In this document: piece after piece, positions 1 to 64,000 of the stretch
Numbering within the stretch: the stretch's first letter is position 1
How the letters are laid out: each line of letters starts with the position of its first letter
NCBI RefSeq assembly: GCF_014203955.1
Contig: NZ_JACHKA010000001.1
Location: 2,821,001-2,885,000 of the forward strand
Length of the DNA stretch: 64,000 bases
Source: Sphingobium lignivorans
GTDB taxonomy: Bacteria > Pseudomonadota > Alphaproteobacteria > Sphingomonadales > Sphingomonadaceae
Direction: 5' to 3'
Made by a program: the position numbers and the translations under genes
The notes under the pieces: generated by a model
Seen by the model: the letters and a program-made list of their open reading frames with translations, nothing else
Databases searched by the model: none
Told to the model about the DNA's origin: nothing

Positions 1-2
1 GA

Positions 3-179
3 ATCCGCCGCTTTCTGGCCGGCGCGATCGGCATCGTCAGCCTGCCCGCGGCCAGTTCCGCCATCGGCCAGTTGAACAGTCTCGCCGCATGCTTGCTCCA
101 CTGTCTGGCAAGCTTTGCCGCCGTGCTGCCCCTGACGTGGGCCGACCCGGACCGACGTAATCACTATTCAAAAAAATAG
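3..179 (+). CDS. C-terminal end of an unidentified protein, cut by the window edge
   Basis: An open frame enters from the left edge and stops with TAG at 177-179. It encodes 58 residues that are Ala/Leu-rich and hydrophobic, with a short basic tail ending in HYSKK. The composition would fit the end of a small membrane or secreted protein. No family is recognisable and no start codon is in view. The other two forward frames are either stopped earlier or Arg/Pro-rich and non-protein-like, which is the only reason for choosing this one. It could be non-coding. Confidence 0.3.
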   Translation: MRRFLAGAIGIVSLPAASSAIGQLNSLAACLLHCLASFAAVLPLTWADPDRRNHYSKK

Positions 180-276
180 AACGATCCGATCAGTTTTATC
201 CGGATTGGTCGCAAAGCATCTCGAACCTAACGTTGCCCAACACCGCGCACATTGTTTTGACAAGGGAGATTTTACC

Positions 277-933
277 ATGACGACCGCCACCGCTACCCCC
301 GGCCCCACGCTGCTTTCGCCGACCGACCACGCGCTGGTCATGATCGACTTCCAGTCGCAGATGGCGTTCGCCACCAAGTCGATCGCGGCCGAACTGCTGC
401 GCAACAACGCAGCGCTGGTCGCCAACGCAGCGGCCGGCTTCAAGGTGCCGACGATCCTCACCACCGTCGCCGAGAAGAGCTTCTCCGGCCCGATGTTCAC
501 CGAAGTGACCGACCCGTTCCCCGGTCAGGCGCTGCTCGACCGCACGTCCATGAACACCTGGGAAGACGCCGCGGTGATCGATGAGGTCAACCGCATCGGC
601 AAGACCCGGCTCGTCTTCGCCGGGCTCTGGACCTCGGTCTGCATCGTCGGTCCGGTTCTTTCGGCGATCGACCAGGGCTTTGAGACCTATGTCATCACCG
701 ACGCCTGCGGCGACGTTTCGGAAGAAGCGCATGAGCGCGCGGTCGCCCGGATGATCCAGGCCGGTGCCCGCCCGATGACCGCGCTGCAATATCTACTCGA
801 GCTGCAGCGCGACTGGGCGCGTGGCGAGACCTACGACCTGACAACCGGCATCGCCCGCAAATGGGGCGGCGCCTACGGCCTCGGCGTCACCTACGCCAAG
901 ACCATGTTCGGCGCGTCCGAAGGCGGTCACTGA
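277..933 (+). CDS. YcaC-like isochorismatase-family cysteine hydrolase
   Basis: This 218-residue protein belongs to the isochorismatase-like hydrolase superfamily and is closest to the YcaC subgroup, cytosolic amidase-like enzymes of unknown substrate. The nucleophile-proximal Asp24 sits in VMIDFQSQM and the catalytic Cys122 in GLWTSVCIVG. The RTSMNTWED segment (residues 89-97) matches the YcaC-type RxxxNAWxD segment. A longer frame opens at 205, but ATG 277 is preceded by AAGGGAGA at 262-269 and begins where family members begin, so I chose it. It is the first gene of a forward run of seven tightly packed genes with an alpha/beta hydrolase, DoxX and an exporter, which suggests a detoxification or stress role. 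Physiological substrate is unknown. Confidence 0.85.
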   Translation: MTTATATPGPTLLSPTDHALVMIDFQSQMAFATKSIAAELLRNNAALVANAAAGFKVPTILTTVAEKSFSGPMFTEVTDPFPGQALLDRTSMNTWEDAAVIDEVNRIGKTRLVFAGLWTSVCIVGPVLSAIDQGFETYVITDACGDVSEEAHERAVARMIQAGARPMTALQYLLELQRDWARGETYDLTTGIARKWGGAYGLGVTYAKTMFGASEGGH

Positions 934-1010
934 AGCCCCCCCGGCCGGACCGCATCCCCCCTGCCCGCGGTCCGGCCACCCATCAGCAGCGCGAAGAAAG
1001 GAACCGACTC

Positions 1011-1847
1011 ATGAGCACCATCACGACACAAGACGGCACCGAGATCTTCTACAAGGATTGGGGTCCCAAGGACGCGCAACCGATCATGTTCCACCATGGC
1101 TGGCCGCTGTCTTCGGACGATTGGGACAGCCAGATGCTGTTCTTCTACAATCAGGGTTTCCGCGTCGTCGCGCACGACCGCCGTGGGCATGGCCGCTCGG
1201 CGCAGGTCGATTTCGGTCATGACATGGACCATTACGCTTCGGACGCGGCCGCCGTCGTCGAGCATCTGGATCTCAGGAACGCCATCCACATCGGCCATTC
1301 GACCGGCGGTGGTGAAGTCGCCGCCTATGTCGCTCGCTACGGCATTCCGCAGGGTCGCGTCGCCAAGGCGATCCTCGTAGCATCGGTCCCGCCGATCATG
1401 CTCGACACCGAACGCTATCCTGATGGCCTGCCGATGTCTGTGTTCGACGGGCTGCGCGCTGCCCAAGCGGCCAACCGGTCCGCCTTCTTCCGTGAAGTCG
1501 CCGACTCCTCCTTCTACGGCTTCAACCGGCCCGGTGCGAAGGTGATCCCGGCGGTTGCCGACAATTGGTGGCGCCAGGGGATGATGGGCAGCATGCTCGC
1601 TCATTATCAGGGCATCAAGGCCTTCTCGGAAACCGACCAGACCGATGACCTGAAGGCGATGAGCGTCCCGACGCTAGTGCTGCAGGGCGATGACGATCAG
1701 CTCGTCCCCTACAAGCATGCCGCCGAGCTGCAGGCCCAGCTGCTGCCTGACGCCCAGCTCAAAATCTATCCCGGCTATTCGCACGGGATGCTGACGGTGG
1801 ATGCCGACGAGCTGAACGCTGATATGCTGGCGTTCATTCGCGGCTGA
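1011..1847 (+). CDS. alpha/beta hydrolase, non-heme chloroperoxidase/arylesterase type
   Basis: A 278-residue alpha/beta-hydrolase of the cofactor-free haloperoxidase/arylesterase group. Visible elements are the oxyanion HHGWP loop (residues 28-32), the nucleophile elbow GHSTGG with Ser97, an acidic residue in LVLQGDDDQLVP and the catalytic His in GYSHGM near the C-terminus, so the triad is complete. ATG 1011 follows GAAGAAAGGA and gives the usual family N-terminus; the longer frame from 861 overlaps the upstream gene and was rejected. Members hydrolyse esters and can show perhydrolase activity. In this operon it probably acts on the same class of substrate as the YcaC-like hydrolase. Substrate not deducible. 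Confidence 0.88.
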   Translation: MSTITTQDGTEIFYKDWGPKDAQPIMFHHGWPLSSDDWDSQMLFFYNQGFRVVAHDRRGHGRSAQVDFGHDMDHYASDAAAVVEHLDLRNAIHIGHSTGGGEVAAYVARYGIPQGRVAKAILVASVPPIMLDTERYPDGLPMSVFDGLRAAQAANRSAFFREVADSSFYGFNRPGAKVIPAVADNWWRQGMMGSMLAHYQGIKAFSETDQTDDLKAMSVPTLVLQGDDDQLVPYKHAAELQAQLLPDAQLKIYPGYSHGMLTVDADELNADMLAFIRG

Positions 1848-1869
1848 TGACGGGCAGGGGAGCAACGAC

Positions 1870-2061
1870 ATGAAACCCTATCTTCTTTCGCTGGGTGCCG
1901 GGCTGTTGATCGGCATCATCTACAGCCTGATGGGCGTCCGCTCCCCCGCACCACCGATCATCGCCCTGATCGGGCTCGCCGGCATCCTCGCCGGCGAGCA
2001 GATCGTGCCGCTCGCCAAGCGCTGGGTCGCTCCACCTGCCGCACAGGATCATCGACCATGA
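1870..2061 (+). CDS. XapX-domain (DUF1427) small membrane protein
   Basis: A 63-residue protein with two hydrophobic segments (about residues 4-22 and 28-46). The Y-S-L-x-G-V-R-S-P-A-P-P stretch between them is diagnostic of XapX-domain proteins. Function of the family is unknown. It starts 22 bp after the hydrolase stop and its own stop overlaps the next start in an ATGA arrangement at 2058-2061, which points to translational coupling with the amidohydrolase. Family members are repeatedly seen beside hydrolase and transporter genes like those here, so a membrane accessory role is a reasonable guess only. Confidence 0.8.
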   Translation: MKPYLLSLGAGLLIGIIYSLMGVRSPAPPIIALIGLAGILAGEQIVPLAKRWVAPPAAQDHRP

Positions 2062-3998
2062 CGCATATCACTCGCCGCCAGGCGCTTGCGGGCGCCGCCG
2101 TCACGACCGCCCTTCTCACCCGAACGGAGAGCTTCGCCATGTCGCCCAAACAGCCAGACCTCCTGATCACCAACGCCAGGGTAACGACGCTCGACCGCGC
2201 CAATCCGCAGGCGCAGGCCGTTGCGATCCGTGACGGCAAGTTCCTCGCGGTCGGTTCGGAAGCGGATGTGCGTGCCGCGATCGGCCGGGATGCACAGATA
2301 ATCGACGCCAAGGGTCGCCGCCTGATCCCCGGCCTGATCGACAGCCACATCCACGTCATTCGCGGTGGCCTCAATTATAATATGGAGCTGCGCTGGGACG
2401 GCGTGCCGACGCTGGCCGATGCGATGGCGATGCTCAAGAAGCAGGCGCAGAATACCCCACCGCCCCAATGGGTGCGTGTCGTGGGCGGCTTTACCGAACA
2501 TCAGTTCGCCGAGAAGCGCCTGCCGACGCTTGCCGAGATCAACGCTGCGGCGCCCGATACGCCAGTGTTCATCCTCCACCTTTACGATCGCGCGCTCCTC
2601 AACGCCGCGGCACTGCGAGCGGTGGGCTATACCAAGGACACACCCAATCCGCCGGGCGGAGAGATCGTGCGCGATGCCGCCGGCAACCCGACCGGGCTGC
2701 TGCTCGCCCAGCCTAACGCGACGATCCTCTATGCGACGCTGGCCAAGGGGCCGAAGCTGCCCGAAGAGTATCAGCTCAATTCGACCCGCCATTTCATGCG
2801 TGAACTGAACGGGCTGGGCGTCACGTCGGTGATCGATGCGGGGGGTGGCTTCCAGAATTATCCGGACGACTATCAGATCATCGAGAAGCTGCACGGCGAC
2901 GGCCAATTGACCCTTCGGATCGCCTACAACCTCTTCACGCAGAAGCCGAAGGAGGAGCTCAAGGACTTCGCCACCTGGTCAGCGCAGGTGAAGCCCGGCG
3001 ATGGCGACGACACCTATCGCCACAATGGCGCGGGCGAGATGCTGGTCTACTCTGCAGCGGATTTCGAGGATTTCCGCGTCGAGCGCCCCGACATGCCGGC
3101 GAGCATGGAAGGCGACCTGGAACCCGTCGTGCGCCTGCTGGCCGAGCGGCGCTGGCCGTGGCGGCTGCACGCCACCTACGACCAGACGATCGGCCGTGCA
3201 CTCGACGTGTTCGAGAAGGTCAATCGCGACATTCCGCTGTCCGGCCTCAACTGGTTCTTCGACCATGCCGAGACGATCAGCGAACGCAATATAGATCGCA
3301 TCGCCGCGCTCGGCGGCGGTATCGCGGTCCAGCACCGTATGGCGTTTCAGGGCGAGTATTTCATCGATCGCTATGGTGCCAAGGCGGCCGAGACAACCCC
3401 GCCGATCAAGCGGATGCTCGATGCAGGGGTGCCGGTCGGCGCTGGCACCGATGCCACGCGCGTCGCCAGCTACAACCCGTGGGTCTCGCTATCCTGGCTG
3501 GTCACCGGGCGTACGCTGGGCGGCACGACGCTCTATCCGGTGCGAAACCGCCTCGACCGCGAACTTGCATTGCGGCTCTGGACCGAGCGCAACACCTGGT
3601 TCTCGAACGAGGTGGGCAAAAAAGGACAGATCAAGGCGGGCCAGCTCGCCGATCTGGCGTTGCTGTCAGACGACTATTTCAGCGTCGCGGAAAGCGAGAT
3701 CGTCCATCTGCGATCGGTCCTGACCCTGCTCGGCGGCAAGATCGTGCATGGCGAAGGTGATTATTCGAGCATCGCGCCCGCATTGCCCCGGCCGATGCCC
3801 GACTGGTCGCCGGTCGCGACCTTCGGCGGCTATCATCGCGCGCCGCAGACCGCGCAGAAGCTCGCCAGCGCCTGCGGTTGCCACTCGGCCTGCGCGGTGC
3901 ACGGCCATGACCATGCCGCGGCGCTAGCGAGCAACGCGCCCGTGGCCGACGTCCAGAGCTTCTGGGGCGCGTTCGGCTGCGGCTGCTGGGCAGTCTGA
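2058..3998 (+). CDS. YtcJ-like exported amidohydrolase with Cys/His-rich tail
   Basis: A 646-residue amidohydrolase of the YtcJ/amidohydrolase-3 group. The N-terminus has a Tat-like signal (RRQALAGAAVTTALLT), suggesting folded export to the periplasm. The HxH metal motif is His97-Ile-His99 in GLIDSHIHV, and a later metal Asp sits in GAGTDATR. The terminal 46 residues (about 601-646) are unusual in carrying five Cys and four His in CGCH, SAC, VHGHDH and GCGCW clusters. This looks like an additional metal-binding tail. Start overlaps the XapX stop by four bases. Group members cleave amides or N-acyl bonds with broad specificity; the substrate here is unknown. Confidence 0.85.
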   Translation: MTHITRRQALAGAAVTTALLTRTESFAMSPKQPDLLITNARVTTLDRANPQAQAVAIRDGKFLAVGSEADVRAAIGRDAQIIDAKGRRLIPGLIDSHIHVIRGGLNYNMELRWDGVPTLADAMAMLKKQAQNTPPPQWVRVVGGFTEHQFAEKRLPTLAEINAAAPDTPVFILHLYDRALLNAAALRAVGYTKDTPNPPGGEIVRDAAGNPTGLLLAQPNATILYATLAKGPKLPEEYQLNSTRHFMRELNGLGVTSVIDAGGGFQNYPDDYQIIEKLHGDGQLTLRIAYNLFTQKPKEELKDFATWSAQVKPGDGDDTYRHNGAGEMLVYSAADFEDFRVERPDMPASMEGDLEPVVRLLAERRWPWRLHATYDQTIGRALDVFEKVNRDIPLSGLNWFFDHAETISERNIDRIAALGGGIAVQHRMAFQGEYFIDRYGAKAAETTPPIKRMLDAGVPVGAGTDATRVASYNPWVSLSWLVTGRTLGGTTLYPVRNRLDRELALRLWTERNTWFSNEVGKKGQIKAGQLADLALLSDDYFSVAESEIVHLRSVLTLLGGKIVHGEGDYSSIAPALPRPMPDWSPVATFGGYHRAPQTAQKLASACGCHSACAVHGHDHAAALASNAPVADVQSFWGAFGCGCWAV

Positions 3999-4001
3999 GC
4001 G

Positions 4002-4409
4002 ATGACGCCCGCGCCGATCGCCACGCTGCTCACCGACCGTCGCTTCGCGATCCTCGCCGCCGCGCTGCTCACATCGCCATACTGGACGAGCGCGCTTGCC
4101 AAGCTGCTCGATTGGAACAGCGCAGTTGCCGAGGCCGCACATTTCGGGCTGCAACCCGCCATGTTCGTGGCCGCGCTGACCATCTTGGTTCAGCTCGTCG
4201 GATCATTCGCGATCGTCTTCAGGCGCGGCGCGTGGCTCGGCGCGGGGGCGCTCGGCGTGTTCACCGCACTCGCCACGCTCGTCGCGCATCCATTCTGGAC
4301 CATCGCCGAACCGATGGCGCGCTTCCATGAGCGCAACACCTTCCTCGAACATGTCGGGCTCATCGGCGGGCTGATGCTCGCCGCGATCCTGCGGGAGCGC
4401 ACGCGATGA
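4002..4409 (+). CDS. DoxX-family membrane protein
   Basis: A 135-residue protein with four predicted membrane segments (about residues 14-34, 50-72, 78-98, 115-130). It has the DoxX-type pattern of SALAKLLDW near helix 1 and the GLQPAMF segment before helix 2. DoxX-like proteins are inner-membrane components linked to redox and detoxification and often sit beside hydrolases and reductases. It lies 3 bp after the amidohydrolase and its stop overlaps the MFS start by four bases, so it is clearly within the same operon. The precise role is unassigned. Confidence 0.82.
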   Translation: MTPAPIATLLTDRRFAILAAALLTSPYWTSALAKLLDWNSAVAEAAHFGLQPAMFVAALTILVQLVGSFAIVFRRGAWLGAGALGVFTALATLVAHPFWTIAEPMARFHERNTFLEHVGLIGGLMLAAILRERTR

Positions 4410-5977
4410 CCACTGCCAGCGACCAGCCGCTCGCCAACAAGGTCTTCCGCGCGATCTGGATTGCCACGGTCGTTTCGAACATCGGCACCTGGATGCACGA
4501 TGTCGGCGCGGGCTGGCTGATGACCTCGCTGTCGGCCGATCCATTGATGGTCGCGCTGGTCCAGGCCGCCACGACGCTGCCGATGTTCCTGCTGGCACTC
4601 CCCGCCGGCGCGCTTGCCGACATCGTCGACCGGCGCAAGCTGCTGATCGGCGCGCAGTTGTTCGGGCTGACCGCCGCCGCGATCCTCGCGCTCAGCACCT
4701 TTGCCGGCCTGACCAACGCCTGGATCCTGCTCGCCCTTACCGCCGCCATCGCGGTCGGCGCGGCGCTGTCGGCCCCCACCTTCCAGGCGATCGTGCCGGA
4801 GCTGGTGCCGCAGCCGGCCCTGCAACAGGCGGTCGCGCTCAACAGCCTGGGCGTCAACATCGCCCGCGCGATCGGCCCGGCGCTGGGCGGCGTGATCATT
4901 GCCGCGGCCGGCACCGGCGCGGTCTTCGCGCTCAATGCGGTGTCGGTCCTCGGCGTCATCGCTGTGCTGTGGCGCTGGCGGCGCGCGACATCCGAGCGCC
5001 ATCTGCCCGCCGAGCATTTCGTTGGCGCGATGCGTGCAGGGCTGCGCTACGCGATGCGCGCGCCGGAGCTGCAGACCGTCCTGATCCGCTCGGCGGGCTT
5101 CTTCCTCTTCGCCAGCGCGCTCTGGGCGCTTCTGCCCATCATCGCGCGGCGCGATCTCGGCCTGGGTCCGGCCGGTTATGGCGGTCTGCTCACTTTCATG
5201 GGGCTGGGCGCCATCGCCGGCGCGATGCTGATGCCGCGCCTGCGCGGCAAGCTCGGTGCGAACCGCACGACGGTCGTCGCCTCGCTGTTGCTCGCCGCAG
5301 CAATGGGCGGGCTGTCGCAGGCCACCGGCTTCGCTACCGCCGCTATGGCCTTAGGCGTCGGCGGCTTCGCCTGGATTGCAATGATGGCATCCTTGAATGG
5401 CGGGGCGCAGGCCAGTTCGCCCGGTTGGGTGAAGGCGCGCGCGCTCGCCATCTACCTGCTCGTCTTCCAGGGATCCATGACCGCCGGCTCGACCCTATGG
5501 GGCAGCGTGGCCGGCCAGATCGGCGTACCGCTGACGTTGCTGGCGGCGGCCTGCCTGCTTGCCGCCGTCACGCTGGCACTCTCGCTGCTCTATCCGCTCG
5601 ATGGGATGGCGAAGCTCGACCTCGCCCCCTCGCTACACTGGCCCGCTCCGCTCATCGACGGCGATATCGAGCATGATCGCGGACCGGTTCTGGTGACGAT
5701 CGAATATCGTGTCGATCCGGCCCGAGTGCCCGATTTCTTCATCGCGATGCAGGATATGCACCGCATTCGCCGGCGTGACGGCGCGATCCATTGGGGCGTG
5801 TACGAGGACGCGGCGGAGCCGGGCCTCGTGCTCGAAATTTTCACCGTCGAAAGCTGGCTCGAACATCTGCGGCAGCATGAGCGCGTCACCAATGCCGATC
5901 GCGTCCAGCAGGATGCAGTCCGTGCCTTCCAGCGCGAGGATTCGCTCCCGGTTGTTCGCCACCTGATCGCGCGATGA
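4406..5977 (+). CDS. MFS exporter (EntS/MFS_3 type) fused to a ferredoxin-like ABM-type domain
   Basis: A 523-residue fusion. Residues 1 to about 410 form a 12-helix major facilitator of the EntS-like MFS_3 group, with the loop motif DIVDRRKLL after helix 2. Residues about 415-520 form a soluble domain resembling antibiotic-biosynthesis-monooxygenase (dimeric alpha+beta) proteins, with the VLVTIEYRV, GAIHWGVYED and HLRQHERVT segments. The same fusion recurs in this transporter group and is not an assembly artefact. It presumably exports a small hydrophobic or aromatic compound; the C-terminal domain may bind the substrate. It is coupled by 4-bp overlaps to both DoxX upstream and the outer-membrane protein downstream. 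Confidence 0.85.
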   Translation: MTTASDQPLANKVFRAIWIATVVSNIGTWMHDVGAGWLMTSLSADPLMVALVQAATTLPMFLLALPAGALADIVDRRKLLIGAQLFGLTAAAILALSTFAGLTNAWILLALTAAIAVGAALSAPTFQAIVPELVPQPALQQAVALNSLGVNIARAIGPALGGVIIAAAGTGAVFALNAVSVLGVIAVLWRWRRATSERHLPAEHFVGAMRAGLRYAMRAPELQTVLIRSAGFFLFASALWALLPIIARRDLGLGPAGYGGLLTFMGLGAIAGAMLMPRLRGKLGANRTTVVASLLLAAAMGGLSQATGFATAAMALGVGGFAWIAMMASLNGGAQASSPGWVKARALAIYLLVFQGSMTAGSTLWGSVAGQIGVPLTLLAAACLLAAVTLALSLLYPLDGMAKLDLAPSLHWPAPLIDGDIEHDRGPVLVTIEYRVDPARVPDFFIAMQDMHRIRRRDGAIHWGVYEDAAEPGLVLEIFTVESWLEHLRQHERVTNADRVQQDAVRAFQREDSLPVVRHLIAR

Positions 5978-7338
5978 TGCGCACGGCAATCCTCGCGGCA
6001 CTGCTTCTGTTGCCAGGCATGGCGCAGGCGCAGGTTGCGCAGACCAATGTCCGCTATGACGAGGATTGGTCTGCGCCATCCGCCACCGCCCCACGAGACG
6101 CGCATTGGTGGGAAAAGCTGAAGGCACGGCCACTCGACACCCAGGGCGACGTCTCGCTCACCCTGGGTGGCGAGGCGCGGGCACGATACGAGGGGTTCGC
6201 CGACAATCTGTGGGGCCAGTCCCCGACATCCGATGACGGTTATCTCTGGCTGCGTTTCATGCCGCTTGCCAGCGTGAAAGCCGGCCCGGCCCGCGCCTTC
6301 GTACAGGGGATTGCTGGTGATGCCGTCGGGGTGGCCGGCGGTCCGGGGCCGGCGGACCGCACGGGCATCGATCTGCTCCAGGGGTTTGTCGATGCGGAAC
6401 TGCCCTTCGCCGGTGGAACGCTGATCCTGCGCGGCGGCCGGGAACTCGTCGCACTCGGATCCGAGCGGTTGGTGGGGACGCGCTACGGCCCGAACATCCC
6501 GCAGCCCTTTGATGGCGCACGCGTGAGCTGGCAGCGCGGCGCCCTGAAGCTCGAAGGGCTTCACCTGCGCCCGGTCGCGATCGGGCCGGGCAATTTCGAC
6601 GATCGCAGCTCAACCAGCAAGCGGCTCGACGGCATTTATGCGACACTACCGCTCACCGATTTCGCCAAGGCCGATCTTTATTGGCTGCATTATGGCGACG
6701 CAGCTGCACGGTTCGGCGGGCGTATGGGATATGAACGGCGCGATACGTTTGGCGCGCGGCTGTTCGGTAAACAGGGCGCTCTCGCCTGGAACTGGGAGGC
6801 GATGCTCCAGCGGGGCAGCTTCGCTGGACAGAGCATCCGCGCTTGGTCGATCGCGACCGAAACGGCCTATATGCTGAACGGACGGATGCATCCGCGCCTT
6901 CGTCTGCGCGCCAACATCGCGAGCGGCGATCGTGACCCTGCCGACGGCCGGCTCGGCACGTTCAACGCGATGTTCCCGAAAGGCAAATATTTCGGCGAAC
7001 TCTCGCCGATCGGCCCGCGCAACATCATGAATATCCATCCGAGCATCGATGCCGATCTCGGGTCGAACGTGACGGTCGAGGTTTCCGCCATCGCCTATTG
7101 GCGCTTCAGCCGCGCCGATGGTGTTTACGATGTGCCCGGCCAGTTGGTCCGCCCGAGTGGTGCGGCATCGGCCCGCCATATCGGCAACCAGGCGGAAATT
7201 TCATTGGGCTGGCAAGCGACGCCAATCCTTGGCTTCGCCGCTTCCGCCTCGATCTTCCAGCCCGGGAACTTCATTCGCCAGACCGGCAGCGCCCAAACGA
7301 TCCAGATGATCGGGCTCGAGGCAATGCTTCGCTTCTAG
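5974..7338 (+). CDS. alginate-export-type outer-membrane beta-barrel protein
   Basis: A 454-residue protein with a clean signal peptide (MMRTAILAALLLLPGMAQAQ). It has the alternating aromatic/polar pattern of an outer-membrane barrel and ends in Phe (LEAMLRF). Segments such as LGGEARARYEGF, RFFVQ-like strands and LVGTRYGPNIPQPFDG match the alginate-export (AlgE-like) porin family. It begins inside the stop of the MFS exporter (4-bp overlap) and closes the operon. The two genes plausibly move the same compound across inner and outer membranes. Substrate unknown; an alginate role is not implied by the family name. Confidence 0.82.
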   Translation: MMRTAILAALLLLPGMAQAQVAQTNVRYDEDWSAPSATAPRDAHWWEKLKARPLDTQGDVSLTLGGEARARYEGFADNLWGQSPTSDDGYLWLRFMPLASVKAGPARAFVQGIAGDAVGVAGGPGPADRTGIDLLQGFVDAELPFAGGTLILRGGRELVALGSERLVGTRYGPNIPQPFDGARVSWQRGALKLEGLHLRPVAIGPGNFDDRSSTSKRLDGIYATLPLTDFAKADLYWLHYGDAAARFGGRMGYERRDTFGARLFGKQGALAWNWEAMLQRGSFAGQSIRAWSIATETAYMLNGRMHPRLRLRANIASGDRDPADGRLGTFNAMFPKGKYFGELSPIGPRNIMNIHPSIDADLGSNVTVEVSAIAYWRFSRADGVYDVPGQLVRPSGAASARHIGNQAEISLGWQATPILGFAASASIFQPGNFIRQTGSAQTIQMIGLEAMLRF

Positions 7339-7890
7339 ATGGATGCGAATAGATGGACGCGAACCGCGCGATAGGCAGCAAGCCGACCGAAGGAGCCCGC
7401 GGCGTCGACCTGTCCGCCGCGGTTGAAGCGGAAAGCGATGGTGATTGAACGTACAGGGCCATTTCACCGGCCGCGCGGCATTTCGCAATCCGTTCGCGCG
7501 ATGAAGCTCGGGGATTCCTGAACCATCCCGTGCTCGGGCCCCGTTGCCGTAAATGTGTTCGAGCGTTCGAGGATTTGCACTGGCGACCCGGCCCCCGTGC
7601 TTGGCGCAATGGAGGCGATAAAGCGGCGATCCTCGCTAACGTTGTCCAGACGGCCCAGCCCGATCTGTCAATCGCTGCTACTCCGGACCGCTGATCTGCG
7701 GCGTGCGCGATCCGCTGACGTTACGCTTTCTCGGCATTTCCAACGGCCGACCTGACGCAGACGCAACGTTCCGGACACCGTGACCAAGGAGATGATGCAC
7801 ACTCGCCCCGCAATTGAAGTTGACGACATCCCCCGAATCCACTTAAGTTGCTTTTATCATCTCGCCACGAAGCGGGTCAGAGGAGAGGTC
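7339..7890. other. 552-bp gap without a recognisable gene
   Basis: The gap separates the hydrolase/exporter operon from the azoR-like gene. Short open frames here (for example 7555-7755 forward) are Arg/Ser-rich with no protein character and no good ribosome site. An open frame from 7780 runs into the azoR-like gene, but its extra 37 residues are not family-like. The last 60 bp include an A/T-richer stretch (cttaagttgcttttatcatc) that could hold the promoter of the following gene. Just after the upstream stop there is a short imperfect tandem repeat, GATGGATGCGAATA then GATGGACGCGAAC. Nothing else is supported. Confidence 0.5.
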
Positions 7891-8499
7891 ATGATCAAGC
7901 TGCTGCACATCCAGTCGAGCCCCAATCTCACCAACTCGGTAACCCGCATCCTCAGCGACGAGTTCGTCGCGCAATGGCGCGCGAGCCACCCCGAGACAGA
8001 GGTGGAGACGCTCGATCTCGCGCTTGATCCGATTCCACACTGGGGGCCGGACGCCATTGGCGGCTTCATGGCGAAGGATGGGGAGCGGACGCCGGAGGGA
8101 CAGGCCGCCGTCGACCTTTCCGAAAAGCTGATACGCCAGGTCGAAGATGCCAAGATCCTCGTCATCGCATGCCCGATGTACAACATGTCCATGCCGACGC
8201 AGCTCAAGAGCTGGGTCGATCATCTGACGCGAGCCGGCCGCACCTTCAGATTTACCGGCCAGGGGCAGTATAAGGGCCTGATCTGGAACAAGAAGGCCTT
8301 CGTCATCCTGTCGCGCGGCGGCGATTACAGCCAGCCCCCCGCGAGCGCCTCGGATTTCCAGGAACCCTTGCTGCGCGCCAATCTCGGCCTGATCGGCATC
8401 ACGGATGTCACCTTCATCCGCGCGGAAGGCCAGCGCCTGCAGGAAGCGCCGAGCTACATCGCTAAGGCACGCGAAACCATCGCCTGGGTCGCAGGCTGA
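7891..8499 (+). CDS. azoR: FMN-dependent NADH:quinone oxidoreductase/azoreductase
   Basis: A 202-residue flavodoxin-fold protein of the AzoR (formerly AcpD) family. The phosphate-binding loop is HIQSSPNLTNSVTR near the N-terminus. The flavin-contact motif CPMYNMSMPTQLKSWVDHL follows around residues 93-111, and the GRTFRFTG and LSRGGDYS segments are also present. ATG 7891 follows AGAGGAGAGG at 7880-7889 and gives the correct family start; a longer frame from 7780 was rejected. AzoR enzymes use NAD(P)H to reduce FMN, quinones or azo dyes. It lies 12 bp before the acyl-CoA-dehydrogenase-type monooxygenase, so it may supply reduced flavin to it. Confidence 0.88.
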   Translation: MIKLLHIQSSPNLTNSVTRILSDEFVAQWRASHPETEVETLDLALDPIPHWGPDAIGGFMAKDGERTPEGQAAVDLSEKLIRQVEDAKILVIACPMYNMSMPTQLKSWVDHLTRAGRTFRFTGQGQYKGLIWNKKAFVILSRGGDYSQPPASASDFQEPLLRANLGLIGITDVTFIRAEGQRLQEAPSYIAKARETIAWVAG

Positions 8500-8511
8500 G
8501 GAGTCCGTCGC

Positions 8512-9744
8512 ATGAGCACGCTCGTCAGAACCGCCTTTGCGCCCGACGATGTCGCGGCGAGCTGGCCCCCCGGATCCACCCTCACCAGCCGGATCGCGGA
8601 GCTGCTGCCGCGCATTGCCGAGCTGGCTCCCGAAACCGAAGCGCAGCGGCGCGTTTCGGACGAGATCATCGAGGCCCTGCGCCGCGCCGGCATGTGGCGC
8701 GTCTATGTGCCGAAGGAATATGGCGGCACGGAGGAAAGCATCCTCGAGGTCGCCCGGGCCATCCGCATGGTGGCCAGCGCGTGCGCCTCGACTGCCTGGG
8801 TCATCGGCGTGCTTTGCGCGCATCCCTTCATCACGAGCCTCTACTCGCGCAAGCTGCAAGACGAATTCTGGGCAGATGGCCCGGATACGCTGGCATCAAC
8901 CTCGGGCTTGCCGATCACCCGGGCGAGGATCGTCGAGGGCGGGCTGCGGGTGACCGGAAAGTTTCCTTTCTCCTCCGGGTCGGTCAACGCGACATGGGCC
9001 ATGGTGGGCGTTAGCGTCCCCGACATCTCGCAGACGAACAGCGAACGCTTCCGCATCCCCTATTTCTGCATCGTGCCGCGTTCGGATTATGAAATCGAGG
9101 ACAATTGGCACGTCATGGGGCTGGCAGGCACGGCGAGCCGCATGCTCGTGCTCGACGACGTCTTCGTCCCCTCCCACCGCCTGGAAATGAGCGGGGCGAT
9201 GGCCAATCGCTACACCAGGGGCGAGGGTCTGCATCAAGGCCCCCTGTGGAATGCGGGCTATGCCGCCACGATCGGCACCGCCCTCACCCCGGTCTTCCTT
9301 GGCATTGCCGACGCGATGCTGGACGTCGTGACGGGCAAGGTGCGCGGGCGCACCGCTCCGGGCACCCGCATACCCACCAATTCCATCCCCAATGCCATGC
9401 GTCTCGCCGAGTCCACGCTGGAGCTGCGCGCCGCCACGCTCCTGTGGGAAGATCATATCAGACGCATCGAGGAGCGCGCAGCCGCGGGCATCCTGCCCGA
9501 TGAAGACTTCAGCGCAAACGCTGCGGCGACTGGCGTCTATGTGCAGGAGCTGGCGACCCGGACCATCGATCGCCTGTTCGCTGTCGCCGGCGGCACCTCG
9601 ATCCGGCTAGACAGCCCCATCCAGCGCATGTGGCGCGATGCCCACGCCGGGCGAAGTCACATCGCCAATGAATATGACGCCGCCGCCCAGGCATTCGGAC
9701 GTTACATATTGGGGCTGCCGCCGCTCGGCCGCTGGGGCAGCTGA
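8512..9744 (+). CDS. acyl-CoA-dehydrogenase-fold flavin monooxygenase (HsaA/group D type)
   Basis: A 410-residue protein with the acyl-CoA dehydrogenase fold in order: N-terminal helices (LRRAGMWRVYVPKEYGG), a beta domain (GGLRVTGKFPFSSGS; HVMGLAGTASRMLVLDDVFVP) and a C-terminal helical domain with AVAGGTSIRLDSPIQRMWRD. The AGGxxIRxxxPxQRxWRDxxA pattern is typical of flavin-dependent hydroxylases such as HsaA and related group D monooxygenases rather than beta-oxidation enzymes. It follows the AzoR-like reductase by 12 bp, as expected for a two-component monooxygenase. Likely role: hydroxylation of a phenolic or polycyclic intermediate. The substrate cannot be read from sequence. Confidence 0.82.
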   Translation: MSTLVRTAFAPDDVAASWPPGSTLTSRIAELLPRIAELAPETEAQRRVSDEIIEALRRAGMWRVYVPKEYGGTEESILEVARAIRMVASACASTAWVIGVLCAHPFITSLYSRKLQDEFWADGPDTLASTSGLPITRARIVEGGLRVTGKFPFSSGSVNATWAMVGVSVPDISQTNSERFRIPYFCIVPRSDYEIEDNWHVMGLAGTASRMLVLDDVFVPSHRLEMSGAMANRYTRGEGLHQGPLWNAGYAATIGTALTPVFLGIADAMLDVVTGKVRGRTAPGTRIPTNSIPNAMRLAESTLELRAATLLWEDHIRRIEERAAAGILPDEDFSANAAATGVYVQELATRTIDRLFAVAGGTSIRLDSPIQRMWRDAHAGRSHIANEYDAAAQAFGRYILGLPPLGRWGS

Positions 9745-9773
9745 ACGCCCTGCCCCTCGGGAACAATGGAGTG

Positions 9774-10154
9774 ATGAACATGACCAGCGCGAACCGACCG
9801 ATCGCCTATCTGAAGCGGAGCTGCCCATTCTGCCTGAAGTTCCGGATCTTCCTGACCGAAGCCGGCCTTGCGGACAATTTCACTTTCGAGATTTTCGACG
9901 ATGGCGATGAAACCCACCAGGCCCTGCGCGCCCGCATGGAAGCGGCAGGACAACAGCCCAGCTTCCCCGCCGTCGAAAGCACTCCCGGCACGATCGACAC
10001 CGGCACCGACGACCTCATCGCCCGCTTCGCCGGGGAAGCAGGCGTGGCCCCCGTCAGCCTGCCACTGCTCGATTATTATGCGAATGGTGTTTTCAAGCGC
10101 CATGGCGAGATGTTTCGCGAGCTGCGGACCCTCAAGGCGCAACAGCCCGGCTGA
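9774..10154 (+). CDS. glutaredoxin/GST-N-like thioredoxin-fold protein
   Basis: A 126-residue thioredoxin-fold protein with a CPFC motif (Cys17-Cys20 from ATG 9774) in LKRSCPFCLKFRIFL, and a typical cis-Pro loop (QPSFPAVES). It resembles a glutaredoxin or GST N-terminal domain with a short helical tail rather than a full GST. GTG 9771, ATG 9774 and ATG 9780 are all possible starts; GGAG at 9768-9771 best serves ATG 9780, and the difference is two residues. It is 29 bp downstream of the monooxygenase and may keep it reduced or use glutathione on an intermediate. Confidence 0.7.
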   Translation: MNMTSANRPIAYLKRSCPFCLKFRIFLTEAGLADNFTFEIFDDGDETHQALRARMEAAGQQPSFPAVESTPGTIDTGTDDLIARFAGEAGVAPVSLPLLDYYANGVFKRHGEMFRELRTLKAQQPG

Positions 10155-10170
10155 CCGCGCCCACCGGAAG

Positions 10171-10199
10171 GCGGCAGGCAGATCGCGATCGCCTGCGCG
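10171..10199. terminator. hairpin after the glutaredoxin-like gene
   Basis: GCAGGC at 10174-10179, a bulged A, GATC, then GATC and GCCTGC at 10191-10196 form a roughly 10-bp stem with an internal ATCGCGAT palindrome. It lies 20 bp after the glutaredoxin stop. There is no T-run after it, so it is a candidate terminator or a regulator site, not a proven one. Confidence 0.4.
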
Positions 10200-10439
10200 G
10201 GTCTGGCGTGCGCCGAAGCTTGCATGTCATCCAGCTATGCCTAGAGCATCGTCTGGTCGGATCGGCACATCCGGCGCCGGGGAGACGATGGCGCGGCACG
10301 AACATGAACCGGGGACTCTGGTGCGATCGAAGCACGAGGCACGCAGGCCGCGGCCCGGCCGCCCGTCGCGATGGACGGCACGCGCGCCCGACGATGCACA
10401 TCGCTCGACCTGCAATCCGGGCCCGGCCGGGAGGCGGCC

Positions 10440-11648
10440 ATGGCGTTAACGACGGGCACGGTGCCGACGGGCGGGGACAATGCAGCGAATGCAGGGGGCC
10501 GGGCGCGGCGCGACCTGCTCTATGCCCGCCTCATCACGCTCATGCAGCTTGCCGATGAAAGCGCCCGCATGGCCTATCCGCGGCAGCTGGACATGCCCGA
10601 CATCCACCGCCAGCTCATCTTCATGCTCGGCATGCATGGCGGCATGGTTTCCCGCGATCTGGCCACCACGTCCGGGCGTGGCAAGGCGCAGATCAGCCGG
10701 GGCATCAAGGGGCTTCAGGAAGCCGGCATGATCGAACGGCACGGGCACCGCAGCGCCATCGGCCTGAATGCCCGCGGTCAGGCGGTCTTCAGCGACGTCA
10801 TGGCCATCGCCCGCGCGCGGGACAGGCAATTATGCGAGGGCCTGCCCCCGCCCCGGGTCGCCCGTTTCATCGAAATGACGGAGATGCTGGTCGACCGCGC
10901 CTCCAGCATCTTCGTCGCGGACGAGGCCGGCACGGAGATCGATCTCGCCCAGCGATCGCTCGCGCATCACTTGCCGGGCCGGAAGCCGGGCCGGATCGAC
11001 AACGATGCGGGTGACGCGGACGCGCCCCCGTTCCGCGACATGGTGCTGCCCTGGCTGCAGAGCCTCATCACATATATGCGGCGCAGCGGCACCGTGATCT
11101 TCCGACGTGAGGTGGGCCTCTCCAACTTCGAATGGCGCGTGCTTTCGCTCATCGAAGAGAACCAGCCGATCAATCTCTCCACGCTCATCGCTCGCACCCG
11201 GCGCGACAAGAGCCAGATCGCCCGCATGATCAAGCAGTTGCACCAGGCCGGGCTGGTGGACCGGCAGGATGAAGGCCGCATCAACACCTGCCTCGCGCTG
11301 ACCGCTGCGGGCCGCCGGCGCTACGAGCAGATCTATGCCATCAGCCTCGAGCGGGATCGCCTGCTCTTCGCGGGCCATCCTCCCGAAGCGCGCGCTTTGT
11401 ATCTCGACGTGATGGACCATCTCACTGCCAATGCGCAGCGGATGCTGAAGGACGAGCAGGTGGCGGGCGACCCTGCCCGTGATCGCACGCCTGCGCCTGC
11501 GCCGCCCGGCACATCGCCTCCGGCCCCACTGCCGTCGCGGGCACAGGAACTTCAGACACTGCGCGACGAGAATGTCCGGCTCAAGCGCCTCCTCGCCGAG
11601 GCGATGCTGGAAAACGCCGCTCTCAGGGAGCGCCTCCCCAAAGTCTGA
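10440..11648 (+). CDS. tandem MarR-type regulator with IS3-OrfA-like leucine zipper tail
   Basis: A 402-residue regulator containing two MarR-like winged-helix domains in one chain. Domain 1 is about residues 20-140, with LATTSGRGKAQISRGIKGL as its recognition region. Domain 2 is about 200-330, with LIARTRRDKSQIARMIKQL. A Pro/Ala-rich linker follows. The last 32 residues (371-402, nt 11550-11645) form a leucine-zipper helix (LRDENVRLKRLLAEAMLENA) nearly identical in pattern to the C-terminus of IS3-family OrfA proteins. ATG 10440 has GGGAGG at 10429-10434; a longer frame from 10371 lacks a ribosome site. It follows the monooxygenase cluster and may regulate it in response to an aromatic ligand. 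Confidence 0.82.
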   Translation: MALTTGTVPTGGDNAANAGGRARRDLLYARLITLMQLADESARMAYPRQLDMPDIHRQLIFMLGMHGGMVSRDLATTSGRGKAQISRGIKGLQEAGMIERHGHRSAIGLNARGQAVFSDVMAIARARDRQLCEGLPPPRVARFIEMTEMLVDRASSIFVADEAGTEIDLAQRSLAHHLPGRKPGRIDNDAGDADAPPFRDMVLPWLQSLITYMRRSGTVIFRREVGLSNFEWRVLSLIEENQPINLSTLIARTRRDKSQIARMIKQLHQAGLVDRQDEGRINTCLALTAAGRRRYEQIYAISLERDRLLFAGHPPEARALYLDVMDHLTANAQRMLKDEQVAGDPARDRTPAPAPPGTSPPAPLPSRAQELQTLRDENVRLKRLLAEAMLENAALRERLPKV

Positions 11649-11666
11649 ACATCGGCGTAGCCCGGC

Positions 11667-13076
11667 TCAGTCTGCCGCGGTGGCCGCCTTGTAGGCCTCG
11701 CCATATGGCTTCACCGCGATCCACACGAGCGCCAGCGAAACCGGCCCCGCCAGCGCCGCGATCGTGACCATCGCATAACGAAGGTCCGCCTCCGACTGGA
11801 AGACGAAGTCGGTCATCAGCGCCACGACGGTCGGCCCGAGGCCTTGTCCGAGCACGCTCAGCGTGAAGAGGTACAGGGCATTGACCTGCCCCCGCAACTC
11901 GTTGGGCGTGACCACTTGCATCGCCGCAAGCAGAGAGGGAGCGCTCGCAATAGTGAGGAACGTGCTCATCAGGCTCACAGTGAGCGCCATTTCGAAGGTG
12001 GGCATCAGCGGGCTCACGATGCCGAGCGGAATGGCGCCGATATTGGCCCAGAGGACGATGCGCATGTTCGCATCGGCATGGCCCAGCCGCGCCAGCCGTT
12101 CGGACAGCATCGCCCCGGCGATCAGGGCAATGGGCGCCAGAATGAGGTTGGCGACGCCCATGATCGGCGCGAAGTCCGCAGGCCCCCATCCATAAGTGCG
12201 CTCATAGAAAGTCGGGCGCCACGAACCGATGCCGACCATCTCGATATTGTTCACGGCTGAGGCGAGAAGGATGGGGATGAGCACCGCGCCCGCCTTGCTG
12301 CGGAACAGGAAAGCAAAGACCTCCTTGAGCGGAACCGAACCCTTGATCTTCCTCCCGTGCCGCGCAGGTTCCTTGACTGTGGCCAGGAAGATGAGCGCGA
12401 AGACCAGCCCCGGAATGCCGAAGATCAGGAAGACCATGTGCCAGTCCCGCATGGGACCGATCAGCGGGATCTGGACCGTGCCCAGCGTCGCGAAATAGCC
12501 GATCAGCAAGCCGCCGATAATGAGTGCCAGCGCCTCGCCGAAGCGGATCGAGAAATTATAAGCCGCGTAGGCGCGAGGGAGCTGGTCCCGCGGAAACAGA
12601 TCGGAGATCATCGAGACCGAGCAAGGCCCCTTTACCGACTCCCCGCCCCCCACGATCGACCGGGCAATGTAGAGCTGCCAGAAATTCGCGGAAACGGCGC
12701 AGAGCGCCGTTCCAAAGCTCCAGGCCGCCAGCGCGCATGGCAGGATATATTTGCGGGTCGCCACATCCGTCAGCCGCGCGATGGGCAGGCCAAAAAGGAA
12801 ATAGGCGCCCGAATATGCCACGCCCATCAGCAGGCTCATCTGCGTGTCGGTAAACTGAAGGTCGCGCTTGATCGAATTGACCAGGAGATAGAAGATCGCG
12901 CGGTCCATCTGCCCGAGGATGGTGACCGTGCCGATCATCGAGAGCGTGAACCAGGCGGTGCGGGGGGATGCCCAGCCGGGAGCCGTCGTCTCGGGCGCGG
13001 CGCTCGATTGTCTGCTTCCCTCGTCACGCCCCGGCAGCACGCCCTGGCTGTCCGCCACCGGTTCAACCGTGCGCAT
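11667..13076 (-). CDS. MFS transporter, probable uptake of an aromatic acid or related compound
   Basis: A 12-helix major-facilitator protein of about 469 residues from the ATG at 13076; an in-frame start at 13112 would add 12 residues. N-terminal helices begin at about residue 40 (WFTLSMIGTVTILGQMDRAIFY), and a characteristic loop ARLTDVATRKYI follows helix 2. The MDR in helix 1 and GGGESVKGPCSVSMISDLFPR resemble the spinster/anion-cation symporter branches. It is the last gene of the TonB-receptor, TfdA-like, MFS series on the reverse strand. An inner-membrane importer for the compound taken in by the receptor is the natural guess. It converges with the MarR gene, 18 bp apart. Confidence 0.82.
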   Translation of the reverse strand: MRTVEPVADSQGVLPGRDEGSRQSSAAPETTAPGWASPRTAWFTLSMIGTVTILGQMDRAIFYLLVNSIKRDLQFTDTQMSLLMGVAYSGAYFLFGLPIARLTDVATRKYILPCALAAWSFGTALCAVSANFWQLYIARSIVGGGESVKGPCSVSMISDLFPRDQLPRAYAAYNFSIRFGEALALIIGGLLIGYFATLGTVQIPLIGPMRDWHMVFLIFGIPGLVFALIFLATVKEPARHGRKIKGSVPLKEVFAFLFRSKAGAVLIPILLASAVNNIEMVGIGSWRPTFYERTYGWGPADFAPIMGVANLILAPIALIAGAMLSERLARLGHADANMRIVLWANIGAIPLGIVSPLMPTFEMALTVSLMSTFLTIASAPSLLAAMQVVTPNELRGQVNALYLFTLSVLGQGLGPTVVALMTDFVFQSEADLRYAMVTIAALAGPVSLALVWIAVKPYGEAYKAATAAD

Positions 13077-13195
13077 TGGAGCGCCTGTCGCGGCTCTGTC
13101 CCGGCGCGCCACGCCCGGCGCCCGATGCGCGGGAAGAGCCCGTGGAACGAAGCCCTGAACCCGTGATGTCCTGCGCGCGCTTCGCCGGCCTTGGC

Positions 13196-14122
13196 TCAGT
13201 CATGCGCCATGGCCTCGAACTGGGCGGCATCGAACCGATCGGCGAAGCGCGGATCCATCACGACCGGCGGCGGCGGATAGGCCATCACCGTCGTCCGGCG
13301 CATGTCGCGGCGATGGTTCACGTCGTCATATTCCCCGCCCCGGTGCATGGTGCAGAAATTGTCCCAGATGACGAGGTCGCCTTCCTTCCAGTGATGGTCG
13401 AAGGTGAATTGCGGCTGGGTCGCGAACGCCAGAAGCTCCTTGATGAGCGCGCGGCCTTCCTCTTTCTCCATGCCTGTGATGCGCAGCGCGTGGCTGGCGA
13501 TGTAGAGGCTCTTGCGGCCCGAGATCGGGTGCGTGTGCACCAGCGGATGGCGCGCGATCATGCCTTGCTCGACCTCCTCCTCGGTGATCGGGAAGCCCGC
13601 GAGCATCCGCGAGTAATTGTAGCTGTGCTCCGCCTGCAGGTCGGCGATGCGCTCCTTCATCTCCTGCGGCAAGGCATCATACGCGCCCCGCATGTCCGCG
13701 AAGCCGGTCTCGCCCCCCGAGACCGGCACTTCATGCGCCAGAAGCAGGGAATAAGTCGTGCGCTCCTTGGTAAAGCTGGAATCGGTGTGCCACAGCCGGT
13801 CGCCCTTGCGGCGCTTGCGCGCCATCTCGTCGTCGCTGATCGTGCCTTCCGCCGTGAGATTGCCGGCCTCGAAAAGCTGCGGGTAATCGAAGCGGGATCT
13901 GCGCGTCCCCTGCCCGCCGATCGTCCACAGATTGCCGAACATGCGGCTGAACCAGATGTGGCCCTCATCGGTCAGGCCGGTGTCCGGATAAACGCAGACA
14001 CCATATTCCGCGATCGCCGAGACGATCTCGGCCTCCACGTCCGGCGTGAGGGGTTTTGTCAGGTCGACACCGGTAATCTCGGCGCCAAAGCTGGGCGTGA
14101 TCTTCCTGATCTGCAACGTCAT
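13196..14122 (-). CDS. TfdA/TauD-family 2-oxoglutarate/Fe(II) dioxygenase
   Basis: A 308-residue non-heme iron dioxygenase. The facial triad is visible as His112-x-Asp114 (LWHTDSSF) and His260 (NFCTMHRGG), with the 2-oxoglutarate arginine in the following RRDMRRTT segment. SGGETGFADMRGAYDALP and the GRKSLYIASHA segment resemble TfdA-type enzymes, which cleave aryloxyalkanoate ethers, more than TauD proper. The frame is open from 14236, but ATG 14122 has an ACGGAG ribosome site and begins exactly where the family does. It sits 23 bp after the TonB receptor, so probably one transcript. Likely reaction: oxidative cleavage of an ether or side chain in the imported compound. The substrate is inferred only. 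Confidence 0.87.
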   Translation of the reverse strand: MTLQIRKITPSFGAEITGVDLTKPLTPDVEAEIVSAIAEYGVCVYPDTGLTDEGHIWFSRMFGNLWTIGGQGTRRSRFDYPQLFEAGNLTAEGTISDDEMARKRRKGDRLWHTDSSFTKERTTYSLLLAHEVPVSGGETGFADMRGAYDALPQEMKERIADLQAEHSYNYSRMLAGFPITEEEVEQGMIARHPLVHTHPISGRKSLYIASHALRITGMEKEEGRALIKELLAFATQPQFTFDHHWKEGDLVIWDNFCTMHRGGEYDDVNHRRDMRRTTVMAYPPPPVVMDPRFADRFDAAQFEAMAHD

Positions 14123-14145
14123 CGCTCCGTCCTCGCTTCCTGTTC

Positions 14146-16878
14146 TCAATAGTTCGCCGTGACGGTCAGGCCGATGGTCCGCGGGCGCACCGTCCGGCCG
14201 CGCGTGAGCGGATAGAAGGTCCCGTAAGTGGAGCATTCCAGGTCGCGGCAGGACGTCCTGCCAACCAGATCGTTCGGCAGCAGCGTCTTGTTGGCGAAGA
14301 GATTATCCACAAACAGGGATATGTCGAAGCGGCTGGTCGAGACGCCCACGCGCGCGGTGGCATTGTCCATGGAAGGCGCGTTGAACACATCGGGCGAATG
14401 GCTCAGCACGCCCGGGCCCAGGGTGGTGACATAGGAGCCGGTATACTGATAGGCGCCGAACGCATAGGCCCGCCATTCCGGAGAGAGGCGGAACTCGTAG
14501 CGAGCGGCGACCGAGCCGGTCCACTCCGGCACTTCCAGCAGCCGCATGCCTTCGCCCACGAGCAGACTGCGATCCCCCTGTGCGTTTGGCTCGGTCAGAA
14601 CGTCCTGCGTGAATTTGGCGTCGGTATAGCCCAGCGCGAAGTCGATCGTCAGGCCCGGCGCTGCCCGCAGCGACCCCTGCAGATCGAACCCCCGGCTGTA
14701 GGCACCGCCGATATTGGTCACATATTCAAAATTGCAGGTCGGCAGACGGTAAGGCGTCTGCGGCTTGTTCCACTGCACATGGAACACTGTGCCGGTGAAC
14801 TGCAGCGCCCTGTTGAAGAGGCGGACCTTGGCTCCCGCCTCATAGTTCCACACCGAGTCCGATCCGAACGCGCTCGGCGTCTCGGTGATGTTGAGCGCCG
14901 CCATGTCATTGGCGCAGATCGCCGGATTGGCCTGCCCCTGCACGCCGCCGGGACGATAGCCCTTGGACGCCGTGGCGTAGAAAAGGTTATCCGGCGTCGC
15001 CTGATAGGCGAGGCTGATCTTGGGCGTGATCGGCTTCTCCACCGTGCCGCCCTCGACATAGGTGCCCACGCCGAACGGCGCATTGGTGAGCAGGCCCCAT
15101 GTCCGCAGCGAATAAGCGATGTCTTCCCGGGAGAAGCGGATGCCGGCAATGACTTTCAGCTTGTCGGTCAAGGCGTAAGTCGCTTCCCCATAGAGAGCCA
15201 TCGAGGTCTCATCCAGGATCTGGACCTGCTCCTGCTGGTTGTTCGACGCGATCTGCTCGGCCGTATGAATCGGGAAGAATGTCTGGCCGATATTGAACAC
15301 CGCTTCGCGCGGGGCGGACCGGTCGGAGATGTTCACATTCACCGATTCCGTCCGCGCATCCGAATAGTAGACGCCAGCGACGAAGCTCAGACCGTTGCGG
15401 TCCTCAGGATAAGTGAGGCGGATTTCCTGTGATTTGGCTTCGCGCTTGGCATCGAAGAAGAAAGTGCTGGTGATGGGACGCACCGTGTCGAACAGATAGG
15501 ATGTATTGACCGAGGGATGATATCCCGGGATCGCCGTGACGCTGACCGAGGAAATCATGGCAGCGGGGAAGGCGCCCTCGCCCGTGTCCCGGAGATAGCT
15601 CGTCACCGACATGATCTGGGCAGGTCCCAGGTCCCAGTCCATCGAGACGCTGCCCAGATACATCTTGTTCACGCGCCCCGAAGGCTCGCGCGCGATGGGC
15701 CCGGTGTAATTGTCCCCCACATTGGTGACTTCGATGGTGTCATAGGGGCCAAGGACCAGGGCCGGATAGCTGTGTTCGGGATGGATGAAGACCGAGCGGC
15801 CTTCTGCCCCAGGAATATCCGTCACGATGCCGCCGCCCGGCGGAGGCACATATCCCGCCGGCAGCAGGCCGCCGCCCGGCCCCGTGCCGGTATAGCGGCC
15901 GAACAGGGGCGATCCGCGACCGGGCGTGCCGGGCGGGCTGCCTGCAGGCGCGGCATCCTGATAGGTGCCGAAGGCTGGCGTCGTATAGCCCGGCGAGGAG
16001 CGATACACCTCGCTCAGCGAATTGAGCTTGTCGCGGGCATAATAGAAGGAGGGCGTGATCCGCAGCGCGTCCGAGGGCTCCCAGGCCAGCGCGGCCCGGA
16101 ACACCTGCTGCTCGCGCCAGTTGGCGTCCGCCTCTACCACCTTGCTCGTGTCGCGCCTGTCCTTGAAATCGATGAAACCGCCCAGATGGCGGTGGAAGCC
16201 ACTCACGCGAAGCGCCAGCCGGTCGAGCACGAGCGGGAAATTGACCGCAATGCCGCCCTCATAGCCCATTTCACCCTGGTCCACGCTGTTCACCTCGGCG
16301 CGGGCCTTCACGGTGAAATCCCGCAGATTGGGTGCGGGCGTGATGAATCTCACCGTTCCGCCGAGCGAGGAGCCGCCGTAGAGCGTCCCCTGCGGGCCCT
16401 TGAGCACTTCCACGCGCTCCAGGTCGAAGATGGGCGGGAGGAACACGCCGCCGCCTGCCGCCGCGCCACGCAGGGCCCGCGCCTGCAGGGCCGTGTCGTC
16501 GATATAGACGCCGGTCGTCGCGGAGCCGGTCTCCGAGCGGACGCCGCGAATGGAGATGTTCGAGGAGGATGCGTTCACTTCCTCGATCCGCAGGGCCGGC
16601 ACGAGGCGCGAGATATCCTGCGCGGTCTTCACGGCCTGCTGGTCCAGCAGTTCCTGGCTCTGCGCGACGATGCTCATGGGGACGCGATTGACCGAGACAT
16701 CGCCCTGGCGCGTCGCGGTGACGATGATGTCCATGTCGTCCGCCGCGGCCGCCGGGGCTGAGCGTTCCTGCGCAGCCGGCACAGGACTTTCCTGCGCTGC
16801 CGCCGGCATCCAGCCGATGGTCAAGGCTGTGGTTCCCAGCAGAATTCGCACGTTACGCGACGTTGCCATATGCTTCAC
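14146..16878 (-). CDS. TonB-dependent outer-membrane receptor (catabolic cluster)
   Basis: A 910-residue TonB-dependent receptor. It has a signal peptide ending near AAAQE, a TonB box (DIIVTATRQ), a plug domain (VPALRIEEVNASSSNISIRGV; LKGPQGTLYGGSSLGGTVRF) and a beta-barrel ending in LTVTANY. Start: GTG 16878 follows a strong GGAGGGGAAGAG, while ATG 16869 is three codons later; the precise start is uncertain by three residues. It is the first gene of an apparent reverse operon with the TfdA-like dioxygenase and an MFS carrier. A promoter-like element conserved with the LigB operon lies about 270 bp upstream. Likely ligand: the aromatic or aryl-ether substrate of this island. Confidence 0.93.
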   Translation of the reverse strand: MKHMATSRNVRILLGTTALTIGWMPAAAQESPVPAAQERSAPAAAADDMDIIVTATRQGDVSVNRVPMSIVAQSQELLDQQAVKTAQDISRLVPALRIEEVNASSSNISIRGVRSETGSATTGVYIDDTALQARALRGAAAGGGVFLPPIFDLERVEVLKGPQGTLYGGSSLGGTVRFITPAPNLRDFTVKARAEVNSVDQGEMGYEGGIAVNFPLVLDRLALRVSGFHRHLGGFIDFKDRRDTSKVVEADANWREQQVFRAALAWEPSDALRITPSFYYARDKLNSLSEVYRSSPGYTTPAFGTYQDAAPAGSPPGTPGRGSPLFGRYTGTGPGGGLLPAGYVPPPGGGIVTDIPGAEGRSVFIHPEHSYPALVLGPYDTIEVTNVGDNYTGPIAREPSGRVNKMYLGSVSMDWDLGPAQIMSVTSYLRDTGEGAFPAAMISSVSVTAIPGYHPSVNTSYLFDTVRPITSTFFFDAKREAKSQEIRLTYPEDRNGLSFVAGVYYSDARTESVNVNISDRSAPREAVFNIGQTFFPIHTAEQIASNNQQEQVQILDETSMALYGEATYALTDKLKVIAGIRFSREDIAYSLRTWGLLTNAPFGVGTYVEGGTVEKPITPKISLAYQATPDNLFYATASKGYRPGGVQGQANPAICANDMAALNITETPSAFGSDSVWNYEAGAKVRLFNRALQFTGTVFHVQWNKPQTPYRLPTCNFEYVTNIGGAYSRGFDLQGSLRAAPGLTIDFALGYTDAKFTQDVLTEPNAQGDRSLLVGEGMRLLEVPEWTGSVAARYEFRLSPEWRAYAFGAYQYTGSYVTTLGPGVLSHSPDVFNAPSMDNATARVGVSTSRFDISLFVDNLFANKTLLPNDLVGRTSCRDLECSTYGTFYPLTRGRTVRPRTIGLTVTANY

Positions 16879-17189
16879 GTCTCTTCCCCTCCATCGTCAT
16901 GCCCGGCGTCTTGCACCGGATCGTGTGACGGGAAGGTCGAGACAAAGGGATCTCGCCCCGGCCTGGCCCGTCTGCTCCTGCGAAAGGCAAAGGAAAGCCG
17001 TGCCCCGGCGCGGTGGCACGGGGGATCTTTCTCTTTTTGGCCGGGCGATGTCCGCGACTGCTTTTTCAGCATGTGCGGCGCGGGGTCCGCAGCCTCTCCT
17101 TCGCTTTATTTTCTTTTATGTTCGACAGATGAGGCAGGCCCCGGCAGGATGTCCACTGCATAATTGAACGAGAGTCATACCGAATCGAC
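16879..17189. other. divergent control region between TonB receptor and lysR
   Basis: This 311-bp gap has no supported gene; the short frames in it are shadows. It holds the conserved LysR-linked element at 17150-17185 and an A/T-rich stretch at about 17100-17125 (tcgctttattttcttttatg). It must contain the promoter of the reverse receptor operon and that of the forward lysR gene. Confidence 0.6.
17150..17185 (-). promoter_or_regulatory. conserved LysR-linked operator/promoter element, copy 1
   Basis: A 36-bp segment that aligns base for base with 21639-21674: 29 of 36 positions are identical. Read on the reverse strand it contains GTATG, then 13 bases, then TATG, with TTCAATTATG fully conserved. 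It ends 5 bp before the lysR start and points toward the TonB-receptor operon. Overlap with the lysR leader fits autoregulation. Confidence 0.65.
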
Positions 17190-18086
17190 ATGCCCTTCGA
17201 TGATCGCACCCGAGACGCATTTCTCATCGTCGCCAGCCATGGCAGCATCGGCAGGGCCGCCGAGGTCCTGAACATGTCCCAGCCGACGCTGAGCCGAATG
17301 ATCAAGCGTCTCGAAATGCGGCTGGGCGTCCCCTTGTTCGATCGCTTCGCAAGCGGGGTGACGCTGAATGTCTACGGCGAGGCCCTGTTGCCGTTCGCGA
17401 ACCGGATCGATCTTGAATCCAGCCACGCGCGCGACGAGATCGAGCGTCTGAGGACGGGGTCGCTGGGCGTGCTGCGGATCGGGTCGGCGGTCAGCGTGGG
17501 CGCTCATCTCCTGCCGCCGATCTTCCATCGCATGGTCATCGAGAACCCGAATCTTCGGATCGAGATGCTGGAAGGCGTTCAGGATACGCTGGAGCCTGCG
17601 CTGCTGAACCGCCAGGTCGATATCATCATCGCTACGGAAATGCCGGTCAACGAGGACATGCTGAGGCTGGACCTGACCTTCTCGGATTATGGCTCGGTGA
17701 TCGCGAGCCCGCATCATCCTGTGCGCGCACGCGGCCCGCTGACGGTGGCCGATCTCAAGGATGAGCTCTGGACCATGCCGCCGCAAGGCAGCCAGCCGCG
17801 CCGCGGCTTCGAGCGTATCCTGGCGGAGTTGGGCATCAGCCCGCCGCGCATCGCCGTGGAGACCTGGTCGACTTCCATGATGAAGGCGCTGGTGGCGGAT
17901 TCCGGCTTCCTGAGCTGGCTTCCCGACACCGTCTACAAGGTCGAGGAGAAGGCAGGCCTCATCACGGATCTCGAGGTCGCGGGGATGACCGTGCCGCGTC
18001 GCATGGTCATGTATCGGCGCAGTCGCGGACTGGTGCCGCCGGTCGTCACCCGCTTCCTGGAGATCGCGCGGACGATGGCTAACTGA
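17190..18086 (+). CDS. LysR-family transcriptional regulator
   Basis: A 298-residue LysR-type regulator. The N-terminal winged helix (residues about 5-65) has ASHGSIGRAAEVLNMSQPTL followed by SRMIKRLEMRLGVPLFDRF. The C-terminal type-2 periplasmic-binding fold effector domain starts near GVLRIGSAVSVGAHLLPP. It is transcribed divergently from the TonB-receptor operon and convergently with the amidohydrolase/Rieske/LigB operon. Both of those operons carry the conserved upstream element described here, and one copy abuts this gene's own start. It is therefore the best candidate activator of the island, with an aromatic intermediate as the probable inducer. The start is supported only weakly by GAGAG upstream. 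Confidence 0.9.
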   Translation: MPFDDRTRDAFLIVASHGSIGRAAEVLNMSQPTLSRMIKRLEMRLGVPLFDRFASGVTLNVYGEALLPFANRIDLESSHARDEIERLRTGSLGVLRIGSAVSVGAHLLPPIFHRMVIENPNLRIEMLEGVQDTLEPALLNRQVDIIIATEMPVNEDMLRLDLTFSDYGSVIASPHHPVRARGPLTVADLKDELWTMPPQGSQPRRGFERILAELGISPPRIAVETWSTSMMKALVADSGFLSWLPDTVYKVEEKAGLITDLEVAGMTVPRRMVMYRRSRGLVPPVVTRFLEIARTMAN

Positions 18087-18106
18087 GGTGCCAACTGCGG
18101 GGAAGC

Positions 18107-18132
18107 GTCGCTCCCGGGAAACCGGAAGCGAC
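18107..18132. terminator. hairpin between convergent lysR and amidohydrolase genes
   Basis: GTCGCT-C-CCGG (18107-18117), loop GAAA, CCGG-A-AGCGAC (18122-18132): a stem of ten pairs with one mismatch and a stable GNRA-type tetraloop. It lies between two convergent genes, where a bidirectional terminator is expected. No T-run is present on either side. Confidence 0.6.
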
Positions 18133-18140
18133 CCGCCCTG

Positions 18141-19316
18141 TCATTGGGCTGCCTTCAGTCCCGCCGCTTTCCAGGCCGCGTCGATATCCAGCCCATAGAG
18201 CTTCGCCGCATTGCCAGAGGTAAGCTTGCGGACCGTGGCGGGCGGCAAATGCCCCATCTGGCGCTGGATTGCGGCGTGGGAGTTTGGCCAGATGCTGTCC
18301 GGATGCGGATAATCCGAGGCCCAGAGCAGATTGTCCGGCCCGTAGAAATCGAGCAGAGCCATGGCCGTCGGGCTTTCCTGGAAGGTCGCGTAGATCTGGC
18401 GCTTGAACAGTTCGGACGGTTTGCTCTTCAGCGGGATGCCGCCACGCGACTTCCAGAACTCCTCGCCCTCCCAGACGCGCCAGTGGCGATAGTCCAGTTC
18501 CTCGATCAGCCAGGGCAGCCAGCCCACACCGGATTCCGCGATCACGATCTTCAGCTTCGGGTGGCGTTCGAGAATGCCCCAAGCGAAGAGATCCACGAAG
18601 GGATCGATGAACTGGGAGACGAACGATTTGGCGTGGATGAGATGGCTGGCCACCTTGCCGGCCGCCGGATTGGGGCCTCGTCCGGCGAGGAACACCACGA
18701 CATGGAAGGAGAGGATCATGCCCGTCTCTTCCACCGCGTTCCAGAACGGTTCCCAGCGTTCGTCGTGCAATCCCGGCCTGGCCACGGCGATCTGCATGTT
18801 CGCTTGCCGGAACACGCCCATGGCGGCGAGGCGACGGATCTCTTCGGTCGCGGATTCGGGATATTCCGGAAGCATCGGCACGCCGATCAGCCGGTCCGGC
18901 GCGGCGCGGCAATAATCGGCCAGCCAGTCGTTGTACGCGCGATAGCACGCATCCCGCAGTTCCTGATCCTCCAGGTTGATCGACGTGACGGGGCCGAAGA
19001 TCACATGAGCGAAGACACCGTCGCGGTCCATGTCCGCCAGGCGCAGCGCGGGCACGGCCGGGCGGCGCTCCGATACGTCAGTGATGCCGCCGCGGTCGAA
19101 GGCGGTGAAGATCGGCTTGGGCCCGCTCGGCCCGGCCGCCCGGCCCGACCAGCTGCCCCAGACATCCCCTTCGCAGACCCAGACCGGCTTGCCGTCACGC
19201 TCCTCGATGTGCGGCGCGCGGTGACGCAGATGCTCCGGAAGCCGCGACGTCCAGAGATCTTCGGGAAGCATGTTGAGATCAAGATGATCGTCACAGGATA
19301 TCAGTGGGTAATCCAT
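18141..19316 (-). CDS. amidohydrolase-2 family protein (ACMSD/LigW-like)
   Basis: A 391-residue metal-dependent hydrolase/decarboxylase of the amidohydrolase-2 family. Likely metal ligands are the N-terminal Asp/His cluster (CDDHLDLN), a central His in ILSFHVVVF and an Asp in the WASDYPHPDS motif typical of the ACMSD branch. Relatives include LigW-type decarboxylases and the hydrolases and hydratases that act after meta-cleavage of aromatic rings. As the last gene of the LigB/Rieske operon, it plausibly processes the ring-cleavage product or decarboxylates an aromatic acid. Which one cannot be decided from sequence. The gap to the Rieske gene is 54 bp. Confidence 0.83.
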   Translation of the reverse strand: MDYPLISCDDHLDLNMLPEDLWTSRLPEHLRHRAPHIEERDGKPVWVCEGDVWGSWSGRAAGPSGPKPIFTAFDRGGITDVSERRPAVPALRLADMDRDGVFAHVIFGPVTSINLEDQELRDACYRAYNDWLADYCRAAPDRLIGVPMLPEYPESATEEIRRLAAMGVFRQANMQIAVARPGLHDERWEPFWNAVEETGMILSFHVVVFLAGRGPNPAAGKVASHLIHAKSFVSQFIDPFVDLFAWGILERHPKLKIVIAESGVGWLPWLIEELDYRHWRVWEGEEFWKSRGGIPLKSKPSELFKRQIYATFQESPTAMALLDFYGPDNLLWASDYPHPDSIWPNSHAAIQRQMGHLPPATVRKLTSGNAAKLYGLDIDAAWKAAGLKAAQ

Positions 19317-19370
19317 GGTCTTCTCCTCTCCGCGACGGTCCGTCCTTTGTTCGACCTTATCGCATGATCG

Positions 19371-20477
19371 TCACGCGGCGTCTGTCTCGCGCGCGTTTCT
19401 GCCGCGCGCCGCCTCATCGGCCTGCGTCCGCAACATCCGCCGGATGATCATGCGCGCCCGGACCCCGCCGGAATCGATATTGAAGTTCAGCATCCTGAGA
19501 TCGGGATTGCGCGCAAGGGAACGCTGCTGGGCCTCGAGCACATCCAGATCCTCGGCGAACACCTGGCGCTGCACCTCCTTGGTGCGCTGGGTGCGCTCGT
19601 CATTGCCGATGTCCGTGTTCCGCGCCGCGCCCCAGTAATAATAAGTCGTCGTCTCGGTCTCGGGGCTCATCGCGTCTATCACGAAGCTGCGCACGGGATG
19701 GTTCTCCAGCGTCGCGCCTTCCTCCACCGGGGCGACCCCCACATCGATCACGACGCTTGAGGGCGGCAGAAAATAGCATATCTGCCAGCGGTCGACATTG
19801 CCGGAGAGATGGGGCTGGCGATAGGCGGGCGGCGTCGGCACGTTGGGCATCCAGCGCTCGACCACGACCTTCCCGTCCTCGACGCGCGTATTGATCGGCG
19901 TATCCATGAGCTCCTGTTGGCCGATGGTCGTGGCATGGACATATGTCTCGTGCGTGAGATCCATCAGATTATCGACGAGCAGCTGGTAATTGCACCGCAC
20001 GAAATAGGTGTCGCCGTCAAACACCCAGCCTTCCTTCTCGCACATCCAGTAATCGGGAAGCAGCGAAGGATCGGCCCTGGCGGCGTCGCCGATCCAGACC
20101 CAGACGAAGCTGTAGCGTTCCACCACCGGGTATCGACGCGCGCACAGGGCTGGATTGACCCGGTCCGACCGCAGCGGCATCTCGACCGCACGGCCCTCCG
20201 CATCGAGCATTAGCCCGTGATAGCGGCAGCGGATATTGTCGCCTTCCTTGATCCCCATGGAGAGCGGCAGGAGGCGATGGGGACAGGCATCCCGCATGGC
20301 CGTCACTTCGCCATTCTGCTTGCGATAGACCAATATGGGCTCCCCGCACACCGTGCGCGCATAGGGTTCGGGGCCGATGTCGCGAGACCAGCCGATAACA
20401 TACCACTGATTTTGAACAAAAACGTTGTCAGGCACTGCAGCTCCGGCCGCCTGCTGCCCGGTCCCCGCCATGCTCAT
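19371..20477 (-). CDS. Rieske non-heme iron oxygenase, VanA-like O-demethylase/hydroxylase
   Basis: A 368-residue oxygenase component. The Rieske [2Fe-2S] ligands are Cys65-Pro-His67 and Cys84-Arg-Tyr-His87. The mononuclear iron site is visible as DNLMDLTHETYVH, with Asp173, His176 and His181. The domain order and size match the vanillate O-demethylase (VanA) branch of single-component-alpha oxygenases, which hydroxylate or O-demethylate aromatic acids and need a separate reductase. No reductase of the VanB type is in the window, so electrons must come from elsewhere. The gene overlaps the LigB-like gene by 4 bp (20474-20477), implying coupled translation. Confidence 0.88.
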   Translation of the reverse strand: MSMAGTGQQAAGAAVPDNVFVQNQWYVIGWSRDIGPEPYARTVCGEPILVYRKQNGEVTAMRDACPHRLLPLSMGIKEGDNIRCRYHGLMLDAEGRAVEMPLRSDRVNPALCARRYPVVERYSFVWVWIGDAARADPSLLPDYWMCEKEGWVFDGDTYFVRCNYQLLVDNLMDLTHETYVHATTIGQQELMDTPINTRVEDGKVVVERWMPNVPTPPAYRQPHLSGNVDRWQICYFLPPSSVVIDVGVAPVEEGATLENHPVRSFVIDAMSPETETTTYYYWGAARNTDIGNDERTQRTKEVQRQVFAEDLDVLEAQQRSLARNPDLRMLNFNIDSGGVRARMIIRRMLRTQADEAARGRNARETDAA

Positions 20478-21490
20478 GCGCGCACGCCCGGCTCAGCGCC
20501 GCCCCAGACTGCGAAGGCCGTGCCGACCCCGGTTCCGGCCGGCGTGCGGTAGGCGGGATAATATTCCACCCAGTTCAGTGGCAAATGGTCGACCGCGCCG
20601 GCGGTCAGGACCCAGTTGAGGATCTCCGACGATCCGGACATCAGCGCGCCTCTGGGAAGATTGCGCAAAATTTCCGCTTTTTCGGGCGCGAAGCCCTTGA
20701 GGACCTGCCGGTCCAGCGCCTCGTCCACGATGAAGTGGCTGAGTCCGCCCGATGCGATGATCGCCACGCGCAGATCCTCGTCATGGCCCTCGATGGCGGC
20801 CCGCAGCGCCCGGCCCATGTCATGGCAGCGCCATGCCGGCGGCACGTTGGGCGGATAATATGTATTGAGCAGGATCGGCACGACCGGCACGGGCTTATCC
20901 CCCATCAGGCGCCGGATCACGAAACCGAAGGCATGGCCGAAGCCGGCCCTGTGGGGATCGTCCACGCGCGCCGCGCTGGAGACGTCGATGCCACGCTCCA
21001 CCATGGCTTCGATCAGGGCGCGGGCGAAATGCGGCGCGCCGGGGAAGCTGTAGACCGCGTCCATCGCGTAGCCTTTGCCCATCTGGCGCGCCCAATCGGG
21101 ATAGCTCGCCGCCCCCCAGCGATCATGCGTGACGACTTCCTCGCCATAGAAGATCGAGAGAACAGGCATGTTCTGCGGCCCGAACAGCTCGGACTGATCG
21201 TCACCGACGATCAGGATCACGTCCGGCGCCGCCGCGGCAATCTCCTGCTTCAGACGGTCCAGGGCCCGCTGGCATTGCCTGCTCAGCGTCTCCAGCGCGT
21301 CCGGCGCAACCCGGTCCGCATGAAGGGGCCCCCTCTGCTCGAGCAGATCCGCATAGCTGATCCAAGTGCCGTCCGACTGGTTGAGCTTCTCGTTCTTGAG
21401 GTCATCGGCGGCGCGATGGATCCAGTCCTCGCTGCCCAATGTCAGCATCGGCGTATGCGATGTTCCCACTCCCAATATGATCTGAGCCAT
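20474..21490 (-). CDS. LigB-superfamily extradiol ring-cleavage dioxygenase
   Basis: A 338-residue catalytic subunit of the class III (LigB-type) extradiol dioxygenases. The iron-binding His12 lies in GVGTSHTPM and His57 in RGPLHAD; a later conserved GGLSHFIVDEALDR is also present, as in the protocatechuate 4,5-dioxygenase beta subunit. No LigA-like alpha subunit is encoded nearby, so it may act alone as gallate and methylgallate dioxygenases do. The frame is open from 21667 but its extra 59 residues are not family-like; ATG 21490 gives the canonical start. It is the first gene of the operon with the Rieske oxygenase and the amidohydrolase. The conserved LysR-linked element is 149 bp upstream. 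Confidence 0.88.
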   Translation of the reverse strand: MAQIILGVGTSHTPMLTLGSEDWIHRAADDLKNEKLNQSDGTWISYADLLEQRGPLHADRVAPDALETLSRQCQRALDRLKQEIAAAAPDVILIVGDDQSELFGPQNMPVLSIFYGEEVVTHDRWGAASYPDWARQMGKGYAMDAVYSFPGAPHFARALIEAMVERGIDVSSAARVDDPHRAGFGHAFGFVIRRLMGDKPVPVVPILLNTYYPPNVPPAWRCHDMGRALRAAIEGHDEDLRVAIIASGGLSHFIVDEALDRQVLKGFAPEKAEILRNLPRGALMSGSSEILNWVLTAGAVDHLPLNWVEYYPAYRTPAGTGVGTAFAVWGGAEPGVRA

Positions 21491-21638
21491 CAGGTTGTCC
21501 TGATCTCCTAAGCGATGATCCAAGAAACGCAGCTCAATCCGCGAGCGCGCTGATCCGCAGCAGGAAAACCGTCCACACCCGGCGGGTTCAACGGCAACCT
21601 GACGGGTCCCCCAAAAACTGATGCCTCGCACCCCGCAT

Positions 21639-21674
21639 TGTCCATTACATAATTGAAAAGGAGGCATACAGAAT
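21639..21674 (-). promoter_or_regulatory. conserved LysR-linked operator/promoter element, copy 2
   Basis: Partner of 17150-17185, 81% identical over 36 bp. On the reverse strand it reads GTATG, 13 bases, TATG, including TTCAATTATG. It faces the LigB dioxygenase operon. The similarity does not extend into coding sequence, so it is best read as a shared regulator site plus promoter. The dnaE2 remnant starts about 100 bp to its right. Confidence 0.65.
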
Positions 21675-21770
21675 GGGTATGACCATTTGGAGCGGAGAAG
21701 AGGAGGCCAGCGGCTTCTTCAATCAGCGGCGCTGCGGCGAATCTCGGGAAGGCCGCGCAAGGTGGTAACC

Positions 21771-23053
21771 TTGCCGGAGCAAGCGATGAAGGTCGCGATC
21801 GTCGGTGCGGGGTTTACGCCGGTCGAGGCCGATCAACTGCGCCGCGCCATGGCGACCTTCAAGCTCACCGGGGCGTCAGTCATTTCTACGACAAGCTCGT
21901 CAACGGCATGGTCGAGCGCGGCTATCCCAGAGATTTTGCCGAGCGGACCTTCAATCAGATCGAAGAGAGTTCGGCTCGTATGGTTTTCCCGAAAGCCACG
22001 CTGCCTCCTTCGCCAAGATCGCCTGTGCGTCTTGCTGGATGAAGCATCATCATCCCGAGGTCTTCTGCGCGGCGTTGCTCAACGCCCAGCCCATGGGCTT
22101 CTACGCGACTGCCCAGCTCGTGGGTAATGCGCGCGATCATGGCGTCGAGATCCGCCCGGTTTCTATCAATCACAGCCATTGGGATTGCACGCTCGAGCCG
22201 TCCGGGGGGCGCCATGTTGCAGTCCGGCTCGGCTTTCGCCAGGTGCGCGGCCTCGCCAATGTTCATGGCGCCGCGATCGCGAGCACGCGTGGCCCGGTGC
22301 CTTATGACAGCGTAGAAGATGTCTGGCGGAAGCCGATGCCTTCCACGTCATTGCTGATGACCGGCGCCAGGGCCTCTGGAAAGTGAAAGGCTTAGGCGAA
22401 GCGCCATTGCCTCTGTTCGCTGCAGCAGATGCCCGCGAGGGCGCGGTCCGCGCAGAAGGGATCGAATCTAACGTGGCTTTGCGCCCGTTGACCGCTGGCC
22501 GCGAGCTTGCCGAAGACTATCGGTCGACCCAGCTTTCGCTGCGCGGACATCCGGTGAGCTTCCTTCGTGAAGAGCTGGATCGAATGGGCATCGCGCGGTG
22601 CGGCGACCTCGCCGGCATCCGCGATGGTCGGAATGTCGAGGTCGCGGGGGGTCGTGAGGCAGCGCCCAGGCTCGGCAAAAGACGTCCTGTTCGTCACGAT
22701 CGAGGACGAAACTGGAATCGCCAACGGCATCCTGTGGCCCGACCGGTTCGTCGATCTATCGCCGGCCGATCATGTCGAGTTCGATGATCACCATGCGCGG
22801 TCGACTGCAGAAGGAAGGCGAGGTCATTCATGTGATTTGCGACCGGATTCTCAACCAGGATGATATGCTCCGCTCGATCGGCCGGACGGATTTCCTCATC
22901 GCGCCCGGCAGAGGCGATGGCGCATCAAATGGCGGCGGGCCTGATCCACGCGATCCGGCATTCCCGCGCGGTCGGCCCCTCACCTCCCCGCCCTGCGGCG
23001 CAGCGGCCGAACAGGATGAGATCGTTCGCATCAGAAGTCACGACCTTCATTAA
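21771..23053 (+). pseudogene. dnaE2: 3' remnant of error-prone DNA polymerase dnaE2, multiply frameshifted
   Basis: Pieces in all three forward frames rebuild the C-terminal third of DnaE2. First comes [20 protein letters not shown] at 21771. Then come [20 protein letters not shown] in a second frame and [17 protein letters not shown] with [20 protein letters not shown] in a third. [17 protein letters not shown]-like and LGEAPLPLFAAADAREG segments follow, then the OB-fold piece ([20 protein letters not shown]) and the terminal [20 protein letters not shown], ending in RSHDLH at 23053. At least four frame changes and a missing N-terminus rule out function. Its left edge lies 97 bp from the LysR-linked element, so acquisition of the neighbouring island may have truncated it. 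Confidence 0.9.
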
Positions 23054-23200
23054 ACGCGCGATCCTGATTGGGCAGAGCTGCGTCGCTGCCCATGTGATCT
23101 GACGTCGCATTCCCAGCGACCGGGACAGCAACTGTCAAACCTTCCGCCCCCGCGGGCAAAGCTCTCCTTTATTGACGGACACCGATACTCCTGCTTCAGA

Positions 23201-25402
23201 CTAGGCCGGCTTTGGCAAGCGCGAGAGATGCTTGTCTAGGGTCATCGGATAATCGCGTAATCGCACGCCGGTCGCATTGTAAATGGCATTGGCGATCGCC
23301 GCTCCCACCCCGCAGATTCCTAATTCTCCGACGCCCTTCGCCTTCATCGGAGTGGACCAGGGATCGGTGGTATCAAGGAAGATGACGTCCTGGTGCGGGA
23401 TATCGGCATGGACCGGTACTTCGTAACCCGCGAGGTCATGATTGACGAAGAAGCCGAACCGCTTGTCGACCACGAGTTCCTCCATCAGCGCCGCGCCTGC
23501 GCCCATGGTCATGGCACCGATCACCTGGCTTCGCGCTGACTTTGGATTGAGGATGCGCCCGGCATCGCACACGGCGAGCATCCGCCTGATGCGGGTTTCG
23601 CCCGTGAAGGCGTCGACGGCGACCTTGACGAAATGGCCGGCGAAAGTGGATTGCTGCGCACGGTCGGCAAAGTCGTCCGCATAGTCGATACCATCTTCGG
23701 CGACGAGTTCCCCATCATGTGCAGCGTTGCGCAAAGGCAAGGCTCGATCGCCCGAGCGGACTTCTCCCTCGGAAAAAATCACATCCGCGTTGTTCAGCCC
23801 CAGGCGCGTCGCCACCTGGTGGCGCATCTTGATGCACGCGGCATAGACGCCGGCCGTCGAGTTGGCTGCGCCCCATTGGCCGCCAGAGCCGGCTGAGGCA
23901 GGAAAGTCCGAGTCGCCCAACTTCACAATGACGTCATCCAGGTCCACGCCCATCATCTCCGCAGCGGTCTGTGCGATGATCGTGTAAGTGCCGGTCCCGA
24001 TATCTGTCATATCGGTCTCGACGGTGATCTTGCCATCGCGCGACAGCCGGACCCGTGCCGCGGATCTGGTCAGCTGATTGTTGCGAAAACCGCCCGCGAC
24101 GCCCATCCCGATGAGCCAGCGGCCTTCACGCACGGAGCCCGGGGTCGCCTTGCGCTTTTGCCATCCGAAGCGCTCCGCTCCGGTCCTGAGGCATTCGACG
24201 AAATGACGCGCCGAAAAGGGACGCTCAGGCTTCATCGGATCGACCTGCGTATCGTTCAGGATACGAAACTCCACAGGGTCCAGCCCCAGCTTTTCAGCCA
24301 TCTCATCCATGGCGATCTCAAGCGCCATCAGCCCGGGCGCTTCACCGGGCGCGCGCATCGCATTGCCTTCCGGCAGATCGAGCTGCGCCAGTTTCATGGA
24401 GACTTCCCGACTTTCCCCCGCGTAGAAAAGTCTGGTTTGCTGGACAGCAGTCTCCGGCTCCCCATCCGGGAGATTCCCCGAGATGCTCTCATGCGAGATT
24501 GCGAGAATCCGCCCATCCCTGTTCGCGCCGATCCTGATATGCTGAAGCGTAGCCGGCCGATGGGTCGTGTTGTTGATCATGAGCGGCCGCGTGAGGGCGA
24601 CTTTCACCGCCCGCCCAACGGTCCTGGCCCCCAGCGCCGCGAGAACGACATCGGCGCGCAGAAACAGTTTTCCGCCAAAGCCACCCCCGACATAAGGCGA
24701 GTCAAGGCGTACCTGCTCGGGCTTGAGCGATAGGGCCCTGGCAAGATCGCGCTTGCCCCAGGCAATCATCTGGTTCGACGTCCAGACGGTGAGCTTCTCC
24801 CCTTCCCACGCGGCGATGGTGGCGTGCGGCTCCATCATCGCATGGCTCTCGTCCGGCGTGCTATAGCGCTGGTCGAGCTTGACCTCGGACCTGGCGTAGC
24901 TGGCTGCAAAATCGCCGGCTTCGTTGGTCTCGTCCTCATCCGGAACAGGCTTGGCCCGGGCAGCCTCGCGCTCGAGATCGAACTTGCCGTCTTCCCGGGC
25001 ATAATCGACCTGAATCAGCGATGCGGCGGCGCGGGCCTGCTCGAACGTCTCGGCGACCACCAGCGCGATTGCCTGATGATAATGCTGGATCTTCGCTCCG
25101 CCGAACAGGTTTGCGGTGTTCTGGCCGCCGAGGGGCAGCGGCTCGTAGTCGAGCGTGGTGATGATAGAGAGGACACCGGGCGCGGCCCTGGCGTCGACCA
25201 GATCGAACGACCGGATGGTCCCCTTGGCGATGGCCGCTCCGACGACGAAACCATAGGCCTGGTTCGCTGCGACGTCATGCCTTTCATAGGCATAGGGTGC
25301 GCGGCCCGTCGTCTTGAGCGGCCCGTCGATCCGGTCGGTGGACTTGCCGACGACCTTGAGCTGGTCGATCGGGTTCTGGGTAGCGGGGGCATCGAACTTC
25401 AC
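23201..25402 (-). CDS. paoC: aldehyde/xanthine oxidoreductase molybdenum-cofactor subunit (PaoC-like)
   Basis: A 733-residue molybdopterin-binding large subunit, almost the same length as E. coli PaoC. It has the substrate/cofactor segments YVGGGFGGK, TDIGTGTYTIIAQTAAE and the catalytic-glutamate motif GVGELG near the C-terminus, ending in the PaoC-type RLRDYPMTLDKHL. The frame is open to 25552, but the GTG at 25402, four bases after the FAD-subunit stop, starts the family-like sequence; I chose it. With PaoA and PaoB it forms a heterotrimer oxidising aldehydes, probably aromatic ones, to acids in the periplasm. It may detoxify aldehydes arising in neighbouring catabolic pathways. Confidence 0.9.
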   Translation of the reverse strand: MKFDAPATQNPIDQLKVVGKSTDRIDGPLKTTGRAPYAYERHDVAANQAYGFVVGAAIAKGTIRSFDLVDARAAPGVLSIITTLDYEPLPLGGQNTANLFGGAKIQHYHQAIALVVAETFEQARAAASLIQVDYAREDGKFDLEREAARAKPVPDEDETNEAGDFAASYARSEVKLDQRYSTPDESHAMMEPHATIAAWEGEKLTVWTSNQMIAWGKRDLARALSLKPEQVRLDSPYVGGGFGGKLFLRADVVLAALGARTVGRAVKVALTRPLMINNTTHRPATLQHIRIGANRDGRILAISHESISGNLPDGEPETAVQQTRLFYAGESREVSMKLAQLDLPEGNAMRAPGEAPGLMALEIAMDEMAEKLGLDPVEFRILNDTQVDPMKPERPFSARHFVECLRTGAERFGWQKRKATPGSVREGRWLIGMGVAGGFRNNQLTRSAARVRLSRDGKITVETDMTDIGTGTYTIIAQTAAEMMGVDLDDVIVKLGDSDFPASAGSGGQWGAANSTAGVYAACIKMRHQVATRLGLNNADVIFSEGEVRSGDRALPLRNAAHDGELVAEDGIDYADDFADRAQQSTFAGHFVKVAVDAFTGETRIRRMLAVCDAGRILNPKSARSQVIGAMTMGAGAALMEELVVDKRFGFFVNHDLAGYEVPVHADIPHQDVIFLDTTDPWSTPMKAKGVGELGICGVGAAIANAIYNATGVRLRDYPMTLDKHLSRLPKPA

Positions 25403-25406
25403 GGCA

Positions 25407-26357
25407 TCAACCCTTCGCGTCGTGCAAGATGCCGGCGAGCGTCCGCTCCACCAGCTCGATCTTGAATGCATTGTCCCTGGTCGGCGTGGCGCCGGCGAGG
25501 AGGTGCCGCGCCACTGCCTCCGCCCCTTGCGGAAGCGCGGCATCCGCAGCATCTATGCGCCAGGGCTTGGGCGCGATCCCGCCCACGGCAACACGGCCTG
25601 AACCATTCCGCTCGAGGATCACCGCTACCGACACGAGAGCAAAGGCGTAAGAGGCCCGATCACGCACCTTGTGATAGAAATGCAGACCGCCAACCGGCTT
25701 GGGCAGCAGCACGGCCGTGATCAGTTCGCCGGGCGCCAGCGCGGTTTCCACATGCGGCGTCTTGCCGGGCAATTTGTGGAAGTCGGCGATGTTGATCGAC
25801 CGGACATTGCCCTGTGCATCGACCGTCTCCACGCGCGCATCCAGCAGCCGCAACGCAACTGCCATGTCGCTGGGGTTCGTCGCGATACAGGCAGCGCTGC
25901 CGCCAATCACCGCCAACTGGCGGGAGACCCCCTCGATGGCCGCGCAGCCGGTCCCGGGCTGACGTTTGTTGCAGGGCTGGTTGGTATCGTAGAAATAGGG
26001 GCAGCGCGTCCGCTGCAGCAGATTGCCGCCGGTGGTCGCCTTGTTGCGCAGCTGTCCCGACGCGCCGGCCAGAATGGCCCGGCTCAGGACAGCATAATCG
26101 CTGCGCACGCGCCGATCTGCCGCCAGCGCCGTATTGGTGACGAGCGCGCCGATCCGCAGGCCGCCATCGGGCTCCTGCGTAATCTGATCGAGCTTCAGAT
26201 CCTGAACATCGACCAGATGGGTCGGCGTTTCGATTTGCAGCTTCATGAGGTCCAGCAGATTTGTGCCGCCAGCAATGAAGCGCGCGCCCTGCTGGCGGAA
26301 CACGGCCGTCGCGGCCTGAGCGGGCGAGGTCGCGCGCTCATAGGTGAACGGCCTCAT
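25407..26357 (-). CDS. paoB: aldehyde oxidoreductase FAD-binding subunit (PaoB-like)
   Basis: A 316-residue FAD subunit of the xanthine-dehydrogenase family (E. coli PaoB has 318). The FAD motif [13 protein letters not shown] is at about residues 28-40, and [16 protein letters not shown] follows. The four cysteines around CPYF, QPCNK and GTGCAAIEG correspond to the extra [4Fe-4S] cluster typical of PaoB. Start overlaps the PaoA stop by four bases (ATGA), and its stop is followed after four bases by PaoC, so the three are one translational unit. It passes electrons from molybdenum and the Fe-S subunit to an external acceptor. Confidence 0.9.
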
Positions 26358-26989
26358 CCCTTCGCCTCCGCGACTTCGGTGATCGCCTCGGCAATGTTGG
26401 AATAGGCACCGCAGCGGCAGATATTGCCGCTCATCCGCTCGCGCAGTTCCGCATTGCTGAGTTGCGGCTTGGCCGACAGATCATTGGCGACGTGGCTGGG
26501 CACACCGGCTGCGATCTCGTCCAGCACGGCCACCGCAGAGCAGATCTGGCCCGGCGTGCAATAGCCGCACTGATAGCCATCATGCCTGACGAAGGCGCGC
26601 TGCATGGGGTGGAGCTGGTCCGGCGTGCCCAGCCCTTCGATGGTGGTGACCTCGTCGCCATCGTGCATCACTGCAAGCGTGAGGCAGCTGTTGATCCGGA
26701 CACCGTCGACCAGCACGGTGCAGGCGCCGCACTGGCCATGATCGCAGCCTTTCTTCGTGCCGGTGAGTTTGAGCTCTTCGCGCAGCGCATCGAGCAATGT
26801 TGTGCGTGTATCAGTCGTGAACCTGCGCAGCGTGCCATTCACGCTCAGCGCGACCTCGACCATCGCCGCGGGAGGTTGCGGCAAGGGGCGCCGGGCATCG
26901 GCCTTTTTCAAGCTCATGGCTGCCGCTGTTGCCGAGCTGCCAACGAGCATGCCCCGTCGGGAGACGCGCCACTCCTCCGGTCGATCCAT
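26354..26989 (-). CDS. paoA: aldehyde oxidoreductase [2Fe-2S] subunit with Tat signal (PaoA-like)
   Basis: A 211-residue iron-sulfur subunit. The N-terminal [16 protein letters not shown] is a Tat signal, so the assembled complex should be exported folded. The first [2Fe-2S] cluster uses [16 protein letters not shown] plus a downstream Cys, and the second uses [14 protein letters not shown] and NICRCGAY. The frame opens at 27154, but ATG 26989 has AAGGA ten bases upstream and places the twin arginines correctly. It is the first gene of paoABC, and the divergent rlmJ begins about 290 bp away. Confidence 0.9.
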
Positions 26990-27280
26990 GGCTTCATCGT
27001 CCTTCGCAACTGCTGACTGGATAGTCCCATGCTGGCCGAACGCAGCAACCGCGAATTGGCTTCCAGACGACCCCGCATCGCAAACAGGCGTGGCCCCGCT
27101 TGCACTTCCATGCGACCGTATCCATGCATCTCCGCCTGTCGCGACGATCGCCATCGCAGACTTTAGGTCGCGCGCGGACGTGCTTTAATCGCTCCCCCAA
27201 ACTTTGTACGAGCACCGGATGTGTTGCTTCAATCGCCTCGCGTCCGTGCCGGGCAGCTCGTATCCGGATTGCGTATCACA

Positions 27281-28111
27281 ATGAATTATCGCCACTCTTT
27301 CCACGCAGGCAACAGCGCCGATGTCGTGAAGCACAGCCTGCTGATCGCCCTCGTACGGTCCCTGCAGCAAAAACCGGGCGCGCTGACGCTGATCGACACC
27401 CATGCCGGCTGCGGGCTGTACGACCTTGGCGGCGAGGAGGCCGGACGGACCGGCGAGGCCATGCAGGGCGTGCTGCGGGCCTTTTCCGATCCGAATCCCT
27501 TGCTGAACGACTACCGCGCCGCCGTACAGGCGGTAAATGCCGGGGCCGAGCCACGGCTCTACCCCGGCTCGCCGCAAATCCTGGCGCAGCTTCTGCGTCC
27601 GCAGGATGTCCTGATTCTCAACGAGAAACATCCCGAAGACGCCCGTGCCCTGCGCAAGGTGATGCGCGGCACATCGGCTGCCGTGCACGAGCGCGACGCC
27701 TACGAGCTGTGGCTGGCGATGGTGCCGCCCCGCACCGCGCGCGGCGTGGTGGTCGTCGATCCACCCTACGAGCAGCCGGACGAACGCGCCCGCGTCACAG
27801 CCAGCCTCGCCGCCGCGCACCGCAAATGGGCGCATGGTGTGACGGTGATCTGGTATCCCTTGAAAGACCGCGCCATGCATCAGCGCTGGAAGGGGCAGTT
27901 ACGCAGGCTCGGCATCCCGAAATTCCTGTGCATCGAGCATTGGTTGTACGATGCCGATCAGCCCGGCATCTACAACGGCGCGGGCCTTTATATCGTCAAC
28001 CAGCCCTACGCCTTCACGCAGGCGCTGCCGGCTCTGCTGGAAGCCCTGCGCGCCACGCTGGCGCCGGAGGGGCACAGGGGCGAGATCACGACCGATTGGC
28101 TGGGCGATTAA
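27281..28111 (+). CDS. rlmJ: 23S rRNA (adenine2030-N6)-methyltransferase
   Basis: A 276-residue protein closely matching RlmJ. It begins MNYRHSFHAGNSADVVKHSL, and the SAM/adenine catalytic motif DPPYE appears in VVVVDPPYEQPDE. Further conserved parts are LIDTHAGCGLYDL and the C-terminal GAGLYIVNQP. RlmJ methylates A2030 of 23S rRNA using S-adenosylmethionine; it is a core, non-essential gene. ATG 27281 is the family start (the frame opens at 27221). It is flanked by paoA and, immediately after its TAA, by a TonB-receptor tail remnant, so it lies at a rearranged boundary. Confidence 0.94.
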   Translation: MNYRHSFHAGNSADVVKHSLLIALVRSLQQKPGALTLIDTHAGCGLYDLGGEEAGRTGEAMQGVLRAFSDPNPLLNDYRAAVQAVNAGAEPRLYPGSPQILAQLLRPQDVLILNEKHPEDARALRKVMRGTSAAVHERDAYELWLAMVPPRTARGVVVVDPPYEQPDERARVTASLAAAHRKWAHGVTVIWYPLKDRAMHQRWKGQLRRLGIPKFLCIEHWLYDADQPGIYNGAGLYIVNQPYAFTQALPALLEALRATLAPEGHRGEITTDWLGD

Positions 28112-28450
28112 TGTAGCCCCTCCGACGCCACCGCGCGGCTCGGCTTCAGCTGCAAGACCGACCTCACGCAGCGTTTCGACAAGCTGGTGCGGGGCTATGC
28201 CCGCTATGTCGGCAAGTCGATGCTCGGGGTCGGGCCGATCCTCGGCCAGCTTCAGGGCAATTATGTCGACAGCGGACTGGAACTGCGGGTGGGCGACGAG
28301 ACGCGCAGCATCAGCCTGAGTCTCACCAATCTGCTCGACACCCGCGGCAACCGCTTCGCCTTCGGTTCGCCCTTCTCGCTGCGGGACGGCAATCAGATCA
28401 ACCCGCTCCAGCCGCGCAGCATAAGGCTCGGTTTCGATCTGGCTTTTTGA
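28112..28450 (+). pseudogene. C-terminal remnant of a TonB-dependent receptor
   Basis: Directly after the rlmJ TAA, in the same frame and without a start codon, the sequence reads as the last 112 residues of a TonB-receptor barrel. Segments include ARLGFSCKTDLTQRFDKL, YVDSGLELRVGDETRSISLS, LTNLLDTRGNRFAFGSPFSL and a terminal RSIRLGFDLAF ending in Phe. There is no plug, TonB box or signal peptide. It is a deletion or recombination scar, not a gene. The inward-facing hairpin at 28503-28536 follows it. Confidence 0.82.
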
Positions 28451-28502
28451 TCGGGGACGTCACCGGCCCGACAGCGCTCTTCGCAAGGTCGCAAACCGAC
28501 CT

Positions 28503-28536
28503 CCCGGCGGCGGCGCAAGGGAATGCCGCCGCCGGG
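28503..28536. terminator. strong bidirectional hairpin
   Basis: CCCGGCGGCGGC (28503-28514), a 10-base loop, GCCGCCGCCGGG (28525-28536): a perfect 12-bp G/C stem between the receptor remnant and the convergent ABC permease gene. The position fits a two-way terminator; no T-run follows on either side. Confidence 0.65.
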
Positions 28537-28546
28537 TGCGCCGCGC

Positions 28547-31051
28547 TCACTCGTAGCGCAGCGCCTTGATGGGGTTGGTGCGCGCCACCCGCACGGCATG
28601 GGCGGCGATCGTCACCACCGCAATCAGCAGCGCGAGCAGGCCAGCCAGCAGGAAGGGCGTCGGCCCCAAAGGCATGCGCGCGTCGAACTGGTTGAGCCAG
28701 TCGCGCATCGCCCACCAGGCGATGGGCCAGGCGATGAGGTTGGCGATCACCACCGGCCGCGTGAACTGCCACACGAGCAGCCGCACGATGTCGAACGTGC
28801 CCGCGCCCAGTACCTTGCGGATGCCGATCTCCTTGGTCCGCCGCTCCGCCGTGAAGGCGGCGAGACCGAACAGGCCGAGGCAGCCAATCACCACCGCCAG
28901 CAGCGCGAACATGCCGAACATCTGCGCCCGCGCGTCGATCCGCTGGTAGGTGCGCGCCATGATGGCATCGCTGAACTCTGCCTTGAAGGGCACATCCGGT
29001 GCAAAGCTGCGCCAGACGCGTTCCACGCCCGCGCGCACCTCCGCCGGATTGCCATCGTAGCGCACATCGAGCCAGTTGGTGTTGTTGGTGTTCACGAAGA
29101 ACATGATCGGCTCGATCGGCGTGCGGACGCTGCGGAAGCGGGAATCGGTCACCACGCCGATGATCGTGAGTTTCATGATGCCGCCCTCGTCGCCGCGATC
29201 ATAGTCGATGATCTTGCCCACCGCGTCCTGCGGGCTGGTGTAGCCGAGGCGACGCACGCCGGATTCGTTGAGGACGATATTGGCGCCGCGTGCCCCCATG
29301 GCCCGCGCCGCTTCGGGATCGGGCACGGCCGGCTCGGTCGCGTCGTCCGCAGGACGATTGCGATCGAAAATGCGGCCCGCGACCGTCCGGATCTGCATGG
29401 TCGGAAAATAGTCCGCGTCGATCGCATAGATGCCGATCTGGACCGGCTCGGGCTGACCCGGCACGCCCACCACGGTGCTGGAGGTGTTGCCGGTGTTGAC
29501 GCCGATCCCCGTGCGCGCCGCCGCGGTCACGCCGGGCACCTTGCGAATCTGCTGGATCAGCGCTTCCTCGCGGCCCTGCAGGCTGGTCGCGCCGATGCCG
29601 TTCACCTGCAGCAGCCCGTCCCGCTTGAAACCGGGGTCAGCGGAGCGGGCATAGAGCGTCTGACCATAGACGATGGCGGTGCAGGCCATCAGCCCGATTG
29701 AAACCGCGAACTGGACCACGACCAATATGCCGCGCAGCCGCCCCGATCCTTCCGCCTCCGATGCCGACTTGTTGGCCTTGAGCACGCGCGCCGGCTGGAA
29801 GCGCGAGAGATACAGCCCGGGATAGAGGCCGCCGGCCGCGCCGACCAGCAGCACCAGCGCCAGGATCGGCAGCAGGAGACCGCCGTGCCCGAAATAGTGC
29901 AGCGCTATGTCCGCATCGAGAAAATGCGCGAACCAGGGCACCGCGATCTCGGCCAGCGCCAGCGCGACCAGCGTGGCGATGGCAGTGAGCAGGATGGATT
30001 CGCCCAGAAACTGCATGATCAGCTGCTTGCGCGTGGCGCCCAGCACCTTGCGCAGCGCCACCTCACGCGCCCGCTGCCCGGCCCGGGCGGTAGCGAGATT
30101 GGTGAAGTTCATGCAGGCCATTGCCAGGATCAGCACGGCAATCACGGAAAAGGTAACGATCGAGGTCCGGTCGTTGCCCGGCGTCATGTCCGAGTTCTGC
30201 GCCTTGCCCAGATGCACGTCGCGCACATTCACCAGCGCATAGGTCCGTCCGTCGCCCTCGTTGCTGCGCTGGCCGTTGGTCGTGCTGTCGGGGATGTTGC
30301 GCTTCTTCCAGGCGTCGAACTGGCTATTGACCGTCGCCACGTCCACGCCGGGCTTCAGCTTTACATAGACCCAGCCGGCGGTCCATCCCCAGCTCTCCAG
30401 GAACGCCTCATTATGGCCCTGAGCATAAAGGCTGGGCATGTCGGCGCGCAGCAGCATGCCGAACGCCATATGCGTGTTCTTGGGCAGATCCTTGAAGACC
30501 CCCGTGACGCGATAGTCCGCCTTCACGCCCATGATGATCGTGGTGAGCGTGCGGCCGACCGCATTGGTCGTGCCGAAGAAGCGGATCGCCTGCTTCTCGC
30601 TCAGGATCGCCGAGCCGGGATTGGCCAGCGCCCGGTCATTGCCGTGGAGCATCGGCAGCGCCACCACATCGAGGAAGCGGCTGTCGACCAGTTGCGCGTC
30701 CTCGGGCGTGTAGGCCTGCCCATCCTTGAGGACGGTGATCCCGACGCCGCCGCCCACATAGGTCGCCGCCTCGATCTGCGGGAAATCCTTGAGCAGCGCG
30801 CCCTTGGTCACATAGGGCACGCCCTGATTGTCGAATTTGTCGGACGACGTCAGGCTCTGATAATAGCTCTGGAACTGGAACACCCGGTCATTGTCCGGCA
30901 GCCAGTCGTCATAGCTGCTCTCATAGCGGACATAGAGCAGGATCATCAGGCAGGCGGCGATGCCGATCGCCAGGCCGAAGATGTTGATGAAGGCATAGAC
31001 CTTGTTCTTGGCCAGGGCCCGCACGCCCACCGTCAGATAATTGCGCCACAT
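28547..31051 (-). CDS. MacB/FtsX-type ABC transporter permease
   Basis: An 834-residue permease with the duplicated MacB-periplasmic-core plus FtsX architecture. Helix 1 is about residues 20-42 (FINIFGLAIGIAACLMILLY), followed by a large extracytoplasmic domain. Then come three helices with RAREVALRKVLGATRKQL and a second periplasmic domain. The C-terminal FtsX block has RRTKEIGIRKVLGAG and ends in NPIKALRYE. ATG 31051 follows GGAAGGA. Such proteins couple ATP hydrolysis to mechanical export or lipoprotein extraction instead of transmembrane passage. It works with the ATPase at 31086 and the HlyD-like adaptor at 31780. Confidence 0.88.
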   Translation of the reverse strand: MWRNYLTVGVRALAKNKVYAFINIFGLAIGIAACLMILLYVRYESSYDDWLPDNDRVFQFQSYYQSLTSSDKFDNQGVPYVTKGALLKDFPQIEAATYVGGGVGITVLKDGQAYTPEDAQLVDSRFLDVVALPMLHGNDRALANPGSAILSEKQAIRFFGTTNAVGRTLTTIIMGVKADYRVTGVFKDLPKNTHMAFGMLLRADMPSLYAQGHNEAFLESWGWTAGWVYVKLKPGVDVATVNSQFDAWKKRNIPDSTTNGQRSNEGDGRTYALVNVRDVHLGKAQNSDMTPGNDRTSIVTFSVIAVLILAMACMNFTNLATARAGQRAREVALRKVLGATRKQLIMQFLGESILLTAIATLVALALAEIAVPWFAHFLDADIALHYFGHGGLLLPILALVLLVGAAGGLYPGLYLSRFQPARVLKANKSASEAEGSGRLRGILVVVQFAVSIGLMACTAIVYGQTLYARSADPGFKRDGLLQVNGIGATSLQGREEALIQQIRKVPGVTAAARTGIGVNTGNTSSTVVGVPGQPEPVQIGIYAIDADYFPTMQIRTVAGRIFDRNRPADDATEPAVPDPEAARAMGARGANIVLNESGVRRLGYTSPQDAVGKIIDYDRGDEGGIMKLTIIGVVTDSRFRSVRTPIEPIMFFVNTNNTNWLDVRYDGNPAEVRAGVERVWRSFAPDVPFKAEFSDAIMARTYQRIDARAQMFGMFALLAVVIGCLGLFGLAAFTAERRTKEIGIRKVLGAGTFDIVRLLVWQFTRPVVIANLIAWPIAWWAMRDWLNQFDARMPLGPTPFLLAGLLALLIAVVTIAAHAVRVARTNPIKALRYE

Positions 31052-31085
31052 TGCTGCGTCCTTCCCGTTCCCGTCCCGTCTTTCC

Positions 31086-31769
31086 TCACGCCGCCCGGCG
31101 GCGCTCCTGCAGGATGCGCCCGTCGAGCATGTTGACGATGCGCCCGGCATAGTCGGCATGGGCGGGCGAGTGAGTGACCATGACGATGTTCGAGCCTTCC
31201 GCGTTGAGCTGCTGGAGCATGCGCATCACTTCCTCGCCATGCTGGGTGTCGAGATTCCCGGTCGGCTCGTCTGCCAGGATGAGCTTGGGCTCGGCGACGA
31301 GCGCGCGGGCGACTGCCACGCGCTGCTGCTGGCCGCCGGACAGCTGGCTGGGGAAATGCTTGGCCCGATGAGCGATGCCGACCCGGTCCATCACAGCTTC
31401 CACGCGCGCTTTGCGCTCGGAGGGCGCCACCTTGTGATAGAGCAGCGCCAGTTCGATATTGTCGCGCACTGAGAGCTCGTCGACCAGATTGAAGCTCTGG
31501 AAGATGAAGCCGATATTCTCCTTGCGCACGACCGCCAGCTTCGTCTCGGACAGGCCGGCGACTTCCTGCCCGTCGAACAGGTAGGAGCCGCCTGTGGGGC
31601 TGTCGAGCATGCCGATCATGTTGAGCAGGGTGGACTTGCCACAGCCCGAGGGGCCCATGATTGCGACGAACTCGCCGGTCGCGATGTCGAGATCAATGGC
31701 ATCGAGGGCCGTAGTCTGCACCGTGTCGGTGCGATAGACGCGGGAGAGTTCGCGCATGCGCAGCATCAT
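31086..31769 (-). CDS. MacB/LolD-type ABC transporter ATP-binding protein
   Basis: A 227-residue ATPase with Walker [11 protein letters not shown]-loop, the signature [15 protein letters not shown], Walker [13 protein letters not shown] and a His switch in MVTHSPAHA. Size and the TGNLD motif place it in the MacB/LolD group that partners FtsX-like permeases. ATG 31769 has AAAGGA; the frame opens upstream to 31907 but those residues overlap the adaptor gene. It lies 34 bp before the permease and 10 bp after the adaptor, in the same operon. Confidence 0.92.
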
Positions 31770-31779
31770 GGATGTCCTT

Positions 31780-33162
31780 TCATTTCGCGAGGTCGAGGCG
31801 GCTCTTGTCGGTGAAGCCGGTATAGGGTGAGGTGATGACGCGCTCGCGGGGGCTGAGACCGTCGAGCACTTCGATATACTCGCTGTTGCGCCGGCCGAGC
31901 CGCACATTGCGTCGTTCCGCGCTGCGCCCGTTCGGCGCCACCACGAACACCCAGGCGCCCTGCGTGTCGTTGTAGAAGCCGCCGCTTGGCAGCAGCAGCG
32001 CGGGGGTGGGATCGCTGAGCGTCAGCCGCGCCTGCAGGCTCTGGCCGCGCTGGATCTGCTCCGGCTCGGCTCCGATGAACTGGAGGTCGACCTGGAACTG
32101 GCCGTTCTGCACCTGCGGATAGATCTTGGTTACGCGGGCCGTGTAATGTTTGCCGCCCCAGTCGATGGCGGCGCGCTGGCCCAGCGAGACGCGGCCGAGA
32201 TAATATTCGTCAACGCCGGCCTGCAGCTTGTTGTGGCCGGGAGAATCGATCTGGCCGATGCGCTCGCCGCGCTGGAGCGACTGGCCGACCTGGATGTTGA
32301 AGCCGGAGAGCTGGCCATCCACCGGCGCGCGCAGGTTGAGCGCTTCCAGGTTCATATGGGCCAGTTGCAGGCTAGATTGCAGCGATTCCACGGATTCGCG
32401 CAGCTGGGCGAGCTGGCGGCCCTGCATCTGCGTGTTGGATTGCTGGGTGCGGCGCAGCACGGCGGCGCGCCGCACCTCGAAATCATATTGGTCCTGCGTG
32501 TCGGCGAACTGCCGCCGCGAGACGAAGCCCTGCTCGGCGAGCGGCGATTCCAGGTCGAGCTGGCGCTTGGCCTTCTCCATCGCGAGGCGAGATTCGAGCA
32601 CGGCGCGCTCATCGGCGAGCTGGGTCTGGGAGAGCGCCAACTCCTGGCTGCGCATCGCATTGATCTGCTGCTCCACTTCCGCCTGGTCGCGCAGCGTGGA
32701 AAGCTGGAGATCGGCATTGGAGAGCACGGCGATGAGCTGCCCCTTGCCGACCACCGCGCCATCCTCGACCAGTATCCTGTCGACCCGCCCGCCCTCCAGG
32801 GAATCGATAAACACGGTGAGCAGCGGCGTCACCTTGGCGCGCAGCGGGATGAAATCGTCGAATGTGCCGCGCTTCACTTCCGAGATGGCGAGCTGGGCGC
32901 TCTGCACCGTCTGGCTCGCCCCGCTCGGCGCGAACCACCAGAAGCCGGCGCCCAGCAGCGCCAGCGCCACCGCGCCGCCGTTCAGCTTGAGCCGCGCGGG
33001 CAGGCGGCGGCTCTCCACCACCTGATCCATGCCGCTGCCGCTCGCCGGTCCCGCGGATGCGTCCTCCTTCCTGTCCGTCCTGATCCGCACGATGCTCATG
33101 CCACCGCTCGTCGCAAGCTTCATGCCATTCGCCGCGCGTGCCACAATGTCCCGCCCGATCAC
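31780..33162 (-). CDS. HlyD/MacA-like membrane-fusion (periplasmic adaptor) protein
   Basis: A 460-residue adaptor. A membrane anchor lies at about residues 62-80 (GGAVALALLGAGFWWFA), followed by a lipoyl half-motif (VEDGAVVGKGQLIAVLSNADL). A long coiled-coil hairpin is rich in Gln/Glu/Arg, and lipoyl half two is LRAPVDGQLSGFNIQVGQSL. Beta-barrel domains follow to the end. The GTG at 33162 overlaps the stop of the small gene at 33159 as GTGA, which argues for this start; ATG 33099 is an alternative. MacA-like adaptors bridge an ABC permease and an outer-membrane channel. No TolC-like gene is nearby. Confidence 0.85.
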   Translation of the reverse strand: MIGRDIVARAANGMKLATSGGMSIVRIRTDRKEDASAGPASGSGMDQVVESRRLPARLKLNGGAVALALLGAGFWWFAPSGASQTVQSAQLAISEVKRGTFDDFIPLRAKVTPLLTVFIDSLEGGRVDRILVEDGAVVGKGQLIAVLSNADLQLSTLRDQAEVEQQINAMRSQELALSQTQLADERAVLESRLAMEKAKRQLDLESPLAEQGFVSRRQFADTQDQYDFEVRRAAVLRRTQQSNTQMQGRQLAQLRESVESLQSSLQLAHMNLEALNLRAPVDGQLSGFNIQVGQSLQRGERIGQIDSPGHNKLQAGVDEYYLGRVSLGQRAAIDWGGKHYTARVTKIYPQVQNGQFQVDLQFIGAEPEQIQRGQSLQARLTLSDPTPALLLPSGGFYNDTQGAWVFVVAPNGRSAERRNVRLGRRNSEYIEVLDGLSPRERVITSPYTGFTDKSRLDLAK

Positions 33163-33377
33163 GAGAAACCGCCCCGCCCACTGTCCGTTTTCGGACGATG
33201 GTGTTCGAAATCGAACGCCAGCCGGATGACGGCGGCGGTCAGCACGATGCGGGTGCGCTCCTGCCCGATGTCAAGATCGAGCCCCAGCGGGCGATAGCCT
33301 CCTGCTCCCGGCACCCCAAGCAACAGCAGGGACAGCCCCGCCAGAACGGCGAGAATGCTGCTGCGTTTTTTGTCCAT
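33159..33377 (-). CDS. small single-span protein, first gene of the ABC export operon
   Basis: A 72-residue protein starting MDKKRSSILAVLAGLSLLLL. It has one N-terminal membrane or signal segment and then a short soluble part (LGLDLDIGQERTRIVLTAAV). ATG 33377 has AAAGGA nine bases upstream, and a sigma-54-type promoter lies 46-61 bp upstream. The stop overlaps the adaptor's GTG in a GTGA arrangement. No family is recognised. Its position and coupling suggest an accessory subunit or chaperone of the export system. It is not a shadow, because it has its own ribosome site, promoter and coupling. Confidence 0.65.
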   Translation of the reverse strand: MDKKRSSILAVLAGLSLLLLGVPGAGGYRPLGLDLDIGQERTRIVLTAAVIRLAFDFEHHRPKTDSGRGGFS

Positions 33378-33422
33378 GAGAGCGTTCCTTTCGGCTCTTG
33401 GCATTGCGGTTGCCTCTCAGGG

Positions 33423-33438
33423 AGCATGAGCCGTGCCA
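33423..33438 (-). promoter_or_regulatory. sigma-54 promoter for the ABC export operon
   Basis: The reverse strand reads TGGCACGGCTCATGCT: GG at -24 and GC at -12 separated by exactly ten bases, five of six consensus bases around each element. The predicted start point lies about 35 bp before the small gene at 33377. An adjacent gene encodes a sigma-54 activator, which supports the call. Confidence 0.75.
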
Positions 33439-33445
33439 GTTTCGG

Positions 33446-33459
33446 TTTTTCGCGAAAAT
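33446..33459. promoter_or_regulatory. palindrome between the sigma-54 promoters, candidate activator site
   Basis: TTTTCGCGAAAA (33447-33458) is a perfect 12-bp palindrome, extended by GG and CC flanks to a near-perfect 18-bp dyad. It lies between the two divergent sigma-54 promoters. Two more dyads, TGTCCGTTTTCGGACG (33182-33197) and GTTCGAAATCGAAC (33203-33216), lie inside the end of the small gene and could be distal activator sites. Confidence 0.5.
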
Positions 33460-33476
33460 CCATGAGACTGGGGAAC

Positions 33477-33491
33477 TGGCACGCATTTTGA
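33477..33491 (+). promoter_or_regulatory. sigma-54-like promoter for the two-component system
   Basis: TGGCACGCATTTTGA: GG at -24 is correct and TTG precedes the -12 position, but the invariant GC reads GA. The predicted start point is about 28 bp before the regulator's ATG at 33531. It is divergent from the stronger promoter at 33423-33438. Autoregulation by the NtrC-like protein is likely but the site is imperfect. Confidence 0.55.
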
Positions 33492-33530
33492 TTGTCCGAA
33501 ATCGCACAGTCACCTTATGGGAACGGACAG

Positions 33531-34920
<1,390 letters not shown>

Positions 34921-34931
<11 letters not shown>

Positions 34932-36255
34932 CCGCCGCTTCACATTCGCGCTGGCGGGCTGGATCGCGCTGCTCGGCGCCGCGCTGGCGGCCAGCGTGGG
35001 CGCTTTCATGCTGCCGGGGCTGGGCGCCGGGCGGATCGTCGCGCTGCTCGGCGTGGCCGGCGCCACGGCGGGCCTGTGGCTGCATGTCCGCCAGACCAAT
35101 CGCACGGTCGCGCGCTTCGTCGAGGCCCTGCGCTTCGGCGACAGCGCGACCCGTTTCGGGCTCGAGCAGGGCGCGGGCTTTCGCGAGCTGGGCGAGGCGC
35201 TGGACGCCGCCATGACGCGCGCCCATGCCCGACAGGAGGCGATGGCGGGCGAGCTGCGCTTCCTGGAGGCGCTGGTCGACGACATGCCCATCGCGCTGCT
35301 CACCATCGACGCGGAGGGTCAGGTGACGCTCGCCAACAAGGCCGCGCGGCGCCTGTTCCGCGATGTGCAGGGTGCCCGTGCGGAGGATTATGTCCGCTAC
35401 AGCGCCACGCTGGCGCGCCAGCTCGCCGAAGGCCGGCCGGGCGAGACCATGCTGCTGATCGCGCTCGACGGCATGCCGCAGAATGTGCTGGTCCGCCGGG
35501 CCAGCCTGGACCGGCTGGGCCGCCGCATCAGCGTCGTCACCGTCCAGCCCGTGCAGGGCATGCTGAATGCCGTGGAGGCCGCTGCCCAGACCGATCTGGT
35601 GCGCGTGCTGACGCATGAGATCCTCAATTCGCTGACCCCCGTCACCTCGCTGGCCGAGACCGCGGCGGGGCTGCTCGAGGCACCGGACCTCGCCGCCGAG
35701 CCGCGCGTCGCCGATGCCCGCGCCGCCGTTTCCGCGCTCGCCCGGCGCGCATCGGGCCTGTCCCATTTCATCGAGGCCTATCGCGCCGTCGCCCGTTCGC
35801 CCGAGGTACGCCGCCAGCGCTTCCTTGCCCTGCCCTGGGCCGAGGAACTGGTCCGCATCTTCGCGGCTGAAGCGGCCGAGCTGCCGATCAGGCTGATCGT
35901 CGAGCCGCAGGATCTGCCGCTGGACGCGGACCCGGACCTGCTGGCGCAAGTGGTCATCAACCTGCTGCGCAATGCCCGGCAGGCGATGGATGGCCACACC
36001 GACGCGCCCCACATCACGCTGCGCGTCAAGCCCTATGGGCAGGCCGTGCTGCTTGAAGTGGAGGATTGCGGCCCCGGCGTCCCGCCCGCGCTGCGCCACG
36101 ACATCTTCCTGCCCTTCTTCACCACCCGCGCCAACGGCACCGGCGTCGGCCTCAATCTCGCCCGCCAGATCGCCATCGCGCATGGCGGCACGATCGAGGT
36201 GCGTGACGCTCCGGACGGCGGCGCTCTCATTTGCCTCGCCTTGCCCCACGCCTGA
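34921..36255 (+). CDS. NtrY-like sensor histidine kinase
   Basis: A 444-residue kinase. Two N-terminal membrane helices (about residues 7-28 and 35-55) are followed by a linker and a PAS-like domain around PIALLTIDAEGQVTLANKAA. The phospho-acceptor histidine is in VRVLTHEILNSLTPVTSLAE. The ATPase domain has N-box NLLRNARQAMDG, G1 DCGPGVPP and G2 GTGVGLNLARQIAIAHGG. Almost no periplasmic loop is present, so it probably senses a membrane or cytoplasmic signal. It is co-transcribed with the NtrC-like regulator (11-bp overlap). Signal unknown; cell-envelope stress is an inference from the export operon. Confidence 0.9.
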
Positions 36256-36736
36256 TCGCCCATTTTCAGCCACCGATGCGACCCGGCGCATTTTTACTTA
36301 CCTCCGCGGACAGCGCACGGCATAGGCGCCGGACCTGAAAACGAACCCCGGGCCGACATCGTGAATCGATGCCAGAAGCGTGCGATTATCAGAATAATCA
36401 CGCTATGGGCTGTGTAGTCAGAGAACGTGTTTCGCAGGCGCGCAGCAGATTCCGCCCGCCGCTGTAACCTCAGATGTGGTCGTTCACCGCCAACATCTCG
36501 GACATTCCCGCCTCAATTCTGACGTCCCGATAGCCGCTATTCGTTCATCCCGCTCGTCATGACGTGAAGGTCGGACGATTCGGAAAGGCGACAACGAGAA
36601 TGGCATAACTGCCAATCGTTCATAGGCCATTCTGGTTGCTGGCACTCGCGCTCGCACTTGCCTGCGTACCATTGCAAAAGATGTCAGCGTGCCATTGAAG
36701 TCCGGCAGCCCGAATAAAGCAAAAGGCCAGCTCAAA
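36256..36736. other. 481-bp gap, no supported gene
   Basis: The gap lies between the kinase stop and the reverse sulfatase stop. A reverse open frame (36484-36831) overlaps the sulfatase end and is Arg/Cys-rich without protein character. A short dyad, TGCGATTATCAGAATAATCACGC near 36382-36404, is the only structure noticed. The region marks the boundary of the sulfatase locus. Confidence 0.5.
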
Positions 36737-38224
36737 TCAGTCGCCTGCGATCCGATATCGCTGAGGATTCTGCAGCAATACGGGCACTTGCCCTCGCAAC
36801 GCGAGGCGATAGTTCTCGAGTTGAGGATCAATCGTTCGCTCCATCTCCTCCAGCATGAGCCGCTTCATCCGCTCTGCAATCGGACGATGGGCTTCGTCGT
36901 AGACAAGATTGACGCGCTGTCCCGGATCGACCTGCATGTCATAGAGTGCGAGAAGGCGACCGTGAACATATTGGTCAACCCGTTCCGCAATCCGGGCGTC
37001 ACTCTGCGCCGCTTTTTCCATGGCGGGATAGGTCAGGCCCCACATGCTTTCCAGCTTGAGTTTGGTCTTGCCGTCCGCCCAGGCCGTGAAGTGCAGCGCA
37101 TATCGGCGATCCTGCAGGGTTCGTGATGGATAGAGCCAGCCACTGGACACATAATCGACGTAGGACATGACGAACGGCTGCTGGACGGCGCCTGTCCCTT
37201 TCATCAGCGGTACCCAGCTATGGCCGTCGAGGTTGACCGGGCGTTCGATCCCGAGAAGCTCAAGCAGCGTCGGCAGGATGTCGAGGTTGCTCGCAAGATT
37301 GTCTAAGCGGCACGGCGAGGTCATGCCGGGCGAGCGCAAAATGACGGGTGTTCTGATGCCGTGATCGTAACAGGTTGCCTTGGCGAACGGGAAAGGCATT
37401 CCGTGATCCGAAACGAACAGGACGATGGTGTCATCAGCCGCACCGCTCTCCTCGAGCGCTTTGAGGATATTGCCGACGGCGATGTCGAGCCTTTGAGCAG
37501 AGTTCCAGTATTGGGCGATCTCCTGCCGTACCTCGGGAAGATCCTCCAGATTGGCCGGGACAATGACGTCGTCGGGACCGAGCGGATTGGGAATGCGGTA
37601 AGGGCCCTCCTGCCCGTGATCCAGTTCCTCAGCATCCCGGCTGCCATAAAATGGCCGATGGGGATCGTTGATATTGCAGTTGATGAAGAACGGTTTGTAC
37701 TGGGCCTGCGCCTCGGCAATCGCGAGCCGGGTCATATCGGCATGGACCATCGGATGCCGGTCCTTCCCTTCCTGCATCATGTGCCACGGGAAAGACGTCG
37801 CAGGCTGCATGTGCCCGATCTTGTGGCTCGCCGCACAATAATAACCCTCTGACGCCAGCAAGGAGCAGAGCGTGGGCGTTCCTTCATGCATGGGGAAGAA
37901 GCCATTGCCCCCGTTCCGATGTGGCAACAATCCGCTCATGAATGCCTGGCGCGACGGCATACAGATCGGAGCGACGGTCCGGACCTGTTCGAAAACGTGG
38001 CTCTGGCTCGCCAGACGGTCCAGATTCGGTGTCAGGTCGCGTCGCCCGTTCATGAAGCCGAGCGCCGTCCAATCGATATCGTCGGCGGTGATGAGGAGCA
38101 GGTTCGTGCGCTTGCGCTTGTCGCGCTTCACATAATCGCGATCCTGAGCCAGCCCTGGCAAGGAAATGAGGGCGCCCGAGGCAATGCCGGCCATCAGAAG
38201 CTGGCGTTTTGAGAAACTGATCAC
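36737..38224 (-). CDS. S1-family sulfatase A
   Basis: A 495-residue type I sulfatase. A signal peptide ends near GLAQD. The metal-binding NLLLITADDIDW starts the catalytic domain. The formylglycine motif is Cys88-Met-Pro-Ser-Arg (PICMPSRQAFMSG), matching CxPxR, and the second metal site is VLFVSDHGMPF. The start codon is GTG at 38224 with AAGGA seven bases before it. It lies 10 bp after sulfatase B, as the third gene of the reverse operon C-B-A. It should hydrolyse a sulfate ester in the periplasm after maturation by the FGE encoded at 48529. Substrate unknown. Confidence 0.92.
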   Translation of the reverse strand: MISFSKRQLLMAGIASGALISLPGLAQDRDYVKRDKRKRTNLLLITADDIDWTALGFMNGRRDLTPNLDRLASQSHVFEQVRTVAPICMPSRQAFMSGLLPHRNGGNGFFPMHEGTPTLCSLLASEGYYCAASHKIGHMQPATSFPWHMMQEGKDRHPMVHADMTRLAIAEAQAQYKPFFINCNINDPHRPFYGSRDAEELDHGQEGPYRIPNPLGPDDVIVPANLEDLPEVRQEIAQYWNSAQRLDIAVGNILKALEESGAADDTIVLFVSDHGMPFPFAKATCYDHGIRTPVILRSPGMTSPCRLDNLASNLDILPTLLELLGIERPVNLDGHSWVPLMKGTGAVQQPFVMSYVDYVSSGWLYPSRTLQDRRYALHFTAWADGKTKLKLESMWGLTYPAMEKAAQSDARIAERVDQYVHGRLLALYDMQVDPGQRVNLVYDEAHRPIAERMKRLMLEEMERTIDPQLENYRLALRGQVPVLLQNPQRYRIAGD

Positions 38225-38234
38225 GAGGCCATCC

Positions 38235-39707
38235 TTAATAAACGAACTCTGTCTTCCGGCCGCCGATCACCATCTCCCGCGTGGATTTGAGCGGCCACAT
38301 GGCCTCCGGCAAGGAGGCGTCAAATCGATCGACCTTCTCCTTCATCGCCCGGACGCGATCCGGCATGGCGGACGAGAGATCGTTCACTTCCCAAGGGTCG
38401 GCTTCGATGTCGTACAGCCGCGTCTGTGCCCAGTCGTCGGAATGCCAGAGCTTGAAACGACCCTCCCGAATGGCCCGCACAGGCCGCTGACTCCACATCA
38501 AGGTTCGCTCGGGGCCCATGGGTCGCGCGACGGTCGCAAGGAGGTCGAGCCCTTCCAGCTCCTGCGGGACCGCCTGCCTGGGCGCAGCCGCCTTGAGAAT
38601 GGTGGGCAGAATGTCGAGCGCGCTGACGGGCGCGTCGACCCTGCCTCGCTGCTTGAGGCCGTTGGGCCACGACAAGAGGAAGGGGACACGGGTTCCTCCC
38701 TCAAGATAGGTGAATTTGCCGGCGCCCCACGGGTGATATTCCGGGCAGTAGCCGAACTGCACGGGGCAACCATTGTCCGACAGGAAAATCACGATCGTAT
38801 CGTCGCGCACGCCTGCGTCGCTTAACGCCTTGAGGATCTGCCCCACGCCAGCGTCGAGCGCGTCGATCATCGCCACATAGGTGCGCCGGACGGGATCGGC
38901 GATTTCAGTGCGATTGTCATAATAGACCTTGGGCACCTGCAGCGGCCAATGCGGGGCGTTGTAGGCCACGTAGCCGAAGAAGGGCTCGCCCGATGCTGCA
39001 CTGCGCCGAATGAAGTCGACGGTGCGTTCTGTGATCGTTTCCGTCAGATACTGGTTGGGCTGCTCCACAATCTGCATGTCCGGCCCCTCGAAGAGGCGGC
39101 CGCCGCCCTCCCGCTTGGTTGGCTCATAGCGATCGGCTTTGGTCGGTGTGGTGACGAGCCCGGGCGTATCCGGCTCGGCATAAATTGTTTCACCAGCCAG
39201 AAAACCGAAGAACTCGTCGAAGCCCCGGCGGGTTGGATAGAATTGCGGTTCCGCACCCTGATGCCATTTGCCGAAAACAGCCGTCCGATAGCCCATCGGC
39301 TTTAGACGCTCCGCGATCGTCGGCACGTTGGTAGGAAGACCTGCGCCTGCATCCAGATTGCCGCGATCATTGATGTTGTACATGAAGCCGTAGCGCGCCG
39401 GGGTTCGTCCCGTCAAAAGCGCCGCGCGTGATACGGCGCAAACGGAAGCGGCAACATAACCCGCGGAGAACGTCACCCCCTGCTCGCCGATGCTGTCTAT
39501 ATTGGGCGTGTTGATGGTGCCCGCCTTATTGATGGAGACGTCCGTCCATGGGAGGTCGTCCACGAGGATGACGATCACATTCGGCGTCTTCTTCTCCTGC
39601 TGAGCTTGCACTTTGCTCGCCGGTGCGACGGGTGGGACCGGAGCACCTGTGCAACCCGCAATCCCGAAGACGCTGGCGGCGGCCATCAGTTTCATCAGGG
39701 TCTTCAT
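38235..39707 (-). CDS. S1-family sulfatase B, lipoprotein, with CAVSR maturation motif
   Basis: A 490-residue sulfatase-fold protein with a lipoprotein signal (FGIAGC, lipidated Cys19), so it is probably membrane-anchored. The catalytic domain opens with NVIVILVDDLPWTD. The maturation motif is Cys90-Ala-Val-Ser-Arg (SVCAVSRAALLTGR): the usual proline is Val (codon GTA at 39432-39434). The second metal site is VIFLSDNGCP. All other framework features, including LLTGR, are intact. Whether FGE still converts this Cys is open. It starts two bases after the sulfatase C stop with GAAGG as ribosome site. Confidence 0.88.
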   Translation of the reverse strand: MKTLMKLMAAASVFGIAGCTGAPVPPVAPASKVQAQQEKKTPNVIVILVDDLPWTDVSINKAGTINTPNIDSIGEQGVTFSAGYVAASVCAVSRAALLTGRTPARYGFMYNINDRGNLDAGAGLPTNVPTIAERLKPMGYRTAVFGKWHQGAEPQFYPTRRGFDEFFGFLAGETIYAEPDTPGLVTTPTKADRYEPTKREGGGRLFEGPDMQIVEQPNQYLTETITERTVDFIRRSAASGEPFFGYVAYNAPHWPLQVPKVYYDNRTEIADPVRRTYVAMIDALDAGVGQILKALSDAGVRDDTIVIFLSDNGCPVQFGYCPEYHPWGAGKFTYLEGGTRVPFLLSWPNGLKQRGRVDAPVSALDILPTILKAAAPRQAVPQELEGLDLLATVARPMGPERTLMWSQRPVRAIREGRFKLWHSDDWAQTRLYDIEADPWEVNDLSSAMPDRVRAMKEKVDRFDASLPEAMWPLKSTREMVIGGRKTEFVY

Positions 39708-39709
39708 GA

Positions 39710-41617
39710 TCAGCCTTCGATGTTGGATTGTTTGCCCAGTCGATCGAGTTCGAAGATCGGCATGGACGGTTGGTAGCGATCCGTCAGTTTGGCCTCGAGA
39801 TAGAGGGCGCAGCTACGAACAAACAGATAAGGATCACTTTTTGCAGCGGAAATTTGCGAGAGCACCTGCCTGGCCAGAACCGGCGCGCAGAAGGTGAGTC
39901 CATTGATGGCCTGGAGCCGCACCGCGTCGGACTGGCTCGCATCCAGAAGACCTGCAAGCGTCCGGACGCCCTCTTCTCCAAAGCCGAGATGCGTTGCTGC
40001 CTCGGCCGCCGCGATGCGAACCTGGGGGCACGGATCCGCCGCCATGGCAGACTGAACCAGCGCTGCTGCCGGCGTAGCGGTCGACCCGATGATGAGAAGG
40101 CCAGTCGCGGCCCAGTAGCGCATTACGGCATCCGGATGGGAAAGGAGCTTGCCAAAGCGATCGGCATTTGCCGGGTCGCCTTGCGCCGCATCGGCTGCCA
40201 GCGCCATGATGTTCTTGAGCGGATAGGCACCCGCGACACGGCTGGCTTCATAGCCTTCGACGGACATGCCTTCCGGGATGAAGCCATTGTCATGAATAGC
40301 GAGCATGTGGGCATCGAGCGCCCGGCTCATGCCCCTCATACGGTTCTTGTATTCGGAACGGGCAGCCAGATTCTCAACCTGATCAGGGTCGTTCTTCAGA
40401 TCGTAGAATTCTTCAGCAGGACGGGGTTCGAAAAAGCGCCTTTGCTTGCTGCTGCATTGGCCCACCAGAAACGCCCGCTCATAGGACTGATAGCCTTTGG
40501 CGAGCCATGCGAAGGCTTGATGCTGACCGCAAGGCCGATGCGGCGCGTAGTTCCGTATGTACCTGTACCGGCCCTCCGTCACGGTACGGACGAAGTCGTA
40601 GCGCTCGTCCATCCGATTCCGCATGCCGAAGGCAAAGCTCTTCGAAGGCACGCGGCGCTTCCCAAGAAACGCGCTTCCCTGCATCGTCGCAGGCGCACGC
40701 TGGCCCGCCAGGGAAAGCACGGTCGGCGCAAGGTCGATGAAGCTGACCGCCGTGTCGACCACTGTTGCGGAACGATGCGGCGACAGATGGGCAAATTTGG
40801 GCGGTACGCGCACCACCAGTGCGCAGCGCAATCCCTCATCATAGCAATAGCGCTTGGAACGAGGGAGCGAGCCGCCATTGTCAGAATAGTAAAAGACGAT
40901 CGTGTCGTCCGCGAGGCCATCCGCCTCCAGCGCATCGAGCAGCCTCCCGACCTGGGCGTCCATCTGCTCCATGAGATTATAGTAAGTGGCATAATCCTGC
41001 CGGATTTCGGACGTGTCCGGCAAATGCGTGGGGACGCGGATATCGGACGGGGTGACGCGGCCGGCCACCGGGTTGAAAAGCCGAGACTCATGCGTGGTCA
41101 TCATGTTGAAGACCGACATGAATGGAGCGCCTTCCGGCCGGTCACGCCAGTGCGCTTGCGCTCCCTGAGCGCTCCAGATCGTGTCCGATTCGACATCGCA
41201 ATTGTAATCGGTTTTGGCGTTGTTGGAGCAGAAGTAGCCTGCGTCGCGCATCAGTTCCGGGTAGGTTCGGATAAAGCCCGGCAGGTGGGCGCGGGCCCGC
41301 ATGTGATGCGCCGGGCCGCAACTTTCAGGATAGACTCCCGTCAAAATACCAAAGCGAGAGGGCGCGCAGACCGGGGCATTGGAGTAGACATTCCGGTACA
41401 GAATGCCCTCGTTCGCCAGCCTGTCGATTGCCGGCGTGTGGGCCAGAGGATCGCCATAAGCGCCGATGAACGGGTTATTATCCTCGCTGACGATCCACAG
41501 GATGTTCGGCAGGTCCCCCTTCGGGGCACGGACGGCCGACCGCGCCCCCGCTGCTGTTGCAAGGGCAGCGATGCCAGCGACGATCTGTCGTCGCGTAGAG
41601 TGCCCTCCGCCCGTCAA
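39710..41617 (-). CDS. S1-family sulfatase C with C-terminal HEAT-like repeats
   Basis: A sulfatase of about 635 residues counted from TTG 41617. A Tat signal (STRRQIVAGIAALATAAG) places two arginines about ten residues from that start. The catalytic part has ILWIVSEDNNPF, the CxPxR motif as CAPSR (VCAPSRFGILTG) and FYYSDNGG. The last 130 residues are helical HEAT-like repeats (AVMRYWAATGLLIIG; PQVRIAAAEAATHLG; DAVRLQAINGLTF), a fusion seen in some sulfatases. An ATG at 41713 would add 32 unlikely residues. The TTG overlaps the stop of a 51-codon frame (TTGA), see 41614. It is the first gene of the C-B-A operon and faces the LacI operator. Confidence 0.88.
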   Translation of the reverse strand: MTGGGHSTRRQIVAGIAALATAAGARSAVRAPKGDLPNILWIVSEDNNPFIGAYGDPLAHTPAIDRLANEGILYRNVYSNAPVCAPSRFGILTGVYPESCGPAHHMRARAHLPGFIRTYPELMRDAGYFCSNNAKTDYNCDVESDTIWSAQGAQAHWRDRPEGAPFMSVFNMMTTHESRLFNPVAGRVTPSDIRVPTHLPDTSEIRQDYATYYNLMEQMDAQVGRLLDALEADGLADDTIVFYYSDNGGSLPRSKRYCYDEGLRCALVVRVPPKFAHLSPHRSATVVDTAVSFIDLAPTVLSLAGQRAPATMQGSAFLGKRRVPSKSFAFGMRNRMDERYDFVRTVTEGRYRYIRNYAPHRPCGQHQAFAWLAKGYQSYERAFLVGQCSSKQRRFFEPRPAEEFYDLKNDPDQVENLAARSEYKNRMRGMSRALDAHMLAIHDNGFIPEGMSVEGYEASRVAGAYPLKNIMALAADAAQGDPANADRFGKLLSHPDAVMRYWAATGLLIIGSTATPAAALVQSAMAADPCPQVRIAAAEAATHLGFGEEGVRTLAGLLDASQSDAVRLQAINGLTFCAPVLARQVLSQISAAKSDPYLFVRSCALYLEAKLTDRYQPSMPIFELDRLGKQSNIEG

Positions 41618-41769
41618 ATGTTGCCTGCCATCAGGAGTTTGGCGGCCACTCCCGATCGGGAAGGAGTAAAATCGAGAACTGGCTTCTGCTGCGCCCAGTA
41701 AACATGGACACACGGGAAGCGCGCCGAGACGAGCGGCTTCTCACCTACCGCTTGATTTGCAGTGATCAT
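41614..41769 (-). CDS. possible short leader ORF coupled to sulfatase C
   Basis: A 51-codon frame from ATG 41769, preceded by GGGAGAGGGGGC (a strong purine-rich site about eight bases away). Its TGA overlaps the TTG of sulfatase C as TTGA. The product (begins MITANQAVGEKP, ends KLLMAGNI) matches no family. The site and the overlap argue for translation, perhaps as a leader that delivers ribosomes to the TTG; chance cannot be excluded. It starts 52 bp from the LacI operator. Confidence 0.4.
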   Translation of the reverse strand: MITANQAVGEKPLVSARFPCVHVYWAQQKPVLDFTPSRSGVAAKLLMAGNI

Positions 41770-41820
41770 CGCGGCTGCCCCCTCTCCCGTCATCGACCCA
41801 TGTCTTCGCAATTCAAATAC

Positions 41821-41840
41821 ATGATTTACCGCTAAATCAT
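41821..41840. promoter_or_regulatory. LacI-type operator O1 between lacI and the sulfatase operon
   Basis: ATGATTTACCGCTAAATCAT: an inverted repeat with nine of ten half-site positions matched and a central CCGC. It lies 53 bp before lacI and 52 bp before the leader ORF of the sulfatase operon. It shares the TTTA(G/C)CGCTA core with 45325-45338 and 51907-51920. Confidence 0.75.
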
Positions 41841-41892
41841 ACGTCTCTATGCGCCCTTGTCAATCAGTGCTCAAACCGCATAGGGATTTGCC

Positions 41893-42933
41893 ATGACCAA
41901 ACGCCCCCGTCGCCGAAGCAAGAATGTCGTGACGATGGCGGAGGTGGCCAACCTCGCCGGCGTCTCGACGATGACGGTTTCCAACGTCCTCAACAACAAG
42001 CCAAGCGTGTTGCCTGAGAGGCGACGGGCAGTCCTCGAAGCCATGGACAAGCTGAACTATCGCCCCAATGTGGCAGCACGTGCGCTAGCCAGCGCAGGCT
42101 CTATCAGGATCGGCCTACTTTATCGTGACGTGGAGAACGCCCTTCTCGGCGCCATGTTGGTCGGCGCGCTGAAGGCGTCCGCACGCTTCGGCTTTCAGCT
42201 CATCATTCGCAGTTATGACGAGACAAAACCTCTCGACGATGTGGCAGCCTTTGCGGTGAGCGAAATCGACGGCCTCCTGCTCCCTCCTCCGCTTTGTGAG
42301 CTGGTCAGCTTCAGCGGCATCTCGGCGAAGCTCAGCATCCCCATGATCGGCCTCGCGCCCGGAACGAACCTGTCTGACATTCCTGCCGTGCGGATCGACG
42401 ATGAGGTGGCCGCTTATGAAGTCACACACCTGCTGCTGGAGAAAGGGCACCGCCGGATCGGCTTTGTGAAACTTCCCGGAGCCATGGTGGGGCAGACGCG
42501 CCTGGCCGGCGTTCAGCGGGCCCTCGCCGAGCACGGGGAAGTGCTGGAAGAGCGGTTCATCTGGGAAGCCCGTCCGATTTATGAGGCCGGTCTCGCCCTG
42601 GCGGATATGGTTTGCAAGATGGAAGAACGGCCAACCGCCATCCTGGCCGGCAGTGATGACATCGCCGCAGCCTTCGTCAACGTGATGCATCGTTGCGGAC
42701 TGCACGTCCCGGAGGATATCTCGATTGTCGGCTTTGACGACACACCGATTGCGGTGAAAATCTGGCCAGCTCTGACGACCGTACGCCAGCCACTGGCGCG
42801 CATTGCCGAACAGGCGACCGAGCGGCTCATTCAGATGATCCGCAACCCGGAGCAATATACCAACGACGTGATCTATATACCCCATGAGATCATTCAGCGG
42901 GCGTCGGTGTCCGAACGTCCTTTACAGGACTGA
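41893..42933 (+). CDS. LacI-family transcriptional repressor of the sulfatase locus
   Basis: A 346-residue LacI/GalR regulator. The helix-turn-helix (residues about 13-35) is TMAEVANLAGVSTMTVSNVL; the hinge helix that inserts at the centre of the operator is RPNVAARALAS. The sugar-binding-type core extends from SIRIGLLYRDVEN to PLARIAEQATERLIQMI. It is divergent from the three-sulfatase operon, with O1 between them. Two more copies of the same dyad precede the TonB receptor and the GH3/FGE operon, so it most likely represses all three units and itself. A (sulfated) oligosaccharide or its product is the expected inducer. A strong terminator follows. Confidence 0.92.
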   Translation: MTKRPRRRSKNVVTMAEVANLAGVSTMTVSNVLNNKPSVLPERRRAVLEAMDKLNYRPNVAARALASAGSIRIGLLYRDVENALLGAMLVGALKASARFGFQLIIRSYDETKPLDDVAAFAVSEIDGLLLPPPLCELVSFSGISAKLSIPMIGLAPGTNLSDIPAVRIDDEVAAYEVTHLLLEKGHRRIGFVKLPGAMVGQTRLAGVQRALAEHGEVLEERFIWEARPIYEAGLALADMVCKMEERPTAILAGSDDIAAAFVNVMHRCGLHVPEDISIVGFDDTPIAVKIWPALTTVRQPLARIAEQATERLIQMIRNPEQYTNDVIYIPHEIIQRASVSERPLQD

Positions 42934-42937
42934 CAAG

Positions 42938-42965
42938 AAAGGCGGTGAATCGCTTCACCGCCTTT
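42938..42965. terminator. intrinsic terminator after lacI
   Basis: AAAGGCGGTGAA (42938-42949), loop TCGC, TTCACCGCCTTT (42954-42965): a perfect 12-bp stem four bases after the lacI stop. The A- and T-runs at its two feet allow it to serve both lacI and the convergent TonB-receptor gene. Confidence 0.85.
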
Positions 42966-43001
42966 CGATAGATTTCCAGGGAAGCCCAGCCCCTCAGCGC
43001 A

Positions 43002-45287
43002 TCAGAAGTGCACGGCTGCGCGCACGCCCCAGTAACGCTCGGCGTCACGCAGGACCTGCTGGTACACCCGGCCACCATTGAAGGTGGAGTTGAAGAGGTT
43101 GCCCGTGAAGTTCTTGTCGAACAGGTTCCTCACGAACACCGACACCGAATAGGTGCCGTCCTTGCTTTCCAGGCCCACGGCCCCGTTTACGACGGCATAA
43201 CCATCCTGGATCGTCTTGGGATCCTGATCGAGACTGTATTGCACCTTGGTCTGGTACACCACGTTCGACTGAATGAAACCATCGAAAGGTGCGCTGTCGC
43301 CAAAGGGCACGGTCTGACGCACGTAGAATGTGCCGCGGAAATCCGGGGCATTGGGCAGTGCGCCACCGCTCAGGTCCTGAGATCCGCCCACGCAACCTTG
43401 CGCTGCCGTCTGGCCCACATGGCAGGGGCCGATCGGGAACTCGTCGATACGCGCGTCCGTCCAGGTTCCGCCCAGCGAAATGTCGAGAAGCCGGGTGGGC
43501 CTAAGGGTGGCTTCGAGTTCGATGCCACGCGTCGAAACGGTGCCTGCGTTCAGCAGGTAGAACGAGATATCGCCGGGCAGGCGCGCTTGGGACTGATAAC
43601 CCCGATACTTGGTGTAGAACAACGCGGCATTGAGCGAGAGCTTGCGGTCCAGTGTCTGAATTTTCGCCCCTACCTCGAAGGCGTCAGACAGCTCGGGATT
43701 CACAGGCTGGTCGGTCGGTTGGGTAGCAAAGATCAGGTTGAAGCCCTTGCCTTTGTAGCCGCGTGCGTAACTGGCATAGACATTGCCGAGGTCCGTCAGG
43801 CTTTGACGAATGCCGATCTTCCCGACCACCGCCGTATCGCTCGTGGAGTTCGAGAAACTGGCGGCCGTACCCGTCGCGCCGGTCAGCGGCAAATCACCGG
43901 GAACGAGTATGTCGGCGGGATCGCGATCTGCGCTCCACTCGAGCGTCTCGTGCAGCAGGCGTAGACCGCCGAAAAGTTGGGTGTTCGCCGTCAGATCGAT
44001 GTTCGTGCCGATGAACGCCGCCACATTCGAACTGGATGTGCTTCCGGAGAACTGCCCGCTGCGGGGCCCCGCCACAAAGACCTGGCGACGCTCAAACGTC
44101 GTGTCGATGTCCACCTTGGACGCGAAAGCGCCCACAAGCAGATCGAAGCCGCCCAGATCACCGGAAACCAGGCGAACTTCCTGCGTCAACTGCTGCAGAG
44201 AGGTGGTGCCGCTGTTGATGTCCCACAGGCTGACACCTGCAACAGGTGTCGTCAGCGAGGTGTAGTCGGTGTCGCCGCGACCAGTGAAATCCCACTTCCT
44301 GATCGCGCTGATCGAGACCAGCTCGAAATTGTCGTTGAGACGGGCCTTGATGCGTGCGGAAATACCCCACTGCTCGCTGTCGTTGGTATTGTCGGCATTC
44401 AGGTTGACCTGCCGGTTTTCGGCAGACGGGACGACGGGCGCCACGGCATTGGCATAAGCCGCTGTTCCAAGCTCGCGCAGCGTCGGAACGGTCGTGTCGC
44501 TGCCCTTGCTATAGTCGCCGATAATGGTGACTTCGAGATCGTTCGTGGGCTCGAAGCGCAATTTCCCTCGCGTTCCCCAGACATGGTAACCTGAGAGCTT
44601 GCTGTCGCCGATGCCGGAAACGTTGTCCACGAAACCGTCATAATCCTTGAAGAAGCCGCTGAGACTGAAACCCAGTACGTCATTGATCGGACCGGAGATT
44701 GAGCCGCGGAGCTGCAACTCGCCGCCTTCTGCGTACATCGCATCGAAATCGCCCGTAAGCGTGCGACCCGGCGCTTTGGTCGTAACCGACACAAGGCCGG
44801 CGGATGCGTTCTTTCCGAAAAGCGTGGATTGTGGACCACGCAGAACTTCAACCCGCTGGACATCGATCAGATCCTGGAAGCCCTGACCGGATCGGGCCAT
44901 CGGCACATCGTCCACAATCACCGAGACGGCCGGTTCAGTTGCCGCGGAAAACACAGTCGTCCCGATGCCGCGGATGCTAAGCGAGCTGTTGGACTGATTG
45001 CTGCCCTTGGTGAACGTCAGGGACGGAGAAGCGTTGGCGACTGCTTCCATGGACGACGCGCCAATCGCATCCAGCTGCTCACCGCTCACGACGGACACGG
45101 CGACCGGAACCTGCTGGAGGGTCTGCTCACGCAACGTTGCGGTAACGACGATGTCGCCAACCTCGGCGGCTGCCTCTTCTTGGGGAGCCGCAGCTTCCTG
45201 ACCGGCCTGTGCCATCGCGGCATGCGGCAGGGCGGTAGCGAGAGCACTGATACTGCACAGCGCGAGGATTCTAAAATGGCGGATCAT
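43002..45287 (-). CDS. TonB-dependent receptor of the sulfatase locus
   Basis: A 761-residue receptor. The signal peptide is MIRHFRILALCSISALATAL and onward to AMAQ. The TonB box is DIVVTATLRE. The plug has SIRGIGTTVFSAATEPAVSV and LRGPQSTLFGKNASAGLVSV, and the barrel ends in WGVRAAVHF. ATG 45287 has GGGGAGGAG; the frame opens eight codons earlier. Operator O2 (45325-45338) lies 38 bp upstream, so it is directly under LacI. It should import the sulfated glycoside or its fragments. No SusD-like partner is present, as expected for Proteobacteria. Confidence 0.93.
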   Translation of the reverse strand: MIRHFRILALCSISALATALPHAAMAQAGQEAAAPQEEAAAEVGDIVVTATLREQTLQQVPVAVSVVSGEQLDAIGASSMEAVANASPSLTFTKGSNQSNSSLSIRGIGTTVFSAATEPAVSVIVDDVPMARSGQGFQDLIDVQRVEVLRGPQSTLFGKNASAGLVSVTTKAPGRTLTGDFDAMYAEGGELQLRGSISGPINDVLGFSLSGFFKDYDGFVDNVSGIGDSKLSGYHVWGTRGKLRFEPTNDLEVTIIGDYSKGSDTTVPTLRELGTAAYANAVAPVVPSAENRQVNLNADNTNDSEQWGISARIKARLNDNFELVSISAIRKWDFTGRGDTDYTSLTTPVAGVSLWDINSGTTSLQQLTQEVRLVSGDLGGFDLLVGAFASKVDIDTTFERRQVFVAGPRSGQFSGSTSSSNVAAFIGTNIDLTANTQLFGGLRLLHETLEWSADRDPADILVPGDLPLTGATGTAASFSNSTSDTAVVGKIGIRQSLTDLGNVYASYARGYKGKGFNLIFATQPTDQPVNPELSDAFEVGAKIQTLDRKLSLNAALFYTKYRGYQSQARLPGDISFYLLNAGTVSTRGIELEATLRPTRLLDISLGGTWTDARIDEFPIGPCHVGQTAAQGCVGGSQDLSGGALPNAPDFRGTFYVRQTVPFGDSAPFDGFIQSNVVYQTKVQYSLDQDPKTIQDGYAVVNGAVGLESKDGTYSVSVFVRNLFDKNFTGNLFNSTFNGGRVYQQVLRDAERYWGVRAAVHF

Positions 45288-45324
45288 GAAACTCCTCCCC
45301 TTATTCATCACGGGTATTTACAAA

Positions 45325-45338
45325 ATTTAGCGCTACAT
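45325..45338. promoter_or_regulatory. LacI-type operator O2 upstream of the TonB receptor
   Basis: ATTTAGCGCTACAT, followed by ATCG, identical from TAGCGCTACATATCGT onward to the site at 51907. The centre TAGCGCTA is a perfect palindrome. It lies 38 bp before the receptor start. Confidence 0.75.
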
Positions 45339-45556
45339 ATCGTTCGCTCTGCACGGCGTCAACCTGGGCGCGATCACCTCCGCAGCGCTTTGGACGCCCC
45401 CTGTTTCTCGCGCAGCAGGCGGTGCCATTGACGCTTGTCACTGCGCCGAGCGACCGCAACCGCGCTCTCCCCTACCCCGGGGAAATTCGGCCGGCGGGTG
45501 ATCAGTGGATCGAGCGCAGGTCCGGTCGCGCGAAAAGCCGTGCGCGACTTATCTTT

Positions 45557-46816
45557 TCATCGCGATCGCCTGATGGGTGCGATCGCCAAGGCGCCAAGCA
45601 GGGCGAAGAGGGTGCCAGCGATGAAGACGGCGGCGTAATTCTCGCCGTCCGCACTGCCCAAAACGAGAATGATTGGTGCCAGGGCCGGCGCCAACGACTG
45701 GGGCAGCGAATTTGCGATCTGGAAAACACCCATGTCCTTGGCACGCTCTTCCTTGTTCGGAAGGATGGCCGCAAGCAGGGCAAGATCCACAGCGAAGTAG
45801 AGACCCTTCCCCAGCCCGGCGACCGCAACGCCGACAAGGAATTGCGGCACCGAAGGCGCCAGGGCGACGAGCAGGAAACCTGTCGCTTCAATGACAGCGG
45901 CCAGAGCGACGAACGGCTTGCGACGCCCTGACCAGTCCGAGATAAACCCACCGACGATTGAAACGCTGATGGTCGCTACGGCGATAATCGCCATCGACCG
46001 CACCATGACCTGTGTGGCGTCGGCCCGTTCGAGCGAAAGCTGATCGGTGAGAAAAAACAGCTGATAGGTCAGCAGGAACGACCATGCCATCATGATGAGG
46101 AAGCGGCTGACGAAGGCCCAGCTGAAATCCCGATCGAGAAAAGGCTTGATCAGCGCGCGCGGTATTGCTGCGAGATCAGCCCGATGGCCGTTCTCTGCAG
46201 ACGATGCCCGGTCAGGCAGGATCAGAACGAGAGCCAGGACACCAAACACGGTGACGCCGAAAGGGGCGAGGAACATCAGCAACGTGGAAGTCTGCGTAAA
46301 CTGGGTGATCCAGCTTCCGGCGAAAGTTGCCGCGGTGGAGGTCATGCCGAGCATGCCTGCGACTCGGCCCTGCAAACGGAATGGAACGACATCCGGCAGA
46401 ATCGGCAGGCAGGCGGCCTGCATGGCATTGAAACCGGCCTGGCAGATCATCCAGCCCAACCCAAGCAAAAGCAGGTTGGGCGCGGTTCCTAATATGGTGA
46501 GGCCGACCGCACTTACAGCCAGGCCGCCCACCAACCATGGCCGCCGACGTCCAAAGCGGCTTCGGGTTCGGTCCGAAAGTGCACCGCAAACAGGAGCGGC
46601 AAGGAGTGCCACAAAAGCGCCCGTCGCGAGGATAATGCCCAGCCACTGCCCCTTCTCGGCCTCGGTCGCGATCTCGCCCACCCGCAGGGCGATGGTCAGA
46701 ACAACCGGCGTAAGCAGGGCCACCCAGATACCGAACTGGGCGAGCACATACACCGCGATGAAGCCGCCCGAGACGTGGCGGACGTCTTCCGCAGGCGCAT
46801 CGAGTCCTGTCGTCAT
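45557..46816 (-). CDS. MFS sugar transporter of the sulfatase locus
   Basis: A 419-residue, 12-helix MFS protein. The helix 2-3 loop motif is GALSDRTRSRFGRRRPWL, typical of the glycoside-cation/sucrose-type MFS branch, and a second loop motif GGFISDWSGRRKPF is in the C-terminal half. GGAG lies ten bases before ATG 46816. It is the last gene of the GH3-FGE-sulfatase D-MFS operon, 30 bp after sulfatase D. It probably brings desulfated or sulfated saccharide across the inner membrane, which suits the GH3 enzyme being cytoplasmic. Confidence 0.86.
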   Translation of the reverse strand: MTTGLDAPAEDVRHVSGGFIAVYVLAQFGIWVALLTPVVLTIALRVGEIATEAEKGQWLGIILATGAFVALLAAPVCGALSDRTRSRFGRRRPWLVGGLAVSAVGLTILGTAPNLLLLGLGWMICQAGFNAMQAACLPILPDVVPFRLQGRVAGMLGMTSTAATFAGSWITQFTQTSTLLMFLAPFGVTVFGVLALVLILPDRASSAENGHRADLAAIPRALIKPFLDRDFSWAFVSRFLIMMAWSFLLTYQLFFLTDQLSLERADATQVMVRSMAIIAVATISVSIVGGFISDWSGRRKPFVALAAVIEATGFLLVALAPSVPQFLVGVAVAGLGKGLYFAVDLALLAAILPNKEERAKDMGVFQIANSLPQSLAPALAPIILVLGSADGENYAAVFIAGTLFALLGALAIAPIRRSR

Positions 46817-46846
46817 CTTAGTCTCCGAAAGGCGCCCCGGGGGGCT

Positions 46847-48532
46847 TTAAGGCCGGTACGACCGCTTTTCGGCATCGGCTTTGGCCTTCGCCGCGCTGTC
46901 GGGGAACAGGCCGTTCATCTTGGATGGCAGGTTCGGCTCGATGTACCAGTCGTCGGGAAAATCAGCGGCTCGGGAGCCGCCGATCTTGCGGCTGACGAGA
47001 CCCGTGCTGGTCTTTTCCGAGAAGGGAACCACGTGCTGACCCTGATTATTTGCAAGCTGCTCGAAAAGCGCCTTGCGAAGGGTGATCTTGATATCGAGCC
47101 AAGCTGGATCGTTGATGAGGTTATGCCGTTCATCGGGATCGGCCTTGAGGTCATACAGTTCCTCAAGGTCCCATACGCCGTGATACTGAATGTACTTAAC
47201 CCGATTGCGCTGGATGGCGAAGGTCGTGGGGGTCTGCGGGAAGCTCCACTCCCAGTAATATTCGTAGACGAAGTCTCCAGCACCCCAGGCCTTCTCATCG
47301 ATCTTACCTTCTGCCAGTGGCAGTAAGCTTTTGCCTTCCATCTGGGCTGGCTTGCCAAGCTGCGCGACATCGAGGAACGTCGGCGCCAGATCGAGATTAC
47401 GCACCACGGCGGGGTTGGTCACGCCCTTGGGCAGGGTGCCAGGCGCCCAGACGATCATCGGCACCCGAACCGAAGGCTCATAGGCATTGCGCTTGTCGAT
47501 CAGGCCGTGCTCGCCGATCAGAAAGCCATTGTCCGAATAGAAGACGACCATCGTGTTCTTTTCGAGGCCGTTCTTCTTCAGATAGGCCATGATCCGACCC
47601 AGGCTTTCATCCACCGGGCTCAGCGTGCGGTAGTAATCGCGCACCTGCTCCACCATGGAACGATCGGTGTGATAGGGGAAATCCGCGCCATGCCAGCTGT
47701 TGCGCTGATTGCGGACCCACATCGGCTTGCCGGCATTGTTTTCCGGCGTATTCGGCATGGTCGCCGGCAGTTCGATCTTCAGGTCAGCATATTGGTTCTT
47801 GTAGCGCGCGGGCGGCACCGGGTCGGAATGGACCGCCTTATGGCTGAGATAGAGGAAGAATGGCTTGCTCCGGTCCCTCCCCTTCTCCAGCCAGTTCATC
47901 GCATAGTCGGTGAGCTCGTCGGTGATGTATCCCTTCTGCTGAACAGGCTTGCCGTCCACATTCAGCATCTGGCGCTCGCCAGCGGCGATCCGCTCAGGCG
48001 ACAGCAGGTCCGTGGGGAAGTAGGTCCCCTGCCCCTTGAAGCTGACCCAGCGATTGAATCCGGGCCGTGGCGCGTCAGTATCCGCCCCCATGTGCCACTT
48101 GCCGAAGAAGCCGGTCTGATATCCCGCCTGCTGGAGATAGGCTGGGAAAAAGGTCAGATGTTCCTCAGATGAATCATGATTGTCGACCACGCCGTGATTG
48201 CGCGTGCTCTGGCCGGTCAGGATCGTTGCCCGGCTCGGCGAACAGAGCGAGGAGGTCACAACGGCGTTCGGGAAGTACACCCCTTCCTTTGCAAGCCGGT
48301 CGATATTGGGCGTGTTGAGGCCAGGCTTGAGAAAACCCATCGCATCGTAGCGGAGGTCATCGACCAGCACGAAGACGATGTTCATCGGCTTCCTGTCGTG
48401 AGCATCCGTCTGCAGGGAGCCACCCGCGTCGGCGGTCGATGTGGTCTGACCGGCCCACGCGGCCGTGGTCAGCAGGATACAGGCCGAGAAAGCGGCGGCG
48501 CGCAGGGCAATGTGGGAGCGGGAGCGGGTCAT
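46847..48532 (-). CDS. S1-family sulfatase D
   Basis: A 561-residue sulfatase. A signal peptide ends near AAWAGQ. The catalytic domain starts MNIVFVLVDDLRYDAMG. The formylglycine motif is Cys97-Ser-Pro-Ser-Arg (SSLCSPSRATILTGQ), a normal CxPxR. VVFYSDNGFLIGEHG is the second metal and sulfate-binding block. It resembles the branch of arylsulfatase-like enzymes acting on saccharides. ATG 48532 overlaps the FGE stop by four bases, so FGE and this sulfatase are translationally coupled. The frame opens far upstream but those codons lie inside the FGE gene. Confidence 0.92.
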   Translation of the reverse strand: MTRSRSHIALRAAAFSACILLTTAAWAGQTTSTADAGGSLQTDAHDRKPMNIVFVLVDDLRYDAMGFLKPGLNTPNIDRLAKEGVYFPNAVVTSSLCSPSRATILTGQSTRNHGVVDNHDSSEEHLTFFPAYLQQAGYQTGFFGKWHMGADTDAPRPGFNRWVSFKGQGTYFPTDLLSPERIAAGERQMLNVDGKPVQQKGYITDELTDYAMNWLEKGRDRSKPFFLYLSHKAVHSDPVPPARYKNQYADLKIELPATMPNTPENNAGKPMWVRNQRNSWHGADFPYHTDRSMVEQVRDYYRTLSPVDESLGRIMAYLKKNGLEKNTMVVFYSDNGFLIGEHGLIDKRNAYEPSVRVPMIVWAPGTLPKGVTNPAVVRNLDLAPTFLDVAQLGKPAQMEGKSLLPLAEGKIDEKAWGAGDFVYEYYWEWSFPQTPTTFAIQRNRVKYIQYHGVWDLEELYDLKADPDERHNLINDPAWLDIKITLRKALFEQLANNQGQHVVPFSEKTSTGLVSRKIGGSRAADFPDDWYIEPNLPSKMNGLFPDSAAKAKADAEKRSYRP

Positions 48533-49497
48533 GAGGGCATGTCCTCCTTGTTGTCCCTGATGATGCAACGAAAGCCGATATGGCTGGTCGAACTGTCCAC
48601 CGGCTGCGGATGCCGCGCTGCCGGTCGGTAGCGCTGGCAATAATTGGGCGCACAAAGATGTGAGCCGCCCTTGAGGACCTTGCGGCCGATCGGGACATGC
48701 GGTGCACAGGGATCGAGGCTCTCCCGCTCCGTGCCTCCGCGGGGATTGGATGGCACGCAACAGGCACCGGCAGGTTTCTGCCCGGCCTTGGGCAAGGCGT
48801 ACCAATCGGCCGTCCATTCCCAGACGTTGCCGATCATATCGAAAAGGCCGTAATCATTGGGTGGATAGGCACCCACCGGAGACGTGCGCAGATAACCGTC
48901 TGCCATGAGATTCTGGTACGGAAACTGACCCTGCCAGTAATTGGCCAGGACACTTCCCTCCGGAGCCAGCTCCTCGCCCCAGGCATATTCCATGCCCGCA
49001 AGCCCGCCGCGTGCTGCGTATTCCCACTCCGCTTCCGTCGGCAAGGCCTTGCCGGCCCAATCGGCATAAGCCTGCGCGTCCTTATAGGCGATGTGAACGA
49101 CGGGATGATCCCACAGGCCGTCGAGCGAGCTGTCCGGTCCGTGCGGATGTCGCCAATCCGTACCGAAGCTGAACTGCCACCATTCGCGGAAATCCCGAAG
49201 ATCGACTGGCCCACTCGTTGGCATGAACAACAATGAGCCCGGCTGAGCGAACTCGGCCGGCATGCCCGGATAATCGGCAGGATCGGGCGCGATCTCCGCC
49301 AGGGTCCGGTGCCCCGTCGCCTTCACGAATTCTGCGAAGGCCCGGTTGGTGACCGGCGTTTCGTCGGTCCAGAAGCTGTCGACGCGCACCTGTCGAACGG
49401 GTCGTTCCTCCGGATAGAAGCGCTCTGATCCCATGGCAAAGACGCCACCGGGAATGTGCCGCATGTTTTCGGTGGACGGGGTGCTGGCATCCCTCAT
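48529..49497 (-). CDS. formylglycine-generating enzyme (SUMF1/FGE family)
   Basis: A 322-residue FGE-sulfatase-domain protein. It opens MRHIPGGVFAMGSERFYPEE and has the family blocks WDHPVVHIAYKDAQAYADWA, RLPTEAEWEYAARGG-like (LPTEAEWEYAARGG) and GNVWEWTADW. Both copper/redox cysteines of true FGEs are present: Cys282 and Cys287 in KGGSHLCAPNYCQRYRPAAR, followed by DSSTSHIGFRC. It lacks a signal peptide, as bacterial FGEs act on unfolded sulfatases in the cytoplasm. It should oxidise the CxPxR cysteine of the neighbouring sulfatases to formylglycine. ATG 49497 or 49464 could be the start; neither has a strong ribosome site. Confidence 0.9.
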   Translation of the reverse strand: MRDASTPSTENMRHIPGGVFAMGSERFYPEERPVRQVRVDSFWTDETPVTNRAFAEFVKATGHRTLAEIAPDPADYPGMPAEFAQPGSLLFMPTSGPVDLRDFREWWQFSFGTDWRHPHGPDSSLDGLWDHPVVHIAYKDAQAYADWAGKALPTEAEWEYAARGGLAGMEYAWGEELAPEGSVLANYWQGQFPYQNLMADGYLRTSPVGAYPPNDYGLFDMIGNVWEWTADWYALPKAGQKPAGACCVPSNPRGGTERESLDPCAPHVPIGRKVLKGGSHLCAPNYCQRYRPAARHPQPVDSSTSHIGFRCIIRDNKEDMPS

Positions 49498-49573
49498 CTG
49501 TGGGCGCCGATCGCTGGGGAAGCTGCCACAGGTCGCGGACCGATGCAGGCGGGGCGTGGAGAGCCGTTCCCGA

Positions 49574-51262
49574 TTACCACCGCAACTGCTCCATGCCGCA
49601 GAAGGGATCGACGGGACTGTCGCCTGTGAATGACTGCCGGCCGAAGAGGCGCAGGGCCAGCTCTTCCTGAACGACGGGCAGTGCACTGTACGCATTGATG
49701 CAGGTCGACATATTCGGCACGTCGTAGAGATAATAAGGCTGTCCAAACGACACCAGAAGCGTCGGAATTTCGCGATTGAACTGGACCATGGCGAGGCGCG
49801 ATCCGCCATGCAGCCTGGTGAAGTCAAGGTAGATGTGACTGATCGCCGGGGTCGCCTCCTGACCGACAAGATAGAGAAGCAGGTCGCAATCCTCGCGGGT
49901 CGGCAGGCTTTCCGGGTCGTAAAAGCGGACCTCGTGCCCGTTCGCTTTCATCGCCCCGAGCAGCGGGTCGAAGCTCCGGGGTGCAGCACCGGACACGAAA
50001 TTCCAGCCTTCGTCGGCGATCACGACGATGCGTCGGTGGCGCTGGGCGTCCAGTGGAAGGAGAGCCTGGCTGTCCTTCACGAGAGTAATACTTTTGCCAG
50101 CAGCCTGCTTGGCGGTTTCGCGATGATCGTCGTCGGCAAGCTTCGCCCTCAACGCGTCGAGCGGCGGCAAACGATCTTCCGGCATTGCGCGGTGGAGACC
50201 AAGCGCGGCCTTCAGGGAAAGCATGCGCGTGACCGCCTCCTCGAGCCGCTGCTCCGAGAGCCGTCCTTCCCGCAAGCCTCTGAGCATGCGGTCCATATCC
50301 TCGCGAGGCTCCCGGCTGAACAGGAACACATCGCATCCATTCTCGATCACCGCTGGAACGGCCGCCTCGCGGTCCATCCAGCTGGTCAGCCCGCCCATCA
50401 CCGTCGCGTCGGAGACGATGACGCCGCGAAAGCCGAGTTCGTCGCGAAGAAGATCCTGATTGAGCAAGCGCGAAACGGCGGCAGGCGCAAAAGCGTCCCG
50501 CCCGAGGTCTGGAAAACGCGCCCGAGCAAATGCCGGCAAAGCAATGTGCCCTGACATGATCGTCATCACCCCGGCACCGATCATCGCGCGGAAGATGCGG
50601 CCGAAGCTTTGCTCCCACGCGTCCATGGACAGGGAATTTACCGACGTGCTCAGATGCTGATCGCGATCGTCGATCCCGTCACCCGGCCAGTGCTTTGCGC
50701 AGGCTGCCAGACCTTCCGACTGCAAGGTCCGGATATAGGTCGAGGCATGACTGATGATCCGGTCCGGGCCGGCCCCGTAAGACCGCGTGCCGACCACGGC
50801 GTTACGGAAAGCGTGATTAATGTCGACAACCGGGGTGAACGACCAGTTATACCCAAGCGCCCGGCTCTCTTTCCCAACAATATGGGCAAGTCGTTCCGTT
50901 AGATCGAGGTCATTACAGGCAGCAATGCCCATCTGGTTCGGGATCTGCGTCGCGAAGGGTGCGCTCAGCATCCCGCCCTCGATATCCCCCGAAAGGATCA
51001 GCGGCACGTCCGAACGATCGAGTTGCGCCCGCGTTGCCGACCAGGCGGCTTCGAGGTCGTGGGTCGGGAAGCGGTGAACACCGCCTGGTGCAAAGCCGGC
51101 CAGCCAGTCCACCTCTTCCAGCGTGTCCTGCCGGGACGAAAGAATGAAGAGCTGCGCGACCTTCTGCTCGACGCTCAAACCGTCGCGCGTTCGCTCCACC
51201 CAAATGCGGTCTTGAGGCGAAAGGGACAGGGGATCGTTTGATGAGGCGCGATTGATGTTCAT
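49574..51262 (-). CDS. GH3-family glycoside hydrolase (NagZ/beta-glucosidase-like)
   Basis: A 562-residue GH3 enzyme. The (alpha/beta)8 domain (about residues 25-345) has the KHWPGDG motif (Lys190-His191) and DDRDQHLSTS. The probable nucleophile is Asp285 in GVIVSDATVMGGL. The second alpha/beta domain runs to the end (ITLVKDSQALLPL; RIVVIADEG; LLVSFGQPYYLYDVP). No signal peptide is seen, so it is probably cytoplasmic. GH3 enzymes remove terminal beta-glucosyl, xylosyl or N-acetylhexosaminyl units with retention; specificity is not readable. ATG 51262 overlaps the stop of the upstream frame at 51259 as ATGA. Confidence 0.9.
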   Translation of the reverse strand: MNINRASSNDPLSLSPQDRIWVERTRDGLSVEQKVAQLFILSSRQDTLEEVDWLAGFAPGGVHRFPTHDLEAAWSATRAQLDRSDVPLILSGDIEGGMLSAPFATQIPNQMGIAACNDLDLTERLAHIVGKESRALGYNWSFTPVVDINHAFRNAVVGTRSYGAGPDRIISHASTYIRTLQSEGLAACAKHWPGDGIDDRDQHLSTSVNSLSMDAWEQSFGRIFRAMIGAGVMTIMSGHIALPAFARARFPDLGRDAFAPAAVSRLLNQDLLRDELGFRGVIVSDATVMGGLTSWMDREAAVPAVIENGCDVFLFSREPREDMDRMLRGLREGRLSEQRLEEAVTRMLSLKAALGLHRAMPEDRLPPLDALRAKLADDDHRETAKQAAGKSITLVKDSQALLPLDAQRHRRIVVIADEGWNFVSGAAPRSFDPLLGAMKANGHEVRFYDPESLPTREDCDLLLYLVGQEATPAISHIYLDFTRLHGGSRLAMVQFNREIPTLLVSFGQPYYLYDVPNMSTCINAYSALPVVQEELALRLFGRQSFTGDSPVDPFCGMEQLRW

Positions 51263-51840
51263 AATACCCGAAAATTCGTTGAGGGCCCCTCTGAGGGTTG
51301 CCCCCAAAGCTTGCCGGCCGTTGGATGTCCGGTGCCTGCCTGGAGAGAGGAGAGGCAGGCACCGGGAACTAGGGCGCCGCGGGTCATAGCTCGGCGCCCA
51401 TGCAAAAGGTCATCGTTGAAGGGGCAGCTGACGCTCGGCGCGACATTTGCAGGCGCCGTCCTTGAGTTGCGCGTAGCCAAGATGGTGTCGCGTGCGTCGA
51501 TCGCACAGCGAACGCCCGTGACCAGCTCGCGCTTGATCGATGCGTCACTGGACAGATCAACATACTTACCAGGTTCGTTGCGCGTATAACTACGACGATC
51601 TGAGGCACGCATGGCGACGAGGGCGGAAACATCGGCGTTCTGGCAGCTCTCGGCGAACTGCGTCCCGGGCTGGCCCAGGTGGTCTCTCTTTCGAAATACT
51701 GGCCGTGCGGCACGACGGGTGATGGTTGATTTCGGTATCAGGGCATTAGGATTAAGGCTTAGACAGCTCGCCGAGCCGCCGCGCTTCCCGGTACCAGCGT
51801 CAGTGAGGAAAGGCCCGTTGCCATTTACACTGAAAGCCAT
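51259..51840 (-). CDS. unrecognised 193-codon ORF leading the GH3/FGE operon
   Basis: An open frame from ATG 51840, which follows GGGGAGG at about eight bases. Its TGA overlaps the GH3 ATG (ATGA). Operator O3 lies 66 bp upstream of the ATG, the same geometry as at the TonB receptor. The product begins MAFSVNGNGPFLTDAG and matches no family I know; parts such as CQNADVSALVAMRAS and YVDLSSDASIKREL faintly recall TonB-receptor barrel strands. Codon use is poorer than in the neighbours (ATA, CTA, AGA, CGA occur). It may be a decayed receptor tail retaining its promoter, a leader, or a new small protein. Confidence 0.4.
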   Translation of the reverse strand: MAFSVNGNGPFLTDAGTGKRGGSASCLSLNPNALIPKSTITRRAARPVFRKRDHLGQPGTQFAESCQNADVSALVAMRASDRRSYTRNEPGKYVDLSSDASIKRELVTGVRCAIDARDTILATRNSRTAPANVAPSVSCPFNDDLLHGRRAMTRGALVPGACLSSLQAGTGHPTAGKLWGQPSEGPSTNFRVL

Positions 51841-51906
51841 CCCTCAACCTCCCCGGCCCAAGCCTTCACGGCCTGCCATGGCGCATGCCTCCATGCCATC
51901 ATCTTG

Positions 51907-51920
51907 ATGTAGCGCTACAT
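51907..51920. promoter_or_regulatory. LacI-type operator O3 upstream of the GH3/FGE operon
   Basis: ATGTAGCGCTACAT: a perfect 14-bp palindrome, followed by ATCGT as in O2. It lies 66 bp before the leading ORF (ATG 51840) and about 645 bp before the GH3 gene. The decayed IS element starts 110 bp farther upstream. Confidence 0.78.
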
Positions 51921-52029
51921 ATCGTCTCTTCTGTTAGAGTCAAATGATGCAATTGCGAGATCCAGGCGAGCGATGGCGGATCGAGCGTGGGGACGTGGGT
52001 GGTCGGGCTTCTATCTTGATGAACACTAG

Positions 52030-52875
52030 GTTGTGTGGACAGTTATCGGAGCCATAGAACGGTAGCAGCGAGAGCGACGACGGCGAGGTAGTTCCTGGCG
52101 GTTTTCTTGAAGCGGGTGGCGACACGGCGGAACTGTTTGAGCTTGCTGAAGCAGCATTCGACGAGATGTCGCTGGGCGTAGAGATGCTTGTCAAGCGGGT
52201 ATTTCCGAGTGCGCGACGGGTTGTTCGGGATGACGGCGACAGCGCCTTTTTTCAGCGATGAGCTGACGGAATGTGGTCGGCATCATAGGCAGTGTCGGCC
52301 ATGACGACCTGGGCGGGCATGTCATCGATTAGCGGCGCGGCGTGTGGCACATCGCCACGATGACCGGCGGTGAGAGCGAACCGTACGGGACAGCCCAGGC
52401 CGCGAACCGCAAGGTGGATCTTGGTGCTCAGGCCGCCGCGGGAACGACCAATGGCTTGATCTTCAAGCCCCCCTTTTTGGCCCCCGCCGCATGTTGGTGG
52501 GCGCGAACCACGGTGGAATCGACAATCAGATACTCAAAGTCCGGATCATCGGACATCGCCTCGAATATTCGCCACCACACGCCTTTCGCGCTCCAGCGAC
52601 TGAAGCACCGGAACACGCTGTTCCAGTCCCCGAAAACTCGGGAAAATCACGCCAGGGCGAGCTCGTCCGAACGATCCAGAGCACCGCTTCAACAAACATC
52701 CGGTTGTTCCGCCCCGTCGACCCCTTCTGATCAGGACGACCGATGATCAACGGCGCCATCCGCTCCCAAGCCCCATCGCTCAGTACCAATCGATCCATCA
52801 CACCCAACGCTGCCTCCAAAAGACAGCCTTGAATCAGACTTCAACACAAATGAGAATCCCAAGAGTCCACACAAC
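52030..52875 (-). mobile_element. IS5-family (IS427-like) insertion sequence, decayed
   Basis: An 846-bp element bounded by terminal inverted repeats GTTGTGTGGAC (52030-52040) and GTCCACACAAC (52865-52875). It encodes an IS5-type DDE transposase on the reverse strand, now broken by several single-base indels. It lies between the LacI operator O3 and the DUF8021/TonB-receptor operon, i.e. at the boundary of two accessory modules. Confidence 0.88.
52043..52798 (-). pseudogene. IS5-family transposase, frameshifted
   Basis: Reading across frames gives an IS427-group transposase. The start is MDRLVLSDGAWERMAPLI, then GSTGRNNRMFVEAVLWIVRT, FRCFSRWSAKGVWWRIFEAM and the DDE region LIVDSTVVRAHQHAAG. 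These are followed by IGRSRGGLSTKIHLAVRG, VVMADTAYDAD, KHLYAQRHLVECCFSKLK and an end at 52043. One base is missing near 52637 (PEF to FGDW). A shift at the A5G6 run near 52468-52478 may be natural slippage. Further one-base insertions lie near 52265-52290. At least two are true lesions, so no active transposase is expected. Confidence 0.85.
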
Positions 52876-52879
52876 CTAG

Positions 52880-53211
52880 CGCCTGCGCGGTTATGGGCTC
52901 AAGATCAAGACGGCAACGCTCTGTCAGCCCTTCCGGAGTTCGCATGGGCACGCCGGGCAGAGGCTGCATCGCCAATGCGCCCGAGCGCTTTTTGCGTTTG
53001 CGCTGCTCTTCGTCGCTCTGGCATTTGGCGCGAGGTTTCCGGAAAGAAAACGACCATTCGTTGCGCGCCGTGCTGCGGAGCTCGGGGCGCGGCAAGTATG
53101 TCCGAAGGTTACTCTGTAGCGACGCCCGGCAGACTGATGAACGGAGGGTGGCTCCAGGGCGCCATTCAGAGTTGCCGAGCGCCTGGTATGACGGCGAAGC
53201 TTGCCCGTGCT
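52880..53211. other. 332-bp gap right of the IS element
   Basis: A reverse open frame (52841-53215) crosses this gap and enters the IS. It is basic and Arg/Ser-rich (SDEEQRKRKKRSGAL) with no family match. If the IS is removed, the frame can be joined to a short reading left of the element, so the IS may have split an unknown ORF. I see no ribosome site or promoter that would support it. Confidence 0.35.
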
Positions 53212-54132
53212 TCACGGCCTACGTACCGGGTCCAATGATGGCCAGGACCGTCCGAGTGCCTGCGGGCGGGTGGTCAGGAATGCATTGATCGAATGGATCT
53301 TGCCGCCCCAGACCTTGAAGGCTTCGAAGGTGATCAGCGCATTGCCCGGCTCATAAGACCCGGTGTCGCCGAAATTCATCCAAAGGAGTACGATACCCTG
53401 TTCTTCGTCAACGGCCGCTACGCTTGCGAGAATGGCGGGATGGACGAAGATGTTCTGTGCATAGAGGCCGCAATCGGCCCGTCCGCAACCTTCACCGGCT
53501 GTGACAACCCCATTTTCGACCCGATAGGTCTCGGCTGCGAACGGCGTGTCGGCGTCCGTGAAATTGCCGACTCTCAGACCTTCAGTATAGGTCAGCGCAG
53601 TCTCGATCATCGATTGCCGAGACTGCTTTCCGCTCGCCGGCACGGGATCGTTCATGCCTTTGATCGGGCTGCCGAGCACCTTGGGCTGAAAGCGCGAATT
53701 GGGCGTGAAGCGTTGGACGAGCGTCTCAACGCCGGCAATGCGGCCGCCCTCGACATGCAGCACCACCGAGAGGAGAACGGGATTCTTCCCCTCCCGCATT
53801 TCGACATGGGCGGCAGCGACCTGCTTGCGCAGATCGATATAGTCCTGCCGGAAGCCCCCCTTGCCGGTCACCGATTTCCACAGGCCTTCGCCGGGCTTCA
53901 TATCCTGAGAATCTTCGGTGAATCGCGCGCGCGGCGCCAGCGGCAGCTTCGAGGGATCGCCCGCCGCCAGCGCATCGACATAGCTAGTGAGCAGGCCGGT
54001 CAGGCAGGCCCTGTCACAGGCATCGATGGACTGCGCATCCGCGGGCCGCGCCGCCGCCGCCGCCGGCAACAGGCTCGCCCATGCAAACGCCACCGCGCTG
54101 AAGCCGAGCATCACATGATGTCCAATCCGCAT
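53212..54132 (-). CDS. secreted DUF8021/NTF2-like protein, paralogue A
   Basis: A 306-residue exported protein. The signal peptide is MRIGHHVMLGFSAVAFAWAS to AAAA. An N-terminal SnoaL/NTF2-like region follows, with CDRACLTGLLTSYVDALAAG and TPNSRFQPKVLGSPIKGMND. A second module has TYRVENGVVTAGEGCGRADC and ends in a beta-rich part with GGKIHSINAFL. Length and Cys spacing (CDRACL) parallel the product of 57388. The AGGAGGGG ribosome site supports ATG 54132. It lies 42 bp after the TonB receptor, as the last gene of the FecI/FecR operon. DUF8021-like proteins have no assigned activity; ligand binding or a cyclase/isomerase-like reaction on a hydrophobic compound is possible. Confidence 0.7.
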   Translation of the reverse strand: MRIGHHVMLGFSAVAFAWASLLPAAAAARPADAQSIDACDRACLTGLLTSYVDALAAGDPSKLPLAPRARFTEDSQDMKPGEGLWKSVTGKGGFRQDYIDLRKQVAAAHVEMREGKNPVLLSVVLHVEGGRIAGVETLVQRFTPNSRFQPKVLGSPIKGMNDPVPASGKQSRQSMIETALTYTEGLRVGNFTDADTPFAAETYRVENGVVTAGEGCGRADCGLYAQNIFVHPAILASVAAVDEEQGIVLLWMNFGDTGSYEPGNALITFEAFKVWGGKIHSINAFLTTRPQALGRSWPSLDPVRRP

Positions 54133-54174
54133 TGCTTTATCCCCTCCTGATTCATCCTTTATTGGTTCGGGCGT

Positions 54175-57100
54175 TCACATGACGAAGCGGAAGCCCACCC
54201 GGAACGAGCGGCCGACACGTTCGTAATTCGGTCCGCCCGAAAACACGAAGACGGCTGGCGGGCGCTCGTTGAAGAGGTTCGACACGTTGAAGAAGATCTC
54301 GCGCTTGTGCTTGCCCTCCCCGGCATCGAGGCTGGCCTGAAGGCCGACATAGGTGCGTGACGAGATGCTGTTGTCGTTGATGTCGGTCGGCAGGACGAAC
54401 GTGTTGTCATACTTGCCGCCGCCAATATAGCTGATGTCCGCAAAGACGTTGAACGGGCTCATCTGGAAACCGAGCGTGGCGTTGCCGGTCCATTTGGGCT
54501 GCGCATTCGAGATATCGCCCGCGCGCTCGACCGCGGTCACGCCATCGCTGACCTTGTAGGAGAAGGTCCGGTTGGCGAGGAACCGCGCCGAGGCTGTGCC
54601 GGCGCCGACCGGAATATGATAGCTCACTTCGATGTCGAGGCCATCGGTCTTCAGCGATTGCAGATTGAGATAGGGATTGTCGATCCGGGTGATCGCGCCA
54701 TTGGTCCGCGTGATGAGTGCGCAGAGGTTCTGGTTGCCGGCAACGCAGCGATTGACGATGTCCTGTAGCGACAGGGTCGAAATCGCGCTGATGATGTTGA
54801 TCTTGTAGTAATCGACCGAGAATTCGAGCCCCCGAAAGAACGGAGGACGCACCACCACGCCGGCGGCGGTGGTGTCCGCACGCTCCGGACGCAGGTTCGG
54901 ATTACCGAGCGAATAGGTCTGGAATGTCGGCGAAGTGTTGGTGACGGGATCGATCACGCCGGCCGTCGATAGCACGGGCGAGGTAAACAACTCGACGATA
55001 TTGGGCGCACGGATATCGCGCGATCGGGTCGCGCGGAAGCGTATCCCGTCGACCGGTTCCCAGTTGGCACCCACCTTCCAGGTCGTGATCGATCCGCTGG
55101 TGCTATAGTCGGTCACGCGAATGGCCCCATTCAGATCGAGCGATCGCAAGAAAGGCACGTCCTTCGCGAGCGGCACGACGGTCTCGGCGAAGACCTCCTT
55201 CATATTGAGATTGCCAGATAATGGCTTGGGATTGCCGAGACCGAAGGCATTGGCCTGAGACAGGGAATCCGACGTCTGGCGAGCAGATTCCTCACGATAT
55301 TCGCCACCGGCGACGACGGACACCGGTCCGGCCCAGGTCGAGAAGGGCTCACCGGAGAGGCTCGCCGCGACGACCTTCTGCGTCACCGTCAGATCGGCGC
55401 GGGAGGTCCCGAAGACATAGGCGGCAGCAGCTGGAGATACCGGGGCGAAGCGCGTTGCGGTCGGCCCGAAGATGTTGAGCGGAATGCAGCCATTATTCGG
55501 ATTGGTGATCGTCGAACGGCAAACGATCTTGCCGCTGGCCACGCCGGTGAGGATCAGGCCCTCATCGACCGCATCCGAAGCCAAGGCGAGATTGGCACGG
55601 ATCGAGTTGTTCTCGATCAGGAGCTTTTGCTTGTTCTCGCCATATTCGCCATAGACATCGAGATACCAGCTGCCGCCGATATTGCCCTGAAGTCCGATCA
55701 CGGCACGGAAGGTGTCATTCGTGCGGCTCACCTGGGACGCCCCGAAATCCTCGGAATAACGCCCGACGCTGATCGTCTGCAGGCCAAGCGTCTCCATCAG
55801 GGTCTTCACCGACTGCGGAAGGTAGGCATTGTCGCGCTGAATGACGAAATTGCCTGTAATCAGCGTATTGGCCGGGGAACTGAAGAATGGGCCGGGCTTG
55901 TTGCGCGCGATCACGCCGGTCGCATAGGCGGTGAGGCCGTCCGTCACGTCCCAGCTGATGCGGCCATAGCCCGTCGCCTTTTCCTGCGGCAATGCGGAGA
56001 GCGAGACCGACAGGTCCCAGGCCTCGCCGTCGAACCGGCCGGGCAGGACATGGTTGGATGTGCCCACATAGGTGCCGACGGGCTGCTGGAAGGTCGTGCC
56101 GCCCGACCCGAATTCGAGCCCGGCCAGCGGCCCGCCCACGATGACACCGCCGAGCGTGGCTGTCCGCGTGTAATTATAGGGCACGATCAGGCGGCGGAAC
56201 TGGCCGTTGGTCGGCGTCCACGCCGGATTGGTAATCAATCGGGCGATCGGATACTCGGTGTCCGGCCGCGCATTGATCGGCACGCCATTGGCCCGCACAT
56301 ATTCGCCGCTCAGCAGGACATGGCCGCGCTCGGCGAAGCGGAAGCCGCCGCTGAGCGATGCGCGGACGGTGCGGTTGTCGCCATAGGTCGAGATGCCGAT
56401 CTCCGCCGCGCCCTTGAGGCCCGTGAAGCGATTGTCGAGAACGAAGTTCACCACGCCAGCCACAGCATCGGAACCATATGCGGCCGAGGCGCCACCGGTT
56501 ACCACGTCGACGCGCTGGATCAGTGCACTCGGAATGACGCCGATGTCGACCGTGCCGATGGAGGTACTGGGCACGAAGCGTTGCCCGTCGAGCAGCACGA
56601 GCGTCCGATTGGCGCCGAGGCCGCGCAGATTGGCGAAGCTCTGCCCGGAGGAGCCAGCCTGGCCGACGCCCGCCGTCTGGGCGGTCGAGCTGTTCTTGAA
56701 AACCGGGAGCGTGATCAGCGCATCGATGATTGTCGTTGGCGCCTTGGAATCGATGAGTGTGCTGCCGATCACGGTCGTGGGGGTCGGCGCATCATAGCCG
56801 TCGCGGACCACGCGCGTGCCGGTGACGACGATCTCGCCCGCGACGGGATCCCCGGAGCCGTTCCCGAAGAGGTCGCTGGTGGCCTCCGGAGTCCCTCCGG
56901 GCTGGCCGGCCTCATTTCCTTGTCCGTTTCCCAGGCGCGCCACCGCCAACGCTCCGGAGGTGTCCACGCGCATGCCGAAGCCGGTGCCGCGCAGGAGCGC
57001 CTCAAGCGCCTCTTGCGGGGAGGCCTTGCCGCGATAGCCCTTCGAACGGAGGCCCTGCATCTCGCCGCCCTGATAGATGATCGGTGTTCCCGCCTGACGG

Positions 57101-57231
57101 CTGAACGCATCGAGCACGGTCTTAAGGTTGCCCGCCGCAATGTTGAACTGCCGGTCTTGTGCCTGCGCGGGCACGGCCATTGCCATGATGCAAACGCCCG
57201 TCGCAAACGCCGCCATCAAATTCCGCGTCAT
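54175..57231 (-). CDS. TonB-dependent transducer with STN domain (FecA-like)
   Basis: A 1018-residue receptor. After the signal peptide (MAMAVPAQAQ) comes an STN domain (residues about 30-110: FNIAAGNLKTVLDAFSRQAG; ALEALLRGTGFGMRVDTSGA). Next are a TonB box (EIVVTGTRV), a plug with LRGLGANRTLVLLDGQRFVP and GGASAAYGSDAVAGVVNFVL, and a barrel ending in RVGFRFVM. The STN domain is the part that contacts FecR, and fecR/fecI-like genes lie upstream in the same operon, so it is a signalling receptor. ATG 57231 follows GGGGGAGGA. The ligand is unknown; the plug and barrel pattern is of the large, non-siderophore sphingomonad type, so a carbon source is likely. Confidence 0.93.
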   Translation of the reverse strand: MTRNLMAAFATGVCIMAMAVPAQAQDRQFNIAAGNLKTVLDAFSRQAGTPIIYQGGEMQGLRSKGYRGKASPQEALEALLRGTGFGMRVDTSGALAVARLGNGQGNEAGQPGGTPEATSDLFGNGSGDPVAGEIVVTGTRVVRDGYDAPTPTTVIGSTLIDSKAPTTIIDALITLPVFKNSSTAQTAGVGQAGSSGQSFANLRGLGANRTLVLLDGQRFVPSTSIGTVDIGVIPSALIQRVDVVTGGASAAYGSDAVAGVVNFVLDNRFTGLKGAAEIGISTYGDNRTVRASLSGGFRFAERGHVLLSGEYVRANGVPINARPDTEYPIARLITNPAWTPTNGQFRRLIVPYNYTRTATLGGVIVGGPLAGLEFGSGGTTFQQPVGTYVGTSNHVLPGRFDGEAWDLSVSLSALPQEKATGYGRISWDVTDGLTAYATGVIARNKPGPFFSSPANTLITGNFVIQRDNAYLPQSVKTLMETLGLQTISVGRYSEDFGASQVSRTNDTFRAVIGLQGNIGGSWYLDVYGEYGENKQKLLIENNSIRANLALASDAVDEGLILTGVASGKIVCRSTITNPNNGCIPLNIFGPTATRFAPVSPAAAAYVFGTSRADLTVTQKVVAASLSGEPFSTWAGPVSVVAGGEYREESARQTSDSLSQANAFGLGNPKPLSGNLNMKEVFAETVVPLAKDVPFLRSLDLNGAIRVTDYSTSGSITTWKVGANWEPVDGIRFRATRSRDIRAPNIVELFTSPVLSTAGVIDPVTNTSPTFQTYSLGNPNLRPERADTTAAGVVVRPPFFRGLEFSVDYYKINIISAISTLSLQDIVNRCVAGNQNLCALITRTNGAITRIDNPYLNLQSLKTDGLDIEVSYHIPVGAGTASARFLANRTFSYKVSDGVTAVERAGDISNAQPKWTGNATLGFQMSPFNVFADISYIGGGKYDNTFVLPTDINDNSISSRTYVGLQASLDAGEGKHKREIFFNVSNLFNERPPAVFVFSGGPNYERVGRSFRVGFRFVM

Positions 57232-57387
57232 GAAATCCTCCCCCGTTTTTATTCCTGCCTGTTGAGACAAACGGGCGGCGCTTTTGTGTAGAAAGACATT
57301 CGCATTCAGCAGCGAAGAATGAGTGCCGCCACCAGGAAATGGCGCACACGGGGTGCTCCGCAGGCGTGCCGGGTCGTCAGCAGACCT

Positions 57388-58338
57388 TCATTTCGTCGGG
57401 CTGGGATTGGTGATCAGAGGGAAGTTTCCGTCATAGGGCGGCCAGTTCGGTAGCGGTTGATCGGGCGGCGCGTAAAACATCGCCGCGTGAACGCTGCGGA
57501 TGCGACCGGCATCGACCCCGAACACCTCCATGAAGTGATTGCGGCGCCGCGGATCGCCCGCCTTGCGCACGAAGACCGCCGAGGCAAGTACCACCTGCGC
57601 CTCCTCGTCGATCAGCGGATAACGCCGGGCCGCGACCAGCCCCCCCAGCGTCGGATAGCCGGAGGTGCAATCCTGCTTGCCCTGGAAGCCATCCTGCTCC
57701 TGCCCGGGCTTCAGCGGCCCACCAAAGGCGGGAAAGCCGTTTTCGTAGCGAGTACAGCCGCCATGCGCGAGGACGGCACGTCCATTCTCCGCGACGATGC
57801 CGTCGAAATAGCTGTTCACGACGGCCACCAGCGTCTCGCGCGGCAGGCGCTGGTCAGGCGCGACGACGCGCTCGGGCGGCGGATCGGCGGCTAGTCTTGC
57901 AAGATTGAAGACCACCTTGCTGCCCTTCCCGTAGATGCCGGGATCGCCCTCATGCGCGATATGCCATTCGCCCTCGGTGATCTTGCCGTTCCTGACCTGG
58001 AGGCGAACCGAGGCGACCGCCTGCGTGCCATTGTCCGTCACGATGCCGAAGAAGGCCGCATTGCCAGTGACCACATCGAAATAGCGCCGTTGCAGCGGCC
58101 CCAGCGACGAGAGCGTCTTCCAGACGCCCGCGTCGGTCAGCGTCAGCCTGGCATTTTGGGTCTGGCGAAAGCCGATCGCCAACGGCGCGCGCGCCGGGTC
58201 CTTGGCGATCACTGCCGCCAGGAAGGCATCGAGCGTGCTGCGCAGGCAGGCTCGATCGCAGGACACGGGCTGTGCCTGCGCCGAGCCAAGTGGCAGAACG
58301 AGCGCGGCGCCAAGCCCCGCCAGATATGGAAATTTCAA
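57388..58338 (-). CDS. secreted DUF8021/NTF2-like protein, paralogue B
   Basis: A 316-residue exported protein. The signal peptide is MKFPYLAGLGAALVLPLGSA to QAQ. CDRACLRSTLDAFLAAVIAK and DPARAPLAIGFRQTQNARLT closely parallel the product of 53212. Later features are ITEGEWHIAHEGDPG, an internal Cys pair (HGGCTRYENG; KQDCTSG) and RRNHFMEVFGVDAGRIRSVH. The two paralogues flank the TonB receptor within one operon. It lies 31 bp after fecR and 156 bp before the receptor. A shared role in handling the receptor's substrate in the periplasm is the simplest reading. Confidence 0.72.
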   Translation of the reverse strand: MKFPYLAGLGAALVLPLGSAQAQPVSCDRACLRSTLDAFLAAVIAKDPARAPLAIGFRQTQNARLTLTDAGVWKTLSSLGPLQRRYFDVVTGNAAFFGIVTDNGTQAVASVRLQVRNGKITEGEWHIAHEGDPGIYGKGSKVVFNLARLAADPPPERVVAPDQRLPRETLVAVVNSYFDGIVAENGRAVLAHGGCTRYENGFPAFGGPLKPGQEQDGFQGKQDCTSGYPTLGGLVAARRYPLIDEEAQVVLASAVFVRKAGDPRRRNHFMEVFGVDAGRIRSVHAAMFYAPPDQPLPNWPPYDGNFPLITNPSPTK

Positions 58339-58369
58339 TAGTCCCTCCCCTTTTCAGCGCCTGCCCCGC

Positions 58370-59359
58370 TCAGCGGGACACGCGAATTTCAGTCTCGCGT
58401 TCATCGATGGCGATGCCATAGGCATCGCGGAGCAACCGCGCGAAGGCATCGGGCTTGTCCGATGGGAAGGTCCCCGTGATCCTGATCGCCGCTACGGACG
58501 GGCCAACGAGAACGAGTTTTCTCTCATTGTAGCGATTGAATTCCGCAGCGATGGCCGGCAGCGGCTTCTCGTCGAACGTCAGCATGCCTGTGCGCCAGGA
58601 GAGCGCGCTCTCCACCTTGTCTTCCGAGCGCGCCGTCACCAGCGTCGCCGCGCCTTCCGCCATCGCGATGTCGCCGCCGACGATGATCGAAGATCGCATC
58701 AGTCGATTGTCCTTCATCTCATCGACCCGCACGCGTCCTTCGAGCACCGACACGACCACTTTGCCGCCATCGCGCCACACCGAGAATTTAGTTCCGAGCA
58801 CGGTAATCTGGCGATCACCGGCATAGACGATGAAGGGCTGGTCCTTTCGGTGCGCGACCTCAAAAAAGGCTTCACCCTGATCGAGCCAGACCTGACGGCG
58901 CGCAGCCGTGAACGCGGTGCGGACCTTCGACTGGGTGTTGAGCTGCATGCGGCTCCCGTCCTCCAGGCCGACCAGGCGCTTGCCGCCCACGGGCGTCGTA
59001 AAGGATTGGGCGGAGGTGTCCGGAACGGGCTTGCCTATAGTCATGGACGCCCTTTGCGTCGCAAATTGCCAGCTGCCTACGACCAGCGCGATCGACGCGG
59101 CGATGGCCATGGGCACCCACCAACGCGACCATCGCGCAGGACGCAGCTCTTCTTCTGAATCGACAGTGTCCGGGCCGAGCGCGCCGATCCGGTCTGCCTG
59201 CTCCCAGCCATATTCGAGACGCCAATAGGCGGCCTTGTTGCCATCGGACTCAGCCATCCAGGTCTCGAACCGCGACTGTTCGCCCGGCGACAGCGGCCCG
59301 TCCTGCCGGGCGATCAGCCAGTCGGCCGCCTCCAGGTTCGTCTGGCGGGCGCGGCTCAT
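58370..59359 (-). CDS. fecR: FecR-like anti-sigma regulator
   Basis: A 329-residue FecR-family protein. The N-terminal cytoplasmic FecR-N domain (AADWLIARQDGPLSPGEQSR; YWRLEYGWEQADRI) is followed by a membrane helix at about residues 82-100 (WVPMAIAASIALVVGSW). The periplasmic FecR domain has TPVGGKRLVGLEDGSRMQLN and VLGTKFSVWRDGGKVVVSVL. A C-terminal STN-like part (FDEKPLPAIAAEFNRYNERK) ends at RVSR. ATG 59359 overlaps the sigma-factor stop by four bases. It should hold the sigma factor inactive until the STN receptor binds its ligand. Confidence 0.92.
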   Translation of the reverse strand: MSRARQTNLEAADWLIARQDGPLSPGEQSRFETWMAESDGNKAAYWRLEYGWEQADRIGALGPDTVDSEEELRPARWSRWWVPMAIAASIALVVGSWQFATQRASMTIGKPVPDTSAQSFTTPVGGKRLVGLEDGSRMQLNTQSKVRTAFTAARRQVWLDQGEAFFEVAHRKDQPFIVYAGDRQITVLGTKFSVWRDGGKVVVSVLEGRVRVDEMKDNRLMRSSIIVGGDIAMAEGAATLVTARSEDKVESALSWRTGMLTFDEKPLPAIAAEFNRYNERKLVLVGPSVAAIRITGTFPSDKPDAFARLLRDAYGIAIDERETEIRVSR

Positions 59360-59931
59360 GCATCGCCTCCTGTCTCACGGCGGTCGGGGGGAGCGACTCT
59401 GGCGGTTCCCCCGCCCCCTCCGCCCAGCATATGATCGGTCAGCGCGCGCATGCCGATGCTTGTCTGCTGCCGCACGGCATCACTGCCGATACCGAGCCTC
59501 TCGGCCGTCTCCCTGATGTTGAGCCCCTCGATCTTGCGAAGTTGGACGATCTGTCGGACGCGCGGCGTGAGTTTCGCCAGCCCCTCCTGCACGCGGCGCA
59601 GGGCTTCGCGCGCGCCCAAATGACGCTCCGCGTCGAACAGGCCGAAGTCGCTGTCCACAAGCTCAAGATCCGCGACCAGTTCGAAGGAAACGATGCGCGC
59701 CCGCTTGGCGCGATTGATAAGATGGTTGCGCGCAATGACGAACATATAAGGACGCGTCGCGAGCGGCAGACCCTGCCGAGCGCCGGCAATTACCAGTTCA
59801 TACACATCGTGCCTCAGGTCCATCACGTCGTCTTCAACCCTCCAGTTGTGACGGATGAAGTGGGTCAGCTGCCCTTCGAGCGGCAACACCTCCCGACGAA
59901 ACCACTCCCTGATTTCAGCATCGTCCAGCAT
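59356..59931 (-). CDS. fecI: FecI-like ECF sigma factor
   Basis: A 191-residue ECF sigma factor. Region 2 has HFIRHNWRVEDDVMDLRHDV and RPYMFVIARNHLINRAKRAR. Region 4 has LAKLTPRVRQIVQLRKIEGL and AERLGIGSDAVRQQTSIGM. ATG 59931 (GGAGAGA upstream) gives the usual length; the frame stays open to 60213 with non-family residues, and ATG 59997 is an alternative. It is the first gene of the operon sigma, fecR, DUF8021 B, TonB receptor, DUF8021 A. It is expected to transcribe the receptor genes when the ligand is sensed at the outer membrane. Confidence 0.9.
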   Translation of the reverse strand: MLDDAEIREWFRREVLPLEGQLTHFIRHNWRVEDDVMDLRHDVYELVIAGARQGLPLATRPYMFVIARNHLINRAKRARIVSFELVADLELVDSDFGLFDAERHLGAREALRRVQEGLAKLTPRVRQIVQLRKIEGLNIRETAERLGIGSDAVRQQTSIGMRALTDHMLGGGGGGTARVAPPDRRETGGDA

Positions 59932-60368
59932 GAGCCGGCCTGTCTCTCCTTCGAAGGCGCATGTTATCACCCCTTGAGACAATCGACGGAACAACATGTG
60001 TAAGAGGAAATTGATGATGCGATTTTTTGATGAATGAAGGGCTGCTTTCAGTCTTTGGCGGAAGGTGCGTCGAACGACCGCAAGGTCGGCGTTAGGCGCC
60101 CAAAGCCCTGGCCGAGGCGCTGGCCACCGCCCACCGGAAACGTGCCCGCGACGTTGAGCCCGGCGTAGCGAGTCTGCTCTGGATGCTGGGTTTCGACACC
60201 TGCCTCTGTTCATCGGCCCGCTGGCAGGAAGCCATCGTCTGGCTTTGGGCTTCCCCGCCGGTGTCTACAGTCACCATATGCGGAAAATCCGACCGCGCAG
60301 CGTCTTCAGGTTGATCTGAGGCGTCTTCCATTCGCAGGATTCTCAGTTCCAGGTAGAACAGTCGGATG
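59932..60368. other. 437-bp gap upstream of the sigma-factor gene
   Basis: No gene is supported. An A/T-rich stretch near 59998-60035 (ggaaattgatgatgcgattt) is the likely promoter area for the sigma-factor operon. A reverse reading of about 50 codons ending at 60048 (with GTFPVGGGQRLGQGFGRL) has some protein-like character but no start and no known family; it may be the tail of a lost gene. Confidence 0.45.
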
Positions 60369-61710
60369 TCAGCCCCTGTTCTCTTCTGCCACCATATCGT
60401 CGGCGAGTTCCAGACCCGCCCTTCCGTCGGCGGCAGTGTGGGCGGGGGCTTTGGGGCGGGCGAGGTACTCGGGCTCCTCGACCTCGAGCATGCCTTCCCA
60501 CCGCGTCACCACCGATGTCGCGATGGCATTGCCCAGCACATTGGTCGCGGTGCGGCCCATGTCCATGAAGTGATCGACCGCGAGGATGAACGCGATGCCT
60601 TCGACCGGCAGGTTGAACTGACCCAGCGTCGCGGCAACCACCACCAGGCTCGCTCGCGGCACCGCGGCAATGCCCTTGCTCGTCACCATCAGCACCAGCA
60701 GGATGGTGATCTGCGTGAGGATCGGGAGATCGATGCCATAGGCCTGCGCGATGAAGATCGTCGCGAAGCTGGCATACATCATCGAGCCGTCGAGATTGAA
60801 GCTGTAGCCCAGCGGCAGCACGAAGCTGTAGATGCGGCGCGGCACGCCGAACCGGTCGAGCTGCTCCAGCATCTTGGGATAGGCCGCTTCCGAGGACGCG
60901 GTGGAGAAGGCCAGCAGCACCGGCTCGCGTACATAGCGCAGCAGCGTGAGGATGCGCCGCCCCAGGAAGAACGCGCCGGCCAGGATCAGCAGCCCCCACA
61001 GGAGGAACAGCGCGATGTAGAACTCGCCGACCAGCTCGCCATAGGTCAGCAGCACGCCGGGCCCTTCCCGCGTGATCGAGGCGGCCAGCGCGCCGAACAC
61101 CGCGATCGGCGAGACCCGCATCACATAGCCGGTCACCTGCAGCATCAGCTCGACCAGCGATTCCACCAGCGTGACGATCGGTTTGCCCTTCTCCCCGATC
61201 GCGGTGAGCGCCACCCCGACGAACAGCGAGAAGACCGATCTGGTTGTCCGCCATGGCCTGCACCATCGACGTGGGGAAGATGTGCAGGATGAAATCGCGC
61301 AGGTTGAGCCCGCCGGTCTCGATGCCCGCCGCGCCGCCGGCCGCACCGGCCTCCGCCGCCGTGCGCGTGAGGTTGAGCCCCTCCCCCGGTGCCAGCAGGT
61401 TCACCATCACAAGGCCCAGGCCGACCGAGATCAGGCTGGCGACCAGGAACCAGCCGATCGCCCGTCCCCCGATCCGCCCCAGCGCCGCGCTGTCGCCCAT
61501 ATGCGCGATCCCCGCCACCAGCGTCGAGAACACCAGCGGCGCGATGATCATCTTGATGAGATGCAGGAACACATCCGCCGGCAGATGGAGATAGCCCGCC
61601 ACCCGACCCGACAGCGCCGCATTCTCCCCAAACGCAAAATGCGCCCCCGTCCCGGCCGCAACGCCGAGCACCATGCCCATGATGATATAACGCGTAAGGC
61701 GCGGTGCCAT
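60369..61710 (-). pseudogene. dicarboxylate/amino-acid:cation symporter (DctA/GltP type), frameshifted
   Basis: A DAACS-family symporter split by one frame change near 61240. The N-terminal part from ATG 61710 (GGGAAGAT ribosome site) has LHLIKMIIAPLVFSTLVAGI and ends in frame at QAMADNQIG. The remainder continues in another frame from VFSLFVGVALTAIGEKG through YSFVLPLGYSFNLDGSMMYA to the substrate/cation motif FILAVDHFMDMGRTATNVLG and EENRG. Compared with the family, about four residues are missing at the break, so a deletion of roughly 11 bases fits. It is either a recent pseudogene or a sequencing error. An intact copy would import C4-dicarboxylates or acidic amino acids. Confidence 0.82.
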
Positions 61711-61737
61711 GCTTATCTTCCCGTCAGGCAAGAGAAC

Positions 61738-61763
61738 GCACACGGCGCGACTGGGCCGTGTGC
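61738..61763. terminator. hairpin between the symporter and M20 genes
   Basis: GCACACGGC (61738-61746), an 8-base loop, GCCGTGTGC (61755-61763): a perfect 9-bp stem. On the reverse strand it follows the M20 gene and is succeeded by GTTCTCTT, a weak T-rich tail, so it is a plausible terminator for M20. Confidence 0.6.
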
Positions 61764-61792
61764 GCCGTTCATGAAGATGATTGAGGGACGGA

Positions 61793-63250
61793 TCAGCCGG
61801 CCGTCTGGTTCTTGCGGTAGTCGAGGGCCGGGGGATTATCGCCCAGCAACGATTTGTAGACAAAGTCCCCGCCGCGCCGCTTCTCCAGTTCGGCCTGTGC
61901 AGCGGCGAGCACGTCAGGGCTCTGGAACAGCTCCGCCGCGGTCAGCGCCATCGCTTTCGCAGCCACGACCGCTCCCTTGACGCCCACGCTGTGGCCACTG
62001 GCCGCGACGGCCTGCCAGCTGTGCGCGGGTGTCCCGGGTGCCCAGGTGGCGGCGGACATGCCGACCGTCGGCGTGGTGTAGCTGACATCGCCGACATCGG
62101 ACGAAGCCGGGATGACTATCCCGCTCGCATAAGGCTCCACAGCCCGGCTCGTGCGCCGGGCGGCTGCCGGGAAGGTCGCGCTCACCTGATCGATGAAAGC
62201 CTGTTCCTTGGCGCTGTAGCTCGGCGCCGCCACCTTGAGCAGATTGCCGTGCATCACATGGCCGAGCACGTCGTTGGGTAGCGTATCGAAAGTGCCACCA
62301 GTCTGGTCGAACGCCACGGTGGTGCCGGTGCCTAGCGCAGCACCCTCGGCCGCTCTTTTAACGCGCTCAACGATCTGCGCGACAGTGCGCTGATCCGGGT
62401 GCCGAATGTAATAATAGACTTCAGCCGTTTCAGGCACCACGTTCGGAGCCTTTCCACCATCGGTGATGACGTAGTGGATACGCGTTTCCTGCGGCACATG
62501 CTCGCGCATCATGTTGACCATGTTGTTCATGGCCTCCACCCCGTCCAGCGCGGAGCGCCCCCGGTCGGGCGCGGCGGCAGCGTGGGCAGAGAGGCCCTTG
62601 AACCGGAACTTGCCGCTGACATTGGCCAAGGTTCGACCCTGTGAAGCACTGTTGCGATCGCCCGGGTGCCAGTGCAGCATGGCCGAGACATCCTTCGTCA
62701 GCCCGGCGCGGACGAGGAAGACCTTGCCGGATCCGCCTTCTTCTGCAGGTGAGCCATAGACGCGGATCTCGCCCTGGACGTTGTTGGCTATCATCCAGCG
62801 CTTCGTGGCGATCGCCGCCGCGACCGAGGCCGCGCCGAAAAGATTGTGGCCGCAACCATGGCCGTTCTCCATATCGGGCTGGGCGGCGCGCTCGGCCGCG
62901 GCGGCCTGACTCATGCCCGGCAATGCATCAAACTCGGCAAGGATACCGATCACCGGGCCCTTGCCGGTCCGAAAACTGGCGACAAAGGCCGTCGGCATGC
63001 CCGCTACGCCCGCTTCAACCTTGAAGCCGGCATCTTGCAGCTCCTTCTGCAGCAGGGCCGAGCTCTTCGTCTCCTGAAAACCCACTTCCCCATAATGCCA
63101 GATGTCCAGTGCCGTCTTGCTCAGAACCGGCGCGTCCCGATCAATGTCCACCATGATCGACTGGCTCGCCATATCGGATAGCGGGGCAGCCAGCAGGGGC
63201 GTGCCGATGGCGCCGGACAGGAGCAGCAGCGAGCGAAGGATGAGTTTCAA
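61793..63250 (-). CDS. exported M20D-family amidohydrolase (AbgB-like)
   Basis: A 485-residue M20 metallohydrolase with a signal peptide (MKLILRSLLLLSGAIGTPLL to AA). The metal and catalytic segments are visible: AEFDALPGM, NGHGCGHNLFGAASVA, the general-base region GSPAEEGGSGK, a dimerisation domain (FRFKGLSAHAAAAPDRGRSA) and a late ASSDVGDVSY block. It resembles AbgB-type amidohydrolases that split N-acyl aromatic amines such as aminobenzoyl-glutamate. Export and a neighbouring TonB receptor and symporter suggest uptake and cleavage of an N-acyl compound. No inducer or regulator is apparent in the window. Confidence 0.87.
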   Translation of the reverse strand: MKLILRSLLLLSGAIGTPLLAAPLSDMASQSIMVDIDRDAPVLSKTALDIWHYGEVGFQETKSSALLQKELQDAGFKVEAGVAGMPTAFVASFRTGKGPVIGILAEFDALPGMSQAAAAERAAQPDMENGHGCGHNLFGAASVAAAIATKRWMIANNVQGEIRVYGSPAEEGGSGKVFLVRAGLTKDVSAMLHWHPGDRNSASQGRTLANVSGKFRFKGLSAHAAAAPDRGRSALDGVEAMNNMVNMMREHVPQETRIHYVITDGGKAPNVVPETAEVYYYIRHPDQRTVAQIVERVKRAAEGAALGTGTTVAFDQTGGTFDTLPNDVLGHVMHGNLLKVAAPSYSAKEQAFIDQVSATFPAAARRTSRAVEPYASGIVIPASSDVGDVSYTTPTVGMSAATWAPGTPAHSWQAVAASGHSVGVKGAVVAAKAMALTAAELFQSPDVLAAAQAELEKRRGGDFVYKSLLGDNPPALDYRKNQTAG

Positions 63251-63301
63251 GACGACGACCTCATGATTTTGGGGCGGAGAACTTGCGGATGATGACAGTA
63301 T

Positions 63302-63331
63302 GGCGCGCGAAAAGCTTGCTCTCCGCGCGCC
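63302..63331. terminator. hairpin between the TonB receptor and M20 genes
   Basis: GGCGCGCG (63302-63309), a 14-base loop, CGCGCGCC (63324-63331): an 8-bp G/C stem just after the reverse TonB-receptor stop. It may attenuate read-through into the M20 gene; no T-run follows. Confidence 0.5.
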
Positions 63332-63339
63332 GGTTATTT

Positions 63340-64000
63340 TCAGCGCTTCCCGAAGGCGACGCGAAGCTGCACGCCGAAGGTGCGGGGCTCGTTGTACACC
63401 AGGGTGGTCGACGTGATCGACGGTGTGACGACGCCGCCGGCAGCCGCATAGGTCACGTCGAAGACGTTCCGGACGAACACACCCAGGTCGATACCACGAC
63501 CTTCGATATTGTTCAGGTCAAGTTTGACGTTGACGAGGTCGTAGGCGTCCTGGATGCCGTTGGTGTCCAGCGGACGCTCCACATACCAGACCTTCGTGCT
63601 GTGGAACCAGTTGGCGTTCAGCACCAGTTCGCCTGCATTGCCCAGATAGTGCGCGTACCGCGCATTCGCACCCACCGTCCAGGTCGGGGTGTAGGAGAAC
63701 TTGTTGTTCACCGGGTTACTGCCGAGCAGCGGGACGAAGGCTGCCGGTGCATCATATTTGTCGTACTTTGCATCTGTATATGCGCCGAAGCCGGACAGCG
63801 TGAAACCGCGCACCGGCGTGACCGACGCATCGATTTCCACGCCCTTGATCGTCGCTTCCGCTGCATTGATGATCAGCGTAGTCGGATCGTTCGACGGATC
63901 GTTGTCACCATCGAAATTGGCGCCGGGGAAGATCGAGCGCTGGATGTTCTTGTACTTGCTCGTGTAGGCCGAGACGTTGAAGCGACCGCGCATCTCACCC
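63340..64000 (-). CDS. TonB-dependent receptor, C-terminal part (runs off the window)
   Basis: About 220 residues of a receptor barrel are visible and the 5' end lies beyond 64000. Recognisable parts are FNVSAYTSKYKNIQRSIFPG, NAAEATIKGVEIDASVTPVR, FVRNVFDVTYAAAGG and the end PRTFGVQLRVAFGKR. The INAAEATIKGVEID strand and the final turn are typical of large sphingomonad receptors. It lies 90 bp before the M20 hydrolase on the same strand and is probably its uptake partner. The ATG at 63993 is internal, not the start. Confidence 0.9.
   Translation of the reverse strand, partial: GEMRGRFNVSAYTSKYKNIQRSIFPGANFDGDNDPSNDPTTLIINAAEATIKGVEIDASVTPVRGFTLSGFGAYTDAKYDKYDAPAAFVPLLGSNPVNNKFSYTPTWTVGANARYAHYLGNAGELVLNANWFHSTKVWYVERPLDTNGIQDAYDLVNVKLDLNNIEGRGIDLGVFVRNVFDVTYAAAGGVVTPSITSTTLVYNEPRTFGVQLRVAFGKR

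Follow-up and report, generated by a model that had tools for sequence, protein, structure and literature searches.

The closest described systems are carbohydrate loci under LacI-type control. In the sections of the SuxR work drawn on here (PMC1790865), the Xanthomonas sux locus likewise unites a LacI repressor with a TonB receptor, an MFS transporter and glycan enzymes, and the XylR xyl-box of the same genus, given as TGGTAGCGCTAACA in the excerpts of PMC10380989, has its TAGCGCTA core in common with the operators of the present window (the whole stretch of DNA analyzed, 64,000 nucleotides of Sphingobium lignivorans). The recognition code of Camas et al. (2010; PMC2978694), in the parts cited here, resembles our case in its central CG palindrome, in the covariation of AA-20 (LacI position 22) with NT-6 and in a conserved hinge leucine, but it was derived for the TVSR majority, whereas the clade considered here has TVSN or SVSN and pairs with T6. 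The LacI regulon collection of Ravcheev et al. (2014; PMC4052901) also consists of carbohydrate regulons predicted by comparative genomics, and a word search of its main text returned neither "sulfatase" nor "Sphingomonad".

The locus examined here has the gene content of a CUT locus, with a TonB receptor, an inner-membrane transporter, glycan enzymes and a regulator together. It differs from the Xanthomonas CUT loci, as far as the excerpted accounts describe them, in that sulfatases and their formylglycine-generating enzyme (FGE) are the main targets and in having T6 for G6 and Asn for Arg at LacI position 22. Searching the literature by core sequence gave mostly unrelated papers, and no description of how sphingomonads regulate sulfatases and their maturation enzyme was found in the literature searched; the type of switch is known, and this regulon with its altered DNA signature was not found described there.

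An earlier note on this DNA had proposed that one LacI repressor coordinates import, desulfation, FGE maturation and glycosidic cleavage. The sequence evidence supports a single LacI regulon of this kind, comprising the TonB receptor and MFS transporter, four sulfatases, FGE and a GH3 enzyme, because phylogenetic footprinting, the uniqueness of the motif in the genome, its overlap with promoters, the match between residue and base and the split arrangement in one other genome (G174) all point to it. We put at roughly 0.88 the probability that a dimer of the repressor encoded at 41893 would control three leftward promoters through operators overlapping their -10 boxes and would be released by a sugar.

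Operator and promoter architecture

The three palindromes with a common centre that the earlier note had reported were all found where it had placed them. Operator 1 (41821..41840, ATGATTTACCGCTAAATCAT) lies between the sulfatase C-B-A operon and lacI and is palindromic at 9 of 10 pairs, operator 2 (45325..45338, ATTTAGCGCTACAT) lies upstream of the TonB receptor gene, and operator 3 (51907..51920, ATGTAGCGCTACAT), upstream of the GH3/FGE/sulfatase D/MFS operon, is a perfect 14-mer palindrome. All have CG at the centre and T at half-site position 6 (6/6 half-sites), and we propose the consensus (A/T)T(G/T)TAGCGCTA(A/C)A(A/T), of which TGGTAGCGCTACCA denotes the variant with T6 replaced by G6. 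The rightward identity claimed for operators 2 and 3 is confirmed, running TAGCGCTACAT through ATCGT, and the promoter's -10 side falls within this extension (minus strand, ACGATATGTA). Operator 1 also precedes lacI, as had been noted, 52 bp before its ATG at 41893. The stated spacing of 38-66 bp to the first reading frame of each transcript, measured here as 37 bp from operator 2 to the TonB receptor ATG at 45287 and 66 bp from operator 3 to a 193-aa ORF, fails for sulfatase C, which begins 107 bp or more from operator 1.

Every operator overlaps the -10 box of a leftward promoter whose -35 element is TTGAC. The promoter directed towards sulfatase C (TTGACA-16-TATGAT, 41836..41863, minus strand; 11/12 matches) is the only one of the three that passes the region-wide promoter scan; those at operator 2 (TTGACG-17-TATGTA, 45334..45362, minus strand) and operator 3 (TTGACT-16-TATGTA, 51916..51943, minus strand) have 8/12 matches each, below the scan threshold, together with the TTGAC spacing. 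Promoter-like matches across the region did not exceed those in shuffled sequence (7 vs. 4.7 expected). TTGAC occurs 24-31 nt upstream of the core, a range fixed after the window sites had been seen, at 3/3 operators, 19/38 sites of relatives and 455 of 40,000 random positions. Activation from certain positions is known for some members of the LacI family, and on that ground the 41893 protein could activate, or both activate and repress, instead of simply repressing; we consider this improbable, as all three operators overlap the proposed -10 box and none lies upstream of a -35 element.

Genes of the proposed regulon

The TonB-dependent receptor (43002..45287, minus strand) starts at ATG 45287 after GGGGAGGAG, and the transporter (45557..46816, minus strand) is an MFS protein by family assignment. 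The FGE gene (48529..49497, minus strand; PF03781, 3.4e-79), with its start at 49497 or 49464, encodes a protein assigned to the FGE family that keeps the C-x4-C cysteine pair in alignment (LCAPNYC vs. LCHDSYC of 6muj), which we take to be the catalytic cysteines. It is the only recognized intact sulfatase-maturing enzyme of the genome.

In Cys-type S1 sulfatases the formylglycine site follows C-x-P-x-R. Read by eye, this motif fits sulfatase A (36737..38224; CMPSR), C (39710..41617; CAPSR) and D (46847..48532; CSPSR), while B (38235..39707) has CAVSR; all four genes are on the minus strand. The start of sulfatase C is uncertain between TTG 41617 and GTG 41713, the first in-frame start and the one lying 107 bp from operator 1; the base composition of the 5' extension is that of non-coding DNA, which makes a start near 41617 the probable one. 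The best solved matches are N-sulphoglucosamine sulphohydrolase for A, exo-4S-kappa-carrageenan sulfatase and an S1-19 sulfatase for B, S1_8C for C, and for D the putative sulfatase 9s03 and a mucin-desulfating sulfatase, with N-acetylglucosamine-6-sulfatase 5g2v fourth. For the GH3 enzyme (49574..51262, minus strand) the best solved match is the beta-glucoside phosphorylase BglX, and N-acetylglucosaminidase is a further pointer. We claim no substrate, since these relatives suggest differing ones (N-sulphoglucosamine, mucin/N-acetylglucosamine-6-sulfate and kappa-carrageenan among the sulfatases). A fifth sulfatase gene is present in the genome, unlinked and without an operator of its own.

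The earlier operon description is correct apart from the 193-aa ORF (51259-51840) behind operator 3, which is doubtful. GC by codon position is flat in this ORF (0.60/0.58/0.63) and 0.60-0.66, 0.41-0.51 and 0.71-0.76 in the eight intact reading frames without extensions; Pfam gave no match to it, nor did tblastn in 80 related loci, and it is probably not a gene. When 51200-52350 was compared in all six frames with 17 related loci, the only match fell in the region of an IS5-family remnant (approximately 52043-52840). The first credible gene behind operator 3 is GH3, with its ATG at 51262, which would give the operon a leader of 644 bp for which we have no explanation and which counts against the single-regulon reading.

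The repressor and its recognition residue

The regulator (41893..42933, plus strand) joins an N-terminal LacI helix-turn-helix (PF00356, 8.3e-18) to a periplasmic-binding-protein-like core (PF13377, Peripla_BP_3, 2.3e-32), an arrangement that places it in the LacI/GalR family, and its best-scoring solved relative is CcpA. The hinge-helix leucine L65, presumably the counterpart of LacI L56, is invariant in 12 aligned proteins. The recognition helix reads TMTVSN, its Asn occupying LacI position 22, which is Arg in most LacI proteins, so that in place of the Thr-Val-Ser-Arg and G at NT-6 of the TVSR subgroup there is TVSN with T at position 6.

This residue and base are the pair reported to covary in the cited parts of Camas et al. 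(2010; PMC2978694). Among Asn-type loci position 6 is T in 62/66 half-sites (19 locus records, 18 with the exact core, including near-duplicate or possibly same-organism assemblies), and among Arg-type loci it is G in 112/122, a set that left out L125 (Arg-type) and L138 (His-type). In a tree of 57 rows (the window, 51 of the 80 loci, 3 from other genomes and 2 own paralogues), the Asn rows and one His row form one group with support 99/100, and the correlation therefore represents one evolutionary event rather than many.

Rarity and conservation of the motif

By chance 0.11 copies of the core TAGCGCTA would be expected in the window, which has two. Exact matches to WTNTASCGSTANAW, a pattern written after the operators had been seen, number three in the 4.207 Mb genome and are the operators themselves, with one match for the reversed control. 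Genome-wide, ATGTAGCGCTACAT with at most one mismatch is found only at operators 2 and 3, and two mismatches add 17 places, compared to 14 places at up to two mismatches for the reversed control. A matrix derived solely from relatives, its core fixed by selection because it was trained on core-selected sites, ranks operators 2, 3 and 1 first to third in the 64 kb (29.0, 25.7 and 24.0 bits), the next-best score being 7.8 bits, and scores as high as that of any operator were absent from 20 Mb of simulated sequence. At E ≤ 10 a relatives-only model matched just the three operators in the genome (150 of 842 first-look candidates scored), operator 1 being the weakest at 12.6 bits and E 0.7. Model R1 was built from 34 hand-picked sites of relatives, leaving out the motif-unlike L067:16159 and L076:13981 and some motif-like sites, e.g., of L025, L026 and L047. 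The earlier concern that many unrelated promoters might carry the motif is thus answered for this genome, where only three places match.

Related LacI genes adjoin related sulfatase/GH3 loci carrying the same operators, and operator conservation extends across genera. Scanning strictly for palindromes by the number of matching pairs misses many sites of relatives or scores them too low, and the sites were therefore collected by core. Asn at LacI position 22 is found in 10 of 80 LacI relatives, and the same 10/10 have a homologue of a window sulfatase or GH3 at 59-77% identity, compared to a best match of 35% in the other 70 (three loci, L096, L102 and L116, are shorter than 10 kb, and absence of sulfatases there means little). 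The 17-record locus comparison has at least two genomes twice (L051/L073 and L053/L071), and the L073 FGE, seen in other comparisons, was masked by its overlap filter. In G174 a cluster of sulfatases A-D and the TonB receptor has three sites, with the Asn-type lacI on a different contig and a site just past the 3' end of that gene, before a GH3-like gene; the FGE gene stands apart with only a 12.1-bit site, so control of FGE is not universal.

The motif pattern occurs in 7 of 119 sampled family genomes and its reversed control in 21, which means that the motif is not diagnostic by itself. In four of the seven (G072, G084, G100 and G148), searches within approximately 9 kb turned up neither cluster nor lacI homologues, and three motif sites among them score 23-25 bits. 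An FGE relative at E ≤ 1e-60 is present in 36 of the 119 genomes, and its presence was not associated with the motif (both in G000, G028 and G174; 2.1 expected).

It is also important to consider that the operators could serve a different regulator encoded elsewhere, such as another LacI protein binding the TAGCGCTA core, which is widely used (51/68 Arg-type loci, and the xyl-box TGGTAGCGCTAACA in the excerpts of PMC10380989) and which the four genomes having the motif without this lacI nearby would suit. We give this only a slim chance, as the four matches of the repressor protein in this genome reduce to three LacI genes, one split over two stretches, and the other two are distant (≤34% identical), of Arg type and with TA and AA at positions 17-18, and have no site above 5.4 bits in their 3.1-kb loci; the operators, moreover, have T at position 6 where Arg-type sites have G. 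Chance or structural palindromes (terminators, IS ends) without regulation are more improbable still, in spite of the IS5-family remnant adjoining operator 3, given conservation across genera and the lack of simulated equivalents in 20 Mb.

Proposed mechanism and its implications

The sites, their uniqueness, their promoter overlap and their conservation are read from the DNA itself. From these we infer binding, repression rather than activation, an inducer and a substrate class, as follows. Without inducer, a dimer of the 41893 repressor would bind the consensus at the three operators, each overlapping a -10 box, and block RNA polymerase at the C-B-A operon, the TonB receptor gene and the GH3/FGE/sulfatase D/MFS operon, and it would probably also block its own lacI gene through the shared operator 1. 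The periplasmic-binding-protein-like domain would take up a sugar released from a sulfated glycan, and this binding would free the operators, so that uptake, desulfation, sulfatase maturation and glycosidic cleavage would be switched on together.

A further proposal, to which we give even odds, is that in a sphingomonad LacI clade the change of Arg to Asn at LacI position 22 together with that of G6 to T6 insulates the sulfated-glycan regulon from the many LacI regulons using the TAGCGCTA core, and that, because the only recognized intact sulfatase-maturing enzyme is in the regulon, its repressor would act as gatekeeper for all sulfatases in the cell, the unlinked fifth among them. The analysis provides a concrete regulon hypothesis for sulfated-glycan use in sphingomonads, with LacI position 22 as a natural residue-for-base switch that can be reduced to one residue and one base pair. 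On this reading, a sulfatase encoded outside the locus is predicted to need this regulon for its activity.

Predicted operator sites and promoters in the genome

The three palindromes described in the earlier note lie on the window sequence where it had put them: site 1 (41821-41840) between the sulfatase C-B-A operon and lacI (41893..42933, plus strand), site 2 (45325-45338) before the TonB receptor gene, and site 3 (51907-51920) before the operon of GH3, the formylglycine-generating enzyme (FGE), sulfatase D and an MFS transporter. The Sphingobium lignivorans genome is one contig of 4,207,152 bases, and a genome-wide search with ATGTAGCGCTACAT at up to one mismatch returns only sites 2 and 3. 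With two mismatches another 17 places appear; the reversed control has 14 within the same limit of two, which marks these looser matches as background. The degenerate pattern WTNTASCGSTANAW, which was composed after the three sites had been seen, occurs at exactly these three places, and its reversed control at one.

A 20-bp matrix was derived from 33 distinct TAGCGCTA sites of relatives, with the window not used. It ranks the three sites highest in the window, at 29.0 bits (site 2), 25.7 bits (site 3) and 24.0 bits (site 1), ahead of a fourth position at 7.8, and nothing in 20 Mb of order-2 simulated sequence scored as high as the lowest of the three. Run over the whole genome, a sequence-only model of 34 sites of relatives (window excluded) gave, at E ≤ 10, matches at sites 1-3 and nowhere else (five strand hits), among the 150 of 842 first-look candidates that were scored. 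Site 1 is the weakest under this model (12.6 bits, E 0.7). A further palindrome, GCGGTGAATCGCTTCACCGC at 42942-42961 (9 of 10 pairs), lies where lacI and the TonB receptor gene converge, in the gap separating their ends, and is perhaps their common terminator.

On the minus strand, TTGAC precedes each site at -35 spacing and each site overlaps the -10 element, giving TTGACA-16-TATGAT at site 1 (11/12 matches), TTGACG-17-TATGTA at site 2 (8/12) and TTGACT-16-TATGTA at site 3 (8/12). Of these, only the site 1 promoter passes a scan for promoters in general, which finds 7 in all, within the spread of its shuffles (4.7, sd 2.4). The same TTGAC placement is seen at 19 of 38 sites of relatives vs. 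455 of 40,000 random positions, with a spacing range fixed after the window sites were seen. The identity "through ATATCGT" that had been noticed between sites 2 and 3 is therefore probably promoter sequence. The layout fits repression by occlusion; we infer binding, repression, inducer and substrate for this LacI system.

Downstream of operator 3, 644 bp to the GH3 start codon (51262-51907) are unexplained; no credible gene was found in this stretch, for which a leader, a decayed gene and a deletion scar are candidate readings. A broken IS5-family transposase remnant (52043-52840, minus strand) follows roughly 100 bp past the -35 of operator 3; one of its fragments matches the IS5 model, with a score under the cut-off.

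Recognition residue and operator base

The LacI comparison covered 61 genomes, with 80 loci fetched from named records; the best matches among named relatives are in Sphingobium, Novosphingobium and Altericroceibacterium. Asn replaces LacI Arg22 in 10 of the 80 loci (L066-L073, L076, L078), and all ten carry a homologue of a window sulfatase or GH3 at 59-77% identity (L068 GH3 only). For the other 70 the best such match is 35%. One Arg-type locus, L091, has an FGE relative (57%) and a weak sulfatase match, and no such operator site was found there. FGE homologues occur in 7 of 17 locus records, in which the operon is often cut by record ends and two genomes are present twice, and additionally in L073 from other comparisons. 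In the Sphingobium loci L071-L073 and in other same-genus loci, two sites 44-46 bp apart lie upstream of lacI, where a divergent TonB receptor gene is found.

Among half-sites gathered by core alone, position 6 is T in 62/66 from Asn loci and G in 112/122 from Arg loci; by locus majority, T is found in 18/18 Asn and 0/51 Arg loci (48 G, 3 ties). Camas et al. (2010; PMC2978694) report covariation of AA-20 (their number for LacI position 22) with NT-6, Arg pairing with G; the window operator thus matches the specificity of the window LacI. The Asn rows and one His row form a single group in the tree (support 99/100; His row inside or beside), so the Asn/T6 link is one evolutionary change and the Fisher value computed for it overstates independence. 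The window genome's own LacI paralogues are Arg-type and far from the window LacI. A possible intermediate is the His-type locus of Novosphingobium umbonatum (L138, 9863-12610): it has two strong sites of the T6 type (24.2 and 19.8 bits), and no homologue of a sulfatase turned up in its surroundings.

The motif in other family genomes

The pattern WTKTAGCGCTAMAW occurs in 7 of 119 family genomes and its reversed control in 21, and neighborhoods were fetched for the five of the seven not already known. In four (G072, G084, G100, G148) no cluster or lacI homologues were found near the sites (17-25 bits), which, given the frequency of the control, may be chance or belong to other regulators. In the fifth, G174, one contig carries homologues of all four sulfatases (A-D) and of the TonB receptor (54-65% identity), together with sites that score 30.1, 25.6 and 22.5 bits in a matrix trained with no G174 sites. 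A second contig carries an Asn-type lacI (49%), and a site of 24.9 bits by the same matrix separates the 3' end of that gene from a GH3-like gene. The FGE of G174 lies apart from the cluster, in a 19-kb stretch where the best site reaches 12.1 bits; control of the FGE by this LacI is thus not a fixed trait.

Sulfatase maturation and known systems

Pfam confirms the four sulfatases (A-D), LacI, TonB receptor, MFS, FGE and GH3 in the window. Read by eye, sulfatases A, C and D carry C-x-P-S-R and B carries C-A-V-S-R. Sulfatase C (39710-41617) has no ATG or GTG close behind a GGAGG-like stretch, and its start is uncertain, with TTG 41617 or some rarer codon as candidates. The window FGE can be aligned along its length with structurally characterized formylglycine-generating enzymes, and it retains the cysteine pair. 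The other FGE-domain matches in the genome are two stretches of one gene, which we take from its layout and general knowledge to be EgtB-like, and a 96-residue C-terminal fragment of a second FGE (L057, 1357-1644; cysteine pair present) beside a TonB-receptor-like frame; the radical-SAM maturase model gives a single sub-threshold match (52.9 bits vs. a cut-off of 349). The FGE of the predicted regulon is therefore the only recognized intact sulfatase-maturing enzyme of the genome. PF00884 finds five sulfatase genes, four of them in the window; the fifth (C1:2541860-2542810; C-S-P-T-R), unlinked to the cluster, adjoins by eye TonB-receptor-like and TetR-like frames, shows no site above 5.7 bits in its 4-kb locus, and would need the regulated FGE of the window.

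Next to the regulon, at 54175-60213, a TonB receptor that matches the STN domain weakly lies close to FecR and to a protein with sigma-70 region 4, like a surface-signaling system. Among the open-licence papers listed in literature searches, judged by titles and abstract openings, none describes a LacI regulon that joins sulfatases and FGE. The Xanthomonas sux locus likewise brings sugar enzymes together with a LacI repressor, a TonB receptor and an MFS transporter (PMC1790865), and the xyl-box of XylR has a core in common with the window operators (PMC10380989). The kind of system is already known, and what is unusual here is the recognition residue, Asn, and the operator base, T6.
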